A DNA stretch of 64,000 bases. Origin: Clostridium sp. DSM 17811. Its GTDB lineage: Bacteria > Bacillota > Clostridia > Clostridiales > Clostridiaceae. Within the stretch, counting starts at the first letter, position 1, and every line of letters starts with the position of its first letter. Shown here piece after piece: positions 1-64,000 of this stretch. The position numbers and the translations under genes are program-made. Location: assembly GCF_018861905.1 (NCBI RefSeq), contig NZ_JAHLDU010000010.1:1-64000 (forward strand). Direction: 5' to 3'. The notes under the pieces are model-generated. The model was not told the origin of the DNA, searched no databases, and saw nothing but the letters and a program-made list of their open reading frames with translations.

Positions 1-1
1 A

Positions 2-673
2 CATAATTTATTTGTTATAGAAGATGCAACAGAAGCACTAGGATCTACTTGTGATGGCAAAATGGCCGGAACTATAGGTGATATAGGATGTTTTAGTTTT
101 AATGGAAATAAACTTATAACTACTGGAGCAGGTGGAATGCTTGTAACTAACAATTTAGAATATGGTGAAAGAGCAAAATTTTTATCTACTCAAGCAAAAG
201 TGGTTACTGACAATAAAGCATTTTACCATTCAGAAATAGGATATAATATGAGAATGCCAAATCTTTTAGCTGCATTTGGAGTAGCTCAACTTGAGAATGT
301 TAAGGAATATTTAAAAACTAAAAGAGAAAATGCATTGTATTATAACGAGCTTCTGGGTAAGATTAAAGGAATTACATTGCCAGTTGAAAGAAAAAATGTA
401 GAAAACTGTTATTGGCTATATTCAATCCTAGTTGAAGATGAATATGGTATAACTCGTGATGAGCTTATACAAAAATTAAATGCAGATAAAATAGAGGCGA
501 GACCTTTCTTTATGCCTATCCATGATATGCCTCCATATAAGGGAAGTAAACATGGTGATTTAACTGTTACAAATGATCTTTACGCACGAGGAATAAATCT
601 TCCAAGTTCTGTAGGACTTAAAAAAGAGGACATAAAAGCGGTATGTGAAATAATAAAAAACTCCAAGAAATAA
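2..673 (+). CDS. LegC-like DegT/DnrJ/EryC1 aminotransferase (5' partial)
   Basis: PLP-dependent sugar aminotransferase of the DegT/DnrJ/EryC1 family, which puts an amino group on a nucleotide-linked keto-sugar used for surface glycans. The reading frame is open from base 2, so the gene starts before the window. Visible motifs are VIEDATEALGS (the Asp that holds the PLP ring nitrogen) and SFNGNKLITTGAGG, whose Lys, encoded at about 110-112, is the expected Schiff-base residue. The SFNGNK context is most like LegC-type enzymes. About 223 codons remain of a usual 370-400. It is the first visible gene of the glycan cluster and ends in a hairpin that overlaps its stop codon. Family is secure; the sugar substrate is not readable. 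Confidence 0.88.
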   Translation, partial: HNLFVIEDATEALGSTCDGKMAGTIGDIGCFSFNGNKLITTGAGGMLVTNNLEYGERAKFLSTQAKVVTDNKAFYHSEIGYNMRMPNLLAAFGVAQLENVKEYLKTKRENALYYNELLGKIKGITLPVERKNVENCYWLYSILVEDEYGITRDELIQKLNADKIEARPFFMPIHDMPPYKGSKHGDLTVTNDLYARGINLPSSVGLKKEDIKAVCEIIKNSKK

Positions 674-694
674 CGTTGTTATTTCTTGCTTTTT
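665..694 (+). terminator. Hairpin terminator overlapping the aminotransferase stop
   Basis: AAGAAATAAC and GTTATTTCTT form a perfect 10-bp stem with a 3-nt loop, followed by GCTTTTT. The stop codon TAA (671-673) lies inside the left arm. Confidence 0.7.
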
Positions 695-709
695 AATGGC
701 ACAAAAGAA

Positions 710-764
710 GATGGTTAACAGCACCAGAGGTGATGGTTAACAGCAGCAAAAGTGATGGTTAAGC
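710..764. repeat. 22-bp tandem repeat, about 2.5 copies
   Basis: GATGGTTAACAGCA recurs at 710, 732 and (as GATGGTTAAGC) 754, giving a 22-bp period. A partial unit (GCACAAAAGAA) precedes it at about 699. The array lies between the terminator and the flippase gene, just upstream of its ribosome binding site (767-772). No protein is encoded. Confidence 0.7.
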
Positions 765-780
765 TGGATAGGAGACAGAT

Positions 781-2196
781 ATGAACATAGATTTTTTAAA
801 AAAACTGTACCAGAGCAGATTAGTGAAAAGTGGGATATGGTTTACTATAGGAACTTTTTTCATACAAGGAATTTCATTTATAACCATGCCTATATTTACG
901 CGTATGCTTGGTACTACTGGCTTTGGAATAGTTAATGTATATACTACATGGCTTTCCGTTTTTACGACCCTAATTACATTAGGACTCCTTGCTACAGTTA
1001 ATAATGCAAAAGTGGATTTTAAAGAAAGATATGATGAGTTTGCCTCCTCTATACTTTTTTTAGCTACACTGCTTGCTATTTTATGGTTTATAATTGCATT
1101 TATTTTTAAAAAGCAAATAGGTAATATTATTAATTTAAATTCTATATTAGTTATGTGCCTTATCATTCAAAGTTTTTTTGGATTTATTGTGGATTTTTCA
1201 AATGCAAAATTAAATGCTGAATATAAGTATAAGAAATTTTTACTAATATCAATAAGTAATGCTATTTTAAACACAATTTTAGCTATAATACTTATATATA
1301 ATTTAAAAACAGATAAATATTATGGTAGGATTGGTTCTTTACTTATTGTCGCTTTACTTTATGGAACAGTTTTATACATAATTGCAATGAGAAAAGGAAA
1401 AAAACTAATTAATTTTAAATACTGGAAGTATGCTTTAATATTATCGATACCAGCAATTGTACATCTTTTATCGGGTGTAATATTGCAGTCAGTGGATACA
1501 GTAATGATAAACAGTATGTTAGGGTCAAGTGCCGCAGGAATATACAGTTTTGCTTATAAAATAGGAATGATAATGTACATTGTGTGGCTAGCTTGTAACA
1601 AAGCTTGGGTGCCTTGGTTTTATGAAAATATGAAAGAAAAAAACTATGATGATATAAGACTTAAAATTAAATATTATATTGCATTGTTTTCTGTTATGGG
1701 ATTTGTATTAATATTTATATCTCCTGAAATAGGAAAACTAATGGGATCATCAGATTTTTATGGTGGATTAAATTATGTACCATTAATAATGGTTGGATAT
1801 TATTTTCAGTTTTTATACAGTATACCAGCTAATCTTGAGTTTTATACTAAAAATACAAAGTTACTTTCCCTTGGAACGCTTATTGCGGCTTTAACAAATG
1901 TTGTTTTAAACTATATCATGATTCCAAGATATGGTGCAGTTGCAGCTACTTGGACAACAATAATAGCATATGTTATATTGTTTTTATATCATTATTTTAT
2001 ATCCCTACGTATATTTGATGTAAGAATATATACTTTTAAACCTTTTGCATATGGTATTATATCAATAGTATTAAGTAGTGTTATGTTTTATATAGTTAAA
2101 AACAATTTGATTTTAAGATATGGAATTTTAATAACAATATTAGTTATATTAGGTTATCAGATTAAAAAGATTAGTAAAAGATTAATGCAAAAATAA
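781..2196 (+). CDS. Polysaccharide flippase (Wzx/MATE-like, MVF superfamily)
   Basis: Integral membrane protein of 471 residues with about 12-14 predicted membrane segments. It begins with a typical flippase N-terminus in which the first helix carries GIWFTIGTFFIQGISFITMPIFTRMLG. The family moves undecaprenyl-linked repeat units across the cytoplasmic membrane in Wzy-dependent glycan assembly. The start ATG follows TAGGAG (767-772) with good spacing. Length is normal for oligosaccharide flippases. Surrounding sugar-transferase genes support a glycan role. A second, MurJ-like flippase is encoded at 15917. The exact repeat unit exported cannot be read. Confidence 0.87.
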   Translation: MNIDFLKKLYQSRLVKSGIWFTIGTFFIQGISFITMPIFTRMLGTTGFGIVNVYTTWLSVFTTLITLGLLATVNNAKVDFKERYDEFASSILFLATLLAILWFIIAFIFKKQIGNIINLNSILVMCLIIQSFFGFIVDFSNAKLNAEYKYKKFLLISISNAILNTILAIILIYNLKTDKYYGRIGSLLIVALLYGTVLYIIAMRKGKKLINFKYWKYALILSIPAIVHLLSGVILQSVDTVMINSMLGSSAAGIYSFAYKIGMIMYIVWLACNKAWVPWFYENMKEKNYDDIRLKIKYYIALFSVMGFVLIFISPEIGKLMGSSDFYGGLNYVPLIMVGYYFQFLYSIPANLEFYTKNTKLLSLGTLIAALTNVVLNYIMIPRYGAVAATWTTIIAYVILFLYHYFISLRIFDVRIYTFKPFAYGIISIVLSSVMFYIVKNNLILRYGILITILVILGYQIKKISKRLMQK

Positions 2197-2220
2197 ATCA
2201 AAAGAGTAGGATGGAATTTA

Positions 2221-3981
2221 ATGGTTAAATTAATCTATACAGCACAAAAAAAAGAATTAATAATGAATGGTAAGGTTATGGGTTTATTTGAATATATAGG
2301 GAATATAAACATAGAAGATGAAGCCTTCAAATATTTAAGCTACTTAGAAAATCAAAAGGTTAATGGGTTAAAACTTGAAGAATTATATTTATATGATAAT
2401 GTACCCTTATATGTGTTCGATAGACCTACAATATACAGAAAATTGAATGGTTTGATCTTTTGTATTATGGTTATAATGAATACAAAGGATAAAATTAATG
2501 AAGATTTAGAAGTAGATACAGATGATGACATTATGGAAAAGGTTTGTGATGATGTATTCAATATTAAATGTAATAAAATATATAACAAAAAAAACATTCG
2601 TACAGTAAGTAAAGTAAAGTTATTTAGAAGATTTATCAGAGGAATAGGGAGTTATTCTAAATTTTTATTAAATAATTCGCTCCTTAATAAAAAACAATGT
2701 AAACAACCATTCTTAGTTATTTCGCATGCTTCAGATTTAAATCCTGTTAAAGGTAATAAAAATGGTTATTACGATACTCAATTAGGACAAGTTATAGATA
2801 AATTAAAAGAAAATTATAATGTGATAAATTTCCAACAGTTAAACAATAAATATATTATAGATAAGACCTTAAATTATCATGAAAATTTTGTACCATTCGA
2901 ATTATTTATTTTTTACAAAAGACTTAAATCAAAAAAATATATAAATATTAGCCTAATAGTTGATAATTTAATTTATATTAATAAATTAGATTTTCATTTC
3001 AATGAACTAAATCTTAAAAATGTTATGCTTAATTACGTAATGAAGAATTTAAGACAAAACTATTATTCTTATTTATATGAGTTGGTAGTAGCGGAAAAAT
3101 TTATTGACAAATTGAAGATTAAGAAATGTTTAGTAGTTGGAGAAGGGGATAGAGGACGATGTTTTATAGCTGCAGGCAATAGGTTTAAAATAGAGACCTA
3201 TGCAGTACAACATGGAATAATAAATGAAACATCATCTACTTATATAATTAATTCAAAGTATAAAGAGGTGTTAGTTCCTAAACATACATTCGTGTGGGGA
3301 GAAAACTATAAAAACTTATTAATATCTCATACAAATGTATATAATAAAGAAAATATTAGTGTTGTTGGACAAGTAAGAACAGACACTTTAGTTCAAAATG
3401 GATATTTAAAAACCGTTAAAAGAAGCGGGATGCTAAAAATAGTTTATGCAACTCAATATTTTAGAGATTTACTTGAACCTGCTACTATAATGTTATTTAA
3501 GGCACTAAGTTTAATGAAGGAAGACTATAAATTAATTATAAAACTTCATCCTGCAGATTTAAACTTCGAATTTTATGAAGCTATGGTGGAAAAATTTCAT
3601 ATAAAAAACTGTGAAATAATGAAAGATGGAGATTTGTATGAATTAATTAAATGGAGTGATCTCATAATAAGTGTACATTCAACTGTAGTTGTAGAAGCTG
3701 CTCTTATGAATAAACCATCTATTTGTATAATCCTTCCTAAATATAACGATGCTGGTGGGTTTGTTAAAGATGGAATCTCATTTGGTGTTAAGGATGAAAA
3801 TGAACTTTTGGAATATATGGTAAAAGTAAATTTAGAAAATATTACTTTAAACAATAACATGAAAAAGTATATTACTGAAAATTTTTATAAGTTAGATGGA
3901 AAAGTAACAGAGAGAATAATAAGTATTATAGAAAACCCTTATGAGAGTTTTAAAGGGACAGTTAAAAATGGTGATTTATAA
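2221..3981 (+). CDS. Surface-carbohydrate biosynthesis protein, GT-B-like
   Basis: 586-residue soluble protein that I place among GT-B-fold capsule/surface carbohydrate proteins, without a named family. The clues lie in the C-terminal half: AVQHGIINE (residues about 330-340), VVGQVRTDTL, KLHPADLNFE and SDLIISVHSTVVVEAALMNK. This is the usual nucleotide-sugar or phospho-polyol binding pattern of KpsS- or CDP-glycerol-transferase-like enzymes. The N-terminal 200 residues are unrecognised. GAGTAGG (2204-2210) precedes a five-codon mini-frame (2211-2228) that overlaps the ATG at 2221, so translation may be coupled. It could instead be a nucleotide-sugar-modifying enzyme; the transferase call is an inference. 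Confidence 0.6.
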   Translation: MVKLIYTAQKKELIMNGKVMGLFEYIGNINIEDEAFKYLSYLENQKVNGLKLEELYLYDNVPLYVFDRPTIYRKLNGLIFCIMVIMNTKDKINEDLEVDTDDDIMEKVCDDVFNIKCNKIYNKKNIRTVSKVKLFRRFIRGIGSYSKFLLNNSLLNKKQCKQPFLVISHASDLNPVKGNKNGYYDTQLGQVIDKLKENYNVINFQQLNNKYIIDKTLNYHENFVPFELFIFYKRLKSKKYINISLIVDNLIYINKLDFHFNELNLKNVMLNYVMKNLRQNYYSYLYELVVAEKFIDKLKIKKCLVVGEGDRGRCFIAAGNRFKIETYAVQHGIINETSSTYIINSKYKEVLVPKHTFVWGENYKNLLISHTNVYNKENISVVGQVRTDTLVQNGYLKTVKRSGMLKIVYATQYFRDLLEPATIMLFKALSLMKEDYKLIIKLHPADLNFEFYEAMVEKFHIKNCEIMKDGDLYELIKWSDLIISVHSTVVVEAALMNKPSICIILPKYNDAGGFVKDGISFGVKDENELLEYMVKVNLENITLNNNMKKYITENFYKLDGKVTERIISIIENPYESFKGTVKNGDL

Positions 3982-4039
3982 TTAATTTTCTAAGACTCTT
4001 GTTTATGCTTAAATAGTATAAAAGAATAGGAGGAAATCC

Positions 4040-5119
4040 ATGGTAAAAATTTGTTTTTTAGCAGATGCACAAAGTATACATACCAGAAAATGGGCTCAAT
4101 ATTTTTCTGGTATTTATAATGAAATTCATATAATTTCTATGAGAAAAACAGAGTATGTTTATGAAAGTAATGTATATGTGCATGTACTGAGAAGTATATC
4201 TAAAAATAAATTAAGTTACTTTTTACTAATTAAAGATATTAAAAAATTAGTGAAAGAAATCAATCCGGACATATTGCATAGTCATTATGCATCTAGTTAC
4301 GGACTTTATGGGAGAATGTGCAATTTCCACCCTTTTATAATTTCTGTATGGGGTAGTGATGTATATGAGTTTCCTAAAGGGAACATTGCTAAAAAGTTGT
4401 TACTTAAGTATATATTGAAAGGATCAGACAAAGTCTGTTCTACAAGCTATAATATGGCTGAGGAAACAAGGAAATATTATAACAAAGAGATTATAATAAC
4501 CCCATTTGGTGTAAATATAGACAAATTTAAATGTTACACACCTATATTAAGTAGTAGTAATATTACAATAGGGGTTATTAAAGGATTAGAAAAGATATAT
4601 GGAATAGAGTATCTTATTGAGGGCTTTTCAAAGGCTATACGTGAATACCAAGGGAGCAAAGAATTAAAGCTTTTAATTGTTGGTGATGGTACCCAAAGAA
4701 TTAAACTTGAATCATTAGTAAAGGAACTAGGTATTAATTCTAGTGTTATTTTTACAGGGAAAATAGATAATGATAAAGTACCTGAATATATAAATATGAT
4801 GGATATCGTATGTTTACCTTCGTTAAGTGAGAGTTTTGGGGTTTCAGCTGTTGAGGCATGTGCATGTGGAAGGCCAATACTTGCTACTAACGTAGGTGGA
4901 TTAAAAGAGATAATTTTTGATAATTATAATGGCTTTATAATAAAGCAAAAAAGTAGTGAAGATATAAAATTAAAAATTATTAAAATTATTGGGAATGAAG
5001 CACAAATGATGGAATTTTCAAAAAATGCAAGAAAGTTAGTTCTTGAGAAGTATAGTTGGGTTAACAATGCAAAAATAATGGATAATTTATATAAAAAACT
5101 GGTCAATATTGATAAATAG
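4040..5119 (+). CDS. Glycosyltransferase family 4
   Basis: GT-B glycosyltransferase of 359 residues acting at the inner face of the membrane on the growing lipid-linked glycan. The N-terminal acceptor domain starts MVKICFLADAQSIHTRKW. The C-terminal donor domain contains LLIVGDGTQ and the EX7E-type stretch SESFGVSAVEACACGRPILA, in which the two Glu residues mark the GT4 nucleotide-sugar site. AGGAGG at 4028-4033 fixes the start. It lies between the GT-B-like protein and the deacetylase-like gene in the same direction. Donor and acceptor sugars are unknown. Confidence 0.9.
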   Translation: MVKICFLADAQSIHTRKWAQYFSGIYNEIHIISMRKTEYVYESNVYVHVLRSISKNKLSYFLLIKDIKKLVKEINPDILHSHYASSYGLYGRMCNFHPFIISVWGSDVYEFPKGNIAKKLLLKYILKGSDKVCSTSYNMAEETRKYYNKEIIITPFGVNIDKFKCYTPILSSSNITIGVIKGLEKIYGIEYLIEGFSKAIREYQGSKELKLLIVGDGTQRIKLESLVKELGINSSVIFTGKIDNDKVPEYINMMDIVCLPSLSESFGVSAVEACACGRPILATNVGGLKEIIFDNYNGFIIKQKSSEDIKLKIIKIIGNEAQMMEFSKNARKLVLEKYSWVNNAKIMDNLYKKLVNIDK

Positions 5120-5191
5120 TGATATTATGTTATAGTTTGAAACAACTTTGTTATTAAAAACAAAAATAGAAGGAGTAATACAATTAATAGT

Positions 5192-5221
5192 ATGAATTGG
5201 GGTAGTGGTGACGTTAAATGA
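5192..5221 (+). CDS. Possible 9-codon leader peptide
   Basis: ATG AAT TGG ... AAA TGA encodes MNWGSGDVK. Its stop overlaps the next ATG as ATGA. AGGAG (5171-5175) lies 16 nt upstream, which is long, so this is only a candidate for translational coupling of the gene at 5218. That gene lacks a clear site of its own other than GTGGTG. Confidence 0.25.
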   Translation: MNWGSGDVK

Positions 5222-6651
5222 AACATATAGCATTTATATATTTTAATGAGGCATTTAAAAATCAAATAGAATATACAGTTAATACTATATTTCAGGATTA
5301 TGAAGTAGATGTCTTAATAGTTAGTGCTAATGATTTTAAGTGTTTAGACCAAATTTTTGATTTAGTAATATGTTATGGAAATATTAGGACTGATATTTGT
5401 GCAAATATGATATTATTAGAAGGCCCTTTATTTTCAAAGGAATACCTGACTTTAAAATCAATTCCAACGGATATACAAAGCTATGAAGGATTACCTGTTT
5501 TTTTTATGAATAGTGACGAAGACTATTTTATGAAAAGTGTGGAAAATAAATTTATTGTCAATATAGACATTATTCAAGCTAGTTTTTTCTTTTTGACTTG
5601 TTATGAGGAATACGTCATAAATGAATATGATATGTATGGTAGGTTTAACATAGAGAAAAGTACATTGTATATACATGATTTACTCAACAGGCCGGTTGTA
5701 AATGAGAGCATTCAATGGTTTGTAGATACGATAAATTTAAAATATAATTTTAATATTAAAAAAAAGAATTTATGGGGTGAGAAAAACTTTCAGGTATTAT
5801 TGTCACATGATGTAGATGTGGTTAGTAAATACTTGACTTTTCTGCGGGAAGTAAGGCTTCAACTTAGTATTTTGCTTATAGACAGAAAACCAATAGAAGT
5901 TTTAAGGCGAATCAAAGGATATATAGCTACAGAGTTATGTAAAACAGAGAAGGATCCTTGTGACACTTTTAATATGATTTTAACTATGGAAAAAAGCAAG
6001 GGATACAATTCTAGCTTCTATTTTATGGCAGATGGTAAGGGATATAGTCCAAATAATAGAAAAGTGAAAGAAATCTTAAAACAAATATCTTATGGAAGAA
6101 ATGAAATTGGATTTCATCCAGGGCTTGGTACATCTGATAATGAAAACTTATTCAATAAAGAATTTATGATATTTAAAAAAAACTTTATGGGGGTAGGTAA
6201 GGTTGGGGTTAGGCAGCACTATTTAAGTTTTAATGCTCAAAAAACTTGGTCAATTCAGGAGAAGTATGGAATTAATTATGACACTACGTTATGTTTCCCC
6301 GAGCGTGCTGGTTTTAAGGGTGGATATTGTTTACCTTATAAGCCATATGATTTAAAGAACGATAGAATTGTTGATGTATGGGAAATCCCATTAATAGTTA
6401 TGGATGGCTCTTTAATGCAATACATGAAATTGGATTTTATGGGATCCGTAAAGTATATTAAGGAATTGATTCAAAAAGTTGAGATTCATAAGGGTGTTTT
6501 TGTTTTATTGTGGCATAATTCTGCAATTTCAAATGAATATAATATTCATTCTAGAGATATATTTCAGTGGTTTTATGATTATATTAAAACTTGCAATTGC
6601 GATGTTACTAGTGGAGGAGATATAATTTCAAAATACGAGAAAACTATTTAG
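5218..6651 (+). CDS. Polysaccharide deacetylase-like protein with N-terminal extension
   Basis: 477-residue protein whose C-terminal half resembles NodB-type carbohydrate esterases. LLSHDVDVV supplies the Asp-Asp-like metal motif, SFYFMADGKG follows, then EIGFHPGLG carries the His of the second motif. VRQHYLSF and a late VLLWHN complete the fold. These enzymes usually remove N- or O-acetyl groups from glycans. The N-terminal 190 residues are unrecognised by motif and may be the domain often found fused to such deacetylases. No signal peptide is evident, which suggests cytoplasmic action or a non-secreted variant. The start is ATG 5218, overlapped by a possible leader peptide. Confidence 0.72.
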   Translation: MKHIAFIYFNEAFKNQIEYTVNTIFQDYEVDVLIVSANDFKCLDQIFDLVICYGNIRTDICANMILLEGPLFSKEYLTLKSIPTDIQSYEGLPVFFMNSDEDYFMKSVENKFIVNIDIIQASFFFLTCYEEYVINEYDMYGRFNIEKSTLYIHDLLNRPVVNESIQWFVDTINLKYNFNIKKKNLWGEKNFQVLLSHDVDVVSKYLTFLREVRLQLSILLIDRKPIEVLRRIKGYIATELCKTEKDPCDTFNMILTMEKSKGYNSSFYFMADGKGYSPNNRKVKEILKQISYGRNEIGFHPGLGTSDNENLFNKEFMIFKKNFMGVGKVGVRQHYLSFNAQKTWSIQEKYGINYDTTLCFPERAGFKGGYCLPYKPYDLKNDRIVDVWEIPLIVMDGSLMQYMKLDFMGSVKYIKELIQKVEIHKGVFVLLWHNSAISNEYNIHSRDIFQWFYDYIKTCNCDVTSGGDIISKYEKTI

Positions 6652-6661
6652 GAGGATGAAA

Positions 6662-8137
6662 ATGAAATTTACAGGAGACCTTAAGGATTATTATAATTAT
6701 ATGAAAAAATATATTTATATAATTTTAGGATTATATGTGATTATAGAAATAGGACTATTTATAAAAATTGGTACATCAAATGTGCTTATGTTTCTCTGTA
6801 GCATATTTGTAACGTTATTTGTAATTTGTAGTTTGATATTAATGTTTAAAGACTTTATTACAGCAAGTAAGATTTACGCTATATCAATGCCCATAATACC
6901 TATGGTGTTTTATATTATGCATAGGTTGCATATGGATGAAATAGGTCAAGTATTATATATAGCTTACTTTGCTATATATTTAATCACTATGATTCGTGAA
7001 TATAAAAATGGTGAATTTGATCTTTCAAGACTTACAACTAAATATAAGAAAATAAGTATATTATATGTTATATTGTTAATACTTGCAATAATATCTTCGG
7101 TGGGAAGCATTCATGTTTTAGAAGCATTTAAACTCGTGATACTTAGCATAGTCTCAATGATGGTATATAGTATTGGAATGTTATGTTATAAGAAAAACAA
7201 TAAAGACTTTTTTAAGGATATATTGTTTTATTTATGTATAGGAGTTACATTATCATCAATTCCAGATATAATAGTTACAATATATAATTTAATAATTAGA
7301 CATACTAATCAGCATCTTTATGGTGTTCTAGGTAGCAATTTTATGCTTGGATATACAATAATGGTAATGCCGTTTATATTACTCTATGCTTTAAATAAAG
7401 AATTGTCTGGGAAATATAATAAAATATATCAATTGTTATTATTAATTCAAATAATCAATTTTTGTGGTCAAAAATCAAGAGGTATTCTTTTCACATTAGC
7501 AATATGCTTTTTTGTTTCTATTATCATTGATAGAAGAAATTGGAAAAAGTATATATTAATCTCTATCGTTGTATTTTCTTGTATGACTTACAATGTTATG
7601 CATAGATGGGATGTGGAGGGTATTGTAGATGGTATTAAAATAACTAGTCCAGCAAGCCTTGTTACGAGTAATGCAAAAATATGGAACAGATTAATAAATG
7701 AAGCTAAAAATAGAAGACCTATATGGGCTTTAGCTCTTGGAATGGTTAAAGATCATGCGTATTTTGGTGTGGGACCAGGGCATTTTAAATATTATTACTT
7801 AGAATATGGTGGTAATCCTAAAAAAATGTATATAGATGCTCATAATATTGTGCTTGATTTAATTACAGAATTCGGAATTGTATTTTCATTTACATTTATG
7901 GTAGCATGGATAGGAGCTTTATTAAAATCAGTATTAGATATTATTAAAAATAGGAAGAAAGATTTTAAAGAGTTTAAATGGCCTGGAATTATTGGGGTTA
8001 TTTGTCTCTTAATTTATGGAAACATTACAGGGCAATCTTTTATGGCCTCAGCAAATCCACTAAGTGTAGCACCTGCTTTTGTTTTTACTGTGGTGATGAT
8101 ATTAATGATATACCCAGAAGGAAAATCTACTAATTAA
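6662..8137 (+). CDS. O-antigen ligase/polymerase (Wzy/WaaL-like) membrane protein
   Basis: Membrane protein of about 491 residues with roughly ten to twelve hydrophobic segments. A large extracellular loop near residue 370 contains FGVGPGHFKYYY and DAHNIVLDLITEFG, the signature region of the O-antigen ligase family. This family polymerises lipid-linked repeat units or transfers the finished chain to an acceptor. AGGAGG (6650-6655) touches an ATG at 6656, so I prefer the in-frame ATG at 6662, six bases away. The ribosome binding site overlaps the previous stop codon. A second member of the family is encoded at 11960. Confidence 0.85.
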   Translation: MKFTGDLKDYYNYMKKYIYIILGLYVIIEIGLFIKIGTSNVLMFLCSIFVTLFVICSLILMFKDFITASKIYAISMPIIPMVFYIMHRLHMDEIGQVLYIAYFAIYLITMIREYKNGEFDLSRLTTKYKKISILYVILLILAIISSVGSIHVLEAFKLVILSIVSMMVYSIGMLCYKKNNKDFFKDILFYLCIGVTLSSIPDIIVTIYNLIIRHTNQHLYGVLGSNFMLGYTIMVMPFILLYALNKELSGKYNKIYQLLLLIQIINFCGQKSRGILFTLAICFFVSIIIDRRNWKKYILISIVVFSCMTYNVMHRWDVEGIVDGIKITSPASLVTSNAKIWNRLINEAKNRRPIWALALGMVKDHAYFGVGPGHFKYYYLEYGGNPKKMYIDAHNIVLDLITEFGIVFSFTFMVAWIGALLKSVLDIIKNRKKDFKEFKWPGIIGVICLLIYGNITGQSFMASANPLSVAPAFVFTVVMILMIYPEGKSTN

Positions 8138-8164
8138 GATTTAGAATAGTGTGAGGGGTTTGTA

Positions 8165-9499
8165 ATGAAAAATATACTAATTGTTGCTTATTTTTATCCG
8201 CCACTTGGTGGTGCAGGAGTTCAGAGAACTTTAAAATTTGCTAAATTTCTAAAGAAATTTGGCTATAATGTATTTGTACTTACTGTAAATAATGAAAAGG
8301 GAACTATAAAGGATGAATCTTTAAAACTTGAGTCAACTGATGGAATAAAAGTATTTAGGGCTATTCAAAAAGAAAATTTTATTGTTAATTCCATTCTTAA
8401 TAGAAAAGTAACTGATGTTAAAATAGATAATAAAGAAAATACTATAAAAAAAGCGCCTGAGACTACATTGAAATCTAGAATTAAGAGGAAAGTAAAAAAA
8501 CATTTATTAAATATGTATAGAAATATGTATATACCTGATGATAAAATATCGTGGAAAAAAGATGCGGTAAGGGTAGGTCTTAAAATAATTAATGATGAGA
8601 AAATAGATATAATATATTCTACATCAGCACCATATACTGCACATTTAATTGCATATGAATTGAAACAAAAGTCTAATCTGCCATGGATTGCAGATTTTCG
8701 TGATCAGTGGGTAGCTAATCCATTTGTAGCTTACTCATCCTATGCTAAAATAAAAAATGAAAAAATGGAGAAAATGGTAATAGAAAAGGCTGATAAAGTA
8801 ATATCTGTAAGTAAACCTATAATAGATGAGTTCGCTTATAGATATAAAGATGAGGCAGCAGGTAAATTCAAGACTATTACTAATGGATATGACGAAGAAG
8901 ATTTTGCTGATTTTAACATGAATTTGGTGGCAAAAAAATATATTATAACTCATAATGGTACTCTATATGGTAAGAGATCACCTAAGAATTTCTTGATAGC
9001 TATAGATAAACTGATAATGGAAAAAAAGATAAAGCAGGATGAACTTACAATTAGATTTGTTGGACAAATAGGAAAAGATGCCCAAGAGGATATACGATTT
9101 TTTGTTGCTAAATATGATAATATTATTGAATTTATATCATACTTGCCACATAAAGAAAGTTTAAAGAAATTAGAAGAGTCTACTGCAACACTTTTAATTA
9201 TTGAAGCTGGCGAGGGTAGTGATGGAATATATACAGGTAAGCTTTTTGAATACATAAGGAGTGGACGCGATATCGTAGGTATTGTGCCTCCAGGGGTTGC
9301 TAGAGATTTAATAATAAGTACAAATACAGGTTTTTGTTGTCATCCTGAAAAAGTGGATGAAATTGAAGTGGCTATATACAAATCTTATAGTATTTGGAAG
9401 GGTATGCATAAAAGAACAGATATTAATTGGAAAAAAGTTAGTGAGTACAGTAGGGAAAATTTAACTCGCGATTTAATGAATGTTATTGAAAGTTTATAG
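8165..9499 (+). CDS. Glycosyltransferase family 4-like
   Basis: 444-residue GT-B-type transferase. The N-terminus MKNILIVAYFYPPLGGAGVQ has the Gly-rich loop typical of GT4 acceptor domains. WIADFRDQWVANPF is a motif shared by a subfamily of GT4 enzymes in exopolysaccharide clusters. The C-terminal part has FVGQIGKDAQ and LEYIRSGRDI-like sequence (FEYIRSGRDIVGIVPPG) where the donor site is expected. GAGGGGT (8154-8160) supports the start. It sits between the first polymerase gene and the epimerase gene. Substrate unknown. Confidence 0.85.
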   Translation: MKNILIVAYFYPPLGGAGVQRTLKFAKFLKKFGYNVFVLTVNNEKGTIKDESLKLESTDGIKVFRAIQKENFIVNSILNRKVTDVKIDNKENTIKKAPETTLKSRIKRKVKKHLLNMYRNMYIPDDKISWKKDAVRVGLKIINDEKIDIIYSTSAPYTAHLIAYELKQKSNLPWIADFRDQWVANPFVAYSSYAKIKNEKMEKMVIEKADKVISVSKPIIDEFAYRYKDEAAGKFKTITNGYDEEDFADFNMNLVAKKYIITHNGTLYGKRSPKNFLIAIDKLIMEKKIKQDELTIRFVGQIGKDAQEDIRFFVAKYDNIIEFISYLPHKESLKKLEESTATLLIIEAGEGSDGIYTGKLFEYIRSGRDIVGIVPPGVARDLIISTNTGFCCHPEKVDEIEVAIYKSYSIWKGMHKRTDINWKKVSEYSRENLTRDLMNVIESL

Positions 9500-9570
9500 A
9501 GAATGTTGTGGAAGGAAGTGTAAATCCTGATTTTATCAAAGAAAAACTTTGGTGAATGGTAGGAGTATAT

Positions 9571-10623
9571 ATGAAAATATTAACAGTAGTAGGAGCAAGA
9601 CCACAGTTCATAAAAGCAGCGGCAGTATCTAATATCATCAGAAAAGAGCATGAGGAAATTTTAGTGCATACAGGCCAACATTATGATGAAAATATGTCAA
9701 AAATCTTTTTTGAGGAACTTAACATACCTAAACCTGATTATAATTTAGGAGTAGGTTCAGGTGGACATGGCAAACAAACAGGAAATATGTTAATAGAACT
9801 TGAAGAACTTTATGAAAAAGAAAAACCAGATATGGTTTTGGTTTATGGAGACACGAACTCAACTTTAGCTGGTGCACTTTGTGCAAGTAAATTACTTATT
9901 CCAGTAGCTCATATAGAAGCTGGACTTAGAAGCTTTAATATGACTATGCCAGAAGAGCAAAATAGAATTTTAACAGACCATATATCAAAATATTTATTTG
10001 TACCTACGGCTTCAGCTATTAAAAACCTTAGTAACGAAGGAGTTACGAGTGGTGTTTATAATGTAGGAGATGTAATGTATGATGCAACACTTAATTTTTC
10101 AAAACTTTCAAAAGAAAAATCAAAGATTATGAAAGAGCTGAACTTAAAACAGGAAGAATTTATATTAGCGACTATTCATAGAGCAGAAAATACCAATGAT
10201 ATAAATAGGTTAAGAAATATAATTGAAGCATTAAATGAAAGTGGTCAGCAAGTAATACTACCATTACATCCAAGGACCAAGAAGTATATGGACGATTATA
10301 ATTTATCATTTAACAAAAATATAAAGATAATAGATCCAGTTGGGTACTTAGATATGATAAGTTTAGAAATGCACTGTAGAAAGATTATTACAGATAGTGG
10401 TGGAGTTCAAAAGGAAGCTTTCTTTATGAATAAGCCTTGCATTACTATGAGAGATGAAACAGAATGGGTAGAAACAGTAGAAAATGGTTGGAATATTGTT
10501 GTTGGAACTAATAAAGCTAAGATATTAGATGGTATAATCAATTTTACACCCAATAAAGTTCAACAAAATATTTTTGGTGATGGTCACGCTGCAGAGAAAA
10601 TTTTAGAAATCATAAACAAATAA
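9571..10623 (+). CDS. wecB/mnaA: UDP-N-acetylglucosamine 2-epimerase (non-hydrolysing)
   Basis: Converts UDP-GlcNAc to UDP-ManNAc in the cytoplasm. The protein begins MKILTVVGARPQFIKAA, the family hallmark, and has VHTGQHYDENMS, DTNSTLAGAL, HIEAGLRS, the MPEEQNR motif, TIHRAENT and a late ITDSGGVQKEAFF. About 350 residues is the normal length. ATG 9571 with AGGAG at 9560-9564 is a better start than the upstream in-frame ATG at 9556. UDP-ManNAc made here is the expected donor for the TagA/WecG transferase encoded at 14009, so the cluster probably builds a ManNAc-containing glycan. Confidence 0.95.
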   Translation: MKILTVVGARPQFIKAAAVSNIIRKEHEEILVHTGQHYDENMSKIFFEELNIPKPDYNLGVGSGGHGKQTGNMLIELEELYEKEKPDMVLVYGDTNSTLAGALCASKLLIPVAHIEAGLRSFNMTMPEEQNRILTDHISKYLFVPTASAIKNLSNEGVTSGVYNVGDVMYDATLNFSKLSKEKSKIMKELNLKQEEFILATIHRAENTNDINRLRNIIEALNESGQQVILPLHPRTKKYMDDYNLSFNKNIKIIDPVGYLDMISLEMHCRKIITDSGGVQKEAFFMNKPCITMRDETEWVETVENGWNIVVGTNKAKILDGIINFTPNKVQQNIFGDGHAAEKILEIINK

Positions 10624-10635
10624 TAGAGGTGGAAA

Positions 10636-11853
10636 ATGCGTATTTTATTCTTAACACAATATTGTCCTCCAGAAGTTGGGGCGCCTCAAAATAGAATTTT
10701 TGAGTTTGCTAAAAAATTAAAAGAATTTGGTCATGAAGTTACAATATTAACAGCTCTACCTAACTACCCTAGGGGAGAAATCTTTGATGAGTACAAAGGA
10801 CGTGGAGTTGTTATCGAGGAAATCGAGGGTATAAAGATAGTTAGAACTAGTATTTATGCTACAAAATCTAAGCAGTTTACTAAAAGGTTAAGAAATTATT
10901 TATCTTTTACTTTTTCATCAGTAATTAGTGGCGCTAAACATATAGATAAACAGGATGTAATAATAACAGAATCTCCACCACTGTTCCTTGGATTTTCAGG
11001 GTTCGTATTAGCTAAGCTTAAAGGAGCTAAATTTATTTTTAACATATCTGACTTATGGCCAGAATCAGCTATAAAATTAGGTGTGCTTCATAATAGATTG
11101 TTCATAAAAATGTCTGTATGGCTAGAAGAATTCTGTTATAGAAGGGCTGCAGCTGTTACATGTCAAACACAAGGAATAGTTGATGACATAGTTAATAGAG
11201 GTTTCGATAAAAATAAAATACACCTTTTAACTAATGGAGTGGATACAAAGTTATTTAAAAAAGAAAACCGAGATGAAAATTTTAGGCGAGAAATAGGTAT
11301 AGAAAATAAATTCGCATTATGTTATGCTGGCATTCATGGTATTGCACAAGGACTTGAAGTTATAATAAATGCAGCGGAGATAGTAAAAGATGAAGAAAAT
11401 ATTCAATTTATTTTTGTAGGTGATGGTCCAGAAAAACAGGATCTTATAAATTTGGTTAAAGAAAAAGAGTTAACAAATGTTACATTTTTGCCTCTTCAGC
11501 CGAAAACTAATATGCCTAAAATAGTAGCATCAATGGACGCCGCTATAATTCCTTTAAAGAAATTAGAGCTGTTTAAAGGTGCACTACCTTCAAAAATGTT
11601 TGAAACATTGGCTTCAGAAGTTCCAATTATTCTTCCTGTACAGGGAGAAGCTGCAAAGCTAATAAATAATGCAAATGCAGGGATAGTTGTGGAACCTGAA
11701 AATTCAAAAGAAATTGCAGAAGCGGTGTTAAAGTTATATAATGATATAGAACTTAGAAATGAATTAGGTCAAAATGGCAGAGCTTATGTTATGGAAAATT
11801 ATGCTAGAGAAAATATAACAAGAAAACTTGAAAAAATATTGATGAATTTATAA
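10636..11853 (+). CDS. WbuB-like glycosyltransferase family 4
   Basis: 405-residue GT4 enzyme. The N-terminus MRILFLTQYCPPEVGAPQNR and the motifs LTALPNYPRG and FNISDLWPESA match the WbuB group, often annotated as amino-sugar (for example fucosamine) transferases of surface glycans. The donor domain shows FVGDGPEKQDL, PLKKLELFKGALPSKMFE and a conserved Glu-rich region. GAGGTGG sits a few bases upstream of ATG. The gene follows the epimerase directly, with only 12 bases between, so the two are probably co-translated. The sugar transferred is inferred only from family resemblance. Confidence 0.88.
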   Translation: MRILFLTQYCPPEVGAPQNRIFEFAKKLKEFGHEVTILTALPNYPRGEIFDEYKGRGVVIEEIEGIKIVRTSIYATKSKQFTKRLRNYLSFTFSSVISGAKHIDKQDVIITESPPLFLGFSGFVLAKLKGAKFIFNISDLWPESAIKLGVLHNRLFIKMSVWLEEFCYRRAAAVTCQTQGIVDDIVNRGFDKNKIHLLTNGVDTKLFKKENRDENFRREIGIENKFALCYAGIHGIAQGLEVIINAAEIVKDEENIQFIFVGDGPEKQDLINLVKEKELTNVTFLPLQPKTNMPKIVASMDAAIIPLKKLELFKGALPSKMFETLASEVPIILPVQGEAAKLINNANAGIVVEPENSKEIAEAVLKLYNDIELRNELGQNGRAYVMENYARENITRKLEKILMNL

Positions 11854-11869
11854 AAATCATAATAAGTTG

Positions 11870-11915
11870 CAGTCCCTCACTTACAAATTGAAGCGTCTTT
11901 GAAAGTGAGGGACTG
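11870..11915 (+). terminator. 13-bp stem hairpin without T-tract
   Basis: CAGTCCCTCACTT (11870-11882) pairs perfectly with AAGTGAGGGACTG (11903-11915) around a 20-nt loop. The sequence after it is ATTATGTAG, not a T-run. It may be an attenuator, an mRNA stability element or a small inverted-repeat remnant rather than a classical terminator. Confidence 0.45.
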
Positions 11916-11959
11916 ATTATGTAGTAATGATATTATTATTGTATAAAGAGGTGTAAATA

Positions 11960-13204
11960 ATGAAAAATAAGTATAGTATTTTATATTGTTTAATGTGTGT
12001 ATATATAGTAATAATGCCTTTGATTCAGGAAGGAACAAATTTTAGAGGAATACCTGTGTCGGATATCTTACTAGGAATAGTTATATTTGTGTATCTTATA
12101 AAAATAATTATTGAGAAGGCTACGCGTGAAAGGTTTCTTTACGGCATTAAAGACTTGTTTAGTAGTGTTTTAAGTATTTCCATAATGGTATTATTAGGTA
12201 TAATGTTATTGTCCACATTGTATGCAACTGAAAAAACATTAGCATTAACCGAAAGTGCAAGATTTTTAACTTATGTATTTATATTTTTTGTAATTAAATA
12301 TGAGTTTAATACTAAAAAATTAGTGAAGAATTTATTGAAATGTTATATATTCACAGCAGGGCTCTTAAGCATTTTTGGTATAATCCAACATTTCACAAGG
12401 ATTGGATTAGATAAAAAGTTTGTAGTTCATTATACAGGATATAGTGTGGTTAAAATTGCAGCGACTATGTTTAATCCTAATGCCTATGCTGCCTTTCTTA
12501 TTTTAATTATATTTCCAGTAGTAATGCTCACTATTTATGAGAAAAACAAAAAAAACAAGGGTATGTACGGGATAATATCAATTTTATTATTTGTAAATAT
12601 AATTATGACTTATTCTAGGAATGCACAAGTAGGAGTTTGTATAGGTGCAGTAGTATTATGTGTAATTTACAGCTATAAATTAATTATAGCTTTTGGTGGT
12701 ATAGGGATTTTTACTTTATTTATGCCATCGGTCCTTGATAGGGTTCGAGATTTACCAAATACAGCGGAAAATGAATCTAGAATTAAATTGTGGAAAACGG
12801 CAATGATGATGATTAAAGATCATCCGATTTTAGGCGTTGGAAATGGTAACTTCATTAGTAGATATAATGAATATGTTAGTAAATATAAGGGTTTAAGTTA
12901 TAATGCTTACAAAAGATATCCTGCTCATAATTCTTATTTGAAGGTTGAGAGTGAATTGGGTATAGTAGGAATAGCATCTTTTTTAGCAGTTTTAGTGACA
13001 TCACTTATTAGAGTGAAGAAACTATTTACTATAACAAATGATAAGTTTATAAAAGCTTTTTATATGGGAGCATTTGCTTCAATGATTGCATTTTTCTTTA
13101 TGAATATATCAGATAATTTATTTTTTGTACCTATGGCTACAACGTATTTTTGGTTTTTAATAGCTACAGCTGAGAGTTTATTAAATTCATCAGAAATTAA
13201 TTAA
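11960..13204 (+). CDS. O-antigen ligase family protein (second copy type)
   Basis: 414-residue polytopic membrane protein of the Wzy/WaaL family. The conserved outer loop includes DHPILGVGNGNFISRY and PAHNSYLKVESELGIVG, with about ten to twelve hydrophobic helices around it. AAAGAGGTG before ATG 11960 fixes the start. With the protein encoded at 6662 this gives the cluster two polymerase/ligase-type proteins. One may polymerise and the other attach the chain to peptidoglycan or another carrier, but the sequence does not say which. Confidence 0.88.
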   Translation: MKNKYSILYCLMCVYIVIMPLIQEGTNFRGIPVSDILLGIVIFVYLIKIIIEKATRERFLYGIKDLFSSVLSISIMVLLGIMLLSTLYATEKTLALTESARFLTYVFIFFVIKYEFNTKKLVKNLLKCYIFTAGLLSIFGIIQHFTRIGLDKKFVVHYTGYSVVKIAATMFNPNAYAAFLILIIFPVVMLTIYEKNKKNKGMYGIISILLFVNIIMTYSRNAQVGVCIGAVVLCVIYSYKLIIAFGGIGIFTLFMPSVLDRVRDLPNTAENESRIKLWKTAMMMIKDHPILGVGNGNFISRYNEYVSKYKGLSYNAYKRYPAHNSYLKVESELGIVGIASFLAVLVTSLIRVKKLFTITNDKFIKAFYMGAFASMIAFFFMNISDNLFFVPMATTYFWFLIATAESLLNSSEIN

Positions 13205-13274
13205 AATATATGAATTATTAAAAAAATTGTAAATAAAAAGTATTTAAATATTCATGAGAAGGTAGGGGTATAAG

Positions 13275-13931
13275 GTGAATAAAAGTAAAATGATAACTAT
13301 AGATAAGAAAACACACATTGAGAATAAAAAATTTCAATTTGCACTTAAGAGATTAATGGACATTATATTATCTTTAATAGGGATAATTATATTATCACCT
13401 ATATATTTAATTATCATTATTGCTATTAAAATAGACTCAAAAGGTGGAACTATATTTAGGCAAATTAGGGTTGGGAAAGATGGTGAAAATTTTACCATTT
13501 ATAAATTTCGAACCATGATAGTTCAAGCTGAGAGTAAAAGAAAACTTGATATTAATCCAGATGATCTTGAAAATTTTGTATTTCAAAGCAGGTCAGACAG
13601 TAGGGTAACTAAGGTGGGTAATTTTTTAAGACGTAGTAGTTTAGATGAGATCCCTCAACTTTTTAATGTTTTATTTGGCAATATGAGTCTTGTAGGACCT
13701 AGACCTGAAATACCAGAAGTAGTTAAGTATTATCCAGAAAGTTATCATCAAAGACTTCTAGTTTTGCCAGGAATAACTGGACTTGCACAAATTAGTGGAA
13801 GAGGTGAAATAGAGCTAGGAAAAACGGTTGCTTATGATCTTGATTATATTAAGGACTTTTCAGTTATATTAGATATAAAAATAATCTTATTAACAGTGGT
13901 GTCTGTATTTAAGAAAGATGGTGCTTTTTAG
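13275..13931 (+). CDS. Initiating phosphosugar transferase (WcaJ/WbaP C-terminal type)
   Basis: 218-residue polyprenyl-phosphate sugar-1-phosphate transferase that starts glycan assembly by loading the first sugar phosphate on undecaprenyl phosphate. One membrane helix (residues about 28-52) is followed by the family signature: KFRTMI, SRVTKVGNFLRRSSLDE-type sequence with the catalytic Asp-Glu pair, QLFNVLFGNMSLVGPRPE, PGITGLAQISGR and DLDYI. It is the short form without the N-terminal membrane half. The start is GTG 13275 with AGGGGT at 13264-13269. A hairpin follows the stop. Confidence 0.92.
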   Translation: MNKSKMITIDKKTHIENKKFQFALKRLMDIILSLIGIIILSPIYLIIIIAIKIDSKGGTIFRQIRVGKDGENFTIYKFRTMIVQAESKRKLDINPDDLENFVFQSRSDSRVTKVGNFLRRSSLDEIPQLFNVLFGNMSLVGPRPEIPEVVKYYPESYHQRLLVLPGITGLAQISGRGEIELGKTVAYDLDYIKDFSVILDIKIILLTVVSVFKKDGAF

Positions 13932-13952
13932 TAGCTCACATTAGTGAGTTAC
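13931..13952 (+). terminator. Short hairpin after the initiating transferase
   Basis: GTAGCTCAC (13931-13939) pairs with GTGAGTTAC (13944-13952), 9 bp with one G-U pair, starting at the last base of the stop codon. There is no T-run after it, so termination would be weak. Confidence 0.35.
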
Positions 13953-14008
13953 TAAATTAAAGTAATTTAATATTGAATCTGCTAGAGGTAGGTTGTTTGG
14001 AGGAATTT

Positions 14009-14728
14009 ATGATAACGAAAATTTTACAATATAAAATTTTTAATGATAATATGGGAGCTTTATTTGAGGCTATAGACAATTTTGAAAAAGTACATATTAT
14101 TTCAGGAAACCCAGAAGTTCTCCTTAGTGGACTTGAAAATACTGTTTTGCTCCATAATTTTACAAGTGAAAATTCGATTATTATTCCAGATGGAATTGGA
14201 ACAGTTATTTGTTCGAAAATTGTAGGAAATCCTGTTAAAGAAAAAATTGCAGGTATAGAAGTCATGGATAATATAGTGAAAAAATGTGAAAAAGATAATG
14301 AAGGAATATATCTCTTAGGATCAACAAAAGAGACAGTTGATATGTGTAATATAAATTTACGAACTAAATATCGAAAGCTTAATATACTTGGTAGCCATGA
14401 TGGATATTTTGAATTAGATAATTGTGAAGATATATTAAAAGAAATAGAAACCGTAAAACCTAAAGTATTATTCGTTGCAATGGGATGTCCAAGGCAAGAA
14501 TTATTTATAACAAAGTACATGGACAGGCTTCCTTGCAAAATATTTATGGGGGTTGGGGGAAGTTTTGATAATATTGCGGGTAAGGTTAAACGCGCACCTA
14601 AATGGATGATAAACTTAGGAATGGAATGGTTATATAGAGTAATAAAAGAGCCATTTAGGATTAAAAGATTATCATCTATACCAAAATTTATTATGATGGT
14701 AATAAAATATAAAAACAAACAGGAGTAA
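14009..14728 (+). CDS. tagA: WecG/TagA/CpsF glycosyltransferase (GT26)
   Basis: Transfers N-acetylmannosamine (or a related sugar) from UDP to undecaprenyl-linked GlcNAc. The motifs are IPDGIGTV, LFVAMGCPRQELF, FMGVGGSFDNIAGKVKRAP and GMEWLYRVIKEPFRIKR, which together define GT26. The protein has 239 residues from ATG 14009, which is preceded by GGAGG (13999-14003). An in-frame TTG at 13973 lacks a site. With the 2-epimerase at 9571 it indicates a GlcNAc-ManNAc linkage step, as in wall teichoic acid or secondary wall polymer linkage units. The exact product is inferred. Confidence 0.92.
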   Translation: MITKILQYKIFNDNMGALFEAIDNFEKVHIISGNPEVLLSGLENTVLLHNFTSENSIIIPDGIGTVICSKIVGNPVKEKIAGIEVMDNIVKKCEKDNEGIYLLGSTKETVDMCNINLRTKYRKLNILGSHDGYFELDNCEDILKEIETVKPKVLFVAMGCPRQELFITKYMDRLPCKIFMGVGGSFDNIAGKVKRAPKWMINLGMEWLYRVIKEPFRIKRLSSIPKFIMMVIKYKNKQE

Positions 14729-14764
14729 ATATTGTTTTTTTAGATAAATAAAGGAGGGGTAAAC

Positions 14765-15862
14765 ATTAAAGTATTACATATTATATCTGGTAATGACAAT
14801 GGTGGTGGTGGAAAACATGTATTAAATATATGTGACAAATCAAATAAAAAATTTGAAAATATAATTGCTTGTCTTGGAGAAGGGCCATTATATATAAAAG
14901 CTAAGGAACTGGGTGTTAGTTATAAGCTTTTTAGTAAGAAGCTTTATAATATGGAGCTTGTTAACTTCATAAATCACAATTCGATAAGCATAGTTAATTT
15001 CCATGGAGCCAAACCTTTCCTATTACACTTAATTTTAAAAAGCAAATTAAATGTACCAACAGTAGCCGTAGTTCATAGTGATTTTAGATATGATTTTCTT
15101 AATAATAAGTTGAAATACTTTATATTTACACCTTTAAGCACTAGGGGATTAAAGAGTTTTAAAAATTATATTTGTGTATCAAATAACTTGAAGTCTTTAC
15201 TTGAAGATAAAAAAATAGAAGGAAAGATTTCGGTTGTAAACAATGGTATAGATATAAAAAGTTGTATCATTGAGACCCCTGCAAAAGATATAAGAAATAG
15301 TTTGAAAATAAAAGAGAATGAATTCATATATGTTATGGTAGCAAGATTACATCCAATAAAAAACCATAAAGAAGTTATTTTAGCATTTAAAAAATTAGAG
15401 CTTGAATTTCATGATGTGAAATTATTACTAGTTGGTGGTGGAGAGTTAGACTTAGAACTTAAAAATTTAATAAAGGAATTAAAACTAGAAAATGAAGTTA
15501 TTATGGTAGGAAATGTTTTTAATCCTTTAGACTACATAAATGCATCTAGTGTTAGTATTCTAGCTTCTTTAAGTGAGGGTGGAGCACCTCCACTTACAGT
15601 ATTAGAATCAGGGATTGTAAAGAAACCATTAATTTATACTCAGGTAGGAGACTTAGAGTGTATATTAGATGACAATAGTGGATATAAAATAAAAGATAAG
15701 GATAATGTTTATATTTATATGGCTATGAGAGAGGCATATTTAGATAAGGATTATTCAAATGTAAAAGGAAAAAATTTGCATGACATCGTTATTAATAATT
15801 TCACTATAGATAATTTTTGGGAAAAATATTATCAAATTTATAAAAAAATATTAGAAAAATGA
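14765..15862 (+). CDS. Glycosyltransferase family 4 with ATT start codon
   Basis: The GT4 reading frame runs upstream of the first in-frame ATG (14951) to a stop at 14741. The intervening codons give a typical acceptor-domain start: IKVLHIISGNDNGGGGKHVL. A perfect AAGGAGGGG (14751-14759) sits five bases before an ATT codon at 14765, and no ATG, GTG or TTG is available near it. The protein from ATT has 365 residues, the normal GT4 length; from ATG 14951 it would lack the whole N-terminal lobe. Donor-domain motifs VARLHPIKNH, LLLVGGGELD and LSEGGAPPLTVLESG are intact. ATT could be a real rare start or a start-codon mutation. Confidence 0.85.
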   Translation: MKVLHIISGNDNGGGGKHVLNICDKSNKKFENIIACLGEGPLYIKAKELGVSYKLFSKKLYNMELVNFINHNSISIVNFHGAKPFLLHLILKSKLNVPTVAVVHSDFRYDFLNNKLKYFIFTPLSTRGLKSFKNYICVSNNLKSLLEDKKIEGKISVVNNGIDIKSCIIETPAKDIRNSLKIKENEFIYVMVARLHPIKNHKEVILAFKKLELEFHDVKLLLVGGGELDLELKNLIKELKLENEVIMVGNVFNPLDYINASSVSILASLSEGGAPPLTVLESGIVKKPLIYTQVGDLECILDDNSGYKIKDKDNVYIYMAMREAYLDKDYSNVKGKNLHDIVINNFTIDNFWEKYYQIYKKILEK

Positions 15863-15916
15863 TTTAACAGTGAAGATGATAATAATTCTTAAATTCACAA
15901 AAATATGGAGCGTATC

Positions 15917-17470
15917 ATGAAAGAAAACAAAGTTTTAAAGAGTTCAATGATTGTAATGGTTTTTGTAATACTTGGAAAAGTATTGGCTATAGTAAGAGAT
16001 AGCTTAATGTTAGCTAAATTTGGAACTACTCATTCAGCAGACATATATGTATGGTGTTTTGGTGTAGTATTTCTTTTTACTAGTTTAGGTTATGGACTTA
16101 GTACAACCATAATACCCATTCTCACAGAGTATATTGAGACAAAAGAATTAAAAGAACGAAATCGTTTTGTAAACAATGTAACTAATACTTCCATGTTATT
16201 AACCATAATTATTACGGGAGTTGGGATATTATTTTCATATTATATAGTTTATTATTTCGCTAATAACTTATCTAATGACCCAGTTATGTTTAATCAAACT
16301 GTAAAAATACTTAAGATTATGTTCTTATCAGTGTTATTTTTAACTCTACAAGGTGTTGTCGCAGGAGTACTTCAAGCTCACAAAGAATTTTCTATTCCAG
16401 CTGCAATGGCTGCTGCTGCAAACTTAATATATATAATTTATTTAAGCTTATTTGTAGATAAATTTGGTCTTAACGGATTTGCAATAACTACTGTATTGGC
16501 TTTTTTCGTTCAATTTATAATTAATGTACCTAAGTTTAAGCAACTAGGATACGGGTATAAATTTGAAATGAATTTTCGTGATAAAGACTTAAAAAAACTA
16601 TTTATATTAATGATCCCTATAATAATAAGCACTTCAACCATGCAACTTAATTTGTTTATTAATAGATCATTTGCCATGGCATTATATGAAGGTGCAACTG
16701 CAGTTCTTGATTGTGCAAATAAGGTAACTCTACTTACTTATGAAGTTTTTGCTGTAGCGGTTTCTATGATAATATACCCAATACTCTCTACATTCATAGT
16801 TCAAAATAATCATGAGGAATACAAAAAATCTTTAGTTAAATCAATTAACATTATAAATCTAGTAATGATACCTGCTGCACTTGCAATAGTGATATTAAGA
16901 GAACCTTTAATTAGTGTACTATATTTAAGAGGTAAATTCACCATAAGTGATGTGAAATTAGTTTCAGAGGCGTTAATATTATATTCTCCAACTATGGTAG
17001 CTTATGGAGTGCGTGACGTATTAAATAGGGCCTTTTACTCCGCTAAAGACACTAAAACACCTATGATTTATAGTATAGTGGGTGTAGTGATAAATGTTGT
17101 TTTAAGTGCTATTTTGTACAAATACATGTCAGTACCAGGACTTACACTTGCTTCATCAATCTCAGCTACAGTTATTACTGTAATGTTGTTAATCAAGATG
17201 AATAAGAAATTTCCAGGGATCCAATTTAGTTCTATGATTAAGACAATAGAAAAAATATCTATAGCTTCTATAATTATGGGGTTTGTAATATATTTCATGA
17301 AAAAAATATTTATAATTAATTTAGTGTCAGGATTTGTTTTGAATTTAACAATTTTATTTGTTTGTGCAGTTATAGGAAGTATGATATATTTTGCTTTAAC
17401 ATACCTTTTTAAAATCGAGGAAACTATGTATATATGGAATATATTTAAAAGCAAAATTTCGAAAAAATAA
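15917..17470 (+). CDS. MurJ/MviN-like lipid flippase
   Basis: Membrane protein of 517 residues with about 14 helices, in the MurJ (MviN) branch of the MOP superfamily. This branch flips lipid II or related undecaprenyl-linked precursors outward. The N-terminus has VFVILGKVLAIVRDSLMLAKFG and SADIYVW, and the C-terminal half has the conserved VLYLRGKF and NRAFYSAKDTKTP. The start is ATG 15917, with TGGAG at 15906-15910; an in-frame ATG at 15905 overlaps that site. Its place at the end of the glycan cluster suggests a role for the cluster's own lipid-linked product rather than the housekeeping copy, but this is inference. Confidence 0.87.
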   Translation: MKENKVLKSSMIVMVFVILGKVLAIVRDSLMLAKFGTTHSADIYVWCFGVVFLFTSLGYGLSTTIIPILTEYIETKELKERNRFVNNVTNTSMLLTIIITGVGILFSYYIVYYFANNLSNDPVMFNQTVKILKIMFLSVLFLTLQGVVAGVLQAHKEFSIPAAMAAAANLIYIIYLSLFVDKFGLNGFAITTVLAFFVQFIINVPKFKQLGYGYKFEMNFRDKDLKKLFILMIPIIISTSTMQLNLFINRSFAMALYEGATAVLDCANKVTLLTYEVFAVAVSMIIYPILSTFIVQNNHEEYKKSLVKSINIINLVMIPAALAIVILREPLISVLYLRGKFTISDVKLVSEALILYSPTMVAYGVRDVLNRAFYSAKDTKTPMIYSIVGVVINVVLSAILYKYMSVPGLTLASSISATVITVMLLIKMNKKFPGIQFSSMIKTIEKISIASIIMGFVIYFMKKIFIINLVSGFVLNLTILFVCAVIGSMIYFALTYLFKIEETMYIWNIFKSKISKK

Positions 17471-17522
17471 TTACATTGTTTATGCAACTATTACACATAC
17501 TAAATTTAAAGGAGTGTGTTAT

Positions 17523-18074
17523 ATGGAATTTTATGATGTAGTTGAGAGTAGAAAAAGTATTAAGAAATTTAAAACTACCCCAGTAAATGCAGAAAAGTTA
17601 GCTAAAATGATTAATGCGGCTATGATGTCGCCATCATGGAAAAATAAGACTTCTTACAAATTTATATTAGTTGATGAAAAGAAGGAGCTTATGGAAATTT
17701 CAAAATCAATAATGAATAAGGATAATTCAGCAGCACAGTCAATAATTGATGCGCCAATGACGGCAGTTGTAGTTGCGGACCCAGATGCTTCAGGTGAAGT
17801 AGAAGACAAAGACTACTATTTAGTAGATAGTGCAATAGCTATGGAGCATTTTATTTTATCAGCTACTAATGAGGGTTATGGAACTTGCTGGATTGCTGAT
17901 ATTAATGAAGACATTATCAAAACAGCATTATCAATTCCACAAAATTATAAGGTAGTTGCTATAACTCCAATCGGAGAAATAGCAGAGAGTAAAGATCATT
18001 ATGATAAAAAAGATGTAAAAGAATTTGTATTTTCAAACACTTGGGATAAGGCATATACTAAGAATAGTAAATAG
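17523..18074 (+). CDS. Nitroreductase family protein
   Basis: FMN-dependent NAD(P)H oxidoreductase of the nitroreductase superfamily, 183 residues. It begins MEFYDVVESRKSIKKFK, the usual Arg-Lys/Ser FMN phosphate contact, then SPSWKNKTSYKF, and ends with GYGTCWIADIN and VVAITPIGE. Such proteins reduce nitro compounds, quinones or flavins; the natural substrate is not readable. The start is ATG 17523 with AAAGGAG at 17508-17514; the GTG at 17514 would lie inside that site. It stands alone and is followed by a strong terminator. Confidence 0.88.
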   Translation: MEFYDVVESRKSIKKFKTTPVNAEKLAKMINAAMMSPSWKNKTSYKFILVDEKKELMEISKSIMNKDNSAAQSIIDAPMTAVVVADPDASGEVEDKDYYLVDSAIAMEHFILSATNEGYGTCWIADINEDIIKTALSIPQNYKVVAITPIGEIAESKDHYDKKDVKEFVFSNTWDKAYTKNSK

Positions 18075-18086
18075 ATAATTTATTCT

Positions 18087-18127
18087 AGGACCCTATGATG
18101 TTTTTGTTATCATGGGGTCTTATTTTA
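18087..18127 (+). terminator. Rho-independent terminator
   Basis: A 12-13-bp stem (AGGACCCTATGAT with ATCATGGGGTCTT, one G-U pair), a 9-nt loop GTTTTTGTT, and a TTATTTTA tail. Confidence 0.85.
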
Positions 18128-18290
18128 GTTGATTTTAAGTTACAGTGTTTTTTATTACAATGTTATACATCTAATATTTGTAAAGTTTTAGTTAATTGAT
18201 GAAATAATAACATAAAGATGGTACAATTTTAATAGTTATGCGATTGTTATTTAGTTTCATTTAATCTATGTGAAAACGAGGAGGGATACT

Positions 18291-19151
18291 ATGGAGAAAA
18301 CAAAAGGAATTCTATATATTATTTTATCAGCTAGTGCTTTTGGAATTATGCCAATACTTGCGAAATTGTCATATAGAGGAGGAGCAAATACCTACAGTAC
18401 ATTGTTTCTTAGGTTTTTGTTTGCAGCAATTATGCTTTTTTATTATTTGAAGACTAAAGGTATATCTATGAAATTAACTAAAAAACAGTCCATTTTAATA
18501 TTAATTATTGGTGTGTTTGGATTTACACTTACAACTTCTAGTTTATACATGTCATATAATTATATAGGCATTGGAATGGCAAGTATGATTTTCTACATAT
18601 ATCCATCCATTGTCACTATATTAGCATATATGGTTTATAAAGAAAAAATATATTCTAGAAAGATTATATCTTTGATTATATCTTTAATGGGTATTTATAT
18701 TTTAATTGACAAGACAAGTGTCAGTTTTAACATAAAAGGAATAATGCTCGCATTAATAGCCGCAGTATTATATTCATTATATGTGTTAGGCGCTTCTAAT
18801 AAAGAAATTAAGAATATAAATAGTTACGTATTAACCTTTTATATTTCATGTGCATCTGCAACCGTGATGTTTATAGCTGCTATGACCACTAATAATTTTA
18901 GCATCCATATTTCTTTCTATGCACTTGTGGCAATTCTACTTATAGCATTTATATCTACGGTTGTAGCTTTAATGGCATTTTTAGAAGGGGTTAGACTAAT
19001 AGGACCTTCTAAGGCTTCAATTCTAAGTACTATTGAGCCTATAGTTAGCTTAATACTAGGAATAATAATCTTAGGAGAGCCTATTTCATCTAGAATAATA
19101 ATTGGGAGTATAATGATTGTTTTGTCAGTCGTGATATTAACAAAAAAATAA
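18291..19151 (+). CDS. EamA/DMT-family transporter
   Basis: 286-residue membrane protein with ten hydrophobic helices arranged as two EamA repeats, each starting with an Ala/Gly-rich helix (ILSASAFGIMPILAKLSY and ALIAAVLYSLYVLGASN). It is a drug/metabolite exporter of unknown substrate. The start is ATG 18291 after GAGGAGG (18279-18285); a GTG at 18270 is in frame but less likely. Its stop codon directly abuts the stop of the catalase gene on the other strand, with no visible terminator between them. Confidence 0.88.
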   Translation: MEKTKGILYIILSASAFGIMPILAKLSYRGGANTYSTLFLRFLFAAIMLFYYLKTKGISMKLTKKQSILILIIGVFGFTLTTSSLYMSYNYIGIGMASMIFYIYPSIVTILAYMVYKEKIYSRKIISLIISLMGIYILIDKTSVSFNIKGIMLALIAAVLYSLYVLGASNKEIKNINSYVLTFYISCASATVMFIAAMTTNNFSIHISFYALVAILLIAFISTVVALMAFLEGVRLIGPSKASILSTIEPIVSLILGIIILGEPISSRIIIGSIMIVLSVVILTKK

Positions 19152-20600
19152 TTAGATTTTTAGGCCTTTTTCAATCCTTTTTCCAAATTCTTTGTTCGCC
19201 TTCATAAAGTGCACAAGCATTCTTTCTTGAATAGGTTTGATGGCAGCACTTAATGATTCAACTATATTTGAGACCAAATGATCTTGTTCAATAGTACTTA
19301 ATGAGCAGTACCTTTCGCCTGCTTGAGCATAATCATTTTTCTTACTTATTGCTTTGCGGACTTCGTAACCTTCAACATAAGTTTTTTCAGGAATGCCGTT
19401 TTCTGGTGATTGCTTAGGAAGACCACATCCAAGTGAATTTGGATAATAATTCGTACTACTATGGTTTGGCATTATCTGCATGAAACCATCTTGCTGATTA
19501 TTGTTAACAGGTACTTTGGGTCTATTAATTGGTATTTCTAGATAGTTAGTACCAAGACGATATCTTTGAGTATCAGTATATGAAAATACTCTACCTTGAA
19601 GTATCTTATCATTCGAGAAATCAATTCCGGGAACAATAGTAGCGGGACAAAATGCTGATTGCTCAACCTCTGCAAAAAAGTTTTTAGGATTTCTATTTAA
19701 TACTATTTTTCCAATTGGCATTAATGGCAATATATCCTCTGGCCAAACTTTTGTATCATCTAATGGATCAAAGTCAAATTTATATTCATCCTTTATATCA
19801 ATCATTTGAACAAACAATTCATATTCTACTGGAATGCCTTTTGCAAGTGTGTCAAAAAGATCGCGACTAGCAATGTCTGGGTCGATGCCTGCTAATCGTT
19901 TTGACTCAGCACTATTTATAGATTTAATTCCTCCAAGTGGTATCCAGTGATATTTAACATAAATAGCTTTTCCTTTTGCATTAATCCATTTATATGTGTT
20001 AACGCTAAATCCTTCAATAAATCGGTAGCTCTTAATTGTACCTATATCTGAGAATAGGTAAGTAAGCATATTAGTTGCCTCCGGTGTTAAAGATATATAA
20101 TCCCAAAAACGACTGTTTGCAGAAGAATCACCTGGTATGTTAGAAACAGGATCAGGTTTTAAAGCATGAATTAAATCTGGAAATTTTATAGCATCTCTTA
20201 TAAAAAATACTGGGATGTGATTTCCAACTAAATCATAATTACCTTCATTGGTATAAAATTTTATTGAGAATCCTCTAACATCACGTACTGTATCAGCAAC
20301 TCCTTTTGATCCTACAACTATCGAAAATCTTACAAATATTGGTGTTTCTTTTGATGGGTCTTGTAAAAAATTAGCTTTTGTATAACGATACATATTTTTG
20401 TATGGCTTAAAATAACCATGTGCTCCTGCTCCTTTAGCATGAACTACTCTCTCAGGAATTCTTTCACGATCAAAGTGAGCAATTTTTTCTAAAAGAATAT
20501 GATCCTTTATTAATACTGGTCCTCTTTCTCCCACACTTAGTGAATTTTGATCATCGGTTACGGGAGCCCCTTGATTTGTAGTTAGGTAATCTTTTTTCAT
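19152..20600 (-). CDS. katA: Monofunctional haem catalase
   Basis: Breaks hydrogen peroxide into water and oxygen in the cytoplasm. The 482 residues match the small-subunit clade. The distal His is in ERVVHAKGAGAHG (H54), the distal Asn in DLVGNHIPVFFIRDA (N127), and the proximal haem-ligand Tyr in RVFSYTDTQRYRLG (Y341). All catalytic residues are present, so the enzyme should be active if haem is supplied. ATG 20600 has AAGGAG just upstream on the minus strand. The upstream 275 bases are AT-rich and hold several partial TTATAAT-type dyads; I could not confirm a PerR box. A complete catalase is uncommon in strict anaerobes. Confidence 0.95.
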   Translation of the reverse strand: MKKDYLTTNQGAPVTDDQNSLSVGERGPVLIKDHILLEKIAHFDRERIPERVVHAKGAGAHGYFKPYKNMYRYTKANFLQDPSKETPIFVRFSIVVGSKGVADTVRDVRGFSIKFYTNEGNYDLVGNHIPVFFIRDAIKFPDLIHALKPDPVSNIPGDSSANSRFWDYISLTPEATNMLTYLFSDIGTIKSYRFIEGFSVNTYKWINAKGKAIYVKYHWIPLGGIKSINSAESKRLAGIDPDIASRDLFDTLAKGIPVEYELFVQMIDIKDEYKFDFDPLDDTKVWPEDILPLMPIGKIVLNRNPKNFFAEVEQSAFCPATIVPGIDFSNDKILQGRVFSYTDTQRYRLGTNYLEIPINRPKVPVNNNQQDGFMQIMPNHSSTNYYPNSLGCGLPKQSPENGIPEKTYVEGYEVRKAISKKNDYAQAGERYCSLSTIEQDHLVSNIVESLSAAIKPIQERMLVHFMKANKEFGKRIEKGLKI

Positions 20601-20875
20601 ATAAATCTCCTTTTTATAAATGCATTAGATTTTAAAAGTGAATAATAAAAATATTTATATATTATAATATGAATCATAAAAAAATTTATTCTTATTAGTG
20701 TATTTCTTAAAAGCATAATATGTTTGTGACTTTTGCTTATTTTCGTACAAATGCTATACAGATTGTAATGAAAAATGGTAATATTGTAATACGAAATTAA
20801 TTAATAATAAATAGATTTTATTTAATTTATAGTATAAGTAAATAACATATTAGATTTTTGAAGGGAGAATAAAAA

Positions 20876-21511
20876 ATGTTAGATCAAAAAACTGTAAGAG
20901 AATTTATTAATGAATTAGGTTCAAATTCACCTGTACCAGGGGGTGGAAGTGTTGCAGCACTTGCAGCATCTTTAGCTAGTGGATTAGGTTCTATGGTGTT
21001 TAATTTAACTATAGGTAAGAAGGTATATAATGAATATAGTGATGAGGAAAAAATACTTATTTCTAAAACTCTAGATGCATGTCTTAAATATCAGAGTAAA
21101 TTTTTAGAACTAATGAACAAAGATAAGGAGGCATTTTTAATCCTGATGTCAGCTTTTAAACTTCCAAAGGAAAGAGATGATGACAAGAAAGTAAGAAGTG
21201 CTAAGATAAAAGAAGGATATTTAGGCGCCTTAGAAGTCCCCTTAATTGTAGCGGAAGAAGCATATAAAATATATGAGTATGTGATGGTAGCGGCTAAGTT
21301 AGGTAACAAAAATGCTATTTCTGATGCGGGGGTATCAGTTTTAATGCTCCAAGCATCTATTGAAAGTGCAATTTTAAATGTTAAAATAAATCTTTCTAGT
21401 ATTAAAGATGAAATTTACAAAGAAAAAGTTAAAAAACGTTGCTATGAATTGGTTGAAAATGGAAGAATAAAACGGGATGAAATATTAACTATTGTTGATG
21501 AGAGTTTGTAG
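20876..21511 (+). CDS. Cyclodeaminase/cyclohydrolase family protein (FchA-like)
   Basis: 211-residue helical protein of the formimidoyl-THF cyclodeaminase / methenyl-THF cyclohydrolase family, an enzyme of one-carbon folate metabolism. The N-terminal substrate loop SPVPGGGSVAALAASLASGLG is well kept, followed by a helical bundle with DAGVSVLMLQASIESAILNV. GAAGGGAG lies before ATG 20876. In clostridia the stand-alone form is commonly called methenyltetrahydrofolate cyclohydrolase FchA; no other folate gene is next to it, so the precise activity is inferred. Confidence 0.88.
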   Translation: MLDQKTVREFINELGSNSPVPGGGSVAALAASLASGLGSMVFNLTIGKKVYNEYSDEEKILISKTLDACLKYQSKFLELMNKDKEAFLILMSAFKLPKERDDDKKVRSAKIKEGYLGALEVPLIVAEEAYKIYEYVMVAAKLGNKNAISDAGVSVLMLQASIESAILNVKINLSSIKDEIYKEKVKKRCYELVENGRIKRDEILTIVDESL

Positions 21512-21565
21512 CTAAATAATAACACGATAAAACTAAATGTTAGTAACCTGGGTGGGAGAAAATAA

Positions 21566-23320
21566 ATGCTTGATTTATTAAAACAAGAAATAAAAGAGGT
21601 ATATAATATTATAATAAGTCCAATAGATGATGCATACAAAGTAATTGCTCTTAAAAATTATAAAATAAAATTAGAAAGATCAGGAAAAAAAAGTTTTGGT
21701 GATGACTATTATAAATTTATAAAAAATAATAAAGAGAAGGGTACGGTGTATACTCCAGAACCTATAACCTCTTATATGATAGAAAATACTATAAAAGCTG
21801 AGCAGATAATAAATAATCCATATATAAGAATTGTCGATCCATCCTGTGGCACAGGAAATATTTTGATTTGTTGTTTTAAATTTCTTAAAAATTTATATAA
21901 GGATAATTTGGGCTTTATTAATGAGAAAAATGGATTAAAATTAAATGTAAAAAGTATTGATGACCATATAATAAGATATAATTTGTTCGGATTTGACATT
22001 GATAATATAGCGTTAAAAATTCTTGTTATTGATTTATATGATTTAAGCAAGGGTTGCATACTTGAAAATATTTTCAATAAGGATTTTTTATTGTATGAGA
22101 ATGAATGTAAATATGATATCGTAATAGGGAATCCACCTTATGTTGGCAAAAAATCTATAGATAACGAGTATGCTTCATTTCTAAAAATAAAATATAAAAA
22201 AGTATACAGCGACAAAGGGGATTTATCATATTGTTTTTTTGAGAAAGCATTAGAGGATTTAAGTGAGGGTGGAAAGCTTACATTTATTACTTCAAGATAT
22301 TTTATAGAATCACCTAGTGGAGAAGATTTGAGGAAAGTGTTAAAGGAAGGCTACACCATAGATAAAATGATAGATTTTTATGGTATAAGACCATTTAAAA
22401 ATGTAGGGATAGATCCTTTAATTATATTTATTACAAATTATAAAACTATGGATAATAAAATTGCAATTATAAAGCCATTGGCCGTAAAAAGTAAAGAAAA
22501 AAAAGAATTTTATAATAATGTATTTTTAAAAGGTGGCAATAAATTTAACGCTTTTATGCTAAATAAAAAAGAATTAGATGATAAGGGTTGGGTTTTAGTA
22601 GATGAGAAAGTTAGAACTATTATAAAAAAAATAAAACAACAAAAGTATACTAGCCTTAGTAATATATGCAATAGTTATCAGGGAATAATAACTGGGTGTG
22701 ATAAAGCTTTTGTACTAAATAAGGATACTTCACTAAGAAAAAACATTGAAAATGATATAATAAAACCTTGGATTAAGAGTAGTTACATAGAAAAAAATAA
22801 AATTTTAAGGCAAGATAGTTATATAATATATTCAGATTTGATTTGTAATCCTAAAGAATATAGTAATGCTATAGCTTATATTGGATTACAGAGGGAAAAG
22901 CTTCTAAAAAGAAGAGAGTGTCAAAAGGGTATCAGAAAATGGTATGAACTTCAATGGGGAAGAAATCAAAGTATATTTGAAGGAGAAAAGATAGTTTTCC
23001 CATTTAAAGCCAGTAGTAACAGATTTGCTCTTGATACGGGAAGTTATTTTAGTGCAGATGTATATGCACTTACATTAAAAGAAGATGCTGCGGTTACTTA
23101 TGATTTCTTATTATACATATTAAATAGTAAAATATACGAATTCTATTTTAAGACCTTTGCGAAAAAACTTGGTGAGGATGCATATGAGTATTATCCAAAT
23201 AACTTAATGAAATTATGCATTCCAACCATGATGGAGTATAAGGGCAAAGATGAAAATTATTTATATGATTACTTTCACCTTAGTGAAGAAGAAAAAGAGA
23301 TTATACTTGGAGAAGTATAA
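21566..23320 (+). CDS. CamA-like orphan N6-adenine DNA methyltransferase
   Basis: 584-residue adenine methyltransferase. Motif I is DPSCGTGN (residues 91-98, AdoMet site) and motif IV is NPPY (189-192, catalytic). The C-terminal recognition part contains YQGIITGCDKAF (371-382), RRECQKGIRKWYELQWGR (449-466) and RFALD...FSADVYAL. These blocks closely recall CamA of Clostridioides difficile, which methylates the last A of CAAAAA and affects sporulation. This is recalled from memory, not a search. No restriction gene is adjacent, as expected for an orphan epigenetic enzyme. ATG 21566 follows GGGTGGGA. The gene ends inside a hairpin and is followed at once by a sigma-54 promoter. Confidence 0.85.
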   Translation: MLDLLKQEIKEVYNIIISPIDDAYKVIALKNYKIKLERSGKKSFGDDYYKFIKNNKEKGTVYTPEPITSYMIENTIKAEQIINNPYIRIVDPSCGTGNILICCFKFLKNLYKDNLGFINEKNGLKLNVKSIDDHIIRYNLFGFDIDNIALKILVIDLYDLSKGCILENIFNKDFLLYENECKYDIVIGNPPYVGKKSIDNEYASFLKIKYKKVYSDKGDLSYCFFEKALEDLSEGGKLTFITSRYFIESPSGEDLRKVLKEGYTIDKMIDFYGIRPFKNVGIDPLIIFITNYKTMDNKIAIIKPLAVKSKEKKEFYNNVFLKGGNKFNAFMLNKKELDDKGWVLVDEKVRTIIKKIKQQKYTSLSNICNSYQGIITGCDKAFVLNKDTSLRKNIENDIIKPWIKSSYIEKNKILRQDSYIIYSDLICNPKEYSNAIAYIGLQREKLLKRRECQKGIRKWYELQWGRNQSIFEGEKIVFPFKASSNRFALDTGSYFSADVYALTLKEDAAVTYDFLLYILNSKIYEFYFKTFAKKLGEDAYEYYPNNLMKLCIPTMMEYKGKDENYLYDYFHLSEEEKEIILGEV

Positions 23321-23328
23321 TCTCTTTT
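23293..23328 (+). terminator. Hairpin terminator overlapping the methyltransferase stop
   Basis: A perfect 16-bp stem, AAAAGAGATTATACTT with AAGTATAATCTCTTTT, and loop GGAG. The stop codon (23318-23320) is in the right arm. The T-run is only four bases and its last base is the first base of the sigma-54 promoter. Confidence 0.65.
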
Positions 23329-23343
23329 GGCATGAATATTGCT
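23328..23343 (+). promoter_or_regulatory. Sigma-54 (-24/-12) promoter of the lux-like operon
   Basis: TGGCATGAATATTGCT matches the TGGCAY-N5-TTGCW consensus with the invariant GG and GC ten bases apart. The ACP gene begins 40 bases downstream. An overlapping sigma-A-like pair (TTGGCA 23327-23332, TATAAT 23349-23354, 16-bp gap) means vegetative transcription is also possible. No activator palindrome of the type seen at 29460 or 33971 was found upstream. Confidence 0.75.
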
Positions 23344-23382
23344 TTATATATAATAAAAGATTAATATTTAGGAGGAATTATT

Positions 23383-23625
23383 ATGAGCAATTTAGAAAAA
23401 CTAAACAAGGTGTTACGTGATGTATTTGATATAAAAAAAAATGAGGATATAAATGATGATATGGGACCTGATGAGATTGAAGGTTGGGATTCTATTGGAC
23501 ATGTAGAACTTATAACTAATTTGGAAGAAGTTTTTGATATAGCTTTAAATGTGGTGGATATTTCTAGAATGTATACTATAGGTGACATTAAGAAAATAGT
23601 TGGCAAGTATGGTGTTGAGATATGA
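23383..23625 (+). CDS. Acyl carrier protein-like
   Basis: 80-residue acidic helical protein with the phosphopantetheine site GWDSIGHVELI (Ser37). It carries acyl or other carboxylate groups as thioesters. The MGPDEIEGWDS context is closer to ACPs of specialised clusters than to the fatty-acid AcpP motif (DSLD). TAGGAGGA precedes ATG. Its stop overlaps the start of the adenylating enzyme as ATGA (23622-23625), so the two are translationally coupled. It is the first gene of the operon with the LuxE and LuxC homologues and is presumably their carrier. Confidence 0.92.
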   Translation: MSNLEKLNKVLRDVFDIKKNEDINDDMGPDEIEGWDSIGHVELITNLEEVFDIALNVVDISRMYTIGDIKKIVGKYGVEI

Positions 23626-25090
23626 CCTTTACAGATTATATTTTCGAGAATTCATCAAAAATTAATAAAACAGCTGTCATATTTAAAGATGAGATTAGCT
23701 ATAAAGAAATTTATGAAAATGTAAAAAAAAAGCTTCTTTCTTAATAAACAAGAATTTATCTAAAAAGAATGCTGTACTTTTAGTTTCTGAAAATTCTAAC
23801 TTTTTCATTGAAAACTACTTTGGGATAATTAAAAGTGGAGCTATATGTGTTCCTATTAATCCAGCTTTAAGTAGTAATGAGATAAAGTATATTATTGACT
23901 CTCTAAATATTAAGGTGATTTTTACTCAAAACAAATTCAGTGAAAAAATAAGGTCACTTAATTATAAAGATGTTGAAATTTATACAGATAAAAGTGATCT
24001 TAATATAATTTGTTATGAGGAAAATAACAATACGGATAATATAAACATAAAAGAAGATGTAGCTGTAATATTGTTTACTTCTGGGTCTACAGGTAATCCT
24101 AAGGGCGTAATGCTTACCCATTATAATCTTATATACAATACAAATTCTATAATAGAATACTTGAAACTTACAAATAAAGATAGAGTGGAAACGGTACTTC
24201 CTTTTTATTATTGTTATGGTACTTCAATTTTACATACTCATTTTAGAGTAGGGGGAAGTCTTGTAATTAATAATAAATTTATGTTTCCACAAACAGTTAT
24301 TGAGGATATAAATAAGTATAATTGTACAGGGTTTTCAGGTGTTCCTAGTACTTATCAAATATTGCTTAGAATGACTGATATGAAGAATACTAAGTTTCCA
24401 ACATTAAGGTATATAACTCAAGCAGGTGGAAAGCTACCAGAGATATTTATAAAACAACTTATAGATATTTTGGGGGTTGTGGATATATTTATAATGTATG
24501 GTCAAACTGAGGCTACAGCAAGGTTATCTTATTTACCACCCTATTTAATTAAGGAAAAGATGAATTCAATAGGAAGAGGCATTAAAGGAACGCAGCTCCA
24601 AGTCTTAAATAGCGAAGGAAAGAAAGTAAAAGTTGGAGAAATAGGAGAGGTTGTAGCTCAAGGCGACAATATAATGAAGGGATACTTTAATGATAAGCAG
24701 GCAACTGACAAAGTATTAATAAAAGGTAAGTTGTATACAGGAGATGTGGCTAAGGTAGATGATGAGGGATATATATATATAGTGGCAAGGGAAAAAAATA
24801 TTATTAAAAGTGGTGGAATTAGAATAAGTCCTAAAGAAATAGAGGATGTAATATTACAAATTCCAGAAGTAGTAGAATGCGTTGTTATTGGAGTTTTAGA
24901 TGATATTTTAGGAGAGGCGGCAAAAGCCTTTGTAGTATTAGTCGCGGATAAACCATTTGTAGATTTTAAATATATTTTAGATTTTTGTAAAAAGCAATTG
25001 CCATCATATAAAACGCCAAGATATATAGAGTTTTTAAGCACTCTTCCTAAAAATTCTTCAGGTAAGGTGTTAATTAAACAACTTAAGTAA
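23622..25090 (+). pseudogene. Acyl-adenylate ligase (AMP-binding), frameshifted at A9 tract
   Basis: ANL-family acid:CoA/ACP ligase that activates a carboxylate with ATP. The N-terminal part (ATG 23622, MTFTDYIFENSSKINKTAV) runs into a stop at 23742. The family-like sequence continues in the next frame with KKKASFLINKNLSKKNAVLL and then LFTSGSTGNPKG (P-loop), YGQTEATARLSY, GDVAKVDDEGY and the C-terminal catalytic Lys in SSGKVLIKQL. One extra A in the A9 run (23723-23731) restores a single frame of about 489 residues. Everything after the shift is intact to 25090. It may be a true mutation, a homopolymer sequencing error, or a slippage-controlled gene. It sits between the ACP and luxE-like genes. 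Confidence 0.85.
23723..23731 (+). repeat. A9 homopolymer at the frameshift point
   Basis: Nine consecutive A residues in the ligase gene, exactly where the reading frame changes by one base. Such tracts promote polymerase slippage and length change. Confidence 0.9.
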
Positions 25091-25103
25091 CAATAAGAGG
25101 GTG

Positions 25104-26222
25104 ATGAAATTGGGGATTGTGGAAATTATAGATGAGCTAGTGCTTGGTGAACAGTTTAATTTAAATCAGAAAGATAAGGAAAAGCTGCTTTTAAAAACAA
25201 TATTATCTCAGCTAGATAATAATATGGAGAATATAAACATAAAATCTATGTATGAAAAATTAAGTGTAGATATAAATAGTATTAAAACATTAGAAGAGGT
25301 TCCATACATACCTGTAAATATGTTTAAATCTTTTGATCTTAGAGTTTGCGAGGTTGGGAAAGTAGCAAGAGTGTTGCTTTCTAGTGCTACAACCACAGGA
25401 ATTCCTAGTAAAATATATTTAGATAAAAAAACTTCAATAAGGCAAACACAAGGGTTAATAAGTACATTATCAAATTTTTTAGGTTCCAAAAGAAGACCAA
25501 TGCTTATCATAGATGATGAAGATAGCAACAAAAAAGGGGATAGCATGACTGCACGTGGGGCAGCGATAAGAGGAGTAAGCGCTTTTGCGAGTGAGATTTG
25601 TTATGTAATGGATAAAGAGAATGATGAACTTAGGGTAAATATAGATAGACTACGTACATTTGAGCGAAAGCATAAGGGCGAGAAAATTATAGTTTATGGA
25701 TTTACTTATATATTATGGTCTAAATTTTTAAAAGTTTTAAAACAGGAACAAATACAATTAAATATGCCAAATATGAAGCTGCTACATAGTGGTGGATGGA
25801 AAAAATTAATATCTGAAAAGGTAGAGAAAAAAGTATTTTCAGAGACTGCTGCACAGTTATTTAATACTAAAGTCTCTAATATAATAGATTTTTATGGAAT
25901 GGTGGAGCAGTTAGGAGTAGTTTTTATTGATTGTGAATATGGGTATAAACATGTCCCTAATTTTGCAGAGATTATTATAAGGGATATACAAACATTAGAA
26001 GAAGTGAAATTAGGACAAATTGGGATTATAGAGGTTATGAGTATTTTAGGTACTAGTTATCCATCACAAGCCATCCTAACTGAAGATGTTGGCAAGTTTA
26101 TAGGCATAGATGATTGCCCATGTGGTAGACATGGCAAGTATTTTAAATTTAAGTCGCGAATAGACAAAGCTGAAGTTAGAGGATGTGGAGATACTTTTGC
26201 ACAGAGAGAGGTAGGAAGATGA
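25104..26222 (+). CDS. LuxE-like acyl-protein synthetase
   Basis: About 372 residues, related to LuxE. LuxE activates a fatty acid as acyl-AMP and passes the acyl group to a Cys before reduction by LuxC. The stretch LLSSATTTGIPSKIYLDKKT (residues about 90-110) is the family's ATP loop, and IIVYGFTYILW, DFYGMVEQLGVVF and CPCGRHG are further conserved parts. ATG 25104 is two bases from AGAGGG, so the TTG at 25110 is an alternative start. It overlaps the next gene by ATGA. In light-emitting bacteria LuxE works with LuxC and LuxD; here no luxD or luciferase gene is present. Confidence 0.85.
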   Translation: MKLGIVEIIDELVLGEQFNLNQKDKEKLLLKTILSQLDNNMENINIKSMYEKLSVDINSIKTLEEVPYIPVNMFKSFDLRVCEVGKVARVLLSSATTTGIPSKIYLDKKTSIRQTQGLISTLSNFLGSKRRPMLIIDDEDSNKKGDSMTARGAAIRGVSAFASEICYVMDKENDELRVNIDRLRTFERKHKGEKIIVYGFTYILWSKFLKVLKQEQIQLNMPNMKLLHSGGWKKLISEKVEKKVFSETAAQLFNTKVSNIIDFYGMVEQLGVVFIDCEYGYKHVPNFAEIIIRDIQTLEEVKLGQIGIIEVMSILGTSYPSQAILTEDVGKFIGIDDCPCGRHGKYFKFKSRIDKAEVRGCGDTFAQREVGR

Positions 26223-27523
26223 TAAATTGTTATGAGCTAAATGGTGAATTTAATGAGAATGGTTTGAGTTTTAAAGATTTTAACGAAATGGAAACCTACT
26301 TAAATAACAATCTTTCGGAAATTCATAAAATTCCAGTAGAAGCTATAATACTTATAATTAATGAGTATAGTAAAAAAATTGCGAAAAACAAAGAAATATT
26401 AAGAATGGAAGGCGTTTCATTTTTATGTTTCTATTTGAAGAAGATAAATATTGAAAAACAGTTAAAACTTAACTTAGAAAATATCGAATACTTAAATAAA
26501 TTCGTACAGATAGATGATGAAAAATACATTAAAGCACAACCCAGAGGTATAGTATGTCATTGGATGGCTGGGAATGTGCCTACACTTGGAATTTATTCCG
26601 TTATGCAAAGCATATTATGTAAAAATGCCAATATTCTTCGAGTATCTAAGAAAAGTGTAAGTGTTGTATATAATTTATTAATAATTTTAGCAAATATAAA
26701 TGTTGAATATGAAGGGCAAACATATTCTTCAAATATTTTACTTAAGAATATTGCCCTTATTTATTTTGATAGTTTTGATAGAAATCTTAATTCTTTGATG
26801 TCCTTAAAAGCTGATGTTAGGATAGTTTGGGGAAATAAAACAGCAGTAGATATTATTTGCCTGTTGCCAAAAAAAACTACTTGTAAGGATTTGATTTTTG
26901 GCCCTAAGTATTCATTTGCTGTTTTTGATAAATCAGCAATTGAGAGTAATGATTTAGAAGAATACTTAGAGAATTTGGTTACAGATACAATTGTTTTTGG
27001 TCAAAAGGGATGTTCTTCGCCTCAAGTGTTATTTATAGAGAAAAGTAAATTACATGTAAAAGATGTAGCTCAAATGTTAAGTTTAAAGTTTGAAAAAATA
27101 ACTAAAAGATATACAAATTTAGATTTAGAGGAGGCTATTGTTGCTAAGATAATTAACAAAAGAGGAGAATATTTATTAGGCCTTGATAAGCTAGCTTATA
27201 TAAGTAAGGGGCTTAAATATACAATATTAATTGATAGTGAAATAAAGCTTGAGGAGCCAATTACGGGGCGAACTATATTTATAAAAGAGGTGGAGGATAT
27301 ATTTGATGTATGCCCTTTAATTACTAAAAATATACAAACTATAGGAATAGCTTCTAAGAATAAGGAAAAGGTTTTAGAATTTACGGATAGGGTAACAACA
27401 TTTGGAGTAGATAGAGTTGTGAAAATTGGGTACATGAACTTCTATGATTCTCCTTGGGATGGAAGCTTAATAATGAGTGAATTAGTTAGATGGTGTTCAC
27501 TTAGTATAAAGGGAATGATATAA
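26219..27523 (+). CDS. LuxC-like acyl-CoA/acyl-protein reductase
   Basis: 434-residue NADPH-dependent reductase of the LuxC family, within the aldehyde dehydrogenase superfamily. It reduces an acyl thioester to the aldehyde. Conserved parts are AQPRGIVCHWMAGNVP (nucleotide-binding region, residues about 106-121), VWGNKTAV and DTIVFGQKGCSSPQVLF with the catalytic Cys265. ATG 26219 lies in the ATGA overlap with the luxE-like stop and has GAGGTAGG upstream; the in-frame ATG at 26183 is inside the previous gene. It is the last gene of the operon. No terminator was seen before the regulator gene 145 bases downstream. Confidence 0.88.
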   Translation: MINCYELNGEFNENGLSFKDFNEMETYLNNNLSEIHKIPVEAIILIINEYSKKIAKNKEILRMEGVSFLCFYLKKINIEKQLKLNLENIEYLNKFVQIDDEKYIKAQPRGIVCHWMAGNVPTLGIYSVMQSILCKNANILRVSKKSVSVVYNLLIILANINVEYEGQTYSSNILLKNIALIYFDSFDRNLNSLMSLKADVRIVWGNKTAVDIICLLPKKTTCKDLIFGPKYSFAVFDKSAIESNDLEEYLENLVTDTIVFGQKGCSSPQVLFIEKSKLHVKDVAQMLSLKFEKITKRYTNLDLEEAIVAKIINKRGEYLLGLDKLAYISKGLKYTILIDSEIKLEEPITGRTIFIKEVEDIFDVCPLITKNIQTIGIASKNKEKVLEFTDRVTTFGVDRVVKIGYMNFYDSPWDGSLIMSELVRWCSLSIKGMI

Positions 27524-27667
27524 CAACATTAATTTTAATATGTAAGAAATAATTGTACAATTTATGAAAGCTTAATATAAGCTCACCTTTTCTGATATAA
27601 TAAAATTGAACTATGTAATGTATAATAATGCATGGTTTAATTTATTATAAATTGAGAGGTGTTTTTT

Positions 27668-29467
27668 TTGAAAGTAAAGGATATTATGACGAAAAGTAAT
27701 TTCAAACTAAAAGAAAATAATACTTTTTATGAGGCAGCGCAGTTATTTAATAATAATGAAGTAGAAGTAATACCTATATTAGATAAAAAAGAGACCTTAG
27801 TTGGCGTTATAACGAAAAATGATATAATTAATAATTTTATTAACGGTACAAGCCCTGATACATATGTAAAATACCTTTTAAGGTGTACAACAAATATTAT
27901 AAATGAAGATTCTAAAATATCAGACTGCATTGATAAAGCGGAAGGTTATATGGCAGTTACAAATTCAGATGGTAAATTTGTTGGATATTTCAATGTGAAT
28001 AATATTTATAAGCATCGGTTTGCTAATTCATTAGAAAAAATAAATGATCTTAAGCAAAGATTAAACTGCAATAATGAATGTGGCATTGGAGAGCTCAATT
28101 GCATTGAATTGGATGCAGTTATTGAAGCATCATTTGATGGTATCTATATAACCGATGGTAAGGCTAATACATTAAAGATTAATAAATCTTATGAAAACAT
28201 AACAGGGTTACAAAGAAAAGATATGATTAATAGAAATATGTTTGAACTAGAAAAAGAGGGCTATATATCTAAGTCAGCTACACTTATGGTATTAAAAAAT
28301 AGAAAATCTAATACAATTGAGCAAGAATTTAATACAGGTAAAAAGGTGCTGGTTTCAAGTAGCCCTATATTTAATGATAAAGGTAATATAAGTATGGTAG
28401 TTACAAATGTACGGGATATAACAGAACTATATGAGTTACAAGATGAGTTGGTTAAAAATATGAAATTAACAGAAAAATACCATTCTGAGATAGAAGCTAT
28501 GCGAATTCAATATCTAAATTTAGCTGACATAATTGCTAAGGATACAGTGATGATTGATTTGCTTGAGGTGGCTAAAAGGGTAGCTAGTGTGGATACTACT
28601 GTTTTAATATTAGGTGAAACTGGAGTTGGGAAAGAGGAAATAGCTAAATTTGTATATAAAAATAGTTTGAGAAAGAGTAAAAACTTTATTAAAATTAACT
28701 GTGGAGCAATTCCTAGTAATCTTATAGAATCTGAGCTTTTTGGGTATGTCAAAGGGGCATTTACAGGAGCTAATAAGGAAGGGAAAATGGGACTTTTTGA
28801 AGTGGCAGATGGAGGTACAGTTTTTTTAGATGAAATTGGAGAACTTCCTTTAGATATACAGGTTAAACTACTTAACGTGCTTCAGGAGGGCGAAGTTGAA
28901 AGAGTTGGAGCAGTAAAATCAATAAAGATTGACGTAAGAGTATTAGCTGCTACAAATAGAGATTTAGAAGAAATGACTAAGGATAAGACTTTTAGAGCTG
29001 ATTTATACTATCGTTTAAACGTTGTCCCGCTTGTCGTACCACCACTAAGAGAAAGGAGAGGTGATATTATTCCTTTAGTCCAATACTTCTTATCTAAATT
29101 AAATAAGAAATATAAGTTTAAGAAAACATTTACTATTGAGGCATTGAATACACTTTACAATTACAGTTGGCCTGGCAATGTTCGCGAACTTAAAAATATT
29201 GTAGAGAGGGTTATAGTAATGAGTAGCAGTGATAAAATATTCAAAAACGATCTGTCAATTAAAAATTTTCCTGATTCTATTGAAACAAATATTAATGGTG
29301 ATGATATTTGTAATTTAAAAGAAGCAGTAGAAAAGGTAGAAGCTAAACTTATTAATAATGCTTTTAATAATGCAGGCAATGTTCGAGATGCTGCTAAAAT
29401 GCTTGGCATTAATTCTTCTACTTTTTTTAGAAAGCGTAAAAGATATTTAGAAAAAGATATGTTTTAA
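27668..29467 (+). CDS. CBS-PAS-AAA+ sigma-54-dependent activator
   Basis: About 599 residues. Two N-terminal CBS repeats (residues about 1-115) suggest adenosyl-ligand sensing. A PAS domain (about 145-255) follows, then the AAA+ domain with Walker A GETGVGKE (316-323), GAFTGA sigma-54 contact loop (363-368), VFLDEIGELP and a C-terminal Fis-type helix-turn-helix with AAKMLGINSSTFFRKRKRY. It opens sigma-54 promoters by ATP hydrolysis while bound upstream. The start is probably TTG 27668 after GAGAGGTG; GTG 27659 overlaps that site. It lies directly before the abf operon, whose two upstream palindrome pairs are the likely targets, and downstream of the lux-like operon. Confidence 0.92.
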   Translation: MKVKDIMTKSNFKLKENNTFYEAAQLFNNNEVEVIPILDKKETLVGVITKNDIINNFINGTSPDTYVKYLLRCTTNIINEDSKISDCIDKAEGYMAVTNSDGKFVGYFNVNNIYKHRFANSLEKINDLKQRLNCNNECGIGELNCIELDAVIEASFDGIYITDGKANTLKINKSYENITGLQRKDMINRNMFELEKEGYISKSATLMVLKNRKSNTIEQEFNTGKKVLVSSSPIFNDKGNISMVVTNVRDITELYELQDELVKNMKLTEKYHSEIEAMRIQYLNLADIIAKDTVMIDLLEVAKRVASVDTTVLILGETGVGKEEIAKFVYKNSLRKSKNFIKINCGAIPSNLIESELFGYVKGAFTGANKEGKMGLFEVADGGTVFLDEIGELPLDIQVKLLNVLQEGEVERVGAVKSIKIDVRVLAATNRDLEEMTKDKTFRADLYYRLNVVPLVVPPLRERRGDIIPLVQYFLSKLNKKYKFKKTFTIEALNTLYNYSWPGNVRELKNIVERVIVMSSSDKIFKNDLSIKNFPDSIETNINGDDICNLKEAVEKVEAKLINNAFNNAGNVRDAAKMLGINSSTFFRKRKRYLEKDMF

Positions 29468-29477
29468 AAATGAAACA
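29460..29477. promoter_or_regulatory. Upstream activator palindrome 1 of abfD
   Basis: TGTTTTA-AAAA-TGAAACA, a 7-4-7 dyad with one mismatch, overlaps the end of the activator gene. It lies 247 bases upstream of the abfD -24 element. The same dyad type recurs at 29562, 33971 and 34085. Confidence 0.6.
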
Positions 29478-29561
29478 TGTACCATAAATGCAACAATAAT
29501 AAATATAATGTGCCATGGCATAAACTTTGGGAGCGTTTACAATAATTCCAATTAAAATGTT

Positions 29562-29591
29562 AAGATGTGTTTCGTTTATGAGACACATCTT
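29562..29591. promoter_or_regulatory. Upstream activator palindrome 2 of abfD, also terminator-like
   Basis: Two 13-base arms around TTTA, with the core TGTTTCG-TTTA-TGAGACA at 29568-29585 and one mismatch overall. It is followed by ATTTTTTAT, so the same sequence may also terminate the activator transcript. The spacing from palindrome 1 is 108 bases. Confidence 0.6.
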
Positions 29592-29706
29592 ATTTTTTAT
29601 AAATATAATTATAGGAATAATCATAACAAATAGTTAAAATAGCATATTAAATTATCAAAATGTGCTTAAATCATACTATTAAAAAAAAATCATATAACCA
29701 TAACTT

Positions 29707-29722
29707 TGGCACGGGTATTGCT
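29707..29722 (+). promoter_or_regulatory. Sigma-54 promoter of the abfD operon
   Basis: TGGCACGGGTATTGCT matches the -24/-12 consensus TGGCAC-N5-TTGCW exactly. abfD starts 62 bases downstream. Confidence 0.88.
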
Positions 29723-29784
29723 AAGTATATAAGTGTAAATATATAAAGTTACATAAAATATAATTGTGAAAGGAATGATTTATA

Positions 29785-31239
29785 ATGGGATTAATGACAG
29801 GAGAACAATACGTAGAAAGTCTTAGAAAATTGAATTTGAAAGTTTATATGTTTGGAGAAAAAGTAGATAACGTAGTAGACAACCCAATAATTCGTCCTTC
29901 AATGAACTCAGTAAAAATGACTTATGATTTGGCACAATTGCCTGAATATGAGGATTTGATGACTACTACTTCGAGTATTACAGGAAAAAAGATTAATAGA
30001 TTTTCTACTCTTCATCAAAGTACTGACGACTTAATTAAAAAAGTTAAAATGCAAAGACTGTGTGGACAAAAAACTGCTTCATGTTTCCAAAGATGTGTTG
30101 GAATGGATGCTTTTAACTCTGAATATAGTACTACTTTTGAACTTGATAAAGCTCATGGAACAAAGTATCATGAAAATTTTGTAAAGTTTTTAACATATGT
30201 TCAGGAAAATGATTTAATAGTAGATGGAGCAATGACGGATCCTAAGGGTGATAGAGGTTTATCACCATCAAAACAAGAAGATCCAGATATGTATCTTAGA
30301 GTAGTTGAAAGAAGACCAGATGGTATTGTTGTTCGTGGTGCAAAGGCTCATCAAACTGGTATATGTAATTCACATGAAGTTTTAGTTATGCCAACGCAGG
30401 CTATGAGACCAGAGGATAAGGACTATGCAGTATCATTTTCAGTTCCAACAGATACAAAAGGTATTTTTATGATTCTTGGGCGTCAATCTTGTGATACAAG
30501 GAAAAGTGAAGAAGGTGCAGACATTGATGTTGGAAATTACAATTATGGTGGAGTAGAAGCATTAACCATATTTGACAATGTTTTTGTACCAAATGAGAGA
30601 ATATTCTTAAATGGAGAAACTGAATTTGCAGGTATGCTTGTTGAAAGATTTGCAGGATATCATAGACAAAGCTATGGTGGATGTAAAGTTGGCGTAGGAG
30701 ATGTGCTTATTGGTGCTGCTGCTGTAGCTGCAGAGTATAATGGAACTGCCAAAGTAACACATATCAAAGATAAATTAATAGAAATGACCCACTTAAATGA
30801 GACACTATACGCTTGTGGAATTGCATGTTCTGCAGAAGGTCATAAAACTGAATCAGGTAACTTTATAATAGACTTATTACTTGCCAATGTCTGTAAACAA
30901 AATGTTACAAGATTCCCATATGAAATAGTAAGACTTGCAGAGGATATAGCAGGGGGACTTATGGTAACTATGCCTTCAGACAAAGATTTTAAAGATCCAA
31001 TTGTTGGACCTTATTGTGAAAAATATTTAAAAGGTGTTGCATCAGTTTCAACTGAAAATAGAATGAGAATATTAAGATTAATAGAAAACATGTCGCTTGG
31101 AACTGCTGCAGTTGGTTATAGAACGGAATCAATGCATGGTGCAGGTTCACCACAGGCTCAAAGAATAATGATAGCAAGACAAGGGAATTTACCTCGTAAA
31201 AAAGCCTTAGCAAAAGTTATTGCTAGGATAAAAGAATAA
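29785..31239 (+). CDS. abfD: 4-hydroxybutyryl-CoA dehydratase / vinylacetyl-CoA isomerase
   Basis: Dehydrates 4-hydroxybutyryl-CoA to crotonyl-CoA by a ketyl-radical mechanism, using FAD and a [4Fe-4S] cluster. The 484 residues align without gaps near the active site to the Clostridium aminobutyricum enzyme as I recall it. Cluster ligands Cys100 and Cys104 (TASCFQRCVGMD), His293 and Cys300 (GYHRQSYGGC) correspond to Cys99, Cys103, His292 and Cys299. It is the first gene after a consensus sigma-54 promoter and is followed by a hairpin that may reduce expression of the genes behind it. AAAGGAATG lies upstream of ATG 29785; an in-frame ATG at 29794 is an alternative. Confidence 0.97.
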   Translation: MGLMTGEQYVESLRKLNLKVYMFGEKVDNVVDNPIIRPSMNSVKMTYDLAQLPEYEDLMTTTSSITGKKINRFSTLHQSTDDLIKKVKMQRLCGQKTASCFQRCVGMDAFNSEYSTTFELDKAHGTKYHENFVKFLTYVQENDLIVDGAMTDPKGDRGLSPSKQEDPDMYLRVVERRPDGIVVRGAKAHQTGICNSHEVLVMPTQAMRPEDKDYAVSFSVPTDTKGIFMILGRQSCDTRKSEEGADIDVGNYNYGGVEALTIFDNVFVPNERIFLNGETEFAGMLVERFAGYHRQSYGGCKVGVGDVLIGAAAVAAEYNGTAKVTHIKDKLIEMTHLNETLYACGIACSAEGHKTESGNFIIDLLLANVCKQNVTRFPYEIVRLAEDIAGGLMVTMPSDKDFKDPIVGPYCEKYLKGVASVSTENRMRILRLIENMSLGTAAVGYRTESMHGAGSPQAQRIMIARQGNLPRKKALAKVIARIKE

Positions 31240-31249
31240 ATTTATAAAC

Positions 31250-31280
31250 ATGTGTGGGAGGAACTCTCGCACATATTTTT
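31250..31280 (+). terminator. Terminator/attenuator after abfD
   Basis: ATGTGTGGGAG pairs with CTCTCGCACAT (11 bp, two G-U pairs) around a GAA loop, followed by ATTTTT. Genes of the same operon follow, so it probably sets a high abfD to downstream ratio. Confidence 0.75.
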
Positions 31281-31298
31281 AAAGAATGGAGTGACGCA

Positions 31299-31622
31299 AT
31301 GGTTTCTAAAGACAAAGTGGGCGCTAATGAAGTTATGTATTCAGAGATTGAAAAAATTCTTGAGTTTAATGTTAGACCCAAGTTAGCAGAGCATTATGGA
31401 AATATCGAACTTATTAGTTACAATGATGGGATAGTTGAAGTTAAGCTTATGGGGCAATGCAAAGGATGTCTTTCTGCAAAATATACAGTTGAGGACGTAG
31501 TTGAAGTTGCACTTAAAAAAAATATACCATGTATTAAAAAGGTAATTTTAAGAAATGAGGTAAGTGAAGAGCTATTAAATCAGGCAAGGAAATTTCTAAA
31601 TGAACGCAATAGAGGGAAATAA
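31299..31622 (+). CDS. NifU C-terminal-domain-like Fe-S protein
   Basis: 107-residue protein with the NifU-C/Nfu signature: NVRPKLAEHYGNIELISY then VKLMGQCKGCLSAKYTVEDVVE, whose CxxC pair binds or transfers a [4Fe-4S] cluster. ATG 31299 with GGAG at 31288-31291 is preferred over an earlier in-frame ATG that lies inside the terminator hairpin. It stands between abfD and a Cys-rich small protein. AbfD needs an unusual [4Fe-4S] cluster with one His ligand, so a dedicated cluster carrier for AbfD is a reasonable inference. Its stop overlaps the next ATG (TAATG). Confidence 0.8.
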   Translation: MVSKDKVGANEVMYSEIEKILEFNVRPKLAEHYGNIELISYNDGIVEVKLMGQCKGCLSAKYTVEDVVEVALKKNIPCIKKVILRNEVSEELLNQARKFLNERNRGK

Positions 31623-31915
31623 TGAAAATTGGAATTAAATATTGTGGAGGATGTAATCCAACCTATGAGAGAATAGATGTTGTACTAAGAATAAAGAAAA
31701 AGATTGGTATAAGTCATAATATTGAAACGATAAAACAAGGAATTTTTTACGACATAGTGATTATTTTATGCGGATGTAGTCGTGCTTGTGCGAGTCATAA
31801 GAATATTGAAGTTAAATACGAAAAAATATGTATAACTAGTGGAAACGACGATAGTAAGTTATTGAAGGTTATAGATAAAATAAATGTTTTGTCTAGGGGG
31901 GAGTGGGACATATGA
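31622..31915 (+). CDS. Small Cys-rich protein of the abf operon, unrecognised
   Basis: 97 residues. I do not recognise a named family. The N-terminus MKIGIKYCGGCNPTYER has a CxxC pair and the middle has ILCGCSRACASH, with three more Cys in CxCSxxCA spacing, suggesting metal or Fe-S binding. Its start overlaps the NifU-like stop by one base and its own stop overlaps the CoA-transferase start (ATGA), so it is translated as part of the operon. Conserved coupling on both sides argues for a real gene with a role linked to AbfD or its cluster. Confidence 0.75.
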   Translation: MKIGIKYCGGCNPTYERIDVVLRIKKKIGISHNIETIKQGIFYDIVIILCGCSRACASHKNIEVKYEKICITSGNDDSKLLKVIDKINVLSRGEWDI

Positions 31916-33210
31916 ATTTAGAAAAAATTTACAAATCAAAAATTATTACTGCAAAGCAAGCAGCAGTGAAAATAAAGTCTGGCGACAGGGTAGTAATAGG
32001 CCATGCAGTTGGTGAACCAACTGCAGTTATAGATGCTATGGTAGCAAACTGTAATGATTATGAAAATGTTGAAATCGTTCACATGGTAGCGATGAGTAAA
32101 AGTGAATACGCACAACCAGGTATGGAAAGCCATTTTAGGCATAACTCACTATTTGTAGGCGGAAGTACAAGGGAGGCAGTAAGTTCAGGAAGAGCAGATT
32201 TTACACCTTGCTATTTCAGCGAAGTTCCGAGTCTTTTTAAAGAAGAGTTACCAATAGATGTAGCACTTATTCAAGTAACGTCGCCCGATGAACACGGTTT
32301 TTGTAGTTATGGTGTATCTAATGATTATACAAAGCCAGCAGCAGAATGTGCAAAACTAGTAATTGCAGAAGTAAACAATAAAATGCCAAGAACAATGGGT
32401 GATTGCTTTATACACGTTTCTAATATAGATTACATTGTAGAATTTGATCATCAAGTAATTGAGCTAAATCCTCCTAAAATAGGAGATATCGAGAAAGCTA
32501 TTGGTGAACATTGCGCATCTTTAGTTGAGGATGGATCTACACTTCAACTTGGAATAGGTGCTATACCAGATGCAGTATTGTTATTTTTAAAACAAAAGAA
32601 GAATCTTGGTATTCATTCAGAGATGATTTCAGATGGAGTTGTGGAATTAGTTGAAGCAGGTGTAATTACTGGTAAATCTAAAACTATTCATAGTGGAAAA
32701 ATTATTGTTACATTTTTGATGGGAACTCAAAGACTATATGATTTTGTTAATAATAATCCAATGGTTGAAATGTATCCTGTAGATTATGTAAATGACCCTA
32801 TTGTTATTATGAAAAATACAAAAATGATATCAATAAATTCTTGTGTGCAAGTGGATTTAATGGGTCAAGTAGCTTCAGAAAGTATTGGTTTAAAACAGAT
32901 AAGTGGTGTTGGCGGTCAGGTGGATTTTGTACGAGGTTCAAATATGTGTCCCGATGGTAAATCTATTATGGCTATGTCATCTACAGCAGCTAGAGGGAAA
33001 ATCTCTAAAATTGTACCATTCTTAGACGAGGGGTCAGCAGTTACCACTGGTAGGAATGATGTGAATTATATAGTAACAGAATATGGAATAGCAAAGCTTA
33101 AGGGCAAGAATCTAAAAAATAGAGGTAGAGCATTAATCAATATTTCTCATCCAAACTTTAGACCTTCACTCATTAAAGAATGGGAAAAAAGATTCAATGC
33201 TAAATTCTAA
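31912..33210 (+). CDS. abfT: 4-hydroxybutyrate CoA-transferase
   Basis: Moves CoA from acetyl-CoA (or butyryl-CoA) to 4-hydroxybutyrate, giving the AbfD substrate. The 432 residues have the family I/cat2 pattern: IVHMVAMS, FTPCYFSEVP, QLGIGAIPDAVL, HSEMISDGVVEL with the likely catalytic Glu237 (Glu238 in the C. aminobutyricum enzyme), and GVGGQVDFVRG near the C-terminus. ATG 31912 overlaps the previous stop and follows a G-rich ribosome site; an ATG at 31903 is in frame but lacks spacing. A close paralogue is encoded at 41102. Confidence 0.92.
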   Translation: MNLEKIYKSKIITAKQAAVKIKSGDRVVIGHAVGEPTAVIDAMVANCNDYENVEIVHMVAMSKSEYAQPGMESHFRHNSLFVGGSTREAVSSGRADFTPCYFSEVPSLFKEELPIDVALIQVTSPDEHGFCSYGVSNDYTKPAAECAKLVIAEVNNKMPRTMGDCFIHVSNIDYIVEFDHQVIELNPPKIGDIEKAIGEHCASLVEDGSTLQLGIGAIPDAVLLFLKQKKNLGIHSEMISDGVVELVEAGVITGKSKTIHSGKIIVTFLMGTQRLYDFVNNNPMVEMYPVDYVNDPIVIMKNTKMISINSCVQVDLMGQVASESIGLKQISGVGGQVDFVRGSNMCPDGKSIMAMSSTAARGKISKIVPFLDEGSAVTTGRNDVNYIVTEYGIAKLKGKNLKNRGRALINISHPNFRPSLIKEWEKRFNAKF

Positions 33211-33309
33211 AGTATACAATGAAATAATAAAGATAAGCTAATAAATTAAGTTCAACTTGAAAATAAGTTTTAAATTAAATTTTAAATCGAATTTAGGGGG
33301 GGAAATAAT

Positions 33310-33753
33310 ATAAGTTTAAAAAGAGAAGATGGTAAAGGTGGACCTATTGTAGGCGGAACTTTATGGCCACATATTCAATGGGGATTTTCACAATCAGCAT
33401 TTGGAGAACTCTGGAGTAAATGGACGTTCTGGTCAATAGGTTTTCCGCCGGCTATTATGTTTATAAAAGCTCTTCCAATGGTTTTTTCAGCCTATATCAT
33501 ACTATTTGGTGAGATGATTCAGGCACAAGCATTTCTAGAAGATGCAGCACCATCAAGGCCAGATGAATTAATAGATTATAACCCTAATAGATCTCACATG
33601 ATATTTGGATTACGTAATATGATAATGTCAATAACCGGACCTGATTTAACAATGTGTGGGCCGCTTTGGGCAGCAATGCAAGTTGTTGTATGTGATAGAT
33701 ATAAACATGGTAGAAAATCAATGGATTCAATAAATGGACACATATATATTTGA
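33310..33753 (+). pseudogene. Truncated multi-pass membrane protein (transporter-like), ATA start position
   Basis: An open frame runs from 33286 to a stop at 33751-33753. A strong AGGGGGGG (33295-33302) sits seven bases before an ATA codon, and the translated sequence from there looks genuine: SLKREDGKGGPIVGGTLW, then hydrophobic helices, SRPDELIDYNPNRSHMIFGL and MCGPLWAAMQVVVCDRYKHG. The first ATG is only at 33457. I do not recognise the family, but it resembles an internal part of a membrane permease that stops abruptly after MDSING. Missing start and early stop suggest a decayed gene, perhaps once the substrate transporter of the abf operon. Confidence 0.6.
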
Positions 33754-33837
33754 AGATAAATCGCAATTATCGGAATAAAAGTATATTATAAACAAATTAA
33801 TGAATGGATAACTTTAAATTAGTGCAATTTACACCTG

Positions 33838-33876
33838 AAAAAATGACCAATGCACAAGCATGAGTCATTTTTTTAA
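33838..33876 (+). terminator. Rho-independent terminator of the abfD operon
   Basis: AAAAAATGAC (outer) and ATGC (inner) pair with GCAT and GTCATTTTTT, ending in a T7 run. It closes the abfD-abfT transcription unit after the membrane-protein remnant. Confidence 0.8.
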
Positions 33877-33970
33877 TTTTAATTTAACAGACTTTAATTA
33901 AAATATAATAATGATATTATGAATATTTAAATTAATGACGTTATTCATACACCATAAAAAGTATTTTTAA

Positions 33971-33998
33971 GAACATGTTTCAAAAATGAAACACGTTC
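33971..33998. promoter_or_regulatory. Upstream activator palindrome 1 of 4hbD
   Basis: Twelve-base arms around AAAA, with only one mismatch. The core TGTTTCA-AAAA-TGAAACA is at 33976-33993 and is the best dyad of the four. The following 30 bases (ATGCAACAACAATAAATATA) are almost the same as those after the abfD palindrome 1. Confidence 0.7.
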
Positions 33999-34084
33999 CA
34001 GATATGCAACAACAATAAATATAGGGTGTAACACTTATATAGTGCAAGGGTTTAAGTGATTCGCTAATTTAAATTGTCAAGATT

Positions 34085-34102
34085 TGTTTCTTTTATGACA
34101 CA
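34085..34102. promoter_or_regulatory. Upstream activator palindrome 2 of 4hbD
   Basis: TGTTTCT-TTTA-TGACACA, a weaker 7-4-7 dyad. It lies 109 bases after the first palindrome and 135 bases before the -24 element, matching 108 and 139 at abfD. Confidence 0.5.
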
Positions 34103-34219
34103 TATATTATTTTTTTTGTGAAATTTACATGCATATAATATTCAGAATATTTAATTAAAAGAAACGTAAAAAGTGCTAACGAGTCAATAATTTCAGAAAA
34201 TATTATTTTATTTTAACTT

Positions 34220-34235
34220 TGGCATAAGTATTGCT
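34220..34235 (+). promoter_or_regulatory. Sigma-54 promoter of the 4hbD operon
   Basis: TGGCATAAGTATTGCT fits TGGCAY-N5-TTGCW. The flanks TAACTT before and ACATATGTAAGT after it resemble those of the abfD promoter, so the two regions share ancestry. Confidence 0.85.
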
Positions 34236-34261
34236 ACATATGTAAGTATATTTCTGAAAAT

Positions 34262-34318
34262 GTAACTTTGTTAGATGAAGGTTCAACAATTACTACTGGC
34301 AGAAATGATAAGAATTTC
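34262..34318 (+). pseudogene. Remnant of a CoA-transferase gene in the 4hbD leader
   Basis: The bases translate to VTLLDEGSTITTGRNDKNF. This matches the C-terminal CoA-transferase block FLDEGSAVTTGRNDVNY of the gene at 31912, yet the DNA differs at many third positions. No other coding sequence surrounds it. It looks like a scrap of another, diverged cat gene left between the sigma-54 promoter and 4hbD. Confidence 0.7.
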
Positions 34319-34356
34319 AATCAGAACAAATATGAAGAAAAGAAAGGTAGGATGTT

Positions 34357-35475
34357 ATGAAAAACTTTCAATTAGTACCTCAGATTCATAGTTTTAATAA
34401 TTTTAAAGATTTTGCAGATGAGTTTAAAATTGGTGAAGGTGACTTAGTATTAACTCAAGAATTTATTTATGAACCATTTATGAAATATTTGAATTTAAAA
34501 GCAGACTTTATTTTTCAAGAAAAATATGGTGTTGGTGAACCTTCTGACGAGATGATTAACAACATTATTGCAGCGATGCCTAATAAAAACATCAAAAGAA
34601 TTGTTGGTATAGGGGGCGGAACTGTTATAGATATTTCTAAATTAATGGTTTTTAAGGATGTAAAAAATTGTCTTGATTTGTTCGAGAAAAAAGTACCTTT
34701 TATAAGGGATAAGGAATTAATAATTATCCCTACGACTTGCGGAACTGGGAGCGAAGTAACTAATATCTCAATTGCAGAAATAAAATCAAAACATACAAAA
34801 ATGGGACTTGCGACTGATGAGTTATTTGCAAACCAAGCAGTGCTTATTCCAGAGTTAATTAAGGGATTGCCTTTTAAATTTTTTGTTGCTAGCTCCATAG
34901 ATGCATTAATTCATGCTATTGAATCTTTTGTATCTCCTAAGGCTAGTGTATACACAGAGATATTTTCAGTTAAAGCTATAGAAATGATTATGAAGGGTTA
35001 CATGGAAATTATAGAAAAAGGTGAGGATCATCGTCAGAATCTATTAAAGGAATTTTCAACCGCCAGTAACTATGCTGGAATTGCTTTTGCAAATGCTGGA
35101 GTTGGAGCAGTTCATGCTATGTCTTATCCATTAGGTGGAGTTTATCATGTAGCACACGGAGAGGCAAACTATGAACTATTTACTGAAGTTTTTAAAATGT
35201 ACAGTAAAAAGAATCCAAATGGAAAGATAAAGGAAATAAATACTCTTTTGGCAGATGTATTAGGTCTTAGTCATGGTGAGGATGTTTATAAAGAAATTGA
35301 AAATGTGTTAAATAAATTATTGATGAAAAAGCCATTAAAAGAATTTGGAATGAAGAAAGAAGAAATAGAATTGTTTACTGATAGCGTTATAGAGTCGCAA
35401 CAAAGATTGTTAGTAAATAATTATGTAGCATTATCAAGAGAAGAAATGATTGAGATATATACAAATTTATATTAG
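34357..35475 (+). CDS. 4hbD: 4-hydroxybutyrate dehydrogenase (iron-dependent ADH family)
   Basis: Reduces succinate semialdehyde to 4-hydroxybutyrate with NADH. 372 residues, the usual family length. The NAD-binding GIGGGTVIDISKL, IIPTTCGTGSEVTN, and the metal ligands in ASSIDALIHAIESF (Asp, His) and VHAMSYPLGGVYHVAHGEAN (His, His) are all present. ATG 34357 follows GGTAGGATG-type sequence. It lies 122 bases after a sigma-54 promoter, with a CoA-transferase remnant in the leader. The permease and gabT follow in the same direction, in line with a GABA degradation route. Confidence 0.95.
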   Translation: MKNFQLVPQIHSFNNFKDFADEFKIGEGDLVLTQEFIYEPFMKYLNLKADFIFQEKYGVGEPSDEMINNIIAAMPNKNIKRIVGIGGGTVIDISKLMVFKDVKNCLDLFEKKVPFIRDKELIIIPTTCGTGSEVTNISIAEIKSKHTKMGLATDELFANQAVLIPELIKGLPFKFFVASSIDALIHAIESFVSPKASVYTEIFSVKAIEMIMKGYMEIIEKGEDHRQNLLKEFSTASNYAGIAFANAGVGAVHAMSYPLGGVYHVAHGEANYELFTEVFKMYSKKNPNGKIKEINTLLADVLGLSHGEDVYKEIENVLNKLLMKKPLKEFGMKKEEIELFTDSVIESQQRLLVNNYVALSREEMIEIYTNLY

Positions 35476-35503
35476 GAAACATATTTTTAGGAGGTAGATT
35501 TCA

Positions 35504-36892
35504 ATGGAAAATCAAGGTGGTCAGCAGGTATTTAAACGTACTTTAAAATTACATCACTTAACTTTATTTGGGCTGGCATATTTGGCGCCAATGATTGTAT
35601 ATGGAATATATGGTGTTATTTCTGAAACAACTCATGGCGTCGAAGCAGGAGCTTATCTTGCATCCTTAGTGGCTATGTTTTTTACCGCTCTCAGTTATTG
35701 CCATATGGTAAAGGCCTTTCCTGTAGCGGGATCAGCTTATACATATACTGGAAAAGCAATTAGCCCGCATCTGGGATTCATGGTAGGGTGGGCAGTTATG
35801 CTTGATTATGTCTTCATCCCAATGGCAATCTGGCTAATTGGTGCTTCTTATTTTAACGCTGCTTTCCCAAGTATTCCATCATGGGCGTTTGTTTTAGGAT
35901 TTATTTTCGTCACTACCTCAATCAACATCATCGGTATCAAGATTGGCGCACAAGTCAATGTTGTCATGGTATTACTGCAACTTCTAGTAATTGGCGCTTT
36001 TATTGCTTTTAGCGTTAAAGCTGTTATGCATGGTATTGGTACAGGAACTATGTTATCGATAAGTCCTTTTTACAACAAACATGTTCCGTTTGGCTTTGTG
36101 ATGGCCGGTGCATCTATTGCTTGTTATTCATTTCTTGGATTTGACGCCGTTTCTACTTTCGTTGAGGAAGCAGTGGATCCATTAAAAAATATTCCACGTG
36201 CTATCATACTTACAACAGTGATTGGTGGGTTGATTTTCATAGTGGCAACTTATACTACCCATATGGCTCACCCAGGTTATGTTTATAAAGATGCAGGTAA
36301 TGCTGCATTTGAGATTGCTAAACAAGTTGCACCACCTATATTCGGTACCATTTTCCTAATCGGCATGATTATCGCGCAGTTTGCCTCGGGTATTTCAGCC
36401 CAAGCAAGTGGTGCCCGACTTATGTATGCAATGGGGAGGGATAACGTATTACCTAAAAAAATATTTGGAGTACTGAGCAACAAATTTAATACTCCAATTA
36501 ATAATATCATCATCACAGGAGTGATTGCATTGCTTGCTCTTAAACTTACTGTTGCCACATCTACATCCTTTATTAACTTTGGAGCTTTCACGGCATTTGC
36601 ATTTGTGAATATTTCAGTGATTGTCCATTATTTCATCAAGGAAAAGAGACGGTCATTTAAAGATACTATTCTGTTTTTGATTTTTCCAATGATTGGTGCA
36701 AGTTTTTGTTTTTTGCTTCTTACGAACTTAGACAAAGCTGCTTTGACTTTAGGATGCATCTGGGCCACATGCGGTTTTATCTATTTAATATTTCTTACTA
36801 AAGGGTTTAAAGTAAGCCCACCAGAGATGGCAGCTGGCAGCAATGATATAATAACGACTAATGTAGAAAGTAAAATAAAAATAGAACAATAG
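35504..36892 (+). CDS. APC-superfamily amino acid/amine permease (candidate GABA importer)
   Basis: 462-residue transporter with about 12 helices. The first helix has LTLFGLAYLAPMIVYGIYG, and SFLGFDAVSTFVEEAVDPLK marks helix 6 of the APC fold. It resembles putrescine/amine importers of the PuuP type. Between 4hbD and gabT, GABA is the likely substrate, but specificity is inferred from place only. The gene uses clearly more GC-rich codons (ATC, GTC, GGC) than its neighbours, which suggests recent acquisition. Its ribosome site AGGAGGTAG precedes ATG 35504. Confidence 0.88.
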   Translation: MENQGGQQVFKRTLKLHHLTLFGLAYLAPMIVYGIYGVISETTHGVEAGAYLASLVAMFFTALSYCHMVKAFPVAGSAYTYTGKAISPHLGFMVGWAVMLDYVFIPMAIWLIGASYFNAAFPSIPSWAFVLGFIFVTTSINIIGIKIGAQVNVVMVLLQLLVIGAFIAFSVKAVMHGIGTGTMLSISPFYNKHVPFGFVMAGASIACYSFLGFDAVSTFVEEAVDPLKNIPRAIILTTVIGGLIFIVATYTTHMAHPGYVYKDAGNAAFEIAKQVAPPIFGTIFLIGMIIAQFASGISAQASGARLMYAMGRDNVLPKKIFGVLSNKFNTPINNIIITGVIALLALKLTVATSTSFINFGAFTAFAFVNISVIVHYFIKEKRRSFKDTILFLIFPMIGASFCFLLLTNLDKAALTLGCIWATCGFIYLIFLTKGFKVSPPEMAAGSNDIITTNVESKIKIEQ

Positions 36893-37007
36893 TTATTTAA
36901 ATAATGGAACACAAAGTGTTTACACAATGAAGTTGTTAATGAAAAACTATATATAAAGTTAGAAATACAAATATTAGATTATTAATATAATCGAGGAGGA
37001 ATTTATT

Positions 37008-38372
37008 ATGACCGAATTAAGAACTAGTTTACCTAAAATAATAACAACAATACCGGGACCAAAAGCAAAGGAATTAATAAAACTTAGACAAGAAAATGTT
37101 CCAGTTGGAGTATCATCCGGAGTACCTACTTTTATTGAAAGAGGAGAAGGTGCAATGTTTGAAGATGTAGATGGAAATATCATGTTGGATTTTGTTGGTG
37201 GAATTGGGGTTTTAAATATAGGATATTCTAATCCAGAAGTTATTGAAGTTGTAAAAGAACAAGTTTCAAAATTTTTTCATTCAAGTATAAATGTAGTACA
37301 GTATGAATCTTATGTACGTTTAGCTGAAAAGTTAAATAGTATTATTCCGGGGAATTTCAAGAAAAAAACAATGTTCGTAAATAGTGGATCTGAAGCTCTT
37401 GAAAATGCTGTGAAAATTGCCCGTAAATATACAAAAAGAACAGAAATAGTTACATTTACAGGTGGGTTTCATGGAAGAACAAGTTTAACTATGGCAATGA
37501 CAAGTACAATAAAACCATATAAACTTGGCTTTGGACCTTTTGCTCCAGGAGTTCATCAAGCAGAATTTCCTTATATTTATCGTCGTCCAGCTGGAATACC
37601 TAAGGAAGATGCAATGAAGTACTACATTGAAAAATTAAAGAATTTTTTCTTAGAAAAAATAAATGTAGAAGACGTTGCAGCAGTAGTTATTGAGCCGCTT
37701 CAAGGCGAGGGTGGATTTCTTCCAACACCTATGGAATATGTAAGAGAGCTAAGACGTATATGTGATGAGAATGGTATATTATTAGTATGTGACGAAGTAC
37801 AATCAGGATACTGCAGAACTGGTAGAATGTTTGCTAGTGAATACTGGGCAGACAATGGATTATATGCTGACATAATAACTTCTGCAAAATCACTTGGAGC
37901 TGGAATGCCAATCAGTGCAGTAACAGGTAGAGCTGAAATTATGGATGCTTCTCAAGCTGGTGGAATTGGTGGGACTTATGCTGGAAACCCAATAGCATGT
38001 GTTTCAGCTTTGAAAGTTATTGAAATTATGGAAAGAGATAATTATGCTGCTAAATCAAACCATATTGCAGAAATAGCTATGGATAGATTTAATAAAATGA
38101 AAGAAAAATATAAAATTATTGGAGATGTTCGAGGCCTTGGGGCAATGATGGGTGTTGAGTTTGTTACTGATAGAGTAACAAAAGAACCAGCTTCAAAAGA
38201 AGTAAAAGCAATAATTAAAAATTGCAATGATAATGGCTTAGTCATATTAAATTGTGGCGTTAGAGGAAACACCCTTCGTTGCTTAATGCCTTTATGTATT
38301 ACGGATGAACAATTAAATGCAGGACTCGATATACTTGAAAATGCAATTTCAAAGGTAAGCACTAAAGCATAA
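37008..38372 (+). CDS. gabT: 4-aminobutyrate aminotransferase (class III)
   Basis: Transfers the amino group of GABA to 2-oxoglutarate, giving succinate semialdehyde and glutamate. The 454 residues have FVNSGSEALENAVKIARKYT, FTGGFHGRTSL, the PLP-ring Asp262 in CDEVQSGYCRTGRMF, and the Schiff-base Lys294 in TSAKSLGAGMPISAV. GAGGAGG precedes ATG. A 115-base gap separates it from the permease and no sigma-54 element was seen there, so it is probably read from the 4hbD promoter. It feeds 4HbD with succinate semialdehyde. Other omega-amino acids are possible substrates. Confidence 0.92.
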   Translation: MTELRTSLPKIITTIPGPKAKELIKLRQENVPVGVSSGVPTFIERGEGAMFEDVDGNIMLDFVGGIGVLNIGYSNPEVIEVVKEQVSKFFHSSINVVQYESYVRLAEKLNSIIPGNFKKKTMFVNSGSEALENAVKIARKYTKRTEIVTFTGGFHGRTSLTMAMTSTIKPYKLGFGPFAPGVHQAEFPYIYRRPAGIPKEDAMKYYIEKLKNFFLEKINVEDVAAVVIEPLQGEGGFLPTPMEYVRELRRICDENGILLVCDEVQSGYCRTGRMFASEYWADNGLYADIITSAKSLGAGMPISAVTGRAEIMDASQAGGIGGTYAGNPIACVSALKVIEIMERDNYAAKSNHIAEIAMDRFNKMKEKYKIIGDVRGLGAMMGVEFVTDRVTKEPASKEVKAIIKNCNDNGLVILNCGVRGNTLRCLMPLCITDEQLNAGLDILENAISKVSTKA

Positions 38373-38397
38373 AATTAATAATTATTATTTGGATTTT

Positions 38398-38430
38398 AAA
38401 ATGGCTGTAGATAAATTATCTACAGCCATT
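38398..38430. terminator. Bidirectional hairpin between convergent genes
   Basis: AAATGGCTGTAGAT pairs perfectly with ATCTACAGCCATTT around AAATT-like loop bases. It serves gabT on + and the isomerase-like gene on -, with AT-rich tails on both sides. Confidence 0.75.
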
Positions 38431-38472
38431 TGTATAAGTTGTTATTAACAGGTTATAATGTTCAAGCTTTTT

Positions 38473-39954
38473 TTATTTGAATGGATTCTCTGATTTGTAA
38501 AGCATTCCTTTTGGTTGATTAAATGATAATTCTTTAACGCCTAAGTATCTAAACAAATTGTACATTGCTTTTCCATAATGGCCAAATGCAACTGCACCAT
38601 GATGTGGATATCTCTTTTCGATTAACACATTACGATAGAATCTTGCCATCTCAGGAATTGCAAAAACACCAATAGATCCAAATGATCGAGTTGAAACTGG
38701 TAATACTTCACCCTCTGCTACATATGCTGTTAATTCTGATTCTGCATTGCTTTGTAAACGGAAGAAAGTTATTTCGCCTGGAATAATATCTCCTTCAAGT
38801 GTTCCACGAGTTATGTTTGGTTCTACATTAGGTTCAAGGGATCTTGCCATAATTTTTTGGAATTTCATAGTACCACTTGTTAATTTACAAGCTGCTGTGT
38901 TACCACAGTGGAATCCCATAAATGTATCCTTTAATGTATAATCAAATTTATCTTTAATTTCTGATTCATACATATCATTTGGTACTGTATTATTAATATC
39001 TAGTAATGTTACAACATCTTGGCTTATGCAGGTTCCTATATATTCACTTAATGCACCATAAATATCAACTTCACATGACACAGGGACTCCCATTGCAGTT
39101 AACCTACTATTTACATAACAAGGTACAAATCCAAATTGTGTTTGGAATGATGGCCAGCATTTATTTGCAAAAACAACAAATTTTCTTGAACCTTTATGCT
39201 CCTCCATCCAATCAAGTAGTGTTATTTCATATTGTGCAAGCTTTGGCAGTATACCAGGCATTTTATTACCTTTACCTAATTCTTTTTCCATACTAGCTAT
39301 TACTTCTGGAATTCTTGAATCATTTGCATGTTCATTGTAGGCTGCATATAAATCAAGTTCTGAATTCTCTTCTATTTCAACTCCTAGATTATATAGCTGT
39401 TTTATTGGTGCATTACATGCTAAAAAATCTTGTGGACGAGGCCCGAAAGATATTATTTTCAAATTGTCGAGGCCTAGTAATGTAGTAGCAACAGGTACGA
39501 ATTCTGAAATCATATCAGCAACTTCACTAGCTGTTCCAACAGGATATTCAGGAATGAATGCCTTTATATTACGTAGTGCTAAATTGTAACTTGCATTTAA
39601 CATTCCACAATAAGCATCTCCACGTCCATTCATTAAATTATCACCACTTTCCTCAGAAGCAGCAGCAAACATTACTGGTCCACCAAATTGTTTTGCAAGT
39701 AGGGTTTCTGAAGTTTCGGGACCGAAATTTCCAAGGTATACTACTAAGGCATTTACACCAGCTTCTTTAACTTCTTTTAATGCTTTTAACATATGTGTTT
39801 CATTTTCCACAGTAGTTAAACATTCAAATATATCAACGTTAGATTTTTTGAAATTTTCTACTACTGCTTTTCTACGGCTCTCAGATAACTCCATTGGGAA
39901 GCAATCTCTGCTTACTGCAACAATTCCTAATTTTAATTGTGGTAAATTTTTCAT
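38473..39954 (-). CDS. L-fucose/L-arabinose isomerase-like protein
   Basis: 493-residue protein of the fucose/arabinose isomerase fold, which normally interconverts aldoses and ketoses with a Mn2+ site. Visible blocks are LKLGIVAVSRDCFP at the start, VVYLGNFGPETSE, MFAAASEESGD, FVVFANKCWPSFQ and, near the end, HHGAVAFGHYGKAMYNLFRYLG. The substrate is unknown, and it lacks neighbouring kinase or aldolase genes. CGGAGGAATG lies upstream of ATG 39954. It follows the DUF4867 gene by 49 bases on the same strand, so the two form a pair that is probably a sugar-metabolism module inserted between the GABA genes and the second CoA-transferase. Confidence 0.8.
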   Translation of the reverse strand: MKNLPQLKLGIVAVSRDCFPMELSESRRKAVVENFKKSNVDIFECLTTVENETHMLKALKEVKEAGVNALVVYLGNFGPETSETLLAKQFGGPVMFAAASEESGDNLMNGRGDAYCGMLNASYNLALRNIKAFIPEYPVGTASEVADMISEFVPVATTLLGLDNLKIISFGPRPQDFLACNAPIKQLYNLGVEIEENSELDLYAAYNEHANDSRIPEVIASMEKELGKGNKMPGILPKLAQYEITLLDWMEEHKGSRKFVVFANKCWPSFQTQFGFVPCYVNSRLTAMGVPVSCEVDIYGALSEYIGTCISQDVVTLLDINNTVPNDMYESEIKDKFDYTLKDTFMGFHCGNTAACKLTSGTMKFQKIMARSLEPNVEPNITRGTLEGDIIPGEITFFRLQSNAESELTAYVAEGEVLPVSTRSFGSIGVFAIPEMARFYRNVLIEKRYPHHGAVAFGHYGKAMYNLFRYLGVKELSFNQPKGMLYKSENPFK

Positions 39955-40003
39955 TTTTCATTCCTCCGATTATTTTATTATTAATAGTTATTTTTATACT
40001 TTT

Positions 40004-40627
40004 TTACTTTATTGAAATATTTTTACCTTTTAAGCCTATAAATGCTCCTTGAGTTCCTAAATCAGTATCTTTGTGACCAATTAACCATTTGTTTCTAGCA
40101 AAGAGTAAAACATCTTCACCAGATTTATTAATTTTATTTTCGAGTGGCAAATTAGTATCCCTAGGTAGTACAACCACACATTTAAAGCCATTTTCATTTG
40201 CATTACAAGGTGCATAATGAAGTGTAGTTGCATAAACCTCAAGGATTGTACCAGCCGGAACTAAAAAGGCTTCTATATTTGAAGTATCATATGAATAATC
40301 TTTTTCAACATCTTGAATACAACCTAGAAGTAAAATAAAATCAGTAACTGCAACATTTATTTCAGATGAACGATGGTATTCCACAGCGTTTAGTAAATAA
40401 TTATTACCATTACAATATCCTATTTGAATTGGTAATTCACCAAATTCTCTTATTTTTAAGTCTTGCGCTATTTCTAAATCTTCTAATTCTTTAATTGATG
40501 GCTCATAGACGACATCATTTGTTAATGGTGTCGTTTTCATTTTTTCAATTAATTTAGAACAATCATAATTTTCTAAAACATGTCCATATTTCTTAAACTC
40601 ACTTTCTGTAATTTTTTTAATAATCAT
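40004..40627 (-). CDS. DUF4867 family protein
   Basis: About 207 residues, recognised as DUF4867, a family commonly found beside sugar-isomerase genes in Firmicutes. The middle (EINVAVTDFILLLG and FLVPAGTILEVYATTLHYAP) looks like a cupin-type barrel, hence a possible sugar-phosphate or sugar-acid isomerase/epimerase; this is inference. AAGGGA lies three bases from an ATG at 40633, so ATG 40627 is preferred. It is transcribed with the isomerase-like gene and away from the second CoA-transferase. Confidence 0.75.
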   Translation of the reverse strand: MIIKKITESEFKKYGHVLENYDCSKLIEKMKTTPLTNDVVYEPSIKELEDLEIAQDLKIREFGELPIQIGYCNGNNYLLNAVEYHRSSEINVAVTDFILLLGCIQDVEKDYSYDTSNIEAFLVPAGTILEVYATTLHYAPCNANENGFKCVVVLPRDTNLPLENKINKSGEDVLLFARNKWLIGHKDTDLGTQGAFIGLKGKNISIK

Positions 40628-40853
40628 AGTCATCTTCCCTTCTATTAAAACTTTTGTTATTATAATAAATAACTTTTTAAATTCCCTTTAATAAGTCTAT
40701 TCTACTATTCTTTTATAATTTTATCAACATGTTTTGTAAACTATTTCATTTTATTCAAAAGTTTTTAATATTGTGGTAGGTACTAGCGAATGTTAAGATA
40801 ATATTATTAAAGCGGAAAACTTAATTTTTGTTTTGATAATAATTTTTTTTACA

Positions 40854-40882
40854 TGTACAAGTTAAAAAAGTTGGTGTATAAT
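40854..40882 (+). promoter_or_regulatory. Sigma-A-like promoter of the second CoA-transferase
   Basis: TGTACA (40854-40859), 17-bp gap, TATAAT (40877-40882). The -35 is imperfect. Confidence 0.45.
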
Positions 40883-40980
40883 GGAACAATAAAGAAGTGA
40901 GTGAGCCTAATGCAAAACTAAAGACAAGAAATATCACAAAGGTATAATATACATCTTTATGAGATTTTTTTTAAAAAAGA

Positions 40981-40998
40981 TTGTGAAAATAATCACAA
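40981..40998. promoter_or_regulatory. Candidate Rex (NADH/NAD+) operator
   Basis: TTGTGAAAATAATCACAA is an 18-bp palindrome matching TTGTGAANNNNTTCACAA with one change. Rex represses fermentation genes until NADH is high. It lies about 100 bases before a CoA-transferase gene and downstream of its likely promoters, a good position for repression. Confidence 0.6.
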
Positions 40999-41101
40999 AA
41001 ATATACTCTAAAACTATGAAAAATGTATTAATACATGTAGTAATAATAGTAAATCAATTAAAATTATGGACAAAAATTTGATTATTAGGGAGAGTGTAGT
41101 T

Positions 41102-42412
41102 ATGAATTTACAAGAAATCTACAAATCAAAGGTTATTACCGCAGAGCAAGCTGCTGGAAAGATAGTGTCTGGAAATAGGGTAGCAACAGGGCATGCTTGT
41201 GCTGAACCTGTTACTCTTATAGAGGCAATGTTAAAGAATAAGGATTCCTATCAAGATGTTGAAATTGTGCATATGGTTCCTATGGGAAAAGATGAATATA
41301 CTAAGCCAGAAATGGAAAGTCATTTTAAACACAATGCACTATTTGCAGGTGCAAGTACAAGAGAAGCTATCGCTTCTGGAAGAGCAGATTTTACGCCCTG
41401 TTTTTTTTCTAAGATACCTGAGCTATTTAAAAATAATTATCTACCAGTAGATGTGGCACTTATTCAAGTTTCATCACCTGATGAGCATGGTTGTTGTAGT
41501 TTTGGTCTATCTGTTGATTACACAAAGACAGCAGCAGAATGCGCAAAAATGGTAATTGCAGAAGTAAATAAAGAAATGCCAAGAACTATGGGTGACTCTT
41601 TTATAAATGTTTCTGACATTGATTATATAGTAGAATCAAATCATCCACTAATAGAACTTACTTCTCCTAAAATTGGGGATGTTGAAAGAGCTATTGGAGA
41701 GAATTGTGCTTCTTTAGTTGAGGATGGTTCTACATTACAACTTGGAATAGGTGCTATTCCAGATGCAGTTTTATTGTTTTTAAAAGGAAAGAAGGACTTA
41801 GGAATTCATTCTGAAATGATTTCAGATGGAGTTGTGGAACTAGTTGAAGCAGGTGTAATTACGGGTAAGGCAAAATCCCTTCATGAGGGAAAGATTGTTG
41901 TGACATTTTTAATGGGAAGCAAAAGACTATATGATTTTGTGGATAATAACCCTATGGTAGAAATGTATTCTGTAGATTATGTAAATGATCCCTATATTAT
42001 TGCTAAAAATAATAAAATGGTGTGTGTAAATTCTGCTATTCAAGTAGATCTTATGGGTCAAGTTAATGCAGAAATGATAGGAGAAACTCAGTTTAGTGGA
42101 ACTGGTGGTCAAGTTGATTTTGTTCGCGGTGCATCTATGGCCAAAGACGGTAAATCCATAATCGCAATGCCATCGACTGCATGCAAAGGAAAAGTTTCGA
42201 GAATTAAACCAAATCTTGATGAAGGAGCAGCTGTTACAACACTTAGAAACGATGTGCAATATATAGTTACTGAATATGGTATTGCAGAATTAAAAGGTAA
42301 AACTTTAAAAAATAGAGCAAAAGCGCTAATAAATATCGCTCACCCGGATTTTAGAAATGAGTTAATACAGGAATTTGAAAAAAGGTTTAAGTGTAAATTC
42401 ACATCAAAATAA
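41102..42412 (+). CDS. Acetyl/4-hydroxybutyrate/butyryl CoA-transferase, second copy
   Basis: 436-residue paralogue of the protein at 31912, highly similar along its whole length (MNLQEIYKSKVITAEQAAGK, QLGIGAIPDAVLLFLKGKKD, HSEMISDGVVELVEAGVITG, GGQVDFVRGASMAKDG). The catalytic Glu in HSEM is kept. ATG 41102 has GGGAGAGTG upstream; an ATG at 41066 is in frame but has no site. Its own promoter and a Rex-like operator suggest redox control, unlike the sigma-54 control of the first copy. It may favour butyrate or acetate exchange rather than 4-hydroxybutyrate; sequence alone does not settle this. Confidence 0.9.
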   Translation: MNLQEIYKSKVITAEQAAGKIVSGNRVATGHACAEPVTLIEAMLKNKDSYQDVEIVHMVPMGKDEYTKPEMESHFKHNALFAGASTREAIASGRADFTPCFFSKIPELFKNNYLPVDVALIQVSSPDEHGCCSFGLSVDYTKTAAECAKMVIAEVNKEMPRTMGDSFINVSDIDYIVESNHPLIELTSPKIGDVERAIGENCASLVEDGSTLQLGIGAIPDAVLLFLKGKKDLGIHSEMISDGVVELVEAGVITGKAKSLHEGKIVVTFLMGSKRLYDFVDNNPMVEMYSVDYVNDPYIIAKNNKMVCVNSAIQVDLMGQVNAEMIGETQFSGTGGQVDFVRGASMAKDGKSIIAMPSTACKGKVSRIKPNLDEGAAVTTLRNDVQYIVTEYGIAELKGKTLKNRAKALINIAHPDFRNELIQEFEKRFKCKFTSK

Positions 42413-42427
42413 TTAAATATGATTAAT

Positions 42428-42480
42428 AATAGTAGCCAGATAATTAAGTACCTAATTATCTGGCTACTATTTATTTTATT
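42428..42480 (+). terminator. Strong rho-independent terminator
   Basis: AATAGTAGCCAGATAATTA pairs perfectly (19 bp) with its complement after a 6-nt loop, then TTATTTTATT. Confidence 0.9.
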
Positions 42481-42579
42481 GCAGTAGATTTAGAATAATA
42501 AAAATATTTAATGTGCATTATGTTAAAAAGTACAAAATTGGGTATAATATAAAGAAATGAAAAAATATTACATAAAAAA

Positions 42580-42608
42580 GAAGGATTATCTTATAAGTTA
42601 GCGAATAT
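42580..42608 (+). promoter_or_regulatory. Sigma-H promoter of the spoIIA operon
   Basis: GAAGGATTA (-35, consensus RNAGGAWWW) and AGCGAATAT (-10, consensus RNNGAATWW) are 11 bases apart, 70 bases before spoIIAA. This is the class known to drive spoIIA at the onset of sporulation. Confidence 0.75.
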
Positions 42609-42678
42609 AGAATATGGATACATTATTTAGACGATATCAAGATAATATTTAAATTCCAAATGATTCGGGGGGAAGAGA

Positions 42679-43014
42679 ATGCATTTAAATTTTGAAAATA
42701 GCGAAGATAAATTGATAGTTTACATGTCTGGGGAATTAGACCACCACAGTGCTGAGGAAGTTAGGAATATTATAGATGATAGGTTAGAACGAGATAGTTA
42801 TAACAAATTAATTATGGATTTTGGAGAAGTGACATTTATGGATAGCTCTGGTATTGGTGTAGTTATTGGAAGATACAAAAAGTTACATATGAGAAATGGA
42901 AAAGTAGGTGTAACTAATATTAAATCTTCAGTAAAAAGGGTATTTGAATTGTCAGGAATGTTTAAAATTATCATGTTATACGATGACGTAAAGCAAGCTG
43001 TAAACAATATTTAG
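42679..43014 (+). CDS. spoIIAA: Anti-sigma-F factor antagonist SpoIIAA
   Basis: 111-residue STAS-domain protein. Dephosphorylated SpoIIAA binds SpoIIAB and frees sigma-F in the forespore. The phosphorylation site is in [17 protein letters not shown] (Ser of MDSSG). Full normal length. GGGGGGAAGAG precedes ATG. It is first in the spoIIAA-spoIIAB-sigF operon, with 13 bases to spoIIAB and a sigma-H promoter upstream. Confidence 0.96.
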
Positions 43015-43027
43015 TGGGGGGATTAGT

Positions 43028-43456
43028 ATGTGTTACAATAAAATTAAGATAGAATTTTTAAGTAAATCGCAGAATGAAAGTTTCGCAAGAGTATCAATAG
43101 CAGCATTTGCTTCACAATTAGATCCTACAATTGATGAAATCACCGATGTTAAAACAGCTGTATCAGAAGCAGTTACTAATGCAATTATTCATGGATATGA
43201 AAGTGAAGAGGAAATGATCACTGTTGAAGCAATTATTAATGGCACGGAATTGACAGTGATAGTTAATGATACAGGTAAAGGAATTGATAATTTAGAGTTA
43301 GCTATGCAACCGCTATACACTTCTCGTCCAGACCTGGAGAGGTCTGGAATGGGTTTTACTGTAATGGAGACTTTTATGGACAGTCTGGAAGTAAAGTCTG
43401 ACAAAGGTAGGGGAACAAGTATAATAATGAAAAAAATATTTAATCCTTTAAGTTAG
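43028..43456 (+). CDS. spoIIAB: Anti-sigma-F factor SpoIIAB
   Basis: 142-residue GHKL-fold kinase that binds sigma-F and phosphorylates SpoIIAA. The N-box is [13 protein letters not shown], the ATP-lid region contains [19 protein letters not shown], and [13 protein letters not shown] follows. These are the hallmarks of the SpoIIAB/RsbW group. ATG follows GGGGGGATTAGT. It is spaced by 10 bases from sigF. Complete. Confidence 0.96.
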
Positions 43457-43466
43457 GTGGAATATT

Positions 43467-44219
43467 ATGGATCAAAAAATAGTGAAAAAAAGCAACTATA
43501 ATTATGAAGATAATATGCAACTTATTCAAATGGCTAGAAATGGAGAACCTGGTGCACTAGACACTTTAGTAGAAATGAATTTGCCATTAGTTTCATCTAT
43601 AAGTAAAAAATTTTTAAATAGGGGATATGAATATGATGATATCTTCCAGATAGGTTGTATTGGGCTCGTAAAAGCAATTAATAATTTTGACACTAAGTAT
43701 AATGTGAAATTTTCCACATATGCAGTGCCTATGATAATGGGAGAGATTAAAAGATTTCTTAGAGATGATGGAATTATAAAAGTAAGCAGGAGCGTTAAAA
43801 ATACTGCAAGGCAATTGCATTATGATAAAGATACTCTAACCAAAAAATTGGGTAGAGATCCTACAATTGACGAATTGTCGGTCTTTTGTAATATAGAAAA
43901 AGAAGATATAGTATATGCATTAGAGTCTGCTAGCAATATGTTGTATTTATTTGATACGATACATCAAGATGATGGTGCACCAGTATTGTTAATTGATAAG
44001 CTAAGTGAGAAATATGAAGAAGATAACCAAGTTTTAGATAAAATATCTCTCAAAGAAGCACTTAGAAAACTTGATGCAAAATCAAGGCAAATAATTATGC
44101 TCAGATACTTTAAAGATAATACACAAATTCAGGTAGCAAAAATGATGGGAATTAGCCAAGTGCAGGTATCAAGAATAGAAAAGAAAGTTTTGAAAATAAT
44201 GAGGGAAAAATTAATTTAG
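43467..44219 (+). CDS. sigF: Forespore sigma factor F
   Basis: 250-residue sigma-70-family factor of the SigF/SigG/SigB type. Region 2 has DIFQIGCIGLVKAINNFDTKYNVKFSTYAVPMIMGEIKRFLRD, the core-binding and -10 helix part. Region 4 has SRQIIMLRYFKDNTQIQVAKMMGISQVQVSRIEKKVL, the -35 helix-turn-helix. It directs early forespore genes once SpoIIAB is displaced. Last gene of the operon, followed by a long stem-loop. Position after spoIIAB separates it from sigG. Confidence 0.95.
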   Translation: MDQKIVKKSNYNYEDNMQLIQMARNGEPGALDTLVEMNLPLVSSISKKFLNRGYEYDDIFQIGCIGLVKAINNFDTKYNVKFSTYAVPMIMGEIKRFLRDDGIIKVSRSVKNTARQLHYDKDTLTKKLGRDPTIDELSVFCNIEKEDIVYALESASNMLYLFDTIHQDDGAPVLLIDKLSEKYEEDNQVLDKISLKEALRKLDAKSRQIIMLRYFKDNTQIQVAKMMGISQVQVSRIEKKVLKIMREKLI

Positions 44220-44225
44220 AAAGAT

Positions 44226-44299
44226 AATAAGATGTATTATAGACAAATAACTTCAAGTTTGATTTGAAGCCGTTTATCTTTAGTTACATCTTATTTTTT
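44226..44299 (+). terminator. Long hairpin terminator after sigF
   Basis: AATAAGATGTA (44226-44236) pairs with TACATCTTATT (44285-44295), with further pairing inside (CTTCAA/TTGAAG) and a TTTTTT end. Confidence 0.75.
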
Positions 44300-44405
44300 G
44301 ACTAAAAACTATATAAATGCAAATACTAAAATTAAGAATCAGAGTATTATATTTTTATAAAAAAACAAATCAATAATAACTTTCAAAAGTGACAAGGAGG
44401 ATTTT

Positions 44406-44858
44406 ATGAAGGTAGAAGAAAAAGCCATAAGAAAAAAATTCAATAAACTTAATTCAAATAATATCCCAAAGCCAAATTTATTAAAACATTGTTTTAATGC
44501 CTTTTGGGTTGGAGGATTAATATGTGTAATTGGACAATTTATAAGTGATATTTTTTCGAAATTTGGTGTTCCAAAGGATGAGCTAGGGACATATGTATCT
44601 ATAGTCATGGTGTTTTTAGGTGCAGCACTTACGGGTATTGGTGTATATGATAAGTTGGGTGATTTTGCGGGCGCAGGTTCTGTTGTGCCAATTACAGGAT
44701 TTGCAAATTCAATTGTTTCACCTGCAATGGAGTTTAAAAAAGAGGGTTTTGTTTTTGGCGTTGCAGCTAAAATGTTTACTATTGCAGGACCTGTTCTAGT
44801 TTATGGAATTGGTTCATCTGTAATTGTAGGAATTTTATATTATTTTTTAAGGTGGTGA
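44406..44858 (+). CDS. spoVAC: Stage V sporulation protein AC
   Basis: 150-residue membrane protein of the SpoVA channel, which moves dipicolinic acid into the spore and releases it at germination; SpoVAC acts as the mechanosensitive part in Bacillus. A cytoplasmic, Lys-rich N-terminus is followed by helices in LLKHCFNAFWVGGLICVIGQ and the repeat-like DFAGAGSVVPITGFANSIVS. ATG 44406 has AAGGAGGA. With spoVAD and spoVAE it makes the usual clostridial three-gene set. Confidence 0.95.
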   Translation: MKVEEKAIRKKFNKLNSNNIPKPNLLKHCFNAFWVGGLICVIGQFISDIFSKFGVPKDELGTYVSIVMVFLGAALTGIGVYDKLGDFAGAGSVVPITGFANSIVSPAMEFKKEGFVFGVAAKMFTIAGPVLVYGIGSSVIVGILYYFLRW

Positions 44859-44864
44859 TGCAGA

Positions 44865-45881
44865 ATGGGTAGAAGAATTGGTCTTCAAACAGTAGAAATT
44901 GAAAGTAAACCTAGAATTATCGGCACCTATAACATAGTTGGTCCTAAGGAAGGTCAGGGACCATTAAAAGAGTATTTCGATAAAATTATAGAAGATGATC
45001 TTAATGGAACTGCAAGTTTTGAAAAAGCTGAAACAAGTCTTTTATATACTGCTATATCAGGAAGTATAAAAAAAGCAAAGTTAAAGGAAGCCGATATCAA
45101 TTATTTATTAGCGGGTGATTTATTAAACCAGTTATCATCTTCATGTTTTGCTGCTAGAGATTTAGACATACCGTTTATAGGTCTATATGGAGCTTGTTCA
45201 ACTATGGCAGAGTCTTTAAGCGTTGGTTCAATGATAATGGAAGGTGGCCTAGCTAATTATGTTGTAGCAGCTACCTCCTCACATTTTTCTTCAGCGGAAA
45301 GGCAATTTAGATTACCACTTGAAATGGGAAGTCAGAGACCACCAACAGCGCAGTGGACTGTTACTGGTGCAGGTTCAATGGTTTTAGGTAAAAAAGGTAA
45401 ATTCCCTTATGTTACTCATATTACAACTGGAAAAGTTAAAGACTATGGAATAATTGATGCGAATAATATGGGAGTTGCAATGGCACCAGCAGCCGTTGAT
45501 ACTATTAAACAACATTTTATGGATACTGGTAGAAAACCTTCAGATTATGATGTTATTGCTACTGGAGATTTAGGTATTATAGGAAAGGAGTTTACAGAAA
45601 AATTATTACTTGAATACAAGTACGATATGAGAGGTCATTATATTGATTGTGGTGAGAAAATTTTTGATGCTTCGAGGCAAGGAACTAATGCTGGTGGTAG
45701 TGGTTGCGGTTGTTCTGCAGTAGTTGCAACAGGTTATTTACTTAAAAATATGCTGAAGGGAAAATTTAAAAGGATCCTGTTAGTTTCAACAGGGGCTCTT
45801 TTAAGTCCTACTTCAACTTTGCAGGGTGAAACAATACCAGGAATTGCTCATGCTGTTTCAATAGAGTTTGGGGGTGAATAA
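44865..45881 (+). CDS. spoVAD: Stage V sporulation protein AD
   Basis: 338-residue soluble protein with a thiolase/ketoacyl synthase fold that binds dipicolinic acid on the outer face of the spore inner membrane. The start MGRRIGLQTVEIESKPRI, LYGACSTMAESLSVGSMIMEGG and GSGCGCSAVVATGYLLKNM are family features. It begins six bases after spoVAC and ends directly at the spoVAE start. Complete length. Confidence 0.95.
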   Translation: MGRRIGLQTVEIESKPRIIGTYNIVGPKEGQGPLKEYFDKIIEDDLNGTASFEKAETSLLYTAISGSIKKAKLKEADINYLLAGDLLNQLSSSCFAARDLDIPFIGLYGACSTMAESLSVGSMIMEGGLANYVVAATSSHFSSAERQFRLPLEMGSQRPPTAQWTVTGAGSMVLGKKGKFPYVTHITTGKVKDYGIIDANNMGVAMAPAAVDTIKQHFMDTGRKPSDYDVIATGDLGIIGKEFTEKLLLEYKYDMRGHYIDCGEKIFDASRQGTNAGGSGCGCSAVVATGYLLKNMLKGKFKRILLVSTGALLSPTSTLQGETIPGIAHAVSIEFGGE

Positions 45882-46238
45882 ATGAATAATTACATTATGG
45901 CTTTTATAGTTGGAGGACTTATATGTGTAATAGGTCAAATACTTATGGATACAACTAAACTTACTCCTGCTAGGATATTGGTTGTATTTGTAACGGGTGG
46001 TGTAATACTAGGAGCATTTAATATATATGATGTAGTAATCAAATATGGGAAAGCTGGGGGGAGTATACCTCTGCCGGGTTTTGGATATAGTTTGGCTAAG
46101 AGTGTAATGAAAGAAGTAGATGAGTTTGGTCTTATAGGTGCTTTTACAGGAGGTATAAAGGGTACTGCGGGCGGCATTACTGCTGCAATTTTCTTTGGAT
46201 ATATAATGGCATTGATTTTTAATCCTAAAACTAAATAA
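45882..46238 (+). CDS. spoVAE: Stage V sporulation protein AE(b)
   Basis: 118-residue membrane protein related to SpoVAC, with four hydrophobic helices and FILNMAFIVGGLICVIGQILMD-type N-terminal sequence (NYIMAFIVGGLICVIGQILM), then SIPLPGFGYSLAKSVMKEV. It forms the membrane channel with SpoVAC. ATG 45882 follows the spoVAD stop with no gap and uses GGGGGTGA in the end of spoVAD as ribosome site. Followed by a bidirectional terminator. Confidence 0.95.
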   Translation: MNNYIMAFIVGGLICVIGQILMDTTKLTPARILVVFVTGGVILGAFNIYDVVIKYGKAGGSIPLPGFGYSLAKSVMKEVDEFGLIGAFTGGIKGTAGGITAAIFFGYIMALIFNPKTK

Positions 46239-46282
46239 AAAACAACTATTAAAATACATAATATTTTAATAGTTGTTTTTTT
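46237..46282. terminator. Bidirectional terminator between spoVAE and the PBP gene
   Basis: A perfect 20-bp stem with AAAAAACAACTATTAAAATA as left arm and a 5-nt loop, ending in T7. It reads equally on both strands and overlaps the PBP stop codon. Confidence 0.9.
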
Positions 46283-48740
46283 AGTTTGTTTTATGTGTAG
46301 TAGTGTCATTATTTTGATTAGGATAAGTATTGTTAATAGGTGTATTTGGGTTAAGTTGACCACCACCATTCGTAGTGTTATTTCCTCCATTAGTTTTAGG
46401 AGTAGTAACAGGAGGTGTTATTTCAGGGGTAGTTGATGGAATATTTGGAGTGACAACTGAAGGAGAAGAAAAGGAACCCGAAGAGGTATCAACTGCTGTT
46501 GGTAATACAAAAGCAGAGTCTTCTAAATATGCATTAGGAACATAATCCCTCTTTATAAAAACCCTTGTTTCAATTTTCCAAATTGGTGTATATTCTGATG
46601 CCAAAACATAGCTACCACTTGCATCCCTTGTGACTTTAGCAGAAACATGTATGCTGTCAAGGGTTGTAGGCTGAGTCCCGTCAATAAACAGTTCAGAGTA
46701 AACCCTATCGCCCCTTGGGTCTGCAATAGTTAAATCTGTAGGTATATTACCTGAATCCTTTGATACGGACAAGGAAGATATACCAGAAGGCATATCAACG
46801 TTCTTTACTGGAAGAGAAGTATGAGCAGATTTCATAACTTTTCCCCATAACTGCGCAGCATCATTACTGCCCAATCCTTCAATTTTATCTGCTTTATCAG
46901 TTCCAATCCAGACTGCGGCAGAGTAATATGGAGTTAAACCAACAAACCATAAATCTTTTGAATTAGAAGAAGTACCAGTTTTACCTCGAACAGGCATGTC
47001 GCTAAAAATAGCGTTTGTTCCAGTGCCACCTGGGCCTACAGGTCCGCTTAATAAATCGTACATGATATAAGCACTTTGAGGTGATAAAACAGGTGTTGTT
47101 TCAGGTTTTGTATCAAGCAGTACCTTACCAGTTCTATCGATTACTTTAGTATATAATCTTGGAGTAGTACGATTCCCGCTATTACCAAAAACGCCATATG
47201 CAGCTGCCATAGTAAGAGGATTAGTTCCACTATTTAATTGACCAAGGGACATAGCAGACAGACTAATCTTATCTACGTTATCTAGCTGCAATCCAAACTT
47301 TTCACCATAGGAAACTCCAGTCTTGATACCAATCATATTTTCTATTTTTACAGCTGCCACGTTAACAGAATATTTCAAACAATCTCTTAGAGTTAAATAC
47401 CCTCGATATATATCAGGCGAATTTTTAGGGTTATATCCAATACTTGCAGAGACGGGTGAATCCTCAATAACAGTAGATGCCGTAGCTATTTTTGTATTAA
47501 TAGCTGGACTATATACGGTTAAGGGCTTAATACTTGATCCAGGAGCCCTTAAAAATTTATCATCATAGGCAGCTCTGTTGTAAGAGCCAGGAACTTTAAC
47601 ATTACGACCACCTATAATAGTTTTAACTTCACCTGTATGATAATCCATGATAACACATGAGGCTTGTAGTTTTTCTTGTGAAGAGTTCATAGGAGCATCA
47701 ATTAAACTTTGTGATGTATTTTGCATATTCCTATCCATGGTTGTATAAATTTTTACACCATCATACATAAGCATTGAAGATGCTTCCTTTTGGCTAATCT
47801 TATATTTTTTCATTAGATCATTAGTAACTTGAAGGAGTGCAGGTCTTGAAAAGAACTCATAGTTCATTTTATTTGCATCTTTTTTTGAAAAACTAAAAGT
47901 TAATTTTTCAGCCATGGCTGAGTCAAATTGTACTTTACTAATTTTATTATATTTGTACATATTAGCTAAGACCGCTTTGGTTCTAGCTGAATCAAAAGCT
48001 GTTTTAGTATCATATGATTTAGTTGCCATAGAATATGAAACACTAGGGTTTTGTGCAGCACTAGCTATAAAAGCAGATTGTTTTAAGGTTAAGTTTTTAA
48101 CAGATTTATTAAAATATTGTTGTGACGCCGCTTCTATACCATGAGCATTTCCACCTAGAAAAATAGTATTCATATATGTCTCTAAAATTTGGGACTTGGT
48201 TAATACTTTTTCTATTTGTAGTGATAAGTAAATTTCTTGAACTTTTCTTTTTATAGAAGTCCTATTTTCGATAGAATCTTCTAAAAATACTCTGTATTTG
48301 ACCAGCTGTTGAGTTATTGTTGAAGCACCCTGAAGACTTTGACCACTTCCAGTTATTTTTATTTTTATATCATTAAATATAGAACCAGCTAGTCTTTTTA
48401 TATCAATACCTGGGTGAGTTGCAAATCTAAAATCTTCAATACTTATAAATGCTTCCTGAAGATTAACTGGAACATCACTAATAGGTACATTAATTCTTCT
48501 TTGCGAAATAACATATTCATCCATAAGTTTTCCGGAATCATCTAATAATACAGTAATTTCATCTAATTTTAAAAATTCATTAATATTTAAACTAGGAGCC
48601 GTCTTAATCATAGCTAAGACTACTCCACCGATGGCTACACTGATTGTTAAGGCTATAATTAGAATGGTAAAAATAAGTTTTTTAAAAACATGCTTCTCAG
48701 CTTTTTTTTTCTTTTTCTGAGAAGTTTCTTTTTTATCCAT
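46281..48740 (-). CDS. ponA: Class A penicillin-binding protein (PBP1A type)
   Basis: Bifunctional peptidoglycan synthase of about 819 residues. A Lys-rich cytoplasmic tail and one membrane helix precede the GT51 domain (AFISIEDFRFATHPGID, QGASTITQQLVKY, KVQEIYLSLQIEK with catalytic Glu). The transpeptidase domain follows with APGSSIKPLTVY (nucleophile Ser), YSVN and KTGTSSNSKDLWFVG. The C-terminus is a long Pro/Thr/Asn-rich tail (last 70 residues), common in clostridial PBPs. ATG 48740 has AAGGAGG at the right distance; the ATG at 48785 has none. Convergent with spoVAE. Confidence 0.95.
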   Translation of the reverse strand: MDKKETSQKKKKKAEKHVFKKLIFTILIIALTISVAIGGVVLAMIKTAPSLNINEFLKLDEITVLLDDSGKLMDEYVISQRRINVPISDVPVNLQEAFISIEDFRFATHPGIDIKRLAGSIFNDIKIKITGSGQSLQGASTITQQLVKYRVFLEDSIENRTSIKRKVQEIYLSLQIEKVLTKSQILETYMNTIFLGGNAHGIEAASQQYFNKSVKNLTLKQSAFIASAAQNPSVSYSMATKSYDTKTAFDSARTKAVLANMYKYNKISKVQFDSAMAEKLTFSFSKKDANKMNYEFFSRPALLQVTNDLMKKYKISQKEASSMLMYDGVKIYTTMDRNMQNTSQSLIDAPMNSSQEKLQASCVIMDYHTGEVKTIIGGRNVKVPGSYNRAAYDDKFLRAPGSSIKPLTVYSPAINTKIATASTVIEDSPVSASIGYNPKNSPDIYRGYLTLRDCLKYSVNVAAVKIENMIGIKTGVSYGEKFGLQLDNVDKISLSAMSLGQLNSGTNPLTMAAAYGVFGNSGNRTTPRLYTKVIDRTGKVLLDTKPETTPVLSPQSAYIMYDLLSGPVGPGGTGTNAIFSDMPVRGKTGTSSNSKDLWFVGLTPYYSAAVWIGTDKADKIEGLGSNDAAQLWGKVMKSAHTSLPVKNVDMPSGISSLSVSKDSGNIPTDLTIADPRGDRVYSELFIDGTQPTTLDSIHVSAKVTRDASGSYVLASEYTPIWKIETRVFIKRDYVPNAYLEDSAFVLPTAVDTSSGSFSSPSVVTPNIPSTTPEITPPVTTPKTNGGNNTTNGGGQLNPNTPINNTYPNQNNDTTTHKTN

Positions 48741-48967
48741 TGAGCATCCTCCTTGTATTTTTATGAAGCAGATAAAAACTAACAATTTTTACCATGACAT
48801 CTAAAAATTCACGTTGTTTAGCTATAATTAGCTTTTAATATTATAACATATAATTATATTATTTATTTAAATAAAACTTAATATAAAATATTGTGTTTTG
48901 AAATGCTATTTGAATTCTTTACTTTAAATGAGTTACATATAATAATGTATAACCTTAAATGGGGGTA

Positions 48968-49630
48968 ATGAATATTAATAATAAAATTAAAGGTAGAATA
49001 TTAATAATTATAGCCATAGTTATGATTAATTTTACAATATTCATATATATTTTTGATAAAACTACAATGCCAACTGTAATGGCAGTCGCAGATTCAGAAA
49101 TGAGAGCAAAAGCAACAGAGATTGTAAATAAGGCAATTATAGATGAATATTCAAATCAATTTAACTATGATGAGATAATAAAGGTGGATAAGGATTCTGT
49201 TGGAAATATCGTAATGCTGAAAGCGGATACTTTGAAAATGAATAAAATAGCTTGTGATGTTGCACTAAAGTCACAAAAGGAATTAATGAAATTGGGCGAT
49301 GTAGGAATTAAGGTTCCAATAGGATACATAACAAGAAATAATATTCTATCCTATTATGGACCTAGTGTTAATATCAAAATGCAGCCTATAGGACATGTAG
49401 AAACTAAATATTCATCGGAGTTTGAAAGTGCGGGTATAAATCAAACAAGACATAAGATCTATGTTAAGGTGAGAACTACGGTTAGAGTAATTATACCTTT
49501 GAGAAGTAATGATATTGAGGTAACAAATGAGGTGCCAATTGCCGAAACTATTATAGTTGGAAAAACACCTAATACTTCAGTTCAATTAGATTTAAATGGA
49601 ACTGGATTTAAACTAGGAAATAGCAATTAA
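48968..49630 (+). CDS. yunB: Sporulation protein YunB
   Basis: About 220 residues with one N-terminal membrane helix (GRILIIIAIVMINFTIFIYI) and an outer domain. RAKATEIVNKAIIDEY, IVMLKADTLKMNKIA and VRTTVRVIIPLRSNDIEVTNEVPIAETIIVG are YunB features. In Bacillus yunB is a mother-cell (sigma-E) gene. ATG 48968 or ATG 48959 can start it; the only G-rich ribosome site (48961-48965) lies between them, so the start is uncertain. A CATATAAT at 48936-48943 could be a sigma-E -10, but no convincing -35 was seen. Confidence 0.88.
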   Translation: MNINNKIKGRILIIIAIVMINFTIFIYIFDKTTMPTVMAVADSEMRAKATEIVNKAIIDEYSNQFNYDEIIKVDKDSVGNIVMLKADTLKMNKIACDVALKSQKELMKLGDVGIKVPIGYITRNNILSYYGPSVNIKMQPIGHVETKYSSEFESAGINQTRHKIYVKVRTTVRVIIPLRSNDIEVTNEVPIAETIIVGKTPNTSVQLDLNGTGFKLGNSN

Positions 49631-49631
49631 C

Positions 49632-49682
49632 AAAAGTATAAAAAATAAAGCGCGCGGTGCGCACTTTATTTTTTATACTTTT
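49632..49682. terminator. Very long bidirectional terminator
   Basis: AAAAGTATAAAAAATAAAG plus GCGC on the left pairs with GCGC plus the perfect complement on the right. It lies between convergent yunB and hpt. Confidence 0.88.
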
Positions 49683-49704
49683 ATGTATTTATAGGGCATT
49701 TAAA

Positions 49705-50229
49705 TTAATCTTCCCAATTAAATATGTACGGTATATTTCTGTAGTAGTCTCCATAATTTAATCCATAACCAACTACAAAAAGATCTGGAATCTCAAAGCA
49801 ATAGTAATCAGGTGTTATTTCAACCTTTCTTCTTTCTATCTTATTTAAAAGAACACAAGTTTTAACACTAGCAGCGCCTAAAGATCTAACGTGATTCACA
49901 ACGAAATCCATAGTTAAACCAGTATCAACAATATCATCCACTATTAATACATCAAACCCAGAGATATTGTCAGGTATGTCATTCACAATATTAACGAGTC
50001 CTTTTGATTCTTCGTCATCCCCATAACTCGAAGTTGTCATAAATCCTATTTTTGTAGGTACAGTGATTTGACGTACAAGGTCTGCAGTATATATGAAGCT
50101 ACCTCTAAGCAATGATAGAACATATAATTTTTTTCCCAAATAATCTTTGGAAATTTCAGTACCAAGTTGTTCAATTCGCTCATTAATTTGATCTTTTGAT
50201 ATAAGAATATTTATTTTTTTATTATCCAA
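49705..50229 (-). CDS. hpt: Hypoxanthine phosphoribosyltransferase
   Basis: Salvages hypoxanthine and guanine to IMP and GMP with PRPP. 174 residues from TTG 50229, which follows GGCGGGATTAACA on the minus strand and matches the family length of about 178. The upstream ATG at 50271 would add 14 unusual residues. Motifs are YVLSLLRGSFIYTADL, MTTSSYGDDEESKG and the PRPP loop VLIVDDIVDTGLTM, then PDLFVVGYGLNYGDYYRN. It is transcribed away from hflX. Confidence 0.94.
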   Translation of the reverse strand: MDNKKINILISKDQINERIEQLGTEISKDYLGKKLYVLSLLRGSFIYTADLVRQITVPTKIGFMTTSSYGDDEESKGLVNIVNDIPDNISGFDVLIVDDIVDTGLTMDFVVNHVRSLGAASVKTCVLLNKIERRKVEITPDYYCFEIPDLFVVGYGLNYGDYYRNIPYIFNWED

Positions 50230-50349
50230 TGTTAATCCCGCCCTCTTTACATATTTACAATATGCTCTCAATAGTATAAAATTATAAGAAACTTGTCAAG
50301 TATAAGAATAAGAAAATTAGTTAAAATATTAGTAGAATGGAGTGATATG

Positions 50350-52140
50350 ATGATATATGGAAATATAGATGGAGTTAAAAATTCAATTTTAAATAAATTA
50401 GAAAAGGCTTGTGAATTAAGCGTTTCTAAAGATTCTATTTTATCTGTTGAATTGGTAGATATATTAGTTGAGGTAACACAAAATCTAGATAGAGAAGTTA
50501 GTGCAGCTATAGATAGAAAGGGCCAAATTATAAGTATGGGTATTGGCGACAGTAGTACTGTGGAACTGCCTATAATTGATATAAGAGAAGGACGGTTATC
50601 AGGGGTTAAAATAATACACACCCATCCAAATGGCAATTCTAGATTATCAGCGCTTGATATGTCAGCACTTGTAAAACTAAAATTAGATTGTATAGTGGCT
50701 ATTGGAGTAAGTCCGGAAAAGGAAAATTTAAAATACAACATAGGTTTTTGTGGAATAGATAAGGGTATTTTAATAGAAGAAGAAGTGGGTCCAATAAGTT
50801 TAAATGAAGTAATTGAATATGATATTTTAGACAAAATTAAATACATTGAAAAATTAATGAAAACATGCGATGTTATTGAAGATGATACAGAACGAGCTAT
50901 TTTAGTAGGGATAGGTAGTGAAGAGGATTTAGTAGAACTCACAGAACTTGCAAGAGCATGTAATGTAGAGACTGTAGACACTATACTTCAAAATAGACAT
51001 AAAATAGATGCAGCTTTATATATAGGTAGAGGAAAAGCTGAAGAAATAGCAAGCATAAGGCAAGCGTTAAGAGCAAATCTAGTTATATTTGATGATGAAT
51101 TATCAGGTTCTCAAGTTAGAAACTTGGAAGAAGTTCTTGGGTGTAAGGTAATAGACAGAACTACGCTAATTTTAGAGATTTTTGCACGAAGAGCAAGAAC
51201 CCGGGAAGCGAAAATACAAGTTGAGCTTGCACAATTAAAATATAGATTACCAAGATTAACTGGACTTGGAACAATGCTTTCAAGGACAGGTGCTGGAATT
51301 GGAACAAGAGGTCCAGGGGAGAAAAAGTTAGAAATTGATAAAAGACGAATAAGAGAAGGTATTTTTGATTTAAACAAAGAATTAGCAAAAATAAGAACAA
51401 CGAGAAGTGTACAAAGGGAGAAGAGAAGTCGAGAGAGTATCTCAAAAGTATCTTTAGTAGGATACACTAATTCTGGTAAATCAACGCTTAGAAATGCATT
51501 GTGTGATGTAGCAGCATTAAAAAGTGTTGCTATAAAGGACAAAGTGTTTGAAGCAGATATGCTTTTTGCAACACTAGATGTAACAACAAGAGCATTACTA
51601 TTACCTGATAATAGAGTGGCGGCAGTAACGGACACAGTAGGTTTTATTAGAAAACTACCTCATGACTTAGTTGAGGCTTTTAAATCAACACTTGAAGAGG
51701 TAGTATACTCCGATTTGTTGCTACATGTGGTAGATGTATCATCTGAAACTGCAGAACTTCAAATAGAGGCTGTAGAAGGTGTATTAACAGAATTAAACGC
51801 AATTGATAAACCAGTGATATTAGTATTAAATAAAATTGATAAAGCCTCACCAGAAAATATTTTGAAAATCAAAGAAAAATATAAGGAATTAAAATGTATA
51901 GAGATATCTGCTAAAAATGGTACGAATTTGGATGGACTATTGAAACATGTTTGCACAGATCTTCCATACACTCTTAAAAAAATTGAGGTGCTTATTCCAT
52001 ACACTGATCAGGCTATGGTTGCATACTTACATAGGGGTTCAATGGTTGATTCAGAAGAGTACAACGAGGAAGGAACACTTATGTCAGTACGAGGAGATGA
52101 TGAAGTTTACAATAAATGCAAAAAATACATTTTAACTTAG
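50350..52140 (+). CDS. hflX: GTPase HflX with N-terminal JAMM-like domain
   Basis: 596-residue ribosome-associated GTPase; HflX splits stalled or hibernating 70S particles. The HflX domain has GTRGPGEKKLEIDKRRIREG, G1 GYTNSGKST (usually GYTNAGKST), DTVGFIRKLPHDLVEAFKST and NKID. The usual protein is about 420 residues; here about 170 extra residues precede it. They contain HTHPNGNSRLSALD, which fits the JAMM/MPN metal motif HxHx7Sx2D (His90, His92, Ser100, Asp103). GGAG (50339-50342) supports ATG 50350, with 50347 also possible. Whether the extra domain is an active metalloprotease is unknown. Confidence 0.93.
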   Translation: MIYGNIDGVKNSILNKLEKACELSVSKDSILSVELVDILVEVTQNLDREVSAAIDRKGQIISMGIGDSSTVELPIIDIREGRLSGVKIIHTHPNGNSRLSALDMSALVKLKLDCIVAIGVSPEKENLKYNIGFCGIDKGILIEEEVGPISLNEVIEYDILDKIKYIEKLMKTCDVIEDDTERAILVGIGSEEDLVELTELARACNVETVDTILQNRHKIDAALYIGRGKAEEIASIRQALRANLVIFDDELSGSQVRNLEEVLGCKVIDRTTLILEIFARRARTREAKIQVELAQLKYRLPRLTGLGTMLSRTGAGIGTRGPGEKKLEIDKRRIREGIFDLNKELAKIRTTRSVQREKRSRESISKVSLVGYTNSGKSTLRNALCDVAALKSVAIKDKVFEADMLFATLDVTTRALLLPDNRVAAVTDTVGFIRKLPHDLVEAFKSTLEEVVYSDLLLHVVDVSSETAELQIEAVEGVLTELNAIDKPVILVLNKIDKASPENILKIKEKYKELKCIEISAKNGTNLDGLLKHVCTDLPYTLKKIEVLIPYTDQAMVAYLHRGSMVDSEEYNEEGTLMSVRGDDEVYNKCKKYILT

Positions 52141-52245
52141 TTGTGTTTATTAATGAAAAATTTTTAGAAGTGTAATAAAATATAGATCTATCTTATATAA
52201 TTTAATATTAGTCTATAACAGTTATTAAAGAATGTAGGAGTAGAT

Positions 52246-52755
52246 ATGGGAGAAAAAAAGTCGAATTCAGATAATGAAGAAGATCAAGATAAAAGAACAA
52301 TTCAAGACCGTATAAATTATCAACAAATACAACAACAAATTATAAATGATATGAACAAACAGATTGGGAGCATAAGTAGTGGGAATTATACTGATCAGTC
52401 ATTAGCTACTTCGGCGGATACATCTAATAGTTCTTGCATTAAATTATTGGCAGATAAGGTTGTAGACATAAATATTTTAAAATTTGAATTAGATAGATTA
52501 CCATTGGATTTTAAAGCAAGAGCTTATTTTGAAAATGATGTAAAACCATTGTTAGATACTCTATATACTTTATCACTTGCATCCCTTGATTTTTCAGCTA
52601 CTGCAGTTAGTTTGACAAATACAAATTTCGGGCGTAGTTCAAAAATTAAGAACGCTCTAAAATTAACAGACAGCGTTGATGAAATATCATCAGATGTAAT
52701 TAAAGTATTAAGATGTAAAGTTGATAATATGCTGAAATTATCAAAAGGTGATTGA
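52246..52755 (+). CDS. Hypothetical protein, Gln/Asn-rich N-terminus
   Basis: 169 residues, family not recognised. The first 60 residues are polar and probably disordered (many Asp, Glu, Gln, Ser); a helical domain follows with LDRLPLDFKARAYFENDVKP and TLYTLSLASLDFSATAVSL. No signal peptide or membrane helix. GTAGGAGTAG precedes ATG 52246 and a terminator follows, so it is a stand-alone gene. Confidence 0.75.
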   Translation: MGEKKSNSDNEEDQDKRTIQDRINYQQIQQQIINDMNKQIGSISSGNYTDQSLATSADTSNSSCIKLLADKVVDINILKFELDRLPLDFKARAYFENDVKPLLDTLYTLSLASLDFSATAVSLTNTNFGRSSKIKNALKLTDSVDEISSDVIKVLRCKVDNMLKLSKGD

Positions 52756-52776
52756 AAATAATTTTTTTGGGGAATG

Positions 52777-52822
52777 GAGAGAATTAGTTTAATAAATATT
52801 AAACTTGTTTCTCTTTATTTTT
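52777..52822 (+). terminator. Rho-independent terminator
   Basis: AGAGAA and AGTTTAAT pair with ATTAAACT and TTTCTCT around AAAT, followed by TTATTTTTT. Confidence 0.8.
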
Positions 52823-52920
52823 TAAGTATATGTTTATTTGTAATTGTGAAAAATGTAGTGCTATAATGAAGGATAGAGGAATAACATATAGATTATATTA
52901 AAAATTAGTGGGGGAAGAGA

Positions 52921-53817
52921 ATGATAAAAACTATTTTACAATATCAGAAGGCTTTTAATAGTGTGGTTGACAGGATGAAGATTGATGAATCTGTTTTATC
53001 AGTAATGGTTTTTGGAAGTATGGTAACAGGTGATTTATGGGAAGAATCAGATATTGATTTTATCGTAATTGTTGATAAAAACTATGATGAAATTAGGAAC
53101 TTATATTCGCAGGAAGAAGGCATTTCTGTTCATGTTAAACTTATGAGTAAGGAAAAATTTATTCAAGTTTATTCTAATAATTTAAAGGGAGGATATTTGC
53201 ATAGAATTTTCTCGTCATCAAGGTTAATATTTTCAAAAGATATGGATATAACAGTAAGGTATGACGGTGGTAGACTTTTTCCTGATGTTGATAGAGAACG
53301 TTGGGGGATTAGTTTTTTAGGTAAGTTATTAAAAGAAATGGGAGTCTGTAAAAAATATTTATGGAGTGATGCTATATATACTTCATACAGTTCTGCAACA
53401 AGATGTATAGAAAAGTACTCAAAGCTCTTTGTTAATTCATCTGGATATATGATTAGCAAGGATGTTATGACTATGGCACTTAATTTAAATGAAGAATTTA
53501 AACTTTGCGTTGATAAATTGTTTTTTGAAAAATCAAATATAAAAGAGGTAATCCAAGAAACAATGACGTTTTTAGAACAGAGTGTAGACTTAAGTATTAA
53601 GGATAATTGCAATTTGCTTTTGAACTATATGAGAGAACAAGATAAGTTTATAAGTGCCGAAGAAATTATGTCGGATGATTTGTTTAAGGAATTTGATATA
53701 GATATGGAAGAAGTTCTTAATAAACTATGGAAAAGAGATATTATTAAAAAAGAAAGTAGAGATTTTAAGATAGATAAGGACAATATATTGATTAAGCAAA
53801 ATGTGTATTTCGTTTAA
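52921..53817 (+). CDS. Nucleotidyltransferase-domain protein
   Basis: 298 residues. The N-terminal part is a minimal nucleotidyltransferase: VMVFGSMVTGDLWEESDIDFIVIVD holds the GS...DxD metal motif used by polymerase-beta-like enzymes and antibiotic nucleotidyltransferases. The C-terminal 150 residues look helical and are not recognised, with a possible winged-helix end (ILIKQNVYFV preceded by EEVLNKLWKRDIIKKE). GTGGGGGAAGAG gives a strong start. It is followed within 27 bases by a MocR-type regulator, so the two may form an operon. Substrate unknown. Confidence 0.8.
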   Translation: MIKTILQYQKAFNSVVDRMKIDESVLSVMVFGSMVTGDLWEESDIDFIVIVDKNYDEIRNLYSQEEGISVHVKLMSKEKFIQVYSNNLKGGYLHRIFSSSRLIFSKDMDITVRYDGGRLFPDVDRERWGISFLGKLLKEMGVCKKYLWSDAIYTSYSSATRCIEKYSKLFVNSSGYMISKDVMTMALNLNEEFKLCVDKLFFEKSNIKEVIQETMTFLEQSVDLSIKDNCNLLLNYMREQDKFISAEEIMSDDLFKEFDIDMEEVLNKLWKRDIIKKESRDFKIDKDNILIKQNVYFV

Positions 53818-53844
53818 CGACATTTCAGATAAGCAGGTGAAAAT

Positions 53845-55251
53845 ATGTATAGATATGAAATCAAATTTAGTAACGAAATTCCTAAATATCTAGAAATATC
53901 AAAGCATATAAAAAAGCTAATTGATGAAAATAATATTGATGATGGTGAAAAATTACTCTCAATAAGGAAACTAGCTAAAATACTTAAAGTTAATGAGGTT
54001 ACGATAGTAAGCGCTTATAAAAAACTTGAAGCTGAGGGCTATGCATATCAAAAGATGGGAAGTGGTACTTATGCTAAAAGAAGAGATACAAACATTAAGT
54101 TTAAAAAGGAATACTCTAATACCTTAAAAAAAATATCTAGTCAAAATCTAAAAAGCTATGTGGATTTTACAGGAGAAATCACAAGTAGTGAGTTTTTTCC
54201 TGTGACAGTCTTTAAAGATGTGCTGAATGAGGTATTAGATAGAGATGGTACGGAGGCTTTTGCATATAAGGAATCACTTGGGTACGAGGGACTTAGAAAT
54301 AGTATAAGTACTTTCTTTTGGAATAATAGGGTAAGTAGTGAAGATATATTGATACTCTCAGGTGCACAACAGGGGATTGATATAGTTTCAAAATCTATAA
54401 TTAATATTCATGACAACGTAATTGTAGAAAAGCCAACATATGGTGGTGCACTGACGGTTTTTAAATGGAGAAGAGCTAATATATTTGCAGTTGATATATT
54501 AGAAGATGGTGTTGATTTAATTCAATTTGAAGCAATATTAAAAAAGAATAGAATTAAATGCTTTTATGCAATGAGTTATTTCCAGAACCCAACAGGCGCC
54601 ACTTATAGTCTGGAGAAAAAGGTAAAAATATTAGAACTAGCAGAAATATATGACTTTTATATAGTTGAAGATGATTATTTATCTGAACTAATATATGATA
54701 ATAAGGAATATAAAAGTTTTAAGAGCTTAGACGTAAACGATAAAGTTATTTATATAAAGAGTTTTTCAAAGATATTTCTACCTGGGATAAGGCTAGGATA
54801 TATGATATCACCACAAAAATGTAAGGAGTATATTCAAAATTCTAAAATTAATACAGACATATCAACATCTAGTCTTATGCAACGTGCTTTAGATTTATAT
54901 ATAAATAAAGATCTTTGGAAAGAGCACATAAGCCGTCTAAATTTGGCATATAAGGATAAATATAATTTTATGTTAGAATGTATAGAAAAATATTTAGGCG
55001 CCAAGGCTAGTTATTATACGCCTGGAGGAGGAATTCATTTTTATTTTAAAATAGCTACTGATCTAAAAATTAATTCAATGGAATTGTTTTATAGGTGTAT
55101 GAATAAAAAGGTTTTAATTACACCAGGAGTACTATTTTATAAAAATGCAAAAGAAGGCAACAACTATTTTAGGTTGAGTTTTTCGGAAATAAAAAAGCCT
55201 GAAATAGAAGAAGGAATTAAGATTATCTCAGAGATACTCAAAGAAAAATAA
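53845..55251 (+). CDS. MocR-type GntR/aminotransferase regulator
   Basis: 468 residues. An N-terminal GntR winged helix (YLEISKHIKKLIDENN, LSIRKLAKILKVNEVTIVSAYKKLEAEGY) is joined to a class I aminotransferase fold. The PLP site is complete: SGAQQGIDIVSKS, SYFQNPTG (Asn248), VEDDYLSEL (Asp276/277) and SFSKIFLPGIRLGY (Lys309). MocR proteins sense an amino compound or PLP and control nearby genes, such as the GABA regulator GabR. The GABA genes are more than 15 kb away, so a link to them is speculative. AGCAGGTG lies before ATG. Confidence 0.92.
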   Translation: MYRYEIKFSNEIPKYLEISKHIKKLIDENNIDDGEKLLSIRKLAKILKVNEVTIVSAYKKLEAEGYAYQKMGSGTYAKRRDTNIKFKKEYSNTLKKISSQNLKSYVDFTGEITSSEFFPVTVFKDVLNEVLDRDGTEAFAYKESLGYEGLRNSISTFFWNNRVSSEDILILSGAQQGIDIVSKSIINIHDNVIVEKPTYGGALTVFKWRRANIFAVDILEDGVDLIQFEAILKKNRIKCFYAMSYFQNPTGATYSLEKKVKILELAEIYDFYIVEDDYLSELIYDNKEYKSFKSLDVNDKVIYIKSFSKIFLPGIRLGYMISPQKCKEYIQNSKINTDISTSSLMQRALDLYINKDLWKEHISRLNLAYKDKYNFMLECIEKYLGAKASYYTPGGGIHFYFKIATDLKINSMELFYRCMNKKVLITPGVLFYKNAKEGNNYFRLSFSEIKKPEIEEGIKIISEILKEK

Positions 55252-55274
55252 CTATAGGGTAAGGAGCGACGTTT

Positions 55275-55940
55275 TTGAAAAAGGGATTAGTTGAAATTGA
55301 CTGGTTATCTATTAGTAAATATTCTAATGAGGAAATATCCTATTTCTTGTTTTTAGAGGGGAAAACGATGGAGGCCATATGTAAAATTAGAAATTTGGAT
55401 AATGCCATTGTACAAAAACACATTATAGATGGTAAAATTAAATATAGATTTTTAGTGCATAGCAATGATACTGATGAACTTTTTAAGAGCATTGCTAAAG
55501 CAGGGAAAGAAGATAAGATCTATTTTTTAAATTCTATAAGTCAAGATAATAAAAACCAATTAATTGAGTTAATAAGGACTAATTATGTGGAGATGCATCC
55601 GAGGGACAAAGAGGTTGCTGTTTGGATTTTAGGGGAATTAAATGAAAAATCTTCTTTAAATATATTAATTAAGGCATCTGTGCATAAATTTATAAATGTG
55701 CGACGAATGGCAGTCTCAGCTATGGGAAAATTAGGTGATCTAAGGGCTGAAGGAGCATTAATTAGAGCACTTGAGGATGAAAATCCACAAGTGATAAGTT
55801 ATGCAATAAAGTCCCTGGGTAAAATAAAGAGTGAAAAAGCTATTGTAAAGATAAAGTATATATATGAAAACACAGACAAACAATACATAATTAATGCTGC
55901 GCAGAGTTTTTTATTGCTGATGGGGCAAATAGAGATATAA
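55275..55940 (+). CDS. HEAT-repeat protein
   Basis: 221 residues starting at TTG 55275 with AAGGAG eight bases upstream. The second half has HEAT/PBS-lyase-type repeats (RRMAVSAMGKLGDLRAEGALIRALEDEN and VISYAIKSLGKIKSEKAIVKIK), which make protein-binding surfaces. The N-terminal half (FLFLEGKTMEAICKIRNLDN) resembles a short DNA-binding-like region seen in some clostridial HEAT proteins. It lies 24 bases after the MocR gene. Role unknown. Confidence 0.82.
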   Translation: MKKGLVEIDWLSISKYSNEEISYFLFLEGKTMEAICKIRNLDNAIVQKHIIDGKIKYRFLVHSNDTDELFKSIAKAGKEDKIYFLNSISQDNKNQLIELIRTNYVEMHPRDKEVAVWILGELNEKSSLNILIKASVHKFINVRRMAVSAMGKLGDLRAEGALIRALEDENPQVISYAIKSLGKIKSEKAIVKIKYIYENTDKQYIINAAQSFLLLMGQIEI

Positions 55941-55997
55941 AGATAGGGTAAAATTAAATCTAATTTAGAACATTTAATCGTAGGTGGGATAATTGAA

Positions 55998-56681
55998 ATG
56001 AGCTACTTTACTATAAAAGATGAATCAATTGCTGAATTTAAAGAAAAGAAATCAATATTTATTGGTCATGGAAAAAGGGTTGAAAATGAAGATGAAGCTA
56101 AGGAATTTATTCAAACAATTAAAAATAAACACAAACAAGCAAGGCACAATGTTTATGCTTATATAATTGGTGAAAGAAGAGAAATACAAAGGTATAGTGA
56201 TGATGGAGAACCTCAAGGTACTGGAGGAATTCCAATGCTAGAAGTGTTAAAAAAAAGTGATATAACTGATGTAGTAGTGGTAGTAACTAGATATTTTGGA
56301 GGAATTCTTCTAGGAACTGGGGGGCTTGCAAGAGCGTATTCAAAAGGTGCATCCCTAGCTGTTAAAGAGGGCGGGGTAGTGGAGAAAGTTAATGGTGTTT
56401 CCCTCGAAATAATAATTGAATATGATTTATTAGGAAAAGTGCAACATGTCTGTGCTAAAGATAACTTTTATATAGAAGATGTAGAGTATACAGACATTGT
56501 AAAAATTAAAATACTCTGTCAGTATAGCAATTTGGAAAATCTAAAGTCACAAATAACTGAGGTTAGCTCAGGGAAGGCTTTGTTTGAAGAAGAGAAGGAG
56601 AAAATGTATTTTAAACTAGAACATAGATTATATGATAGTGAAATTATAAATTCAACACTTTTAAATGAGAAAGAGAAGTAA
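55998..56681 (+). CDS. yigZ: YigZ/IMPACT family protein
   Basis: 227 residues of the UPF0029/IMPACT family. The hallmark is YIIGERREIQRYSDDGEPQGTGGIPMLEVL, followed by VVVVTRYFGGILLGTGGLARAYSKGA. A second, ferredoxin-like DUF1949 domain makes up the C-terminal 70 residues. Family members bind ribosomes or RNA; the exact role in bacteria is not settled. ATG 55998 follows GTGGGATAATTG. Confidence 0.93.
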   Translation: MSYFTIKDESIAEFKEKKSIFIGHGKRVENEDEAKEFIQTIKNKHKQARHNVYAYIIGERREIQRYSDDGEPQGTGGIPMLEVLKKSDITDVVVVVTRYFGGILLGTGGLARAYSKGASLAVKEGGVVEKVNGVSLEIIIEYDLLGKVQHVCAKDNFYIEDVEYTDIVKIKILCQYSNLENLKSQITEVSSGKALFEEEKEKMYFKLEHRLYDSEIINSTLLNEKEK

Positions 56682-56701
56682 AATATACATTTCTTATTTA
56701 T

Positions 56702-56731
56702 TTGAAAAGTGCATTATTTCTATGATATAAT
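56702..56731 (+). promoter_or_regulatory. Sigma-A promoter of yebC
   Basis: TTGAAA (56702-56707), an 18-bp gap, TATAAT (56726-56731), about 98 bases before the yebC start. Confidence 0.7.
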
Positions 56732-56828
56732 GTGAAGGTAATGTACTTGTAGCCAATTCATAGAAGTACTGCTATTTATTAGCTCGGTTAGGAATATTCC
56801 ACATTAAAATAGTTGGGGGGGATTTCAA

Positions 56829-57569
56829 ATGTCAGGACATTCAAAATGGCATAATATTCAACAAAAAAAAGGTAAAATTGATGTTATAAGAGGTAAAGTT
56901 TTTACGAAATTAGGTAAAGAAATAATAATGGCAGCTAAAAATGGTGGATCTAAGTTAGAAATCAACGCTCATCTTAGAGATGTAGTTGCAAAGGCTAAAT
57001 CTAATAATATGCCACTCGAAACAATAAATAGAGCGATTAAAAAAGGTGCTGGGGAGCTCGAAGGCGTAAACTACGAAGAAATAGTTTATGAAGGATATGG
57101 AGCAGAAGGGGTTGCTGTAGTAGTTGTAACGCTAACAGACAAAAAAAATAGAAGTGTTGCGACAGTAAGGCATGCTTTTGATAGACATAATGGAAATATG
57201 GGAGCAGCTGGATGTGTAAGCTGGATGTTTGCTAAAAAAGGGCAAATTATAATAGAGAGAACTGAAGTTATGGACGAGGATGAAATCATGATGATAGCTC
57301 TTGAAGCTGGGGCCGAAGATTTTAATGCAGATGAAGAAATGTTTGAAATTATTACTACTGTAGAAACCTTTGGACAGGTAAGAGAAGTGCTCGAGAAAGC
57401 AGGCTTTGAATTTGCGTCAGCTGAGATTACAATGATTCCAGATAATATGGTTCCTGTTAGCATGGAAGGTGCAGTTAAGGTTCAGGATTTAATAGATACA
57501 CTTGAGGATAATGAAGATGTTCAGGATGTCTATTACAATGCGGAGTATCCAGAGGGATTTGAGGGTTAA
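56829..57569 (+). CDS. yebC: YebC/PmpR family protein
   Basis: 246 residues, the usual length. MSGHSKWHNIQQKKGKIDV at the start, KGAGELEGVNYEEIVYEGYG and GGNMGAAGCVSWMF-type sequence (NGNMGAAGCVSWMFAKKGQI) are diagnostic. Reported roles are a transcription regulator and, more recently, a translation factor that helps ribosomes at difficult Pro motifs. GTTGGGGGGA gives a strong start. Preceded by a clear sigma-A promoter and followed by a terminator, so it is monocistronic. Confidence 0.95.
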   Translation: MSGHSKWHNIQQKKGKIDVIRGKVFTKLGKEIIMAAKNGGSKLEINAHLRDVVAKAKSNNMPLETINRAIKKGAGELEGVNYEEIVYEGYGAEGVAVVVVTLTDKKNRSVATVRHAFDRHNGNMGAAGCVSWMFAKKGQIIIERTEVMDEDEIMMIALEAGAEDFNADEEMFEIITTVETFGQVREVLEKAGFEFASAEITMIPDNMVPVSMEGAVKVQDLIDTLEDNEDVQDVYYNAEYPEGFEG

Positions 57570-57886
57570 TGCTATTGGCTAAAGTAAGCGATTTCAGAGA
57601 CATTCGAGTTGCGATGAGTTCATGATGACAAATAACACTTTTAGATGTATGTATGAAACTATATATATATCTGAAGGTGTTTTTTTATAAAATTAGACGA
57701 TATATTAATACTTTACTCAATTCTATATTTAGGTATTTAAGAAGTTGCAAGATTTTTGTGTTATGGAATAATATACTTTAATGAAAGGCATACTAAATTT
57801 ATAAATAACCGAAATAGATTTAAAAATGTATTATTTTCGAAAAAGAAATATATAAAATAAATATAAAAGTAAAGGGTGTGCAAATA
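57570..57886. other. Intergenic region, no gene
   Basis: 317 bases after yebC. Apart from a hairpin terminator at 57634-57688 I see only AT-rich sequence and the ribosome site of the next gene (AAAGGG, 57871-57876). Confidence 0.7.
57634..57688 (+). terminator. Terminator after yebC
   Basis: AACACTTTTAGAT pairs with ATCTGAAGGTGTT (two G-U pairs) around a 22-nt loop, ending in T7. Confidence 0.75.
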
Positions 57887-58303
57887 ATGAATAAATTAGA
57901 GAAATTAATTGATGCCGGATTTAAGGTGAAAATCCAATCAAGTTCTAAGTTTTGTTTAACATTAGATGATACAATTCCTTGTGTGAGCTTTAATTCTGAT
58001 AGCATAGATGAAGCTATTGATTCAGCTTATGATTTTGTAAAAGAACAGAAAAAAGTAGCAGATAAGACTGAAATAGAAAAGCAAAAAACTGATTATAAAA
58101 TTATAATTGATGCATCGAAGTCACAAGAATTAAAGATTGATGAGGAGATGCTTGATGAAGAATTCAAGACGACCAATACTATTAGAGTATATTCGTATGT
58201 TTGGGATAAATTTAAGGATTTTACAGAAAAACATGAAGACTGTAAAAGCATGGATTTAGTTAGTATGGCACTTTTAGAATATATTGAAAAATATAAAGAA
58301 TAA
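57887..58303 (+). CDS. Hypothetical protein with possible ribbon-helix-helix-like C-terminus
   Basis: 138 residues, unrecognised. The C-terminal 45 residues (TNTIRVYSYVWDKFKDFTEKHEDCKSMDLVSMALLEYIEKY) look like a short strand plus two helices, as in RHH DNA-binding proteins. The N-terminal half (IDAGFKVKIQSSSKFCLTLDDTIPC) could be a small alpha/beta domain. It starts at ATG 57887 with AAAGGG ten bases before and ends in front of a terminator. A regulator function is only suggested by fold-like pattern. Confidence 0.72.
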   Translation: MNKLEKLIDAGFKVKIQSSSKFCLTLDDTIPCVSFNSDSIDEAIDSAYDFVKEQKKVADKTEIEKQKTDYKIIIDASKSQELKIDEEMLDEEFKTTNTIRVYSYVWDKFKDFTEKHEDCKSMDLVSMALLEYIEKYKE

Positions 58304-58381
58304 TTGATATAGAAGTTGGATTAGCTTAGGTTGAAACTTTTTTATTTAAGCAATATAAAAGAATTATTAACATTTTAAAAT

Positions 58382-58416
58382 AGCAGAGTTGCGATTAAAT
58401 ATCAACTCCGCTTTTA
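58382..58416. terminator. Hairpin terminator between convergent small genes
   Basis: AGCAGAGTTG-GAT pairs with ATATCAACTCCGCT with small mismatches, then TTTTATATT on +. It can serve the + gene at 57887 and lies just past the - gene's stop. Confidence 0.6.
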
Positions 58417-58418
58417 TA

Positions 58419-58607
58419 TTAGTTTTCTTTATAGCAATGTTTATTGGAATGTTCTTTTCTACAACAATTATCGTAACACCATAAGTTACTCCAAGGATCA
58501 CTCCAAGGTTCACTCCATGGATCACTCCATGGATCACAACAATCACACTTATCATAATAATCTTTACAACAATCAGTATAAGGTTGTCTATTTTCATACG
58601 TCGACAT
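58419..58607 (-). CDS. Small Cys/Trp-rich protein with tandem DPWS repeats
   Basis: 62-residue protein, no family recognised. AAGGAGTGAT sits at the right distance before ATG 58607, so it is a real gene rather than a chance frame. The N-terminal part has CCKDYYDKCDCC. The centre is DPWSDPWSEPWSDPWSNLW, encoded by five 12-bp repeats (58479-58538). The end has CYDNCCRKEHSNKHCY. Nine Cys in 62 residues and the repeats suggest a cross-linked structural protein, for example of the spore surface, or metal binding. Both are inference. Confidence 0.75.
   Translation of the reverse strand: MSTYENRQPYTDCCKDYYDKCDCCDPWSDPWSEPWSDPWSNLWCYDNCCRKEHSNKHCYKEN
58479..58538. repeat. Five 12-bp tandem repeats inside the DPWS protein gene
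   Basis: Units CCATAAGTTACT, CCAAGGATCACT, CCAAGGTTCACT, CCATGGATCACT and CCATGGATCACA on the + strand. In the gene each unit codes for one four-residue (D/E)PWS-type step; the unit at 58479 is the most degenerate and encodes the last step of the array. Confidence 0.9.
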
Positions 58608-58767
58608 AATATCACTCCTTGACTTTAGTCATTATATAATATGCTCACTAATTAAAATTGACACTTAAAATTAAAAGGTAGGAATGTATTAATTATTCGT
58701 TAGTGGATATTTTTTAAGATTTGATGTACAATAATTTAAGGATGTTTGAGTGAATGGGGGATTTAGC

Positions 58768-58920
58768 ATGAAGTTACTGTGCAAGTGTGGAAATATTGAA
58801 GACTTGAAAACAGATAAACCTATTACAGAATTTGAATTTAAGAACTGTAATGATGGATCTGCGGTATTAGTATGTAAAAGATGTAGTGAAGTAGTAATTA
58901 TTAATTTTAAAAATAGTTAA
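58768..58920 (+). CDS. 50-residue zinc-ribbon-like protein
   Basis: ATG 58768 follows TGGGGGA and opens a frame of 50 codons. MKLLCKCGNIEDLKT carries CxC and LVCKRCSEVVII carries CxxC, a spacing suited to one zinc ion. It is too short for most gene callers. A hairpin with a T5 tail follows directly. Function unknown; many small clostridial zinc ribbons remain unassigned. Confidence 0.72.
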   Translation: MKLLCKCGNIEDLKTDKPITEFEFKNCNDGSAVLVCKRCSEVVIINFKNS

Positions 58921-58952
58921 AGAGCGCTGAGTAATTTCTTAGGGCTTTTTAT
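58921..58952 (+). terminator. Terminator after the zinc-ribbon gene
   Basis: AGCGCTGAG pairs with CTTAGGGCT with one mismatch and one G-U pair, followed by TTTTTATCTTTG. Confidence 0.65.
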
Positions 58953-59166
58953 CTTTGATTTTATTCACAAAAATATTTATAACTGAATATATTATAGTGT
59001 AGAGTATACATTATCAAAATTATATATAAACCCATTAATTTAACTTTTCAGATCTGAATTAAGATACTAATCTTATTTAGGAGAACATATATCAATGTAA
59101 AAATTTATGTTGAAAGTATATTGAAACGATATATGTAAAATTTTATATGAAAAGGAGTTTTATTAA

Positions 59167-59517
59167 ATGGGTAAAAATGATAAGTGCAATAAATGTTCAT
59201 GTGATTTATGTAGTGTTATTAATGCAGATCCAGTAGATATGGAAAAACATGGCGCTAGATTATTAACTGTAAGAATACAAGTAAATAATGTATGTTTTGA
59301 TAAAAAAGTTGCTGTTGCATGTATTATATATGACCAATGCCATAGAATACTTGCATTTAGAGGATTTATTACTACAGTATGTAGAAATGAATGTAGTAGC
59401 AATGAATGTGGTACAATTGAGAAGAAACTAGTATTTGTACTTCCAGATGATGATAGCAGTGACCCAAATGAAATAGAAGTACGTACTGCAGCCAATTATA
59501 TATATCCATGTGAGTGA
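59167..59517 (+). CDS. Hypothetical Cys-rich protein
   Basis: 116 residues with an N-terminal CNKCSCDLC cluster, a central strand-rich domain (RLLTVRIQVNNVCFDKKVAVAC and ILAFRGFITTVCRNECSSNECG) and a C-terminal KLVFVLPDD then YPCE. It resembles a small clostridial family of LTVxVxxxNVCxxKRVA-type proteins of unknown role that I know only as hypothetical. AAAAGGAG lies before ATG. No signal peptide. High Cys content and small size would suit a spore-coat or appendage protein, but nothing in the sequence proves it. Confidence 0.72.
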   Translation: MGKNDKCNKCSCDLCSVINADPVDMEKHGARLLTVRIQVNNVCFDKKVAVACIIYDQCHRILAFRGFITTVCRNECSSNECGTIEKKLVFVLPDDDSSDPNEIEVRTAANYIYPCE

Positions 59518-59551
59518 AAGTGTTAGGTAGTTAAGAACTAATCAAGATTAA

Positions 59552-59600
59552 AATATACCCTATAGAGTAGACAATGAAAGGTCTATCCTATGGGGTATAT
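59552..59600 (+). terminator. Hairpin after the Cys-rich gene
   Basis: ATATACCCTATAG-GTAGAC pairs with GTCTAT-CTATGGGGTATAT with small bulges. The tail TTCATTATG is weak. Confidence 0.55.
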
Positions 59601-59745
59601 TCATTATGTGAAATGTAGTTAAATACACATAAATACAGTATCTTTTTTATTTCTTATGAATAGTTTAATAGGAGGATATATATTGCAGATATTTATATAC
59701 ATTTAAATTAAGTATGCGTATATTTTATAAGGGGGAGTGAATAAG

Positions 59746-60165
59746 ATGAATTGGAAGGAAGAATTAGTTTTGCAATTTAGAAATATGACTATTGATAGAA
59801 CTATAATTAGCAAAGCAATGCAAAATTTTGTGGATGTTTTTAATAAAAATTTGGATAAATATAATATAAAAAATATTCGAGCAATAACAGATTTAAATGA
59901 ATATATAGATATTAAGTTTTATAAAAAAGTATGTATAAAATATACCGATGATAACGTTACTTTTATTTTATTTAATAAGGATGGAATAGAGCAAAATATA
60001 TCTATTAAATTAAGTATTGCAAAAAAAGTGGGTGGGTATTTTCTTCAGTATATTAATACAGAAGAACGTAATCCAAAATTGAAAGCATTTATTGATGAAA
60101 ATATTATTGATGGGATTTTGCAGGACTTATTTGAGCTAAATGAAGAAGTAATAAGCATAAAGTAA
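59746..60165 (+). CDS. Hypothetical protein
   Basis: 139 residues, unrecognised. It is a mixed alpha/beta protein without membrane segments or Cys clusters; FYKKVCIKYTDDNVTFILFNKDG is the most strand-like part. ATG 59746 is nine bases after GGGGGAG; the GTG at 59737 touches that site and is less likely. A strong terminator follows. No link to neighbours. Confidence 0.72.
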   Translation: MNWKEELVLQFRNMTIDRTIISKAMQNFVDVFNKNLDKYNIKNIRAITDLNEYIDIKFYKKVCIKYTDDNVTFILFNKDGIEQNISIKLSIAKKVGGYFLQYINTEERNPKLKAFIDENIIDGILQDLFELNEEVISIK

Positions 60166-60173
60166 AAACAATT

Positions 60174-60208
60174 AATTAAAAGCACCCAAAGTATGGGTGC
60201 TTTTAATT
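60174..60208. terminator. Bidirectional terminator
   Basis: ATTAAAAGCACCCA pairs with TGGGTGCTTTTAAT around AAGTA-like loop bases, with T-runs on both strands. It lies between convergent hypothetical genes. Confidence 0.85.
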
Positions 60209-60236
60209 TGCTAATAAAACACATATAATTTTAAAT

Positions 60237-60719
60237 TTATAAAGTACTATTATTTAGAACCGTGCTTATTAAATTTGAATTATTATTAATATTAGTGCTA
60301 TTACCGGTACTGTTTTGTTGTTGCGTTATAGTTTGTATTAATTGAGATAAGTCTTTATTGTTGTTTGTACTTGGAAAGAGACTTTCTGAACTACTGTCAC
60401 TTCCATCTGTACCAGTACTTGAACTACTGTCTGCATCTTGAGTTGTCATAATCTGCATCATTTGTTGCATTACCATCTGTTGAAGTTGTTGAGCCTTTTG
60501 GGATTGTAATGATATACTATCGAGTCCACTAGTTTTATTGTTTATGATAGGAGTACTTGCCCCAACATTATTTGAAGTCTGTTTTTGTGAACTATCCACT
60601 AATTGCTTAAGCAAAGCTTCAAAACCGGTACTAGCATCACTTCCTGAAACCCCTGTAACTGATTGTGTGCCTCCAATACCCATAAGCTGTGATAATTGTG
60701 ATATTTGATTTACATCCAA
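60237..60719 (-). CDS. Low-complexity Ser/Gln/Asn-rich protein
   Basis: About 160 residues from TTG 60719, which follows AAAGGAGGA on the minus strand; the ATG at 60743 lacks a site. The N-terminus DVNQISQLSQLMGIGG and FEALLKQLVDSS resemble the leader part of some flagellar or cell-wall proteins of clostridia. The rest is Gln-Met runs (QQMVMQQMMQIM) and Ser/Asn-rich linker. No signal peptide. It could be an export substrate or adaptor; no function can be assigned. Confidence 0.68.
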   Translation of the reverse strand: MDVNQISQLSQLMGIGGTQSVTGVSGSDASTGFEALLKQLVDSSQKQTSNNVGASTPIINNKTSGLDSISLQSQKAQQLQQMVMQQMMQIMTTQDADSSSSTGTDGSDSSSESLFPSTNNNKDLSQLIQTITQQQNSTGNSTNINNNSNLISTVLNNSTL

Positions 60720-60862
60720 AATTATTCCTCCTTTGTTTAACAATAAATGTTTATATTCCTAATTTTACTCTTAATAACAATAATTATCTATGTTTATTAT
60801 AATTTACTTAAAATAAATCTAAAAGAAGAAGATTATTTAATAAATTTTACAATCTCATTTTT

Positions 60863-60898
60863 GCCTAATACAATATAAATATCTTATAGTGTATTAGG
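60863..60898. repeat. Inverted repeat in the intergenic region
   Basis: CCTAATACA (60863-60871) and TGTATTAGG (60890-60898) form a 9-bp stem around 18 AT-rich bases, downstream of ytaF. There is no T-run on either strand, so its role is open. Confidence 0.5.
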
Positions 60899-60967
60899 TC
60901 TGTTTATGGTTTTGGATATTTCAAATAGTATATTACTAATAATCTATATGATATAAATTTAAAAATG

Positions 60968-61582
60968 TTAATTTATAAATTCAATAATACCAAGTAATAT
61001 TAGCAATATACCTGAAAATAATGGGGCAAATTTACCCAAAATTTTACCCAAGACATGATTACCTGCGGCTTCGCCAAATTTGATCGCAAGAAAACTTAAT
61101 ATAAATGTTGATATGACTGTAAACTGGATACTAACTCCTGTTATACTTGCGGCAATCCCTGTTCCTAAATTATTAAATGTTAATCCAGATGCTATAATGA
61201 GTGCTTCTTTATTACTTATATCACCAGAATTATCTAAGTCTGATTTTTCAGCATACTCTATCATATCAGTAATATCTTTTAAGGCAAGTTCCTTTGACTT
61301 AGTATTATTAACAAGTTTTATTATGCTTTGGGATACAAAATATAATCCCAAAATAATAATAATAATAGCACCTATTCCATTGGCTGAAGTGCGAGGCAAA
61401 AATTCTGATATATAAACCCCAATTAGCATAGATAAAAATGTTGCTGCAGATGTTACAATTGCTATTATGAGATTTGCAATTATCCCTATTTTTACTTTTT
61501 TTATTCCGTAAGCTATTCCTATAACTACGTTATCTAGGTTAGAGGATAAACTAAATGATAATGCAGATAAAATTAATTCCAT
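60968..61582 (-). CDS. ytaF: Sporulation membrane protein YtaF
   Basis: 204 residues with six hydrophobic helices, related to the MntP manganese exporter family. LILSALSFSLSSNLDNVVIGIAYG at the start and the middle DLDNSGDISNKEAL loop are YtaF features; the Asp-rich loop looks like a calcium or metal site. In Bacillus it is a sporulation gene of unclear function. ATG 61582 has AAGGGAGA upstream on the minus strand. Stand-alone. Confidence 0.9.
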   Translation of the reverse strand: MELILSALSFSLSSNLDNVVIGIAYGIKKVKIGIIANLIIAIVTSAATFLSMLIGVYISEFLPRTSANGIGAIIIIILGLYFVSQSIIKLVNNTKSKELALKDITDMIEYAEKSDLDNSGDISNKEALIIASGLTFNNLGTGIAASITGVSIQFTVISTFILSFLAIKFGEAAGNHVLGKILGKFAPLFSGILLILLGIIEFIN

Positions 61583-61717
61583 ATATGTTCTCCCTTTTTA
61601 TCATTTGCATTTCAATATATGAAATGTAAACTTATAAGGTGATTAAACATTTAAATTATGATTATATTTAAGAATTAATATATGCATTTAAATAATAAAA
61701 TGGTCATAAACATAAAT

Positions 61718-61760
61718 AAAGAATAACAACACTTGTATAATACAAGTGCTATTATTCTTT
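61718..61760. terminator. Terminator after the Rrf2 gene
   Basis: AAAGAATAA plus CACTTGTAT pair with ATACAAGTG plus TTATTCTTT with a one-base bulge region. It is almost symmetrical and lies directly after the minus-strand gene. Confidence 0.8.
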
Positions 61761-61762
61761 AT

Positions 61763-62209
61763 TTATATTATAAAGTCTAAGGTATACTCTGCATTTAGAC
61801 TTTTATATTTTTCTACTAGGTCCTGTAGAGTTACAGAATCCATAACTTTATTAATTTGTTTATTAACTTCTTGCCATACGATAGTGTCTATACAAACTTT
61901 TATGTTGTTATCAAGACCTGCAGCTCCATCATCATCACCTGCGATATTTAAGTCACCTTCAAGTATTCTTAAAACCTCACCTACTGTGATTTTTGATGCT
62001 TCAGTTGAAAGGGTATAACCACCTTGTGATCCTCTCGCACTTTTCACTAGTTTAGCTTTTCTAAGTATTGAAAAAACTTGTTCTAAATAATTTTCAGAAA
62101 TTGCTTGTCTTTCAGCAATAATTTTTAATGGTATATAGTCACCAAATGAATGCACAGCTATATCTACCATTGCTCTTAAACCGTATCTTCCTTTAGTAGA
62201 AATATTCAT
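61763..62209 (-). CDS. Rrf2-family regulator with reduced cysteine set
   Basis: 148 residues with the Rrf2 winged helix: MNISTKGRYGLRAMVDIAVH, IAERQAISENYLEQVFSILRKAKLVKSARGSQGGYTL. IscR/NsrR-type members carry three Cys for an Fe-S cluster in the loop before the last helix. Here only one remains (NIKVCIDTIVWQEV), so cluster binding is unlikely and a CymR-like (sulfur metabolism) or other sensing mode is possible. AAGGAGAATTAAC lies upstream of ATG 62209. No iscS/iscU is next to it within the window. Confidence 0.92.
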   Translation of the reverse strand: MNISTKGRYGLRAMVDIAVHSFGDYIPLKIIAERQAISENYLEQVFSILRKAKLVKSARGSQGGYTLSTEASKITVGEVLRILEGDLNIAGDDDGAAGLDNNIKVCIDTIVWQEVNKQINKVMDSVTLQDLVEKYKSLNAEYTLDFII

Positions 62210-62333
62210 GGTAAGTTAATTCTCCTTATCAATTACAAAATATAAATATATCATAATATAATCTATTTACTAAAACAAATAATACTATATTAAAAAGCAT
62301 AAGTCAACTAGCGTAGTAAAGGAATATTATTAT

Positions 62334-62578
62334 TTATTCCACATAGGATTTTAACATATCTAATTGCTGTATAACTAATATCATATAAGCAATTCTAGTT
62401 TCAGCATCATTTGTAGCAAGATTATGAGCAAGATTTTCAGTCTGACTTAAACGTTTTGTAATTACTTGAAGCAATTTCAAAGAAATTTTTTTATCTGCTC
62501 CTCTGAAAGCGAAGAAAATATGGGAACTTTTTTCGCACATAGAGTGTTATTACAACTAGTACAATTACACTGACTCAT
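62334..62578 (-). pseudogene. Broken FNR/Crp-family regulator
   Basis: Two pieces in different frames. From ATG 62578 the first 33 codons read MSQCNCTSCNNTLCAKKVPI then FSSLSEEQIKKFL and stop (62477). This is the Cys-rich, Fe-S-type N-terminus of FNR-like regulators. A second frame then gives LKLLQVITKRLSQTENLAHN and AETRIAYMILVIQQL, the dimerisation helix of the same family, ending before any helix-turn-helix. About 100 residues of the cyclic-nucleotide-type domain are missing at an A7 tract. So it is an internally deleted and 3'-truncated gene with no expected DNA binding. Confidence 0.8.
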
Positions 62579-62740
62579 AGATTAATCACCTACCAAATAT
62601 TATTTATATTTCAATTACTTAGTTCATAATAGCATTTTTGACTTAAATTGGTCAATTAGTTATTGAACATAATTTATATATTTCAATTTATCGAAAAAAT
62701 ATATTATAGGTAGCTGATTTGTTTTTTGTATATATAGAAT

Positions 62741-62780
62741 AAAAAATACATAAGCCTATAAAACTCATAGGCCTATGTTA
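62741..62780 (-). terminator. Terminator of the coiled-coil protein gene
   Basis: On the minus strand CATAGGCCTAT pairs with ATAGGCTTATG (one mismatch), followed by TATTTTTTATTC. Confidence 0.75.
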
Positions 62781-62805
62781 ACTTGGATCTAAAAGATTAT
62801 TAGAT

Positions 62806-63105
62806 TTATATATTCTCAAACTCATTTAAAGTCTTTATTTTATTCTCAACTTTAATTTTGTCGCTTCTTATATTATCTAATTGTTGTAGCAACTTTTTGT
62901 TTTCTACTTTTATTGTTTTACTTGAATTATGTGCAAGACCAGTCTCTGAGAGTTCTAAAGTGTATTGTATTTCTTGTTCAAGTTTACTTTTATAAGTTTC
63001 TTCAAATTCCTTTTCAACCTCAGTTAATTCATCATTCAAAGATGTTTTCATATTATCGATGACTTGCCTTGTTACTTCTGATTTGATTTGTTCTTCTGTT
63101 TTCAT
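62806..63105 (-). CDS. Hypothetical coiled-coil protein
   Basis: 99 residues, almost entirely helical and charged (ELTEVEKEFEETYKSKLEQE, ENKKLLQQLDNIRSDKIKVE), with heptad-like Leu/Ile spacing. No membrane segment, Cys or named domain. AAGGAGATG lies upstream of ATG 63105 on the minus strand and a terminator follows the stop. Likely an oligomerising or adaptor protein of unknown role. Confidence 0.75.
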   Translation of the reverse strand: MKTEEQIKSEVTRQVIDNMKTSLNDELTEVEKEFEETYKSKLEQEIQYTLELSETGLAHNSSKTIKVENKKLLQQLDNIRSDKIKVENKIKTLNEFENI

Positions 63106-63148
63106 ATAAATTTCATCTCCTTATAATCTATTGTTTGAAAATGTTTTA

Positions 63149-64000
63149 TTAAAAGTGAACGTTAATCAACCAAAATTTGATGCTTTTATCACTCCAACCA
63201 AGATCCCAAGGCACTTTACTTCTATCAGAATTATGGCAACTAACCAAAGAGTATCCTCTTGAATCAGCCCCTGTAACAACAGAAATGTGAGTAATATCAT
63301 TTTTATTTTCATAAGCAACAATATCACCTGGCAGTAATTTATAACTAGCTTTATATACTTTGTCATAACTTCCATAGGCAATCACGGATCCTCTACCACT
63401 ATATATCATATATCTTTTAAAGCTATCTGCATTAAGCCAAGCTTTTGTTGCTCCGTTTTTATCTGAATTCCATGTGAAATTTTTTCTGAATTTTCCTCCT
63501 TCAAAAAGAATTTGGGATGCAAAGTTTGCACAATCCCCACCTTGAGGATTATAGTCACGATAAAGCATGTTATATTTATACTCACTATCGCTGGCAGCAC
63601 CACAATATTTATCAGCATATTTTACAGTATCTAGTCGTCTTTGTCCTATGTTTTTTAAATCTCTTGGTTTTTGAAATAATATATATTCTTTTATTGAATC
63701 TGCTTTTATATTACTTAGGTCTAAAGAATTTGCGAAAGGGTCTTTGTACCATTCTTTAGAGATAACCCAAGAACCATCTTTACTCATAAGTTGCAAGTTG
63801 TGGTATGTTCCAATCCTCGATGTGTTTTCAAGCTTTGGTTGATCTATATATATATATTTGTATTCAGTTGAACACAATAAATATATTGAAAAATTATTAT
63901 TATTTTCTTTGATTTTTTTGATAATTAAAGTTGGAACAATATCCGTAAATTTAATTCCTTGTTTTTCGGCCCAATTATTAATGTAATCCATTTTTTTCTT
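63149..64000 (-). CDS. Amidase-domain (Amidase_6/CHAP-like) protein, 5' partial
   Basis: The last 150 residues form a papain-like NlpC/CHAP-type amidase domain: NPQGGDCANFASQILFEGG with the catalytic Cys and DITHISVVTGADSRGYSLVSCHN with the His. YADKYCGAASDSEYKYNML and the final FWLINVHF also fit Amidase_6. The N-terminal 120 residues are a strand-rich domain (EYKYIYIDQPKLENTSRIGT). An ATG at 63991 could start it, but the frame stays open to the window edge and no ribosome site or signal peptide is visible, so the gene probably extends beyond. Probably a secreted cell-wall or peptide hydrolase. Confidence 0.78.
   Translation of the reverse strand, partial: KKKMDYINNWAEKQGIKFTDIVPTLIIKKIKENNNNFSIYLLCSTEYKYIYIDQPKLENTSRIGTYHNLQLMSKDGSWVISKEWYKDPFANSLDLSNIKADSIKEYILFQKPRDLKNIGQRRLDTVKYADKYCGAASDSEYKYNMLYRDYNPQGGDCANFASQILFEGGKFRKNFTWNSDKNGATKAWLNADSFKRYMIYSGRGSVIAYGSYDKVYKASYKLLPGDIVAYENKNDITHISVVTGADSRGYSLVSCHNSDRSKVPWDLGWSDKSIKFWLINVHF

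What the first reader, a model, noticed from the sequence alone, without database searches (positions are those of the whole stretch)
23328..27523. Lux-like aldehyde-forming operon without luciferase in a Clostridium
ACP, acyl-adenylating enzyme, LuxE-like synthetase and LuxC-like reductase are consecutive, two junctions being ATGA overlaps. In luminous bacteria LuxC and LuxE (with LuxD) make the fatty aldehyde for luciferase; no luxA, luxB or luxD is here. The set should convert a carboxylic acid to an aldehyde via an ACP thioester. What the aldehyde is for (lipid, signal, electron sink, surface modification) is unknown. The dedicated ACP and ligase make it different from plain luxCE. Best candidate for an undescribed system in this window.
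Basis: partly seen in the sequence, partly recalled or inferred. Interest (0 to 1): 0.8.

Follow-up and report, generated by a model that had tools for sequence, protein, structure and literature searches.

The report
Aldehyde operon of 4-hydroxybutyrate fermenters
A Clostridium of a cold-adapted group carries a four-gene operon that probably turns an acid into an aldehyde; it keeps company with the genes for fermenting 4-hydroxybutyrate, and its second gene seems readable in full only if the cell slips on a run of nine A's that related species have kept.

Summary
The four genes are real: ACP, acyl-adenylating ligase (ANL), LuxE and LuxC homologues, with two ATGA overlaps. The set is not an orphan. 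Of 206 family genomes, 41 have the same LuxC (50% identity or more), and 40 of these also have 4-hydroxybutyryl-CoA dehydratase (AbfD), on the same contig in 38. A sigma-54 activator lies in all 41 loci; a -24/-12 site precedes ACP in 39 of 41 and AbfD in 34 of 35. A divergent copy of the module became linked to AbfD apparently separately. Nie et al. 2019 already list acp-caiC-luxEC with abfD as the XanR regulon ('Butyrate/Butanol synthesis'), in the passages seen without a reaction; similar cassettes sit in surface-glycan islands. I read it as an ATP-driven acid-to-aldehyde reductase for a C4 acid of the 4-hydroxybutyrate pathway; the acid is unproven.
New here: in 8 of 12 loci of this genus, this one included, the ligase frame is interrupted at the same run of exactly nine A's. 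Both pieces are under purifying selection, and in 7 of 8 the second frame has no early start codon. This points to conserved transcriptional slippage or ribosomal frameshifting in a metabolic enzyme gene.

The parts
23293..23328 (.). 16-bp perfect inverted repeat at the end of the upstream DNA-methylase gene
   Evidence: terminator-like on the - strand
23328..23343 (+). -24/-12 (sigma-54) promoter-like site, 11 of 11 scored positions, 55 nt before the ACP start
   Evidence: a sigma-70-like match (11 of 12) overlaps it
23383..23625 (+). acyl carrier protein (80 aa; WDS motif, by which it was found in all 41 loci)
23622..23744 (+). first frame of the acyl-adenylating ligase (40 codons, then stop); overlaps ACP by ATGA
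23723..23731 (+). run of nine A at which the ligase frame changes; same length and phase in 8 of 8 interrupted loci
23717..25090 (+). second frame of the ligase (open 457 codons; AMP-binding and AMP-binding_C); first ATG/GTG/TTG is GTG at 23915
25101..26222 (+). LuxE-like acyl-protein synthetase (373 aa)
26219..27523 (+). LuxC-like acyl reductase (434 aa from ATG 26219)
27659..29467 (+). sigma-54-dependent activator (CBS, PAS, AAA+, Fis-type HTH), candidate XanR by context
29707..29722 (+). -24/-12 site 78 nt before AbfD
29785..31239 (+). 4-hydroxybutyryl-CoA dehydratase AbfD (PDB 1U8V, E 2.6e-245)
31254..31622 (+). NifU-like domain protein
31622..31915 (+). small Cys-rich protein, no Pfam family
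31903..33210 (+). CoA-transferase (AbfT/Cat2-like, by context)
34220..34235 (+). -24/-12 site 137 nt before the iron-containing dehydrogenase
34357..35475 (+). iron-containing alcohol dehydrogenase, candidate 4-hydroxybutyrate dehydrogenase (no NCBIfam cut-off reached)
35504..36892 (+). amino-acid permease (candidate GABA importer by context)
37008..38372 (+). 4-aminobutyrate transaminase (TIGR00700, 526 bits, cut-off 507)

Best explanation
The operon encodes an ATP-driven carboxylic-acid reductase: ANL and LuxE activate an acid as acyl-adenylate, the acyl group passes over ACP and/or the LuxE cysteine to the LuxC cysteine, and LuxC reduces it with NAD(P)H to an aldehyde. It belongs to the sigma-54 regulon of 4-hydroxybutyrate (4HB) fermentation, so the acid is most likely a C4 acid of that pathway. 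My first choice is succinate to succinate semialdehyde, then 4HB by the iron dehydrogenase; next come 4HB or a crotonate/butyrate-type acid as an electron sink. Shown by computation: the gene set, the aligned cysteines, co-occurrence and linkage with AbfD, the shared promoter type, and a second lineage linked to AbfD. Inferred: the reaction, the acid, the order of carriers. In 8 of the 12 loci of this genus the full-length ligase would have to be made by slippage (transcriptional, or -1 ribosomal) on a conserved run of nine A's.
For: 40 of 41 genomes with this LuxC also have AbfD; table 40/1/8/157 of 206, Fisher p 1.9e-33 with no correction for kinship. On the same contig in 38 of 40. A sigma-54 activator of one similarity cluster lies in 41 of 41 loci. 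A -24/-12 site lies within 200 nt before ACP in 39 of 41 loci against 545 of 20,000 random 200-nt stretches, and within 400 nt before AbfD in 35 of 36 called AbfD ORFs (34 of 35 in the clade, plus L088). The own genome has a sigma-54 gene. A second, divergent LuxE/LuxC/ANL lineage is beside AbfD in 3 genomes of 3 families (L088, L153, L155; ACP seen in the first two); on the LuxE tree the AbfD label needs at least two changes, most simply two gains (0% of 200 bootstrap trees with one). Cysteines align with 7XC6. Frame change: 8 of 41 loci, all in this genus; nine A's in 8 of 8; dN/dS 0.11 in the second frame right after the run, 0.98 if read in the first frame.
Against: 14 of 41 genomes also have a SucD-like CoA-acylating dehydrogenase (60% or more, full length; one more in fragments), so a succinate-to-semialdehyde step would be redundant there. 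13 of 41 lack a homologue of 50% or more of the window's iron dehydrogenase. 8 AbfD genomes lack this LuxC, and 1 genome has LuxC without AbfD. Two loci (L041, L061) have no ACP promoter site, and a sigma-70-like match overlaps the site in the window. A glycosyltransferase and a MurJ gene lie 6 to 8 kb upstream in the window and recur in 6 and 4 of the 41 loci, all of this genus, so a glycan role is not excluded. Nearest solved ligases are of mixed specificity (oxalate, fatty-acyl/feruloyl, succinylbenzoate, malonyl). No expression data were seen.
Confidence: 0.5

Rival explanations
1. The module makes a hydroxyacyl-ACP for a cell-surface glycan: LuxE/LuxC reduce a dicarboxylic acid to the semialdehyde, an alcohol dehydrogenase makes the hydroxy acid, and ANL/ACP activate it for an acyltransferase, as proposed for tetronate in Vibrio cholerae O1 (pathway order partly recalled). 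Its place beside AbfD would be a shared metabolite supply.
For: Same gene set in flagellar glycan islands (PMC7874193, PMC4875605). [quoted passage not shown] Relatives in Asgard archaea and other MAGs have ANL, Fe-ADH-like protein, LuxE and LuxC, with GNAT domains in L118, L122 and L124, a PIG-L deacetylase in L118 and NeuB in L124. Clostridial sets L148 and L151 lie with a family 2 glycosyltransferase and a DegT aminotransferase, and L090 with flagellin. Glycosyltransferase and MurJ at 14951-17470 in the window.
Against: The gene clusters that recur across genera beside the operon are the activator, AbfD, CoA-transferase and NifU-like protein; glycosyltransferase and MurJ recur in this genus only. 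Not every neighbouring cluster was annotated.
Confidence: 0.2
2. Electron sink: butyrate, crotonate or a hydroxybutyrate is reduced to the aldehyde and then by alcohol dehydrogenases to butanol, crotyl alcohol or a butanediol.
For: Nie 2019 label 'Butyrate/Butanol synthesis'. Directly downstream of LuxC lie a thiolase in L051 and an acyl-CoA dehydrogenase in L052 (families tested) and a similar thiolase in L049 (by eye). MaoC-type hydratase cluster in 12 of 41 loci, and a hydratase-type domain fused to the small Cys-rich protein in L088, L153 and L155. The module is present with several input routes, which fits a step on a shared C4 intermediate.
Against: 26 of the 41 genomes also hold AdhE-sized matches (open frames of about 860-900 aa) that could reduce butyryl-CoA without ATP; a dedicated ACP and two ATP-using enzymes are costly for a bulk sink.
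Confidence: 0.2
3. The ligase gene is simply broken in these species (a decaying gene or a sequencing error in the A-run), and LuxE alone activates the acid.
For: First frame stops at codon 41 in 8 loci. LuxE keeps adenylation-type motifs (naming of motifs recalled). Homopolymer errors occur with some sequencing methods (recalled).
Against: The same run of exactly nine A's in 8 of 8 loci, 3 of them from assemblies of 2 to 4 contigs. dN/dS in the second frame 0.11-0.16, like LuxE and LuxC (0.16, 0.15). One origin is not ruled out by the tree.
Confidence: 0.1

Closest known systems
XanR (sigma-54) regulon of Clostridium, Nie et al. 2019 (PMC6615313, Table 1)
   Same: Two operons abfD-nifU-hyp-ach-golB and acp-caiC-luxEC listed under one activator, and the sigma-54 consensus TTGGCATNNNNNTTGCT (passages read).
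   Different: In the passages seen there is only the table entry with a pathway label; no reaction for acp-caiC-luxEC and no frame change. That the window's activator is XanR is inferred from context; its binding motif was not tested.
Aeromonas group II and enterobacterial flagellar glycan islands (PMC7874193, PMC4875605)
   Same: ACP, AMP-dependent synthetase or CoA ligase, LuxE and LuxC (passages).
   Different: They have FabG and glycan genes; here AbfD, CoA-transferase and sigma-54 sites.
Vibrio cholerae O1 rfbKLMN tetronate genes (Morona 1995, title seen in a reference list; gene roles recalled)
   Same: ACP, ligase, iron alcohol dehydrogenase and a LuxE/LuxC-like enzyme acting on a C4 acid.
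   Different: O-antigen context; not compared by sequence here.
LuxCDE fatty acid reductase of luminous bacteria (PDB 7XC6)
   Same: LuxC and LuxE profiles match the chains, Cys positions aligned.
   Different: No luciferase family found in the genome; scores far below the NCBIfam equivalog cut-offs (73.6 of 550; 97.3 of 750); extra ACP and ANL.
Conserved nine-A slippage genes (Baranov 2005, PMC1088944, passages)
   Same: A run of nine A's of conserved length in homologues, the criterion stated there for purposeful transcriptional slippage.
   Different: The cases in the passages seen are IS elements and one candidate gene of Staphylococcus; here an enzyme gene of a Clostridium group.

Membership tests
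XanR/sigma-54 regulon | Gene sets abfD-nifU-hyp-ach and acp-caiC-luxEC | tested here: met
XanR/sigma-54 regulon | -24/-12 promoters before both operons | tested here: met
   window sites 11 of 11 before both; 39 of 41 loci for ACP, 35 of 36 called AbfD ORFs
XanR/sigma-54 regulon | Upstream activating sequence bound by XanR | not tested
   motif not available to me
Luminous LuxCDE fatty acid reductase | LuxC and LuxE domains with catalytic Cys | tested here: met
   (catalytic role of the Cys recalled)
Luminous LuxCDE fatty acid reductase | Scores of the LuxC and LuxE equivalog models | tested here: not met
   97.3 of 750 and 73.6 of 550 bits
Luminous LuxCDE fatty acid reductase | Luciferase (luxAB) in the genome | tested here: not met
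   PF00296: 0 hits, 10 of 14 controls ring
Luminous LuxCDE fatty acid reductase | LuxD transferase | tested here: inconclusive
   0 hits, but no control rings
Surface-glycan ACP-ligase-LuxE-LuxC cassette | Gene set | tested here: met
Surface-glycan ACP-ligase-LuxE-LuxC cassette | Glycan genes conserved beside the operon | tested here: inconclusive
   across genera the recurring neighbours are 4HB genes; a glycosyltransferase and MurJ recur in 6 and 4 of the 12 loci of this genus, 6-8 kb upstream in the window
4HB-CoA dehydratase pathway (AbfD) | AbfD, CoA-transferase and a candidate 4HB dehydrogenase in one cluster | tested here: met
   substrate of the dehydrogenase and transferase inferred
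Programmed slippage / frameshifting | Conserved slippery run with conserved downstream frame | tested here: met
Programmed slippage / frameshifting | Stimulating RNA structure | tested here: not met
   80 nt downstream, 4 of 8 loci folded, z 0.06, -1.30, 0.91, -0.29; transcriptional slippage would not need it
Programmed slippage / frameshifting | Slipped transcript or fusion peptide observed | not testable with these tools
   no RNA or peptide data

The most novel reading that the evidence does not exclude
An ACP-dependent, LuxE/LuxC-type carboxylic-acid reductase works as a dedicated branch of 4-hydroxybutyrate fermentation in clostridia, linked to AbfD twice in evolution. In one cold-adapted genus its ligase is produced, in most species seen, only through a conserved nine-A slippage site, which would set a low ligase-to-ACP ratio.
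Probability: 0.4. Interest if true: 0.75.

Novelty: new variant of a known kind. Interest (0 to 1): 0.58.

Why it matters
To my knowledge (recalled) most LuxC/LuxE homologues outside luminous bacteria have no assigned reaction. Tying one set, by linkage, shared promoters and a second lineage, to 4-hydroxybutyrate metabolism cuts the candidate acids to a few testable C4 compounds and could reveal an ATP-driven acid reductase in anaerobes, among them C. tyrobutyricum and C. carboxidivorans. The conserved nine-A site would be a case of slippage kept by selection in a metabolic enzyme gene; annotation pipelines may well call such a gene broken.

Tried and rejected
Simple replacement of Cat1/SucD by the operon: rejected as a general rule, because a SucD-like enzyme is present in 14 of 41 genomes with the operon.

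Plain lux operon without luciferase: rejected on equivalog scores and genome search.

Stem-loop stimulated frameshift: no support in the 4 of 8 loci folded. A separately started downstream protein: unlikely, as 7 of 8 interrupted loci have no ATG/GTG/TTG in the second frame before nt 293 (codon 98) of the gene; L033 has none in the 110 codons scanned. L039 is the exception, with TTG at nt 158 and GTG at nt 227.

Substrate from ligase relatives: nearest solved ligases are mixed, so no acid could be read off. Structure prediction was not run.

Rows left out: the tree used the 12 loci of this genus plus L042 and L045; one search used 31 rows, 14 of them from the 41-locus clade; one search used 26 rows, 9 of them from the clade, with labels 'AbfD' and 'glycan' set by me from neighbours (L147, on a 6-kb contig, was called glycan; L149 and L154 were left out). 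Alignments A1 and A2 used 13 and 14 chosen sequences. Of the matches, 60 regions were fetched: 40 of the clade (the 41st locus is the window) and 20 of the lower-identity ones.

Literature, judged from listings unless passages are named: '4-hydroxybutyryl-CoA' with 'luxE' gave 1 paper, a gas-fermentation review; 'XanR/abfD/Clostridium' gave Nie 2019 first of 36, 10 listed; the rows listed show no title or abstract start that describes the operon's reaction or the frame change. PMC13317340 on clostridial flagellar glycans has no luxC or luxE in its main text; PMC3711429 on frame transitions was searched for a few words only. The library holds open-licence PMC papers only; supplements were not read.

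Full report
What is there. The window is on contig 10 of a 5.19 Mb genome. Four genes run in one direction: ACP 23383-23625, a ligase of the ANL superfamily from 23622, LuxE 25101-26222 and LuxC 26219-27523. ACP/ligase and LuxE/LuxC overlap as ATGA. No luciferase-family protein was found in the genome.

Company it keeps. LuxC of the window matched 65 of 206 family genomes; in 41 the identity is 50% or more. I fetched 40 of these loci besides the window. All 41 have ligase, LuxE and LuxC in order, and ACP was found in all 41 when searched by its motif (33 as a called ORF). In the same stretches (up to 20 kb, some cut by contig ends; 38 kb for the window), a sigma-54 activator cluster is in 41, AbfD in 35, CoA-transferase in 32, a NifU-like protein in 31 and a small Cys-rich protein in 21. 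Searched in whole genomes, AbfD is in 48 of 206; both are in 40, LuxC alone in 1 (G082, 450 contigs), AbfD alone in 8, neither in 157 (Fisher p 1.9e-33, uncorrected for kinship). In 38 of the 40 they are on one contig; in G133 and G135 they are about 27 and 20 kb apart and in the rest within about 10 kb (read). AbfD of the window is close to the GABA-pathway dehydratase 1U8V (E 2.6e-245). Downstream follow an iron-containing dehydrogenase, an amino-acid permease and a GABA transaminase above its curated cut-off.

Shared control. Sites matching GG-N10-GC with 9 or more of 11 scored positions lie within 200 nt before ACP in 39 of 41 loci, against 545 of 20,000 random stretches of the same loci. 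Within 400 nt they lie before 35 of 36 called AbfD ORFs (34 of 35 in the clade, plus L088), before the window's iron dehydrogenase, and before none of 42 activator genes. A sigma-54 gene is in the genome. A sigma-70-like match of 11 of 12 overlaps the ACP site in this AT-rich stretch, so the promoter type rests on conservation, not on the single site.

A second lineage. In a class-wide draw of 391 genomes, LuxE relatives (E 1e-50 or better) are in 15, of which 6 are family members. Of the other 9, two (L153, L155) have LuxE, LuxC and ligase beside AbfD, CoA-transferase and the Cys-rich gene (no ACP detected in L155). Six (G281, G355, G377, G479, G506, G522) lie beside genes of sugar or surface type judged mostly by eye, tested by Pfam in L148 (family 2 glycosyltransferase, transketolase) and L151 (DegT aminotransferase); G522 is a 6-kb contig. 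One (L154) is cut at a contig end. Within the family, L088 has a divergent set beside AbfD and L090 one near flagellin. On the LuxE tree L088, L153 and L155 group together (98/97) among the glycan-type sets, away from the clade rows. The AbfD label needs at least two changes by well-supported branches and no bootstrap tree of 200 has one. Most simply these are two gains; one loss and one regain is possible under another root. Asgard archaeal sets (L117-L120; LuxE 54-59% by best hit) fall with the clostridial clade; all four have a match to the Fe-ADH cluster or domain and 3 of 4 a MaoC-type protein, with no AbfD in the stretches held.

Prior knowledge. Nie et al. 2019 list the activator XanR with targets abfD-nifU-hyp-ach-golB and acp-caiC-luxEC and the label 'Butyrate/Butanol synthesis' (passages of PMC6615313). 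No further text on the operon was in the passages seen. Aeromonas and enterobacterial flagellar islands hold ACP, ligase, LuxE and LuxC (passages).

Which acid. The module occurs with different input genes: GABA transaminase cluster in 4 of 41 loci (window among them), a SucD-like enzyme in 11 loci and 14 genomes (60% or more, full length), an NCS2-like permease in 13 loci. A full-length homologue of 50% or more of the window's iron dehydrogenase is in 27 of 41 genomes, partial in 1, and missing in 13. A step common to all types should act on a shared C4 compound. The parallel with tetronate synthesis (C4 dicarboxylate to semialdehyde to hydroxy acid; partly recalled) makes succinate to semialdehyde to 4HB attractive, but the SucD and dehydrogenase counts speak against it as a universal rule. 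I therefore claim a C4 acid of the 4HB pathway, not one acid. The Cys of LuxC (265 of the window protein) and the C-terminal Cys of LuxE (362) align with Cys in 7XC6.

The interrupted ligase. In 8 of 12 loci of this genus (window, L031-L036, L039) the ligase frame stops at codon 41; it is uninterrupted in the other 33 of the 41 loci. In all 8 the break lies at a run of exactly nine A's in the same phase, inside the short overlap of the two frames. Variable columns fall 15/5/20 by codon position (33 codons) before the run in the first frame, and 18/6/42 in the 61 codons after it in the second frame. Pooled dN/dS is 0.19 before, 0.11 just after and 0.16 for the rest, against 0.16 and 0.15 for LuxE and LuxC and 0.16 for the 4 uninterrupted ligases of the genus; the 61 codons read in the first frame give 0.98 (pairs pooled, not independent). 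In the second frame the first start codon is at nt 293 in window, L031, L032 and L036, at nt 335 in L034 and L035, not found in L033, and at nt 158 in L039. So these 61 codons are under selection as protein but in 7 of 8 loci cannot be reached from a common start codon of their own frame. Runs of nine or more A or T inside ORFs of 150 aa or more are rare: 15 in 668 kb, the break sites not counted; three of them are in ligase genes of other species at other places. One origin of the interruption is not ruled out (2 changes in the tree, 1 in 42% of bootstrap trees). Baranov et al. state that a nine-A run of conserved length in homologues is very likely used for purposeful slippage (passage of PMC1088944). 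No stimulating structure was found in the 4 of 8 loci folded, which leans to transcriptional slippage. The two frames were not joined.

Verdict. The operon is a listed member of a sigma-54 regulon without an assigned reaction in what I saw, of a kind also found in glycan loci. What this adds is the strength of the tie to 4-hydroxybutyrate metabolism, the second lineage with the same tie, the kinship with Asgard sets, and the conserved nine-A site in the ligase gene.

Noticed in passing
window 33457-33753: 98-aa ORF resembling part of the NCS2-like permease that follows the CoA-transferase in other loci (cluster c9); looks like a remnant here (by eye).
   Followed up: partly
window 21566-23320: Eco57I/TaqI-type adenine DNA methyltransferase (PADLOC MTase_II, 351 bits), upstream of the operon in all 12 loci of this genus (cluster c11).
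   Followed up: partly
window 31622-31915; L088 12670-13437; L153 11068-11826; L155 13702-14451: Small Cys-rich protein (CGGCNP motif) without Pfam family between NifU-like protein and CoA-transferase; in L088, L153 and L155 its motif heads a longer protein with a hydratase-type domain (MaoC/FabA-like). Function unknown.
   Followed up: partly
window 23433-23441: A second run of nine A's inside the ACP gene, in frame and found only in the window among 41 ACP genes.
   Followed up: yes
L117-L120: Asgard archaeal MAGs carry ligase, Fe-ADH-like, LuxE and LuxC sets related to the clostridial one (ACP seen in L118 and L119 only); worth a transfer analysis.
   Followed up: partly
L145-L146, L149-L150: Two genomes of one family (G281, G355) hold two LuxE copies each in one locus, with SDR-like and transketolase-like genes (by eye).
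   Followed up: no
window 29561-29592: Hairpin with T-run after the activator gene, separating it from AbfD.
   Followed up: no
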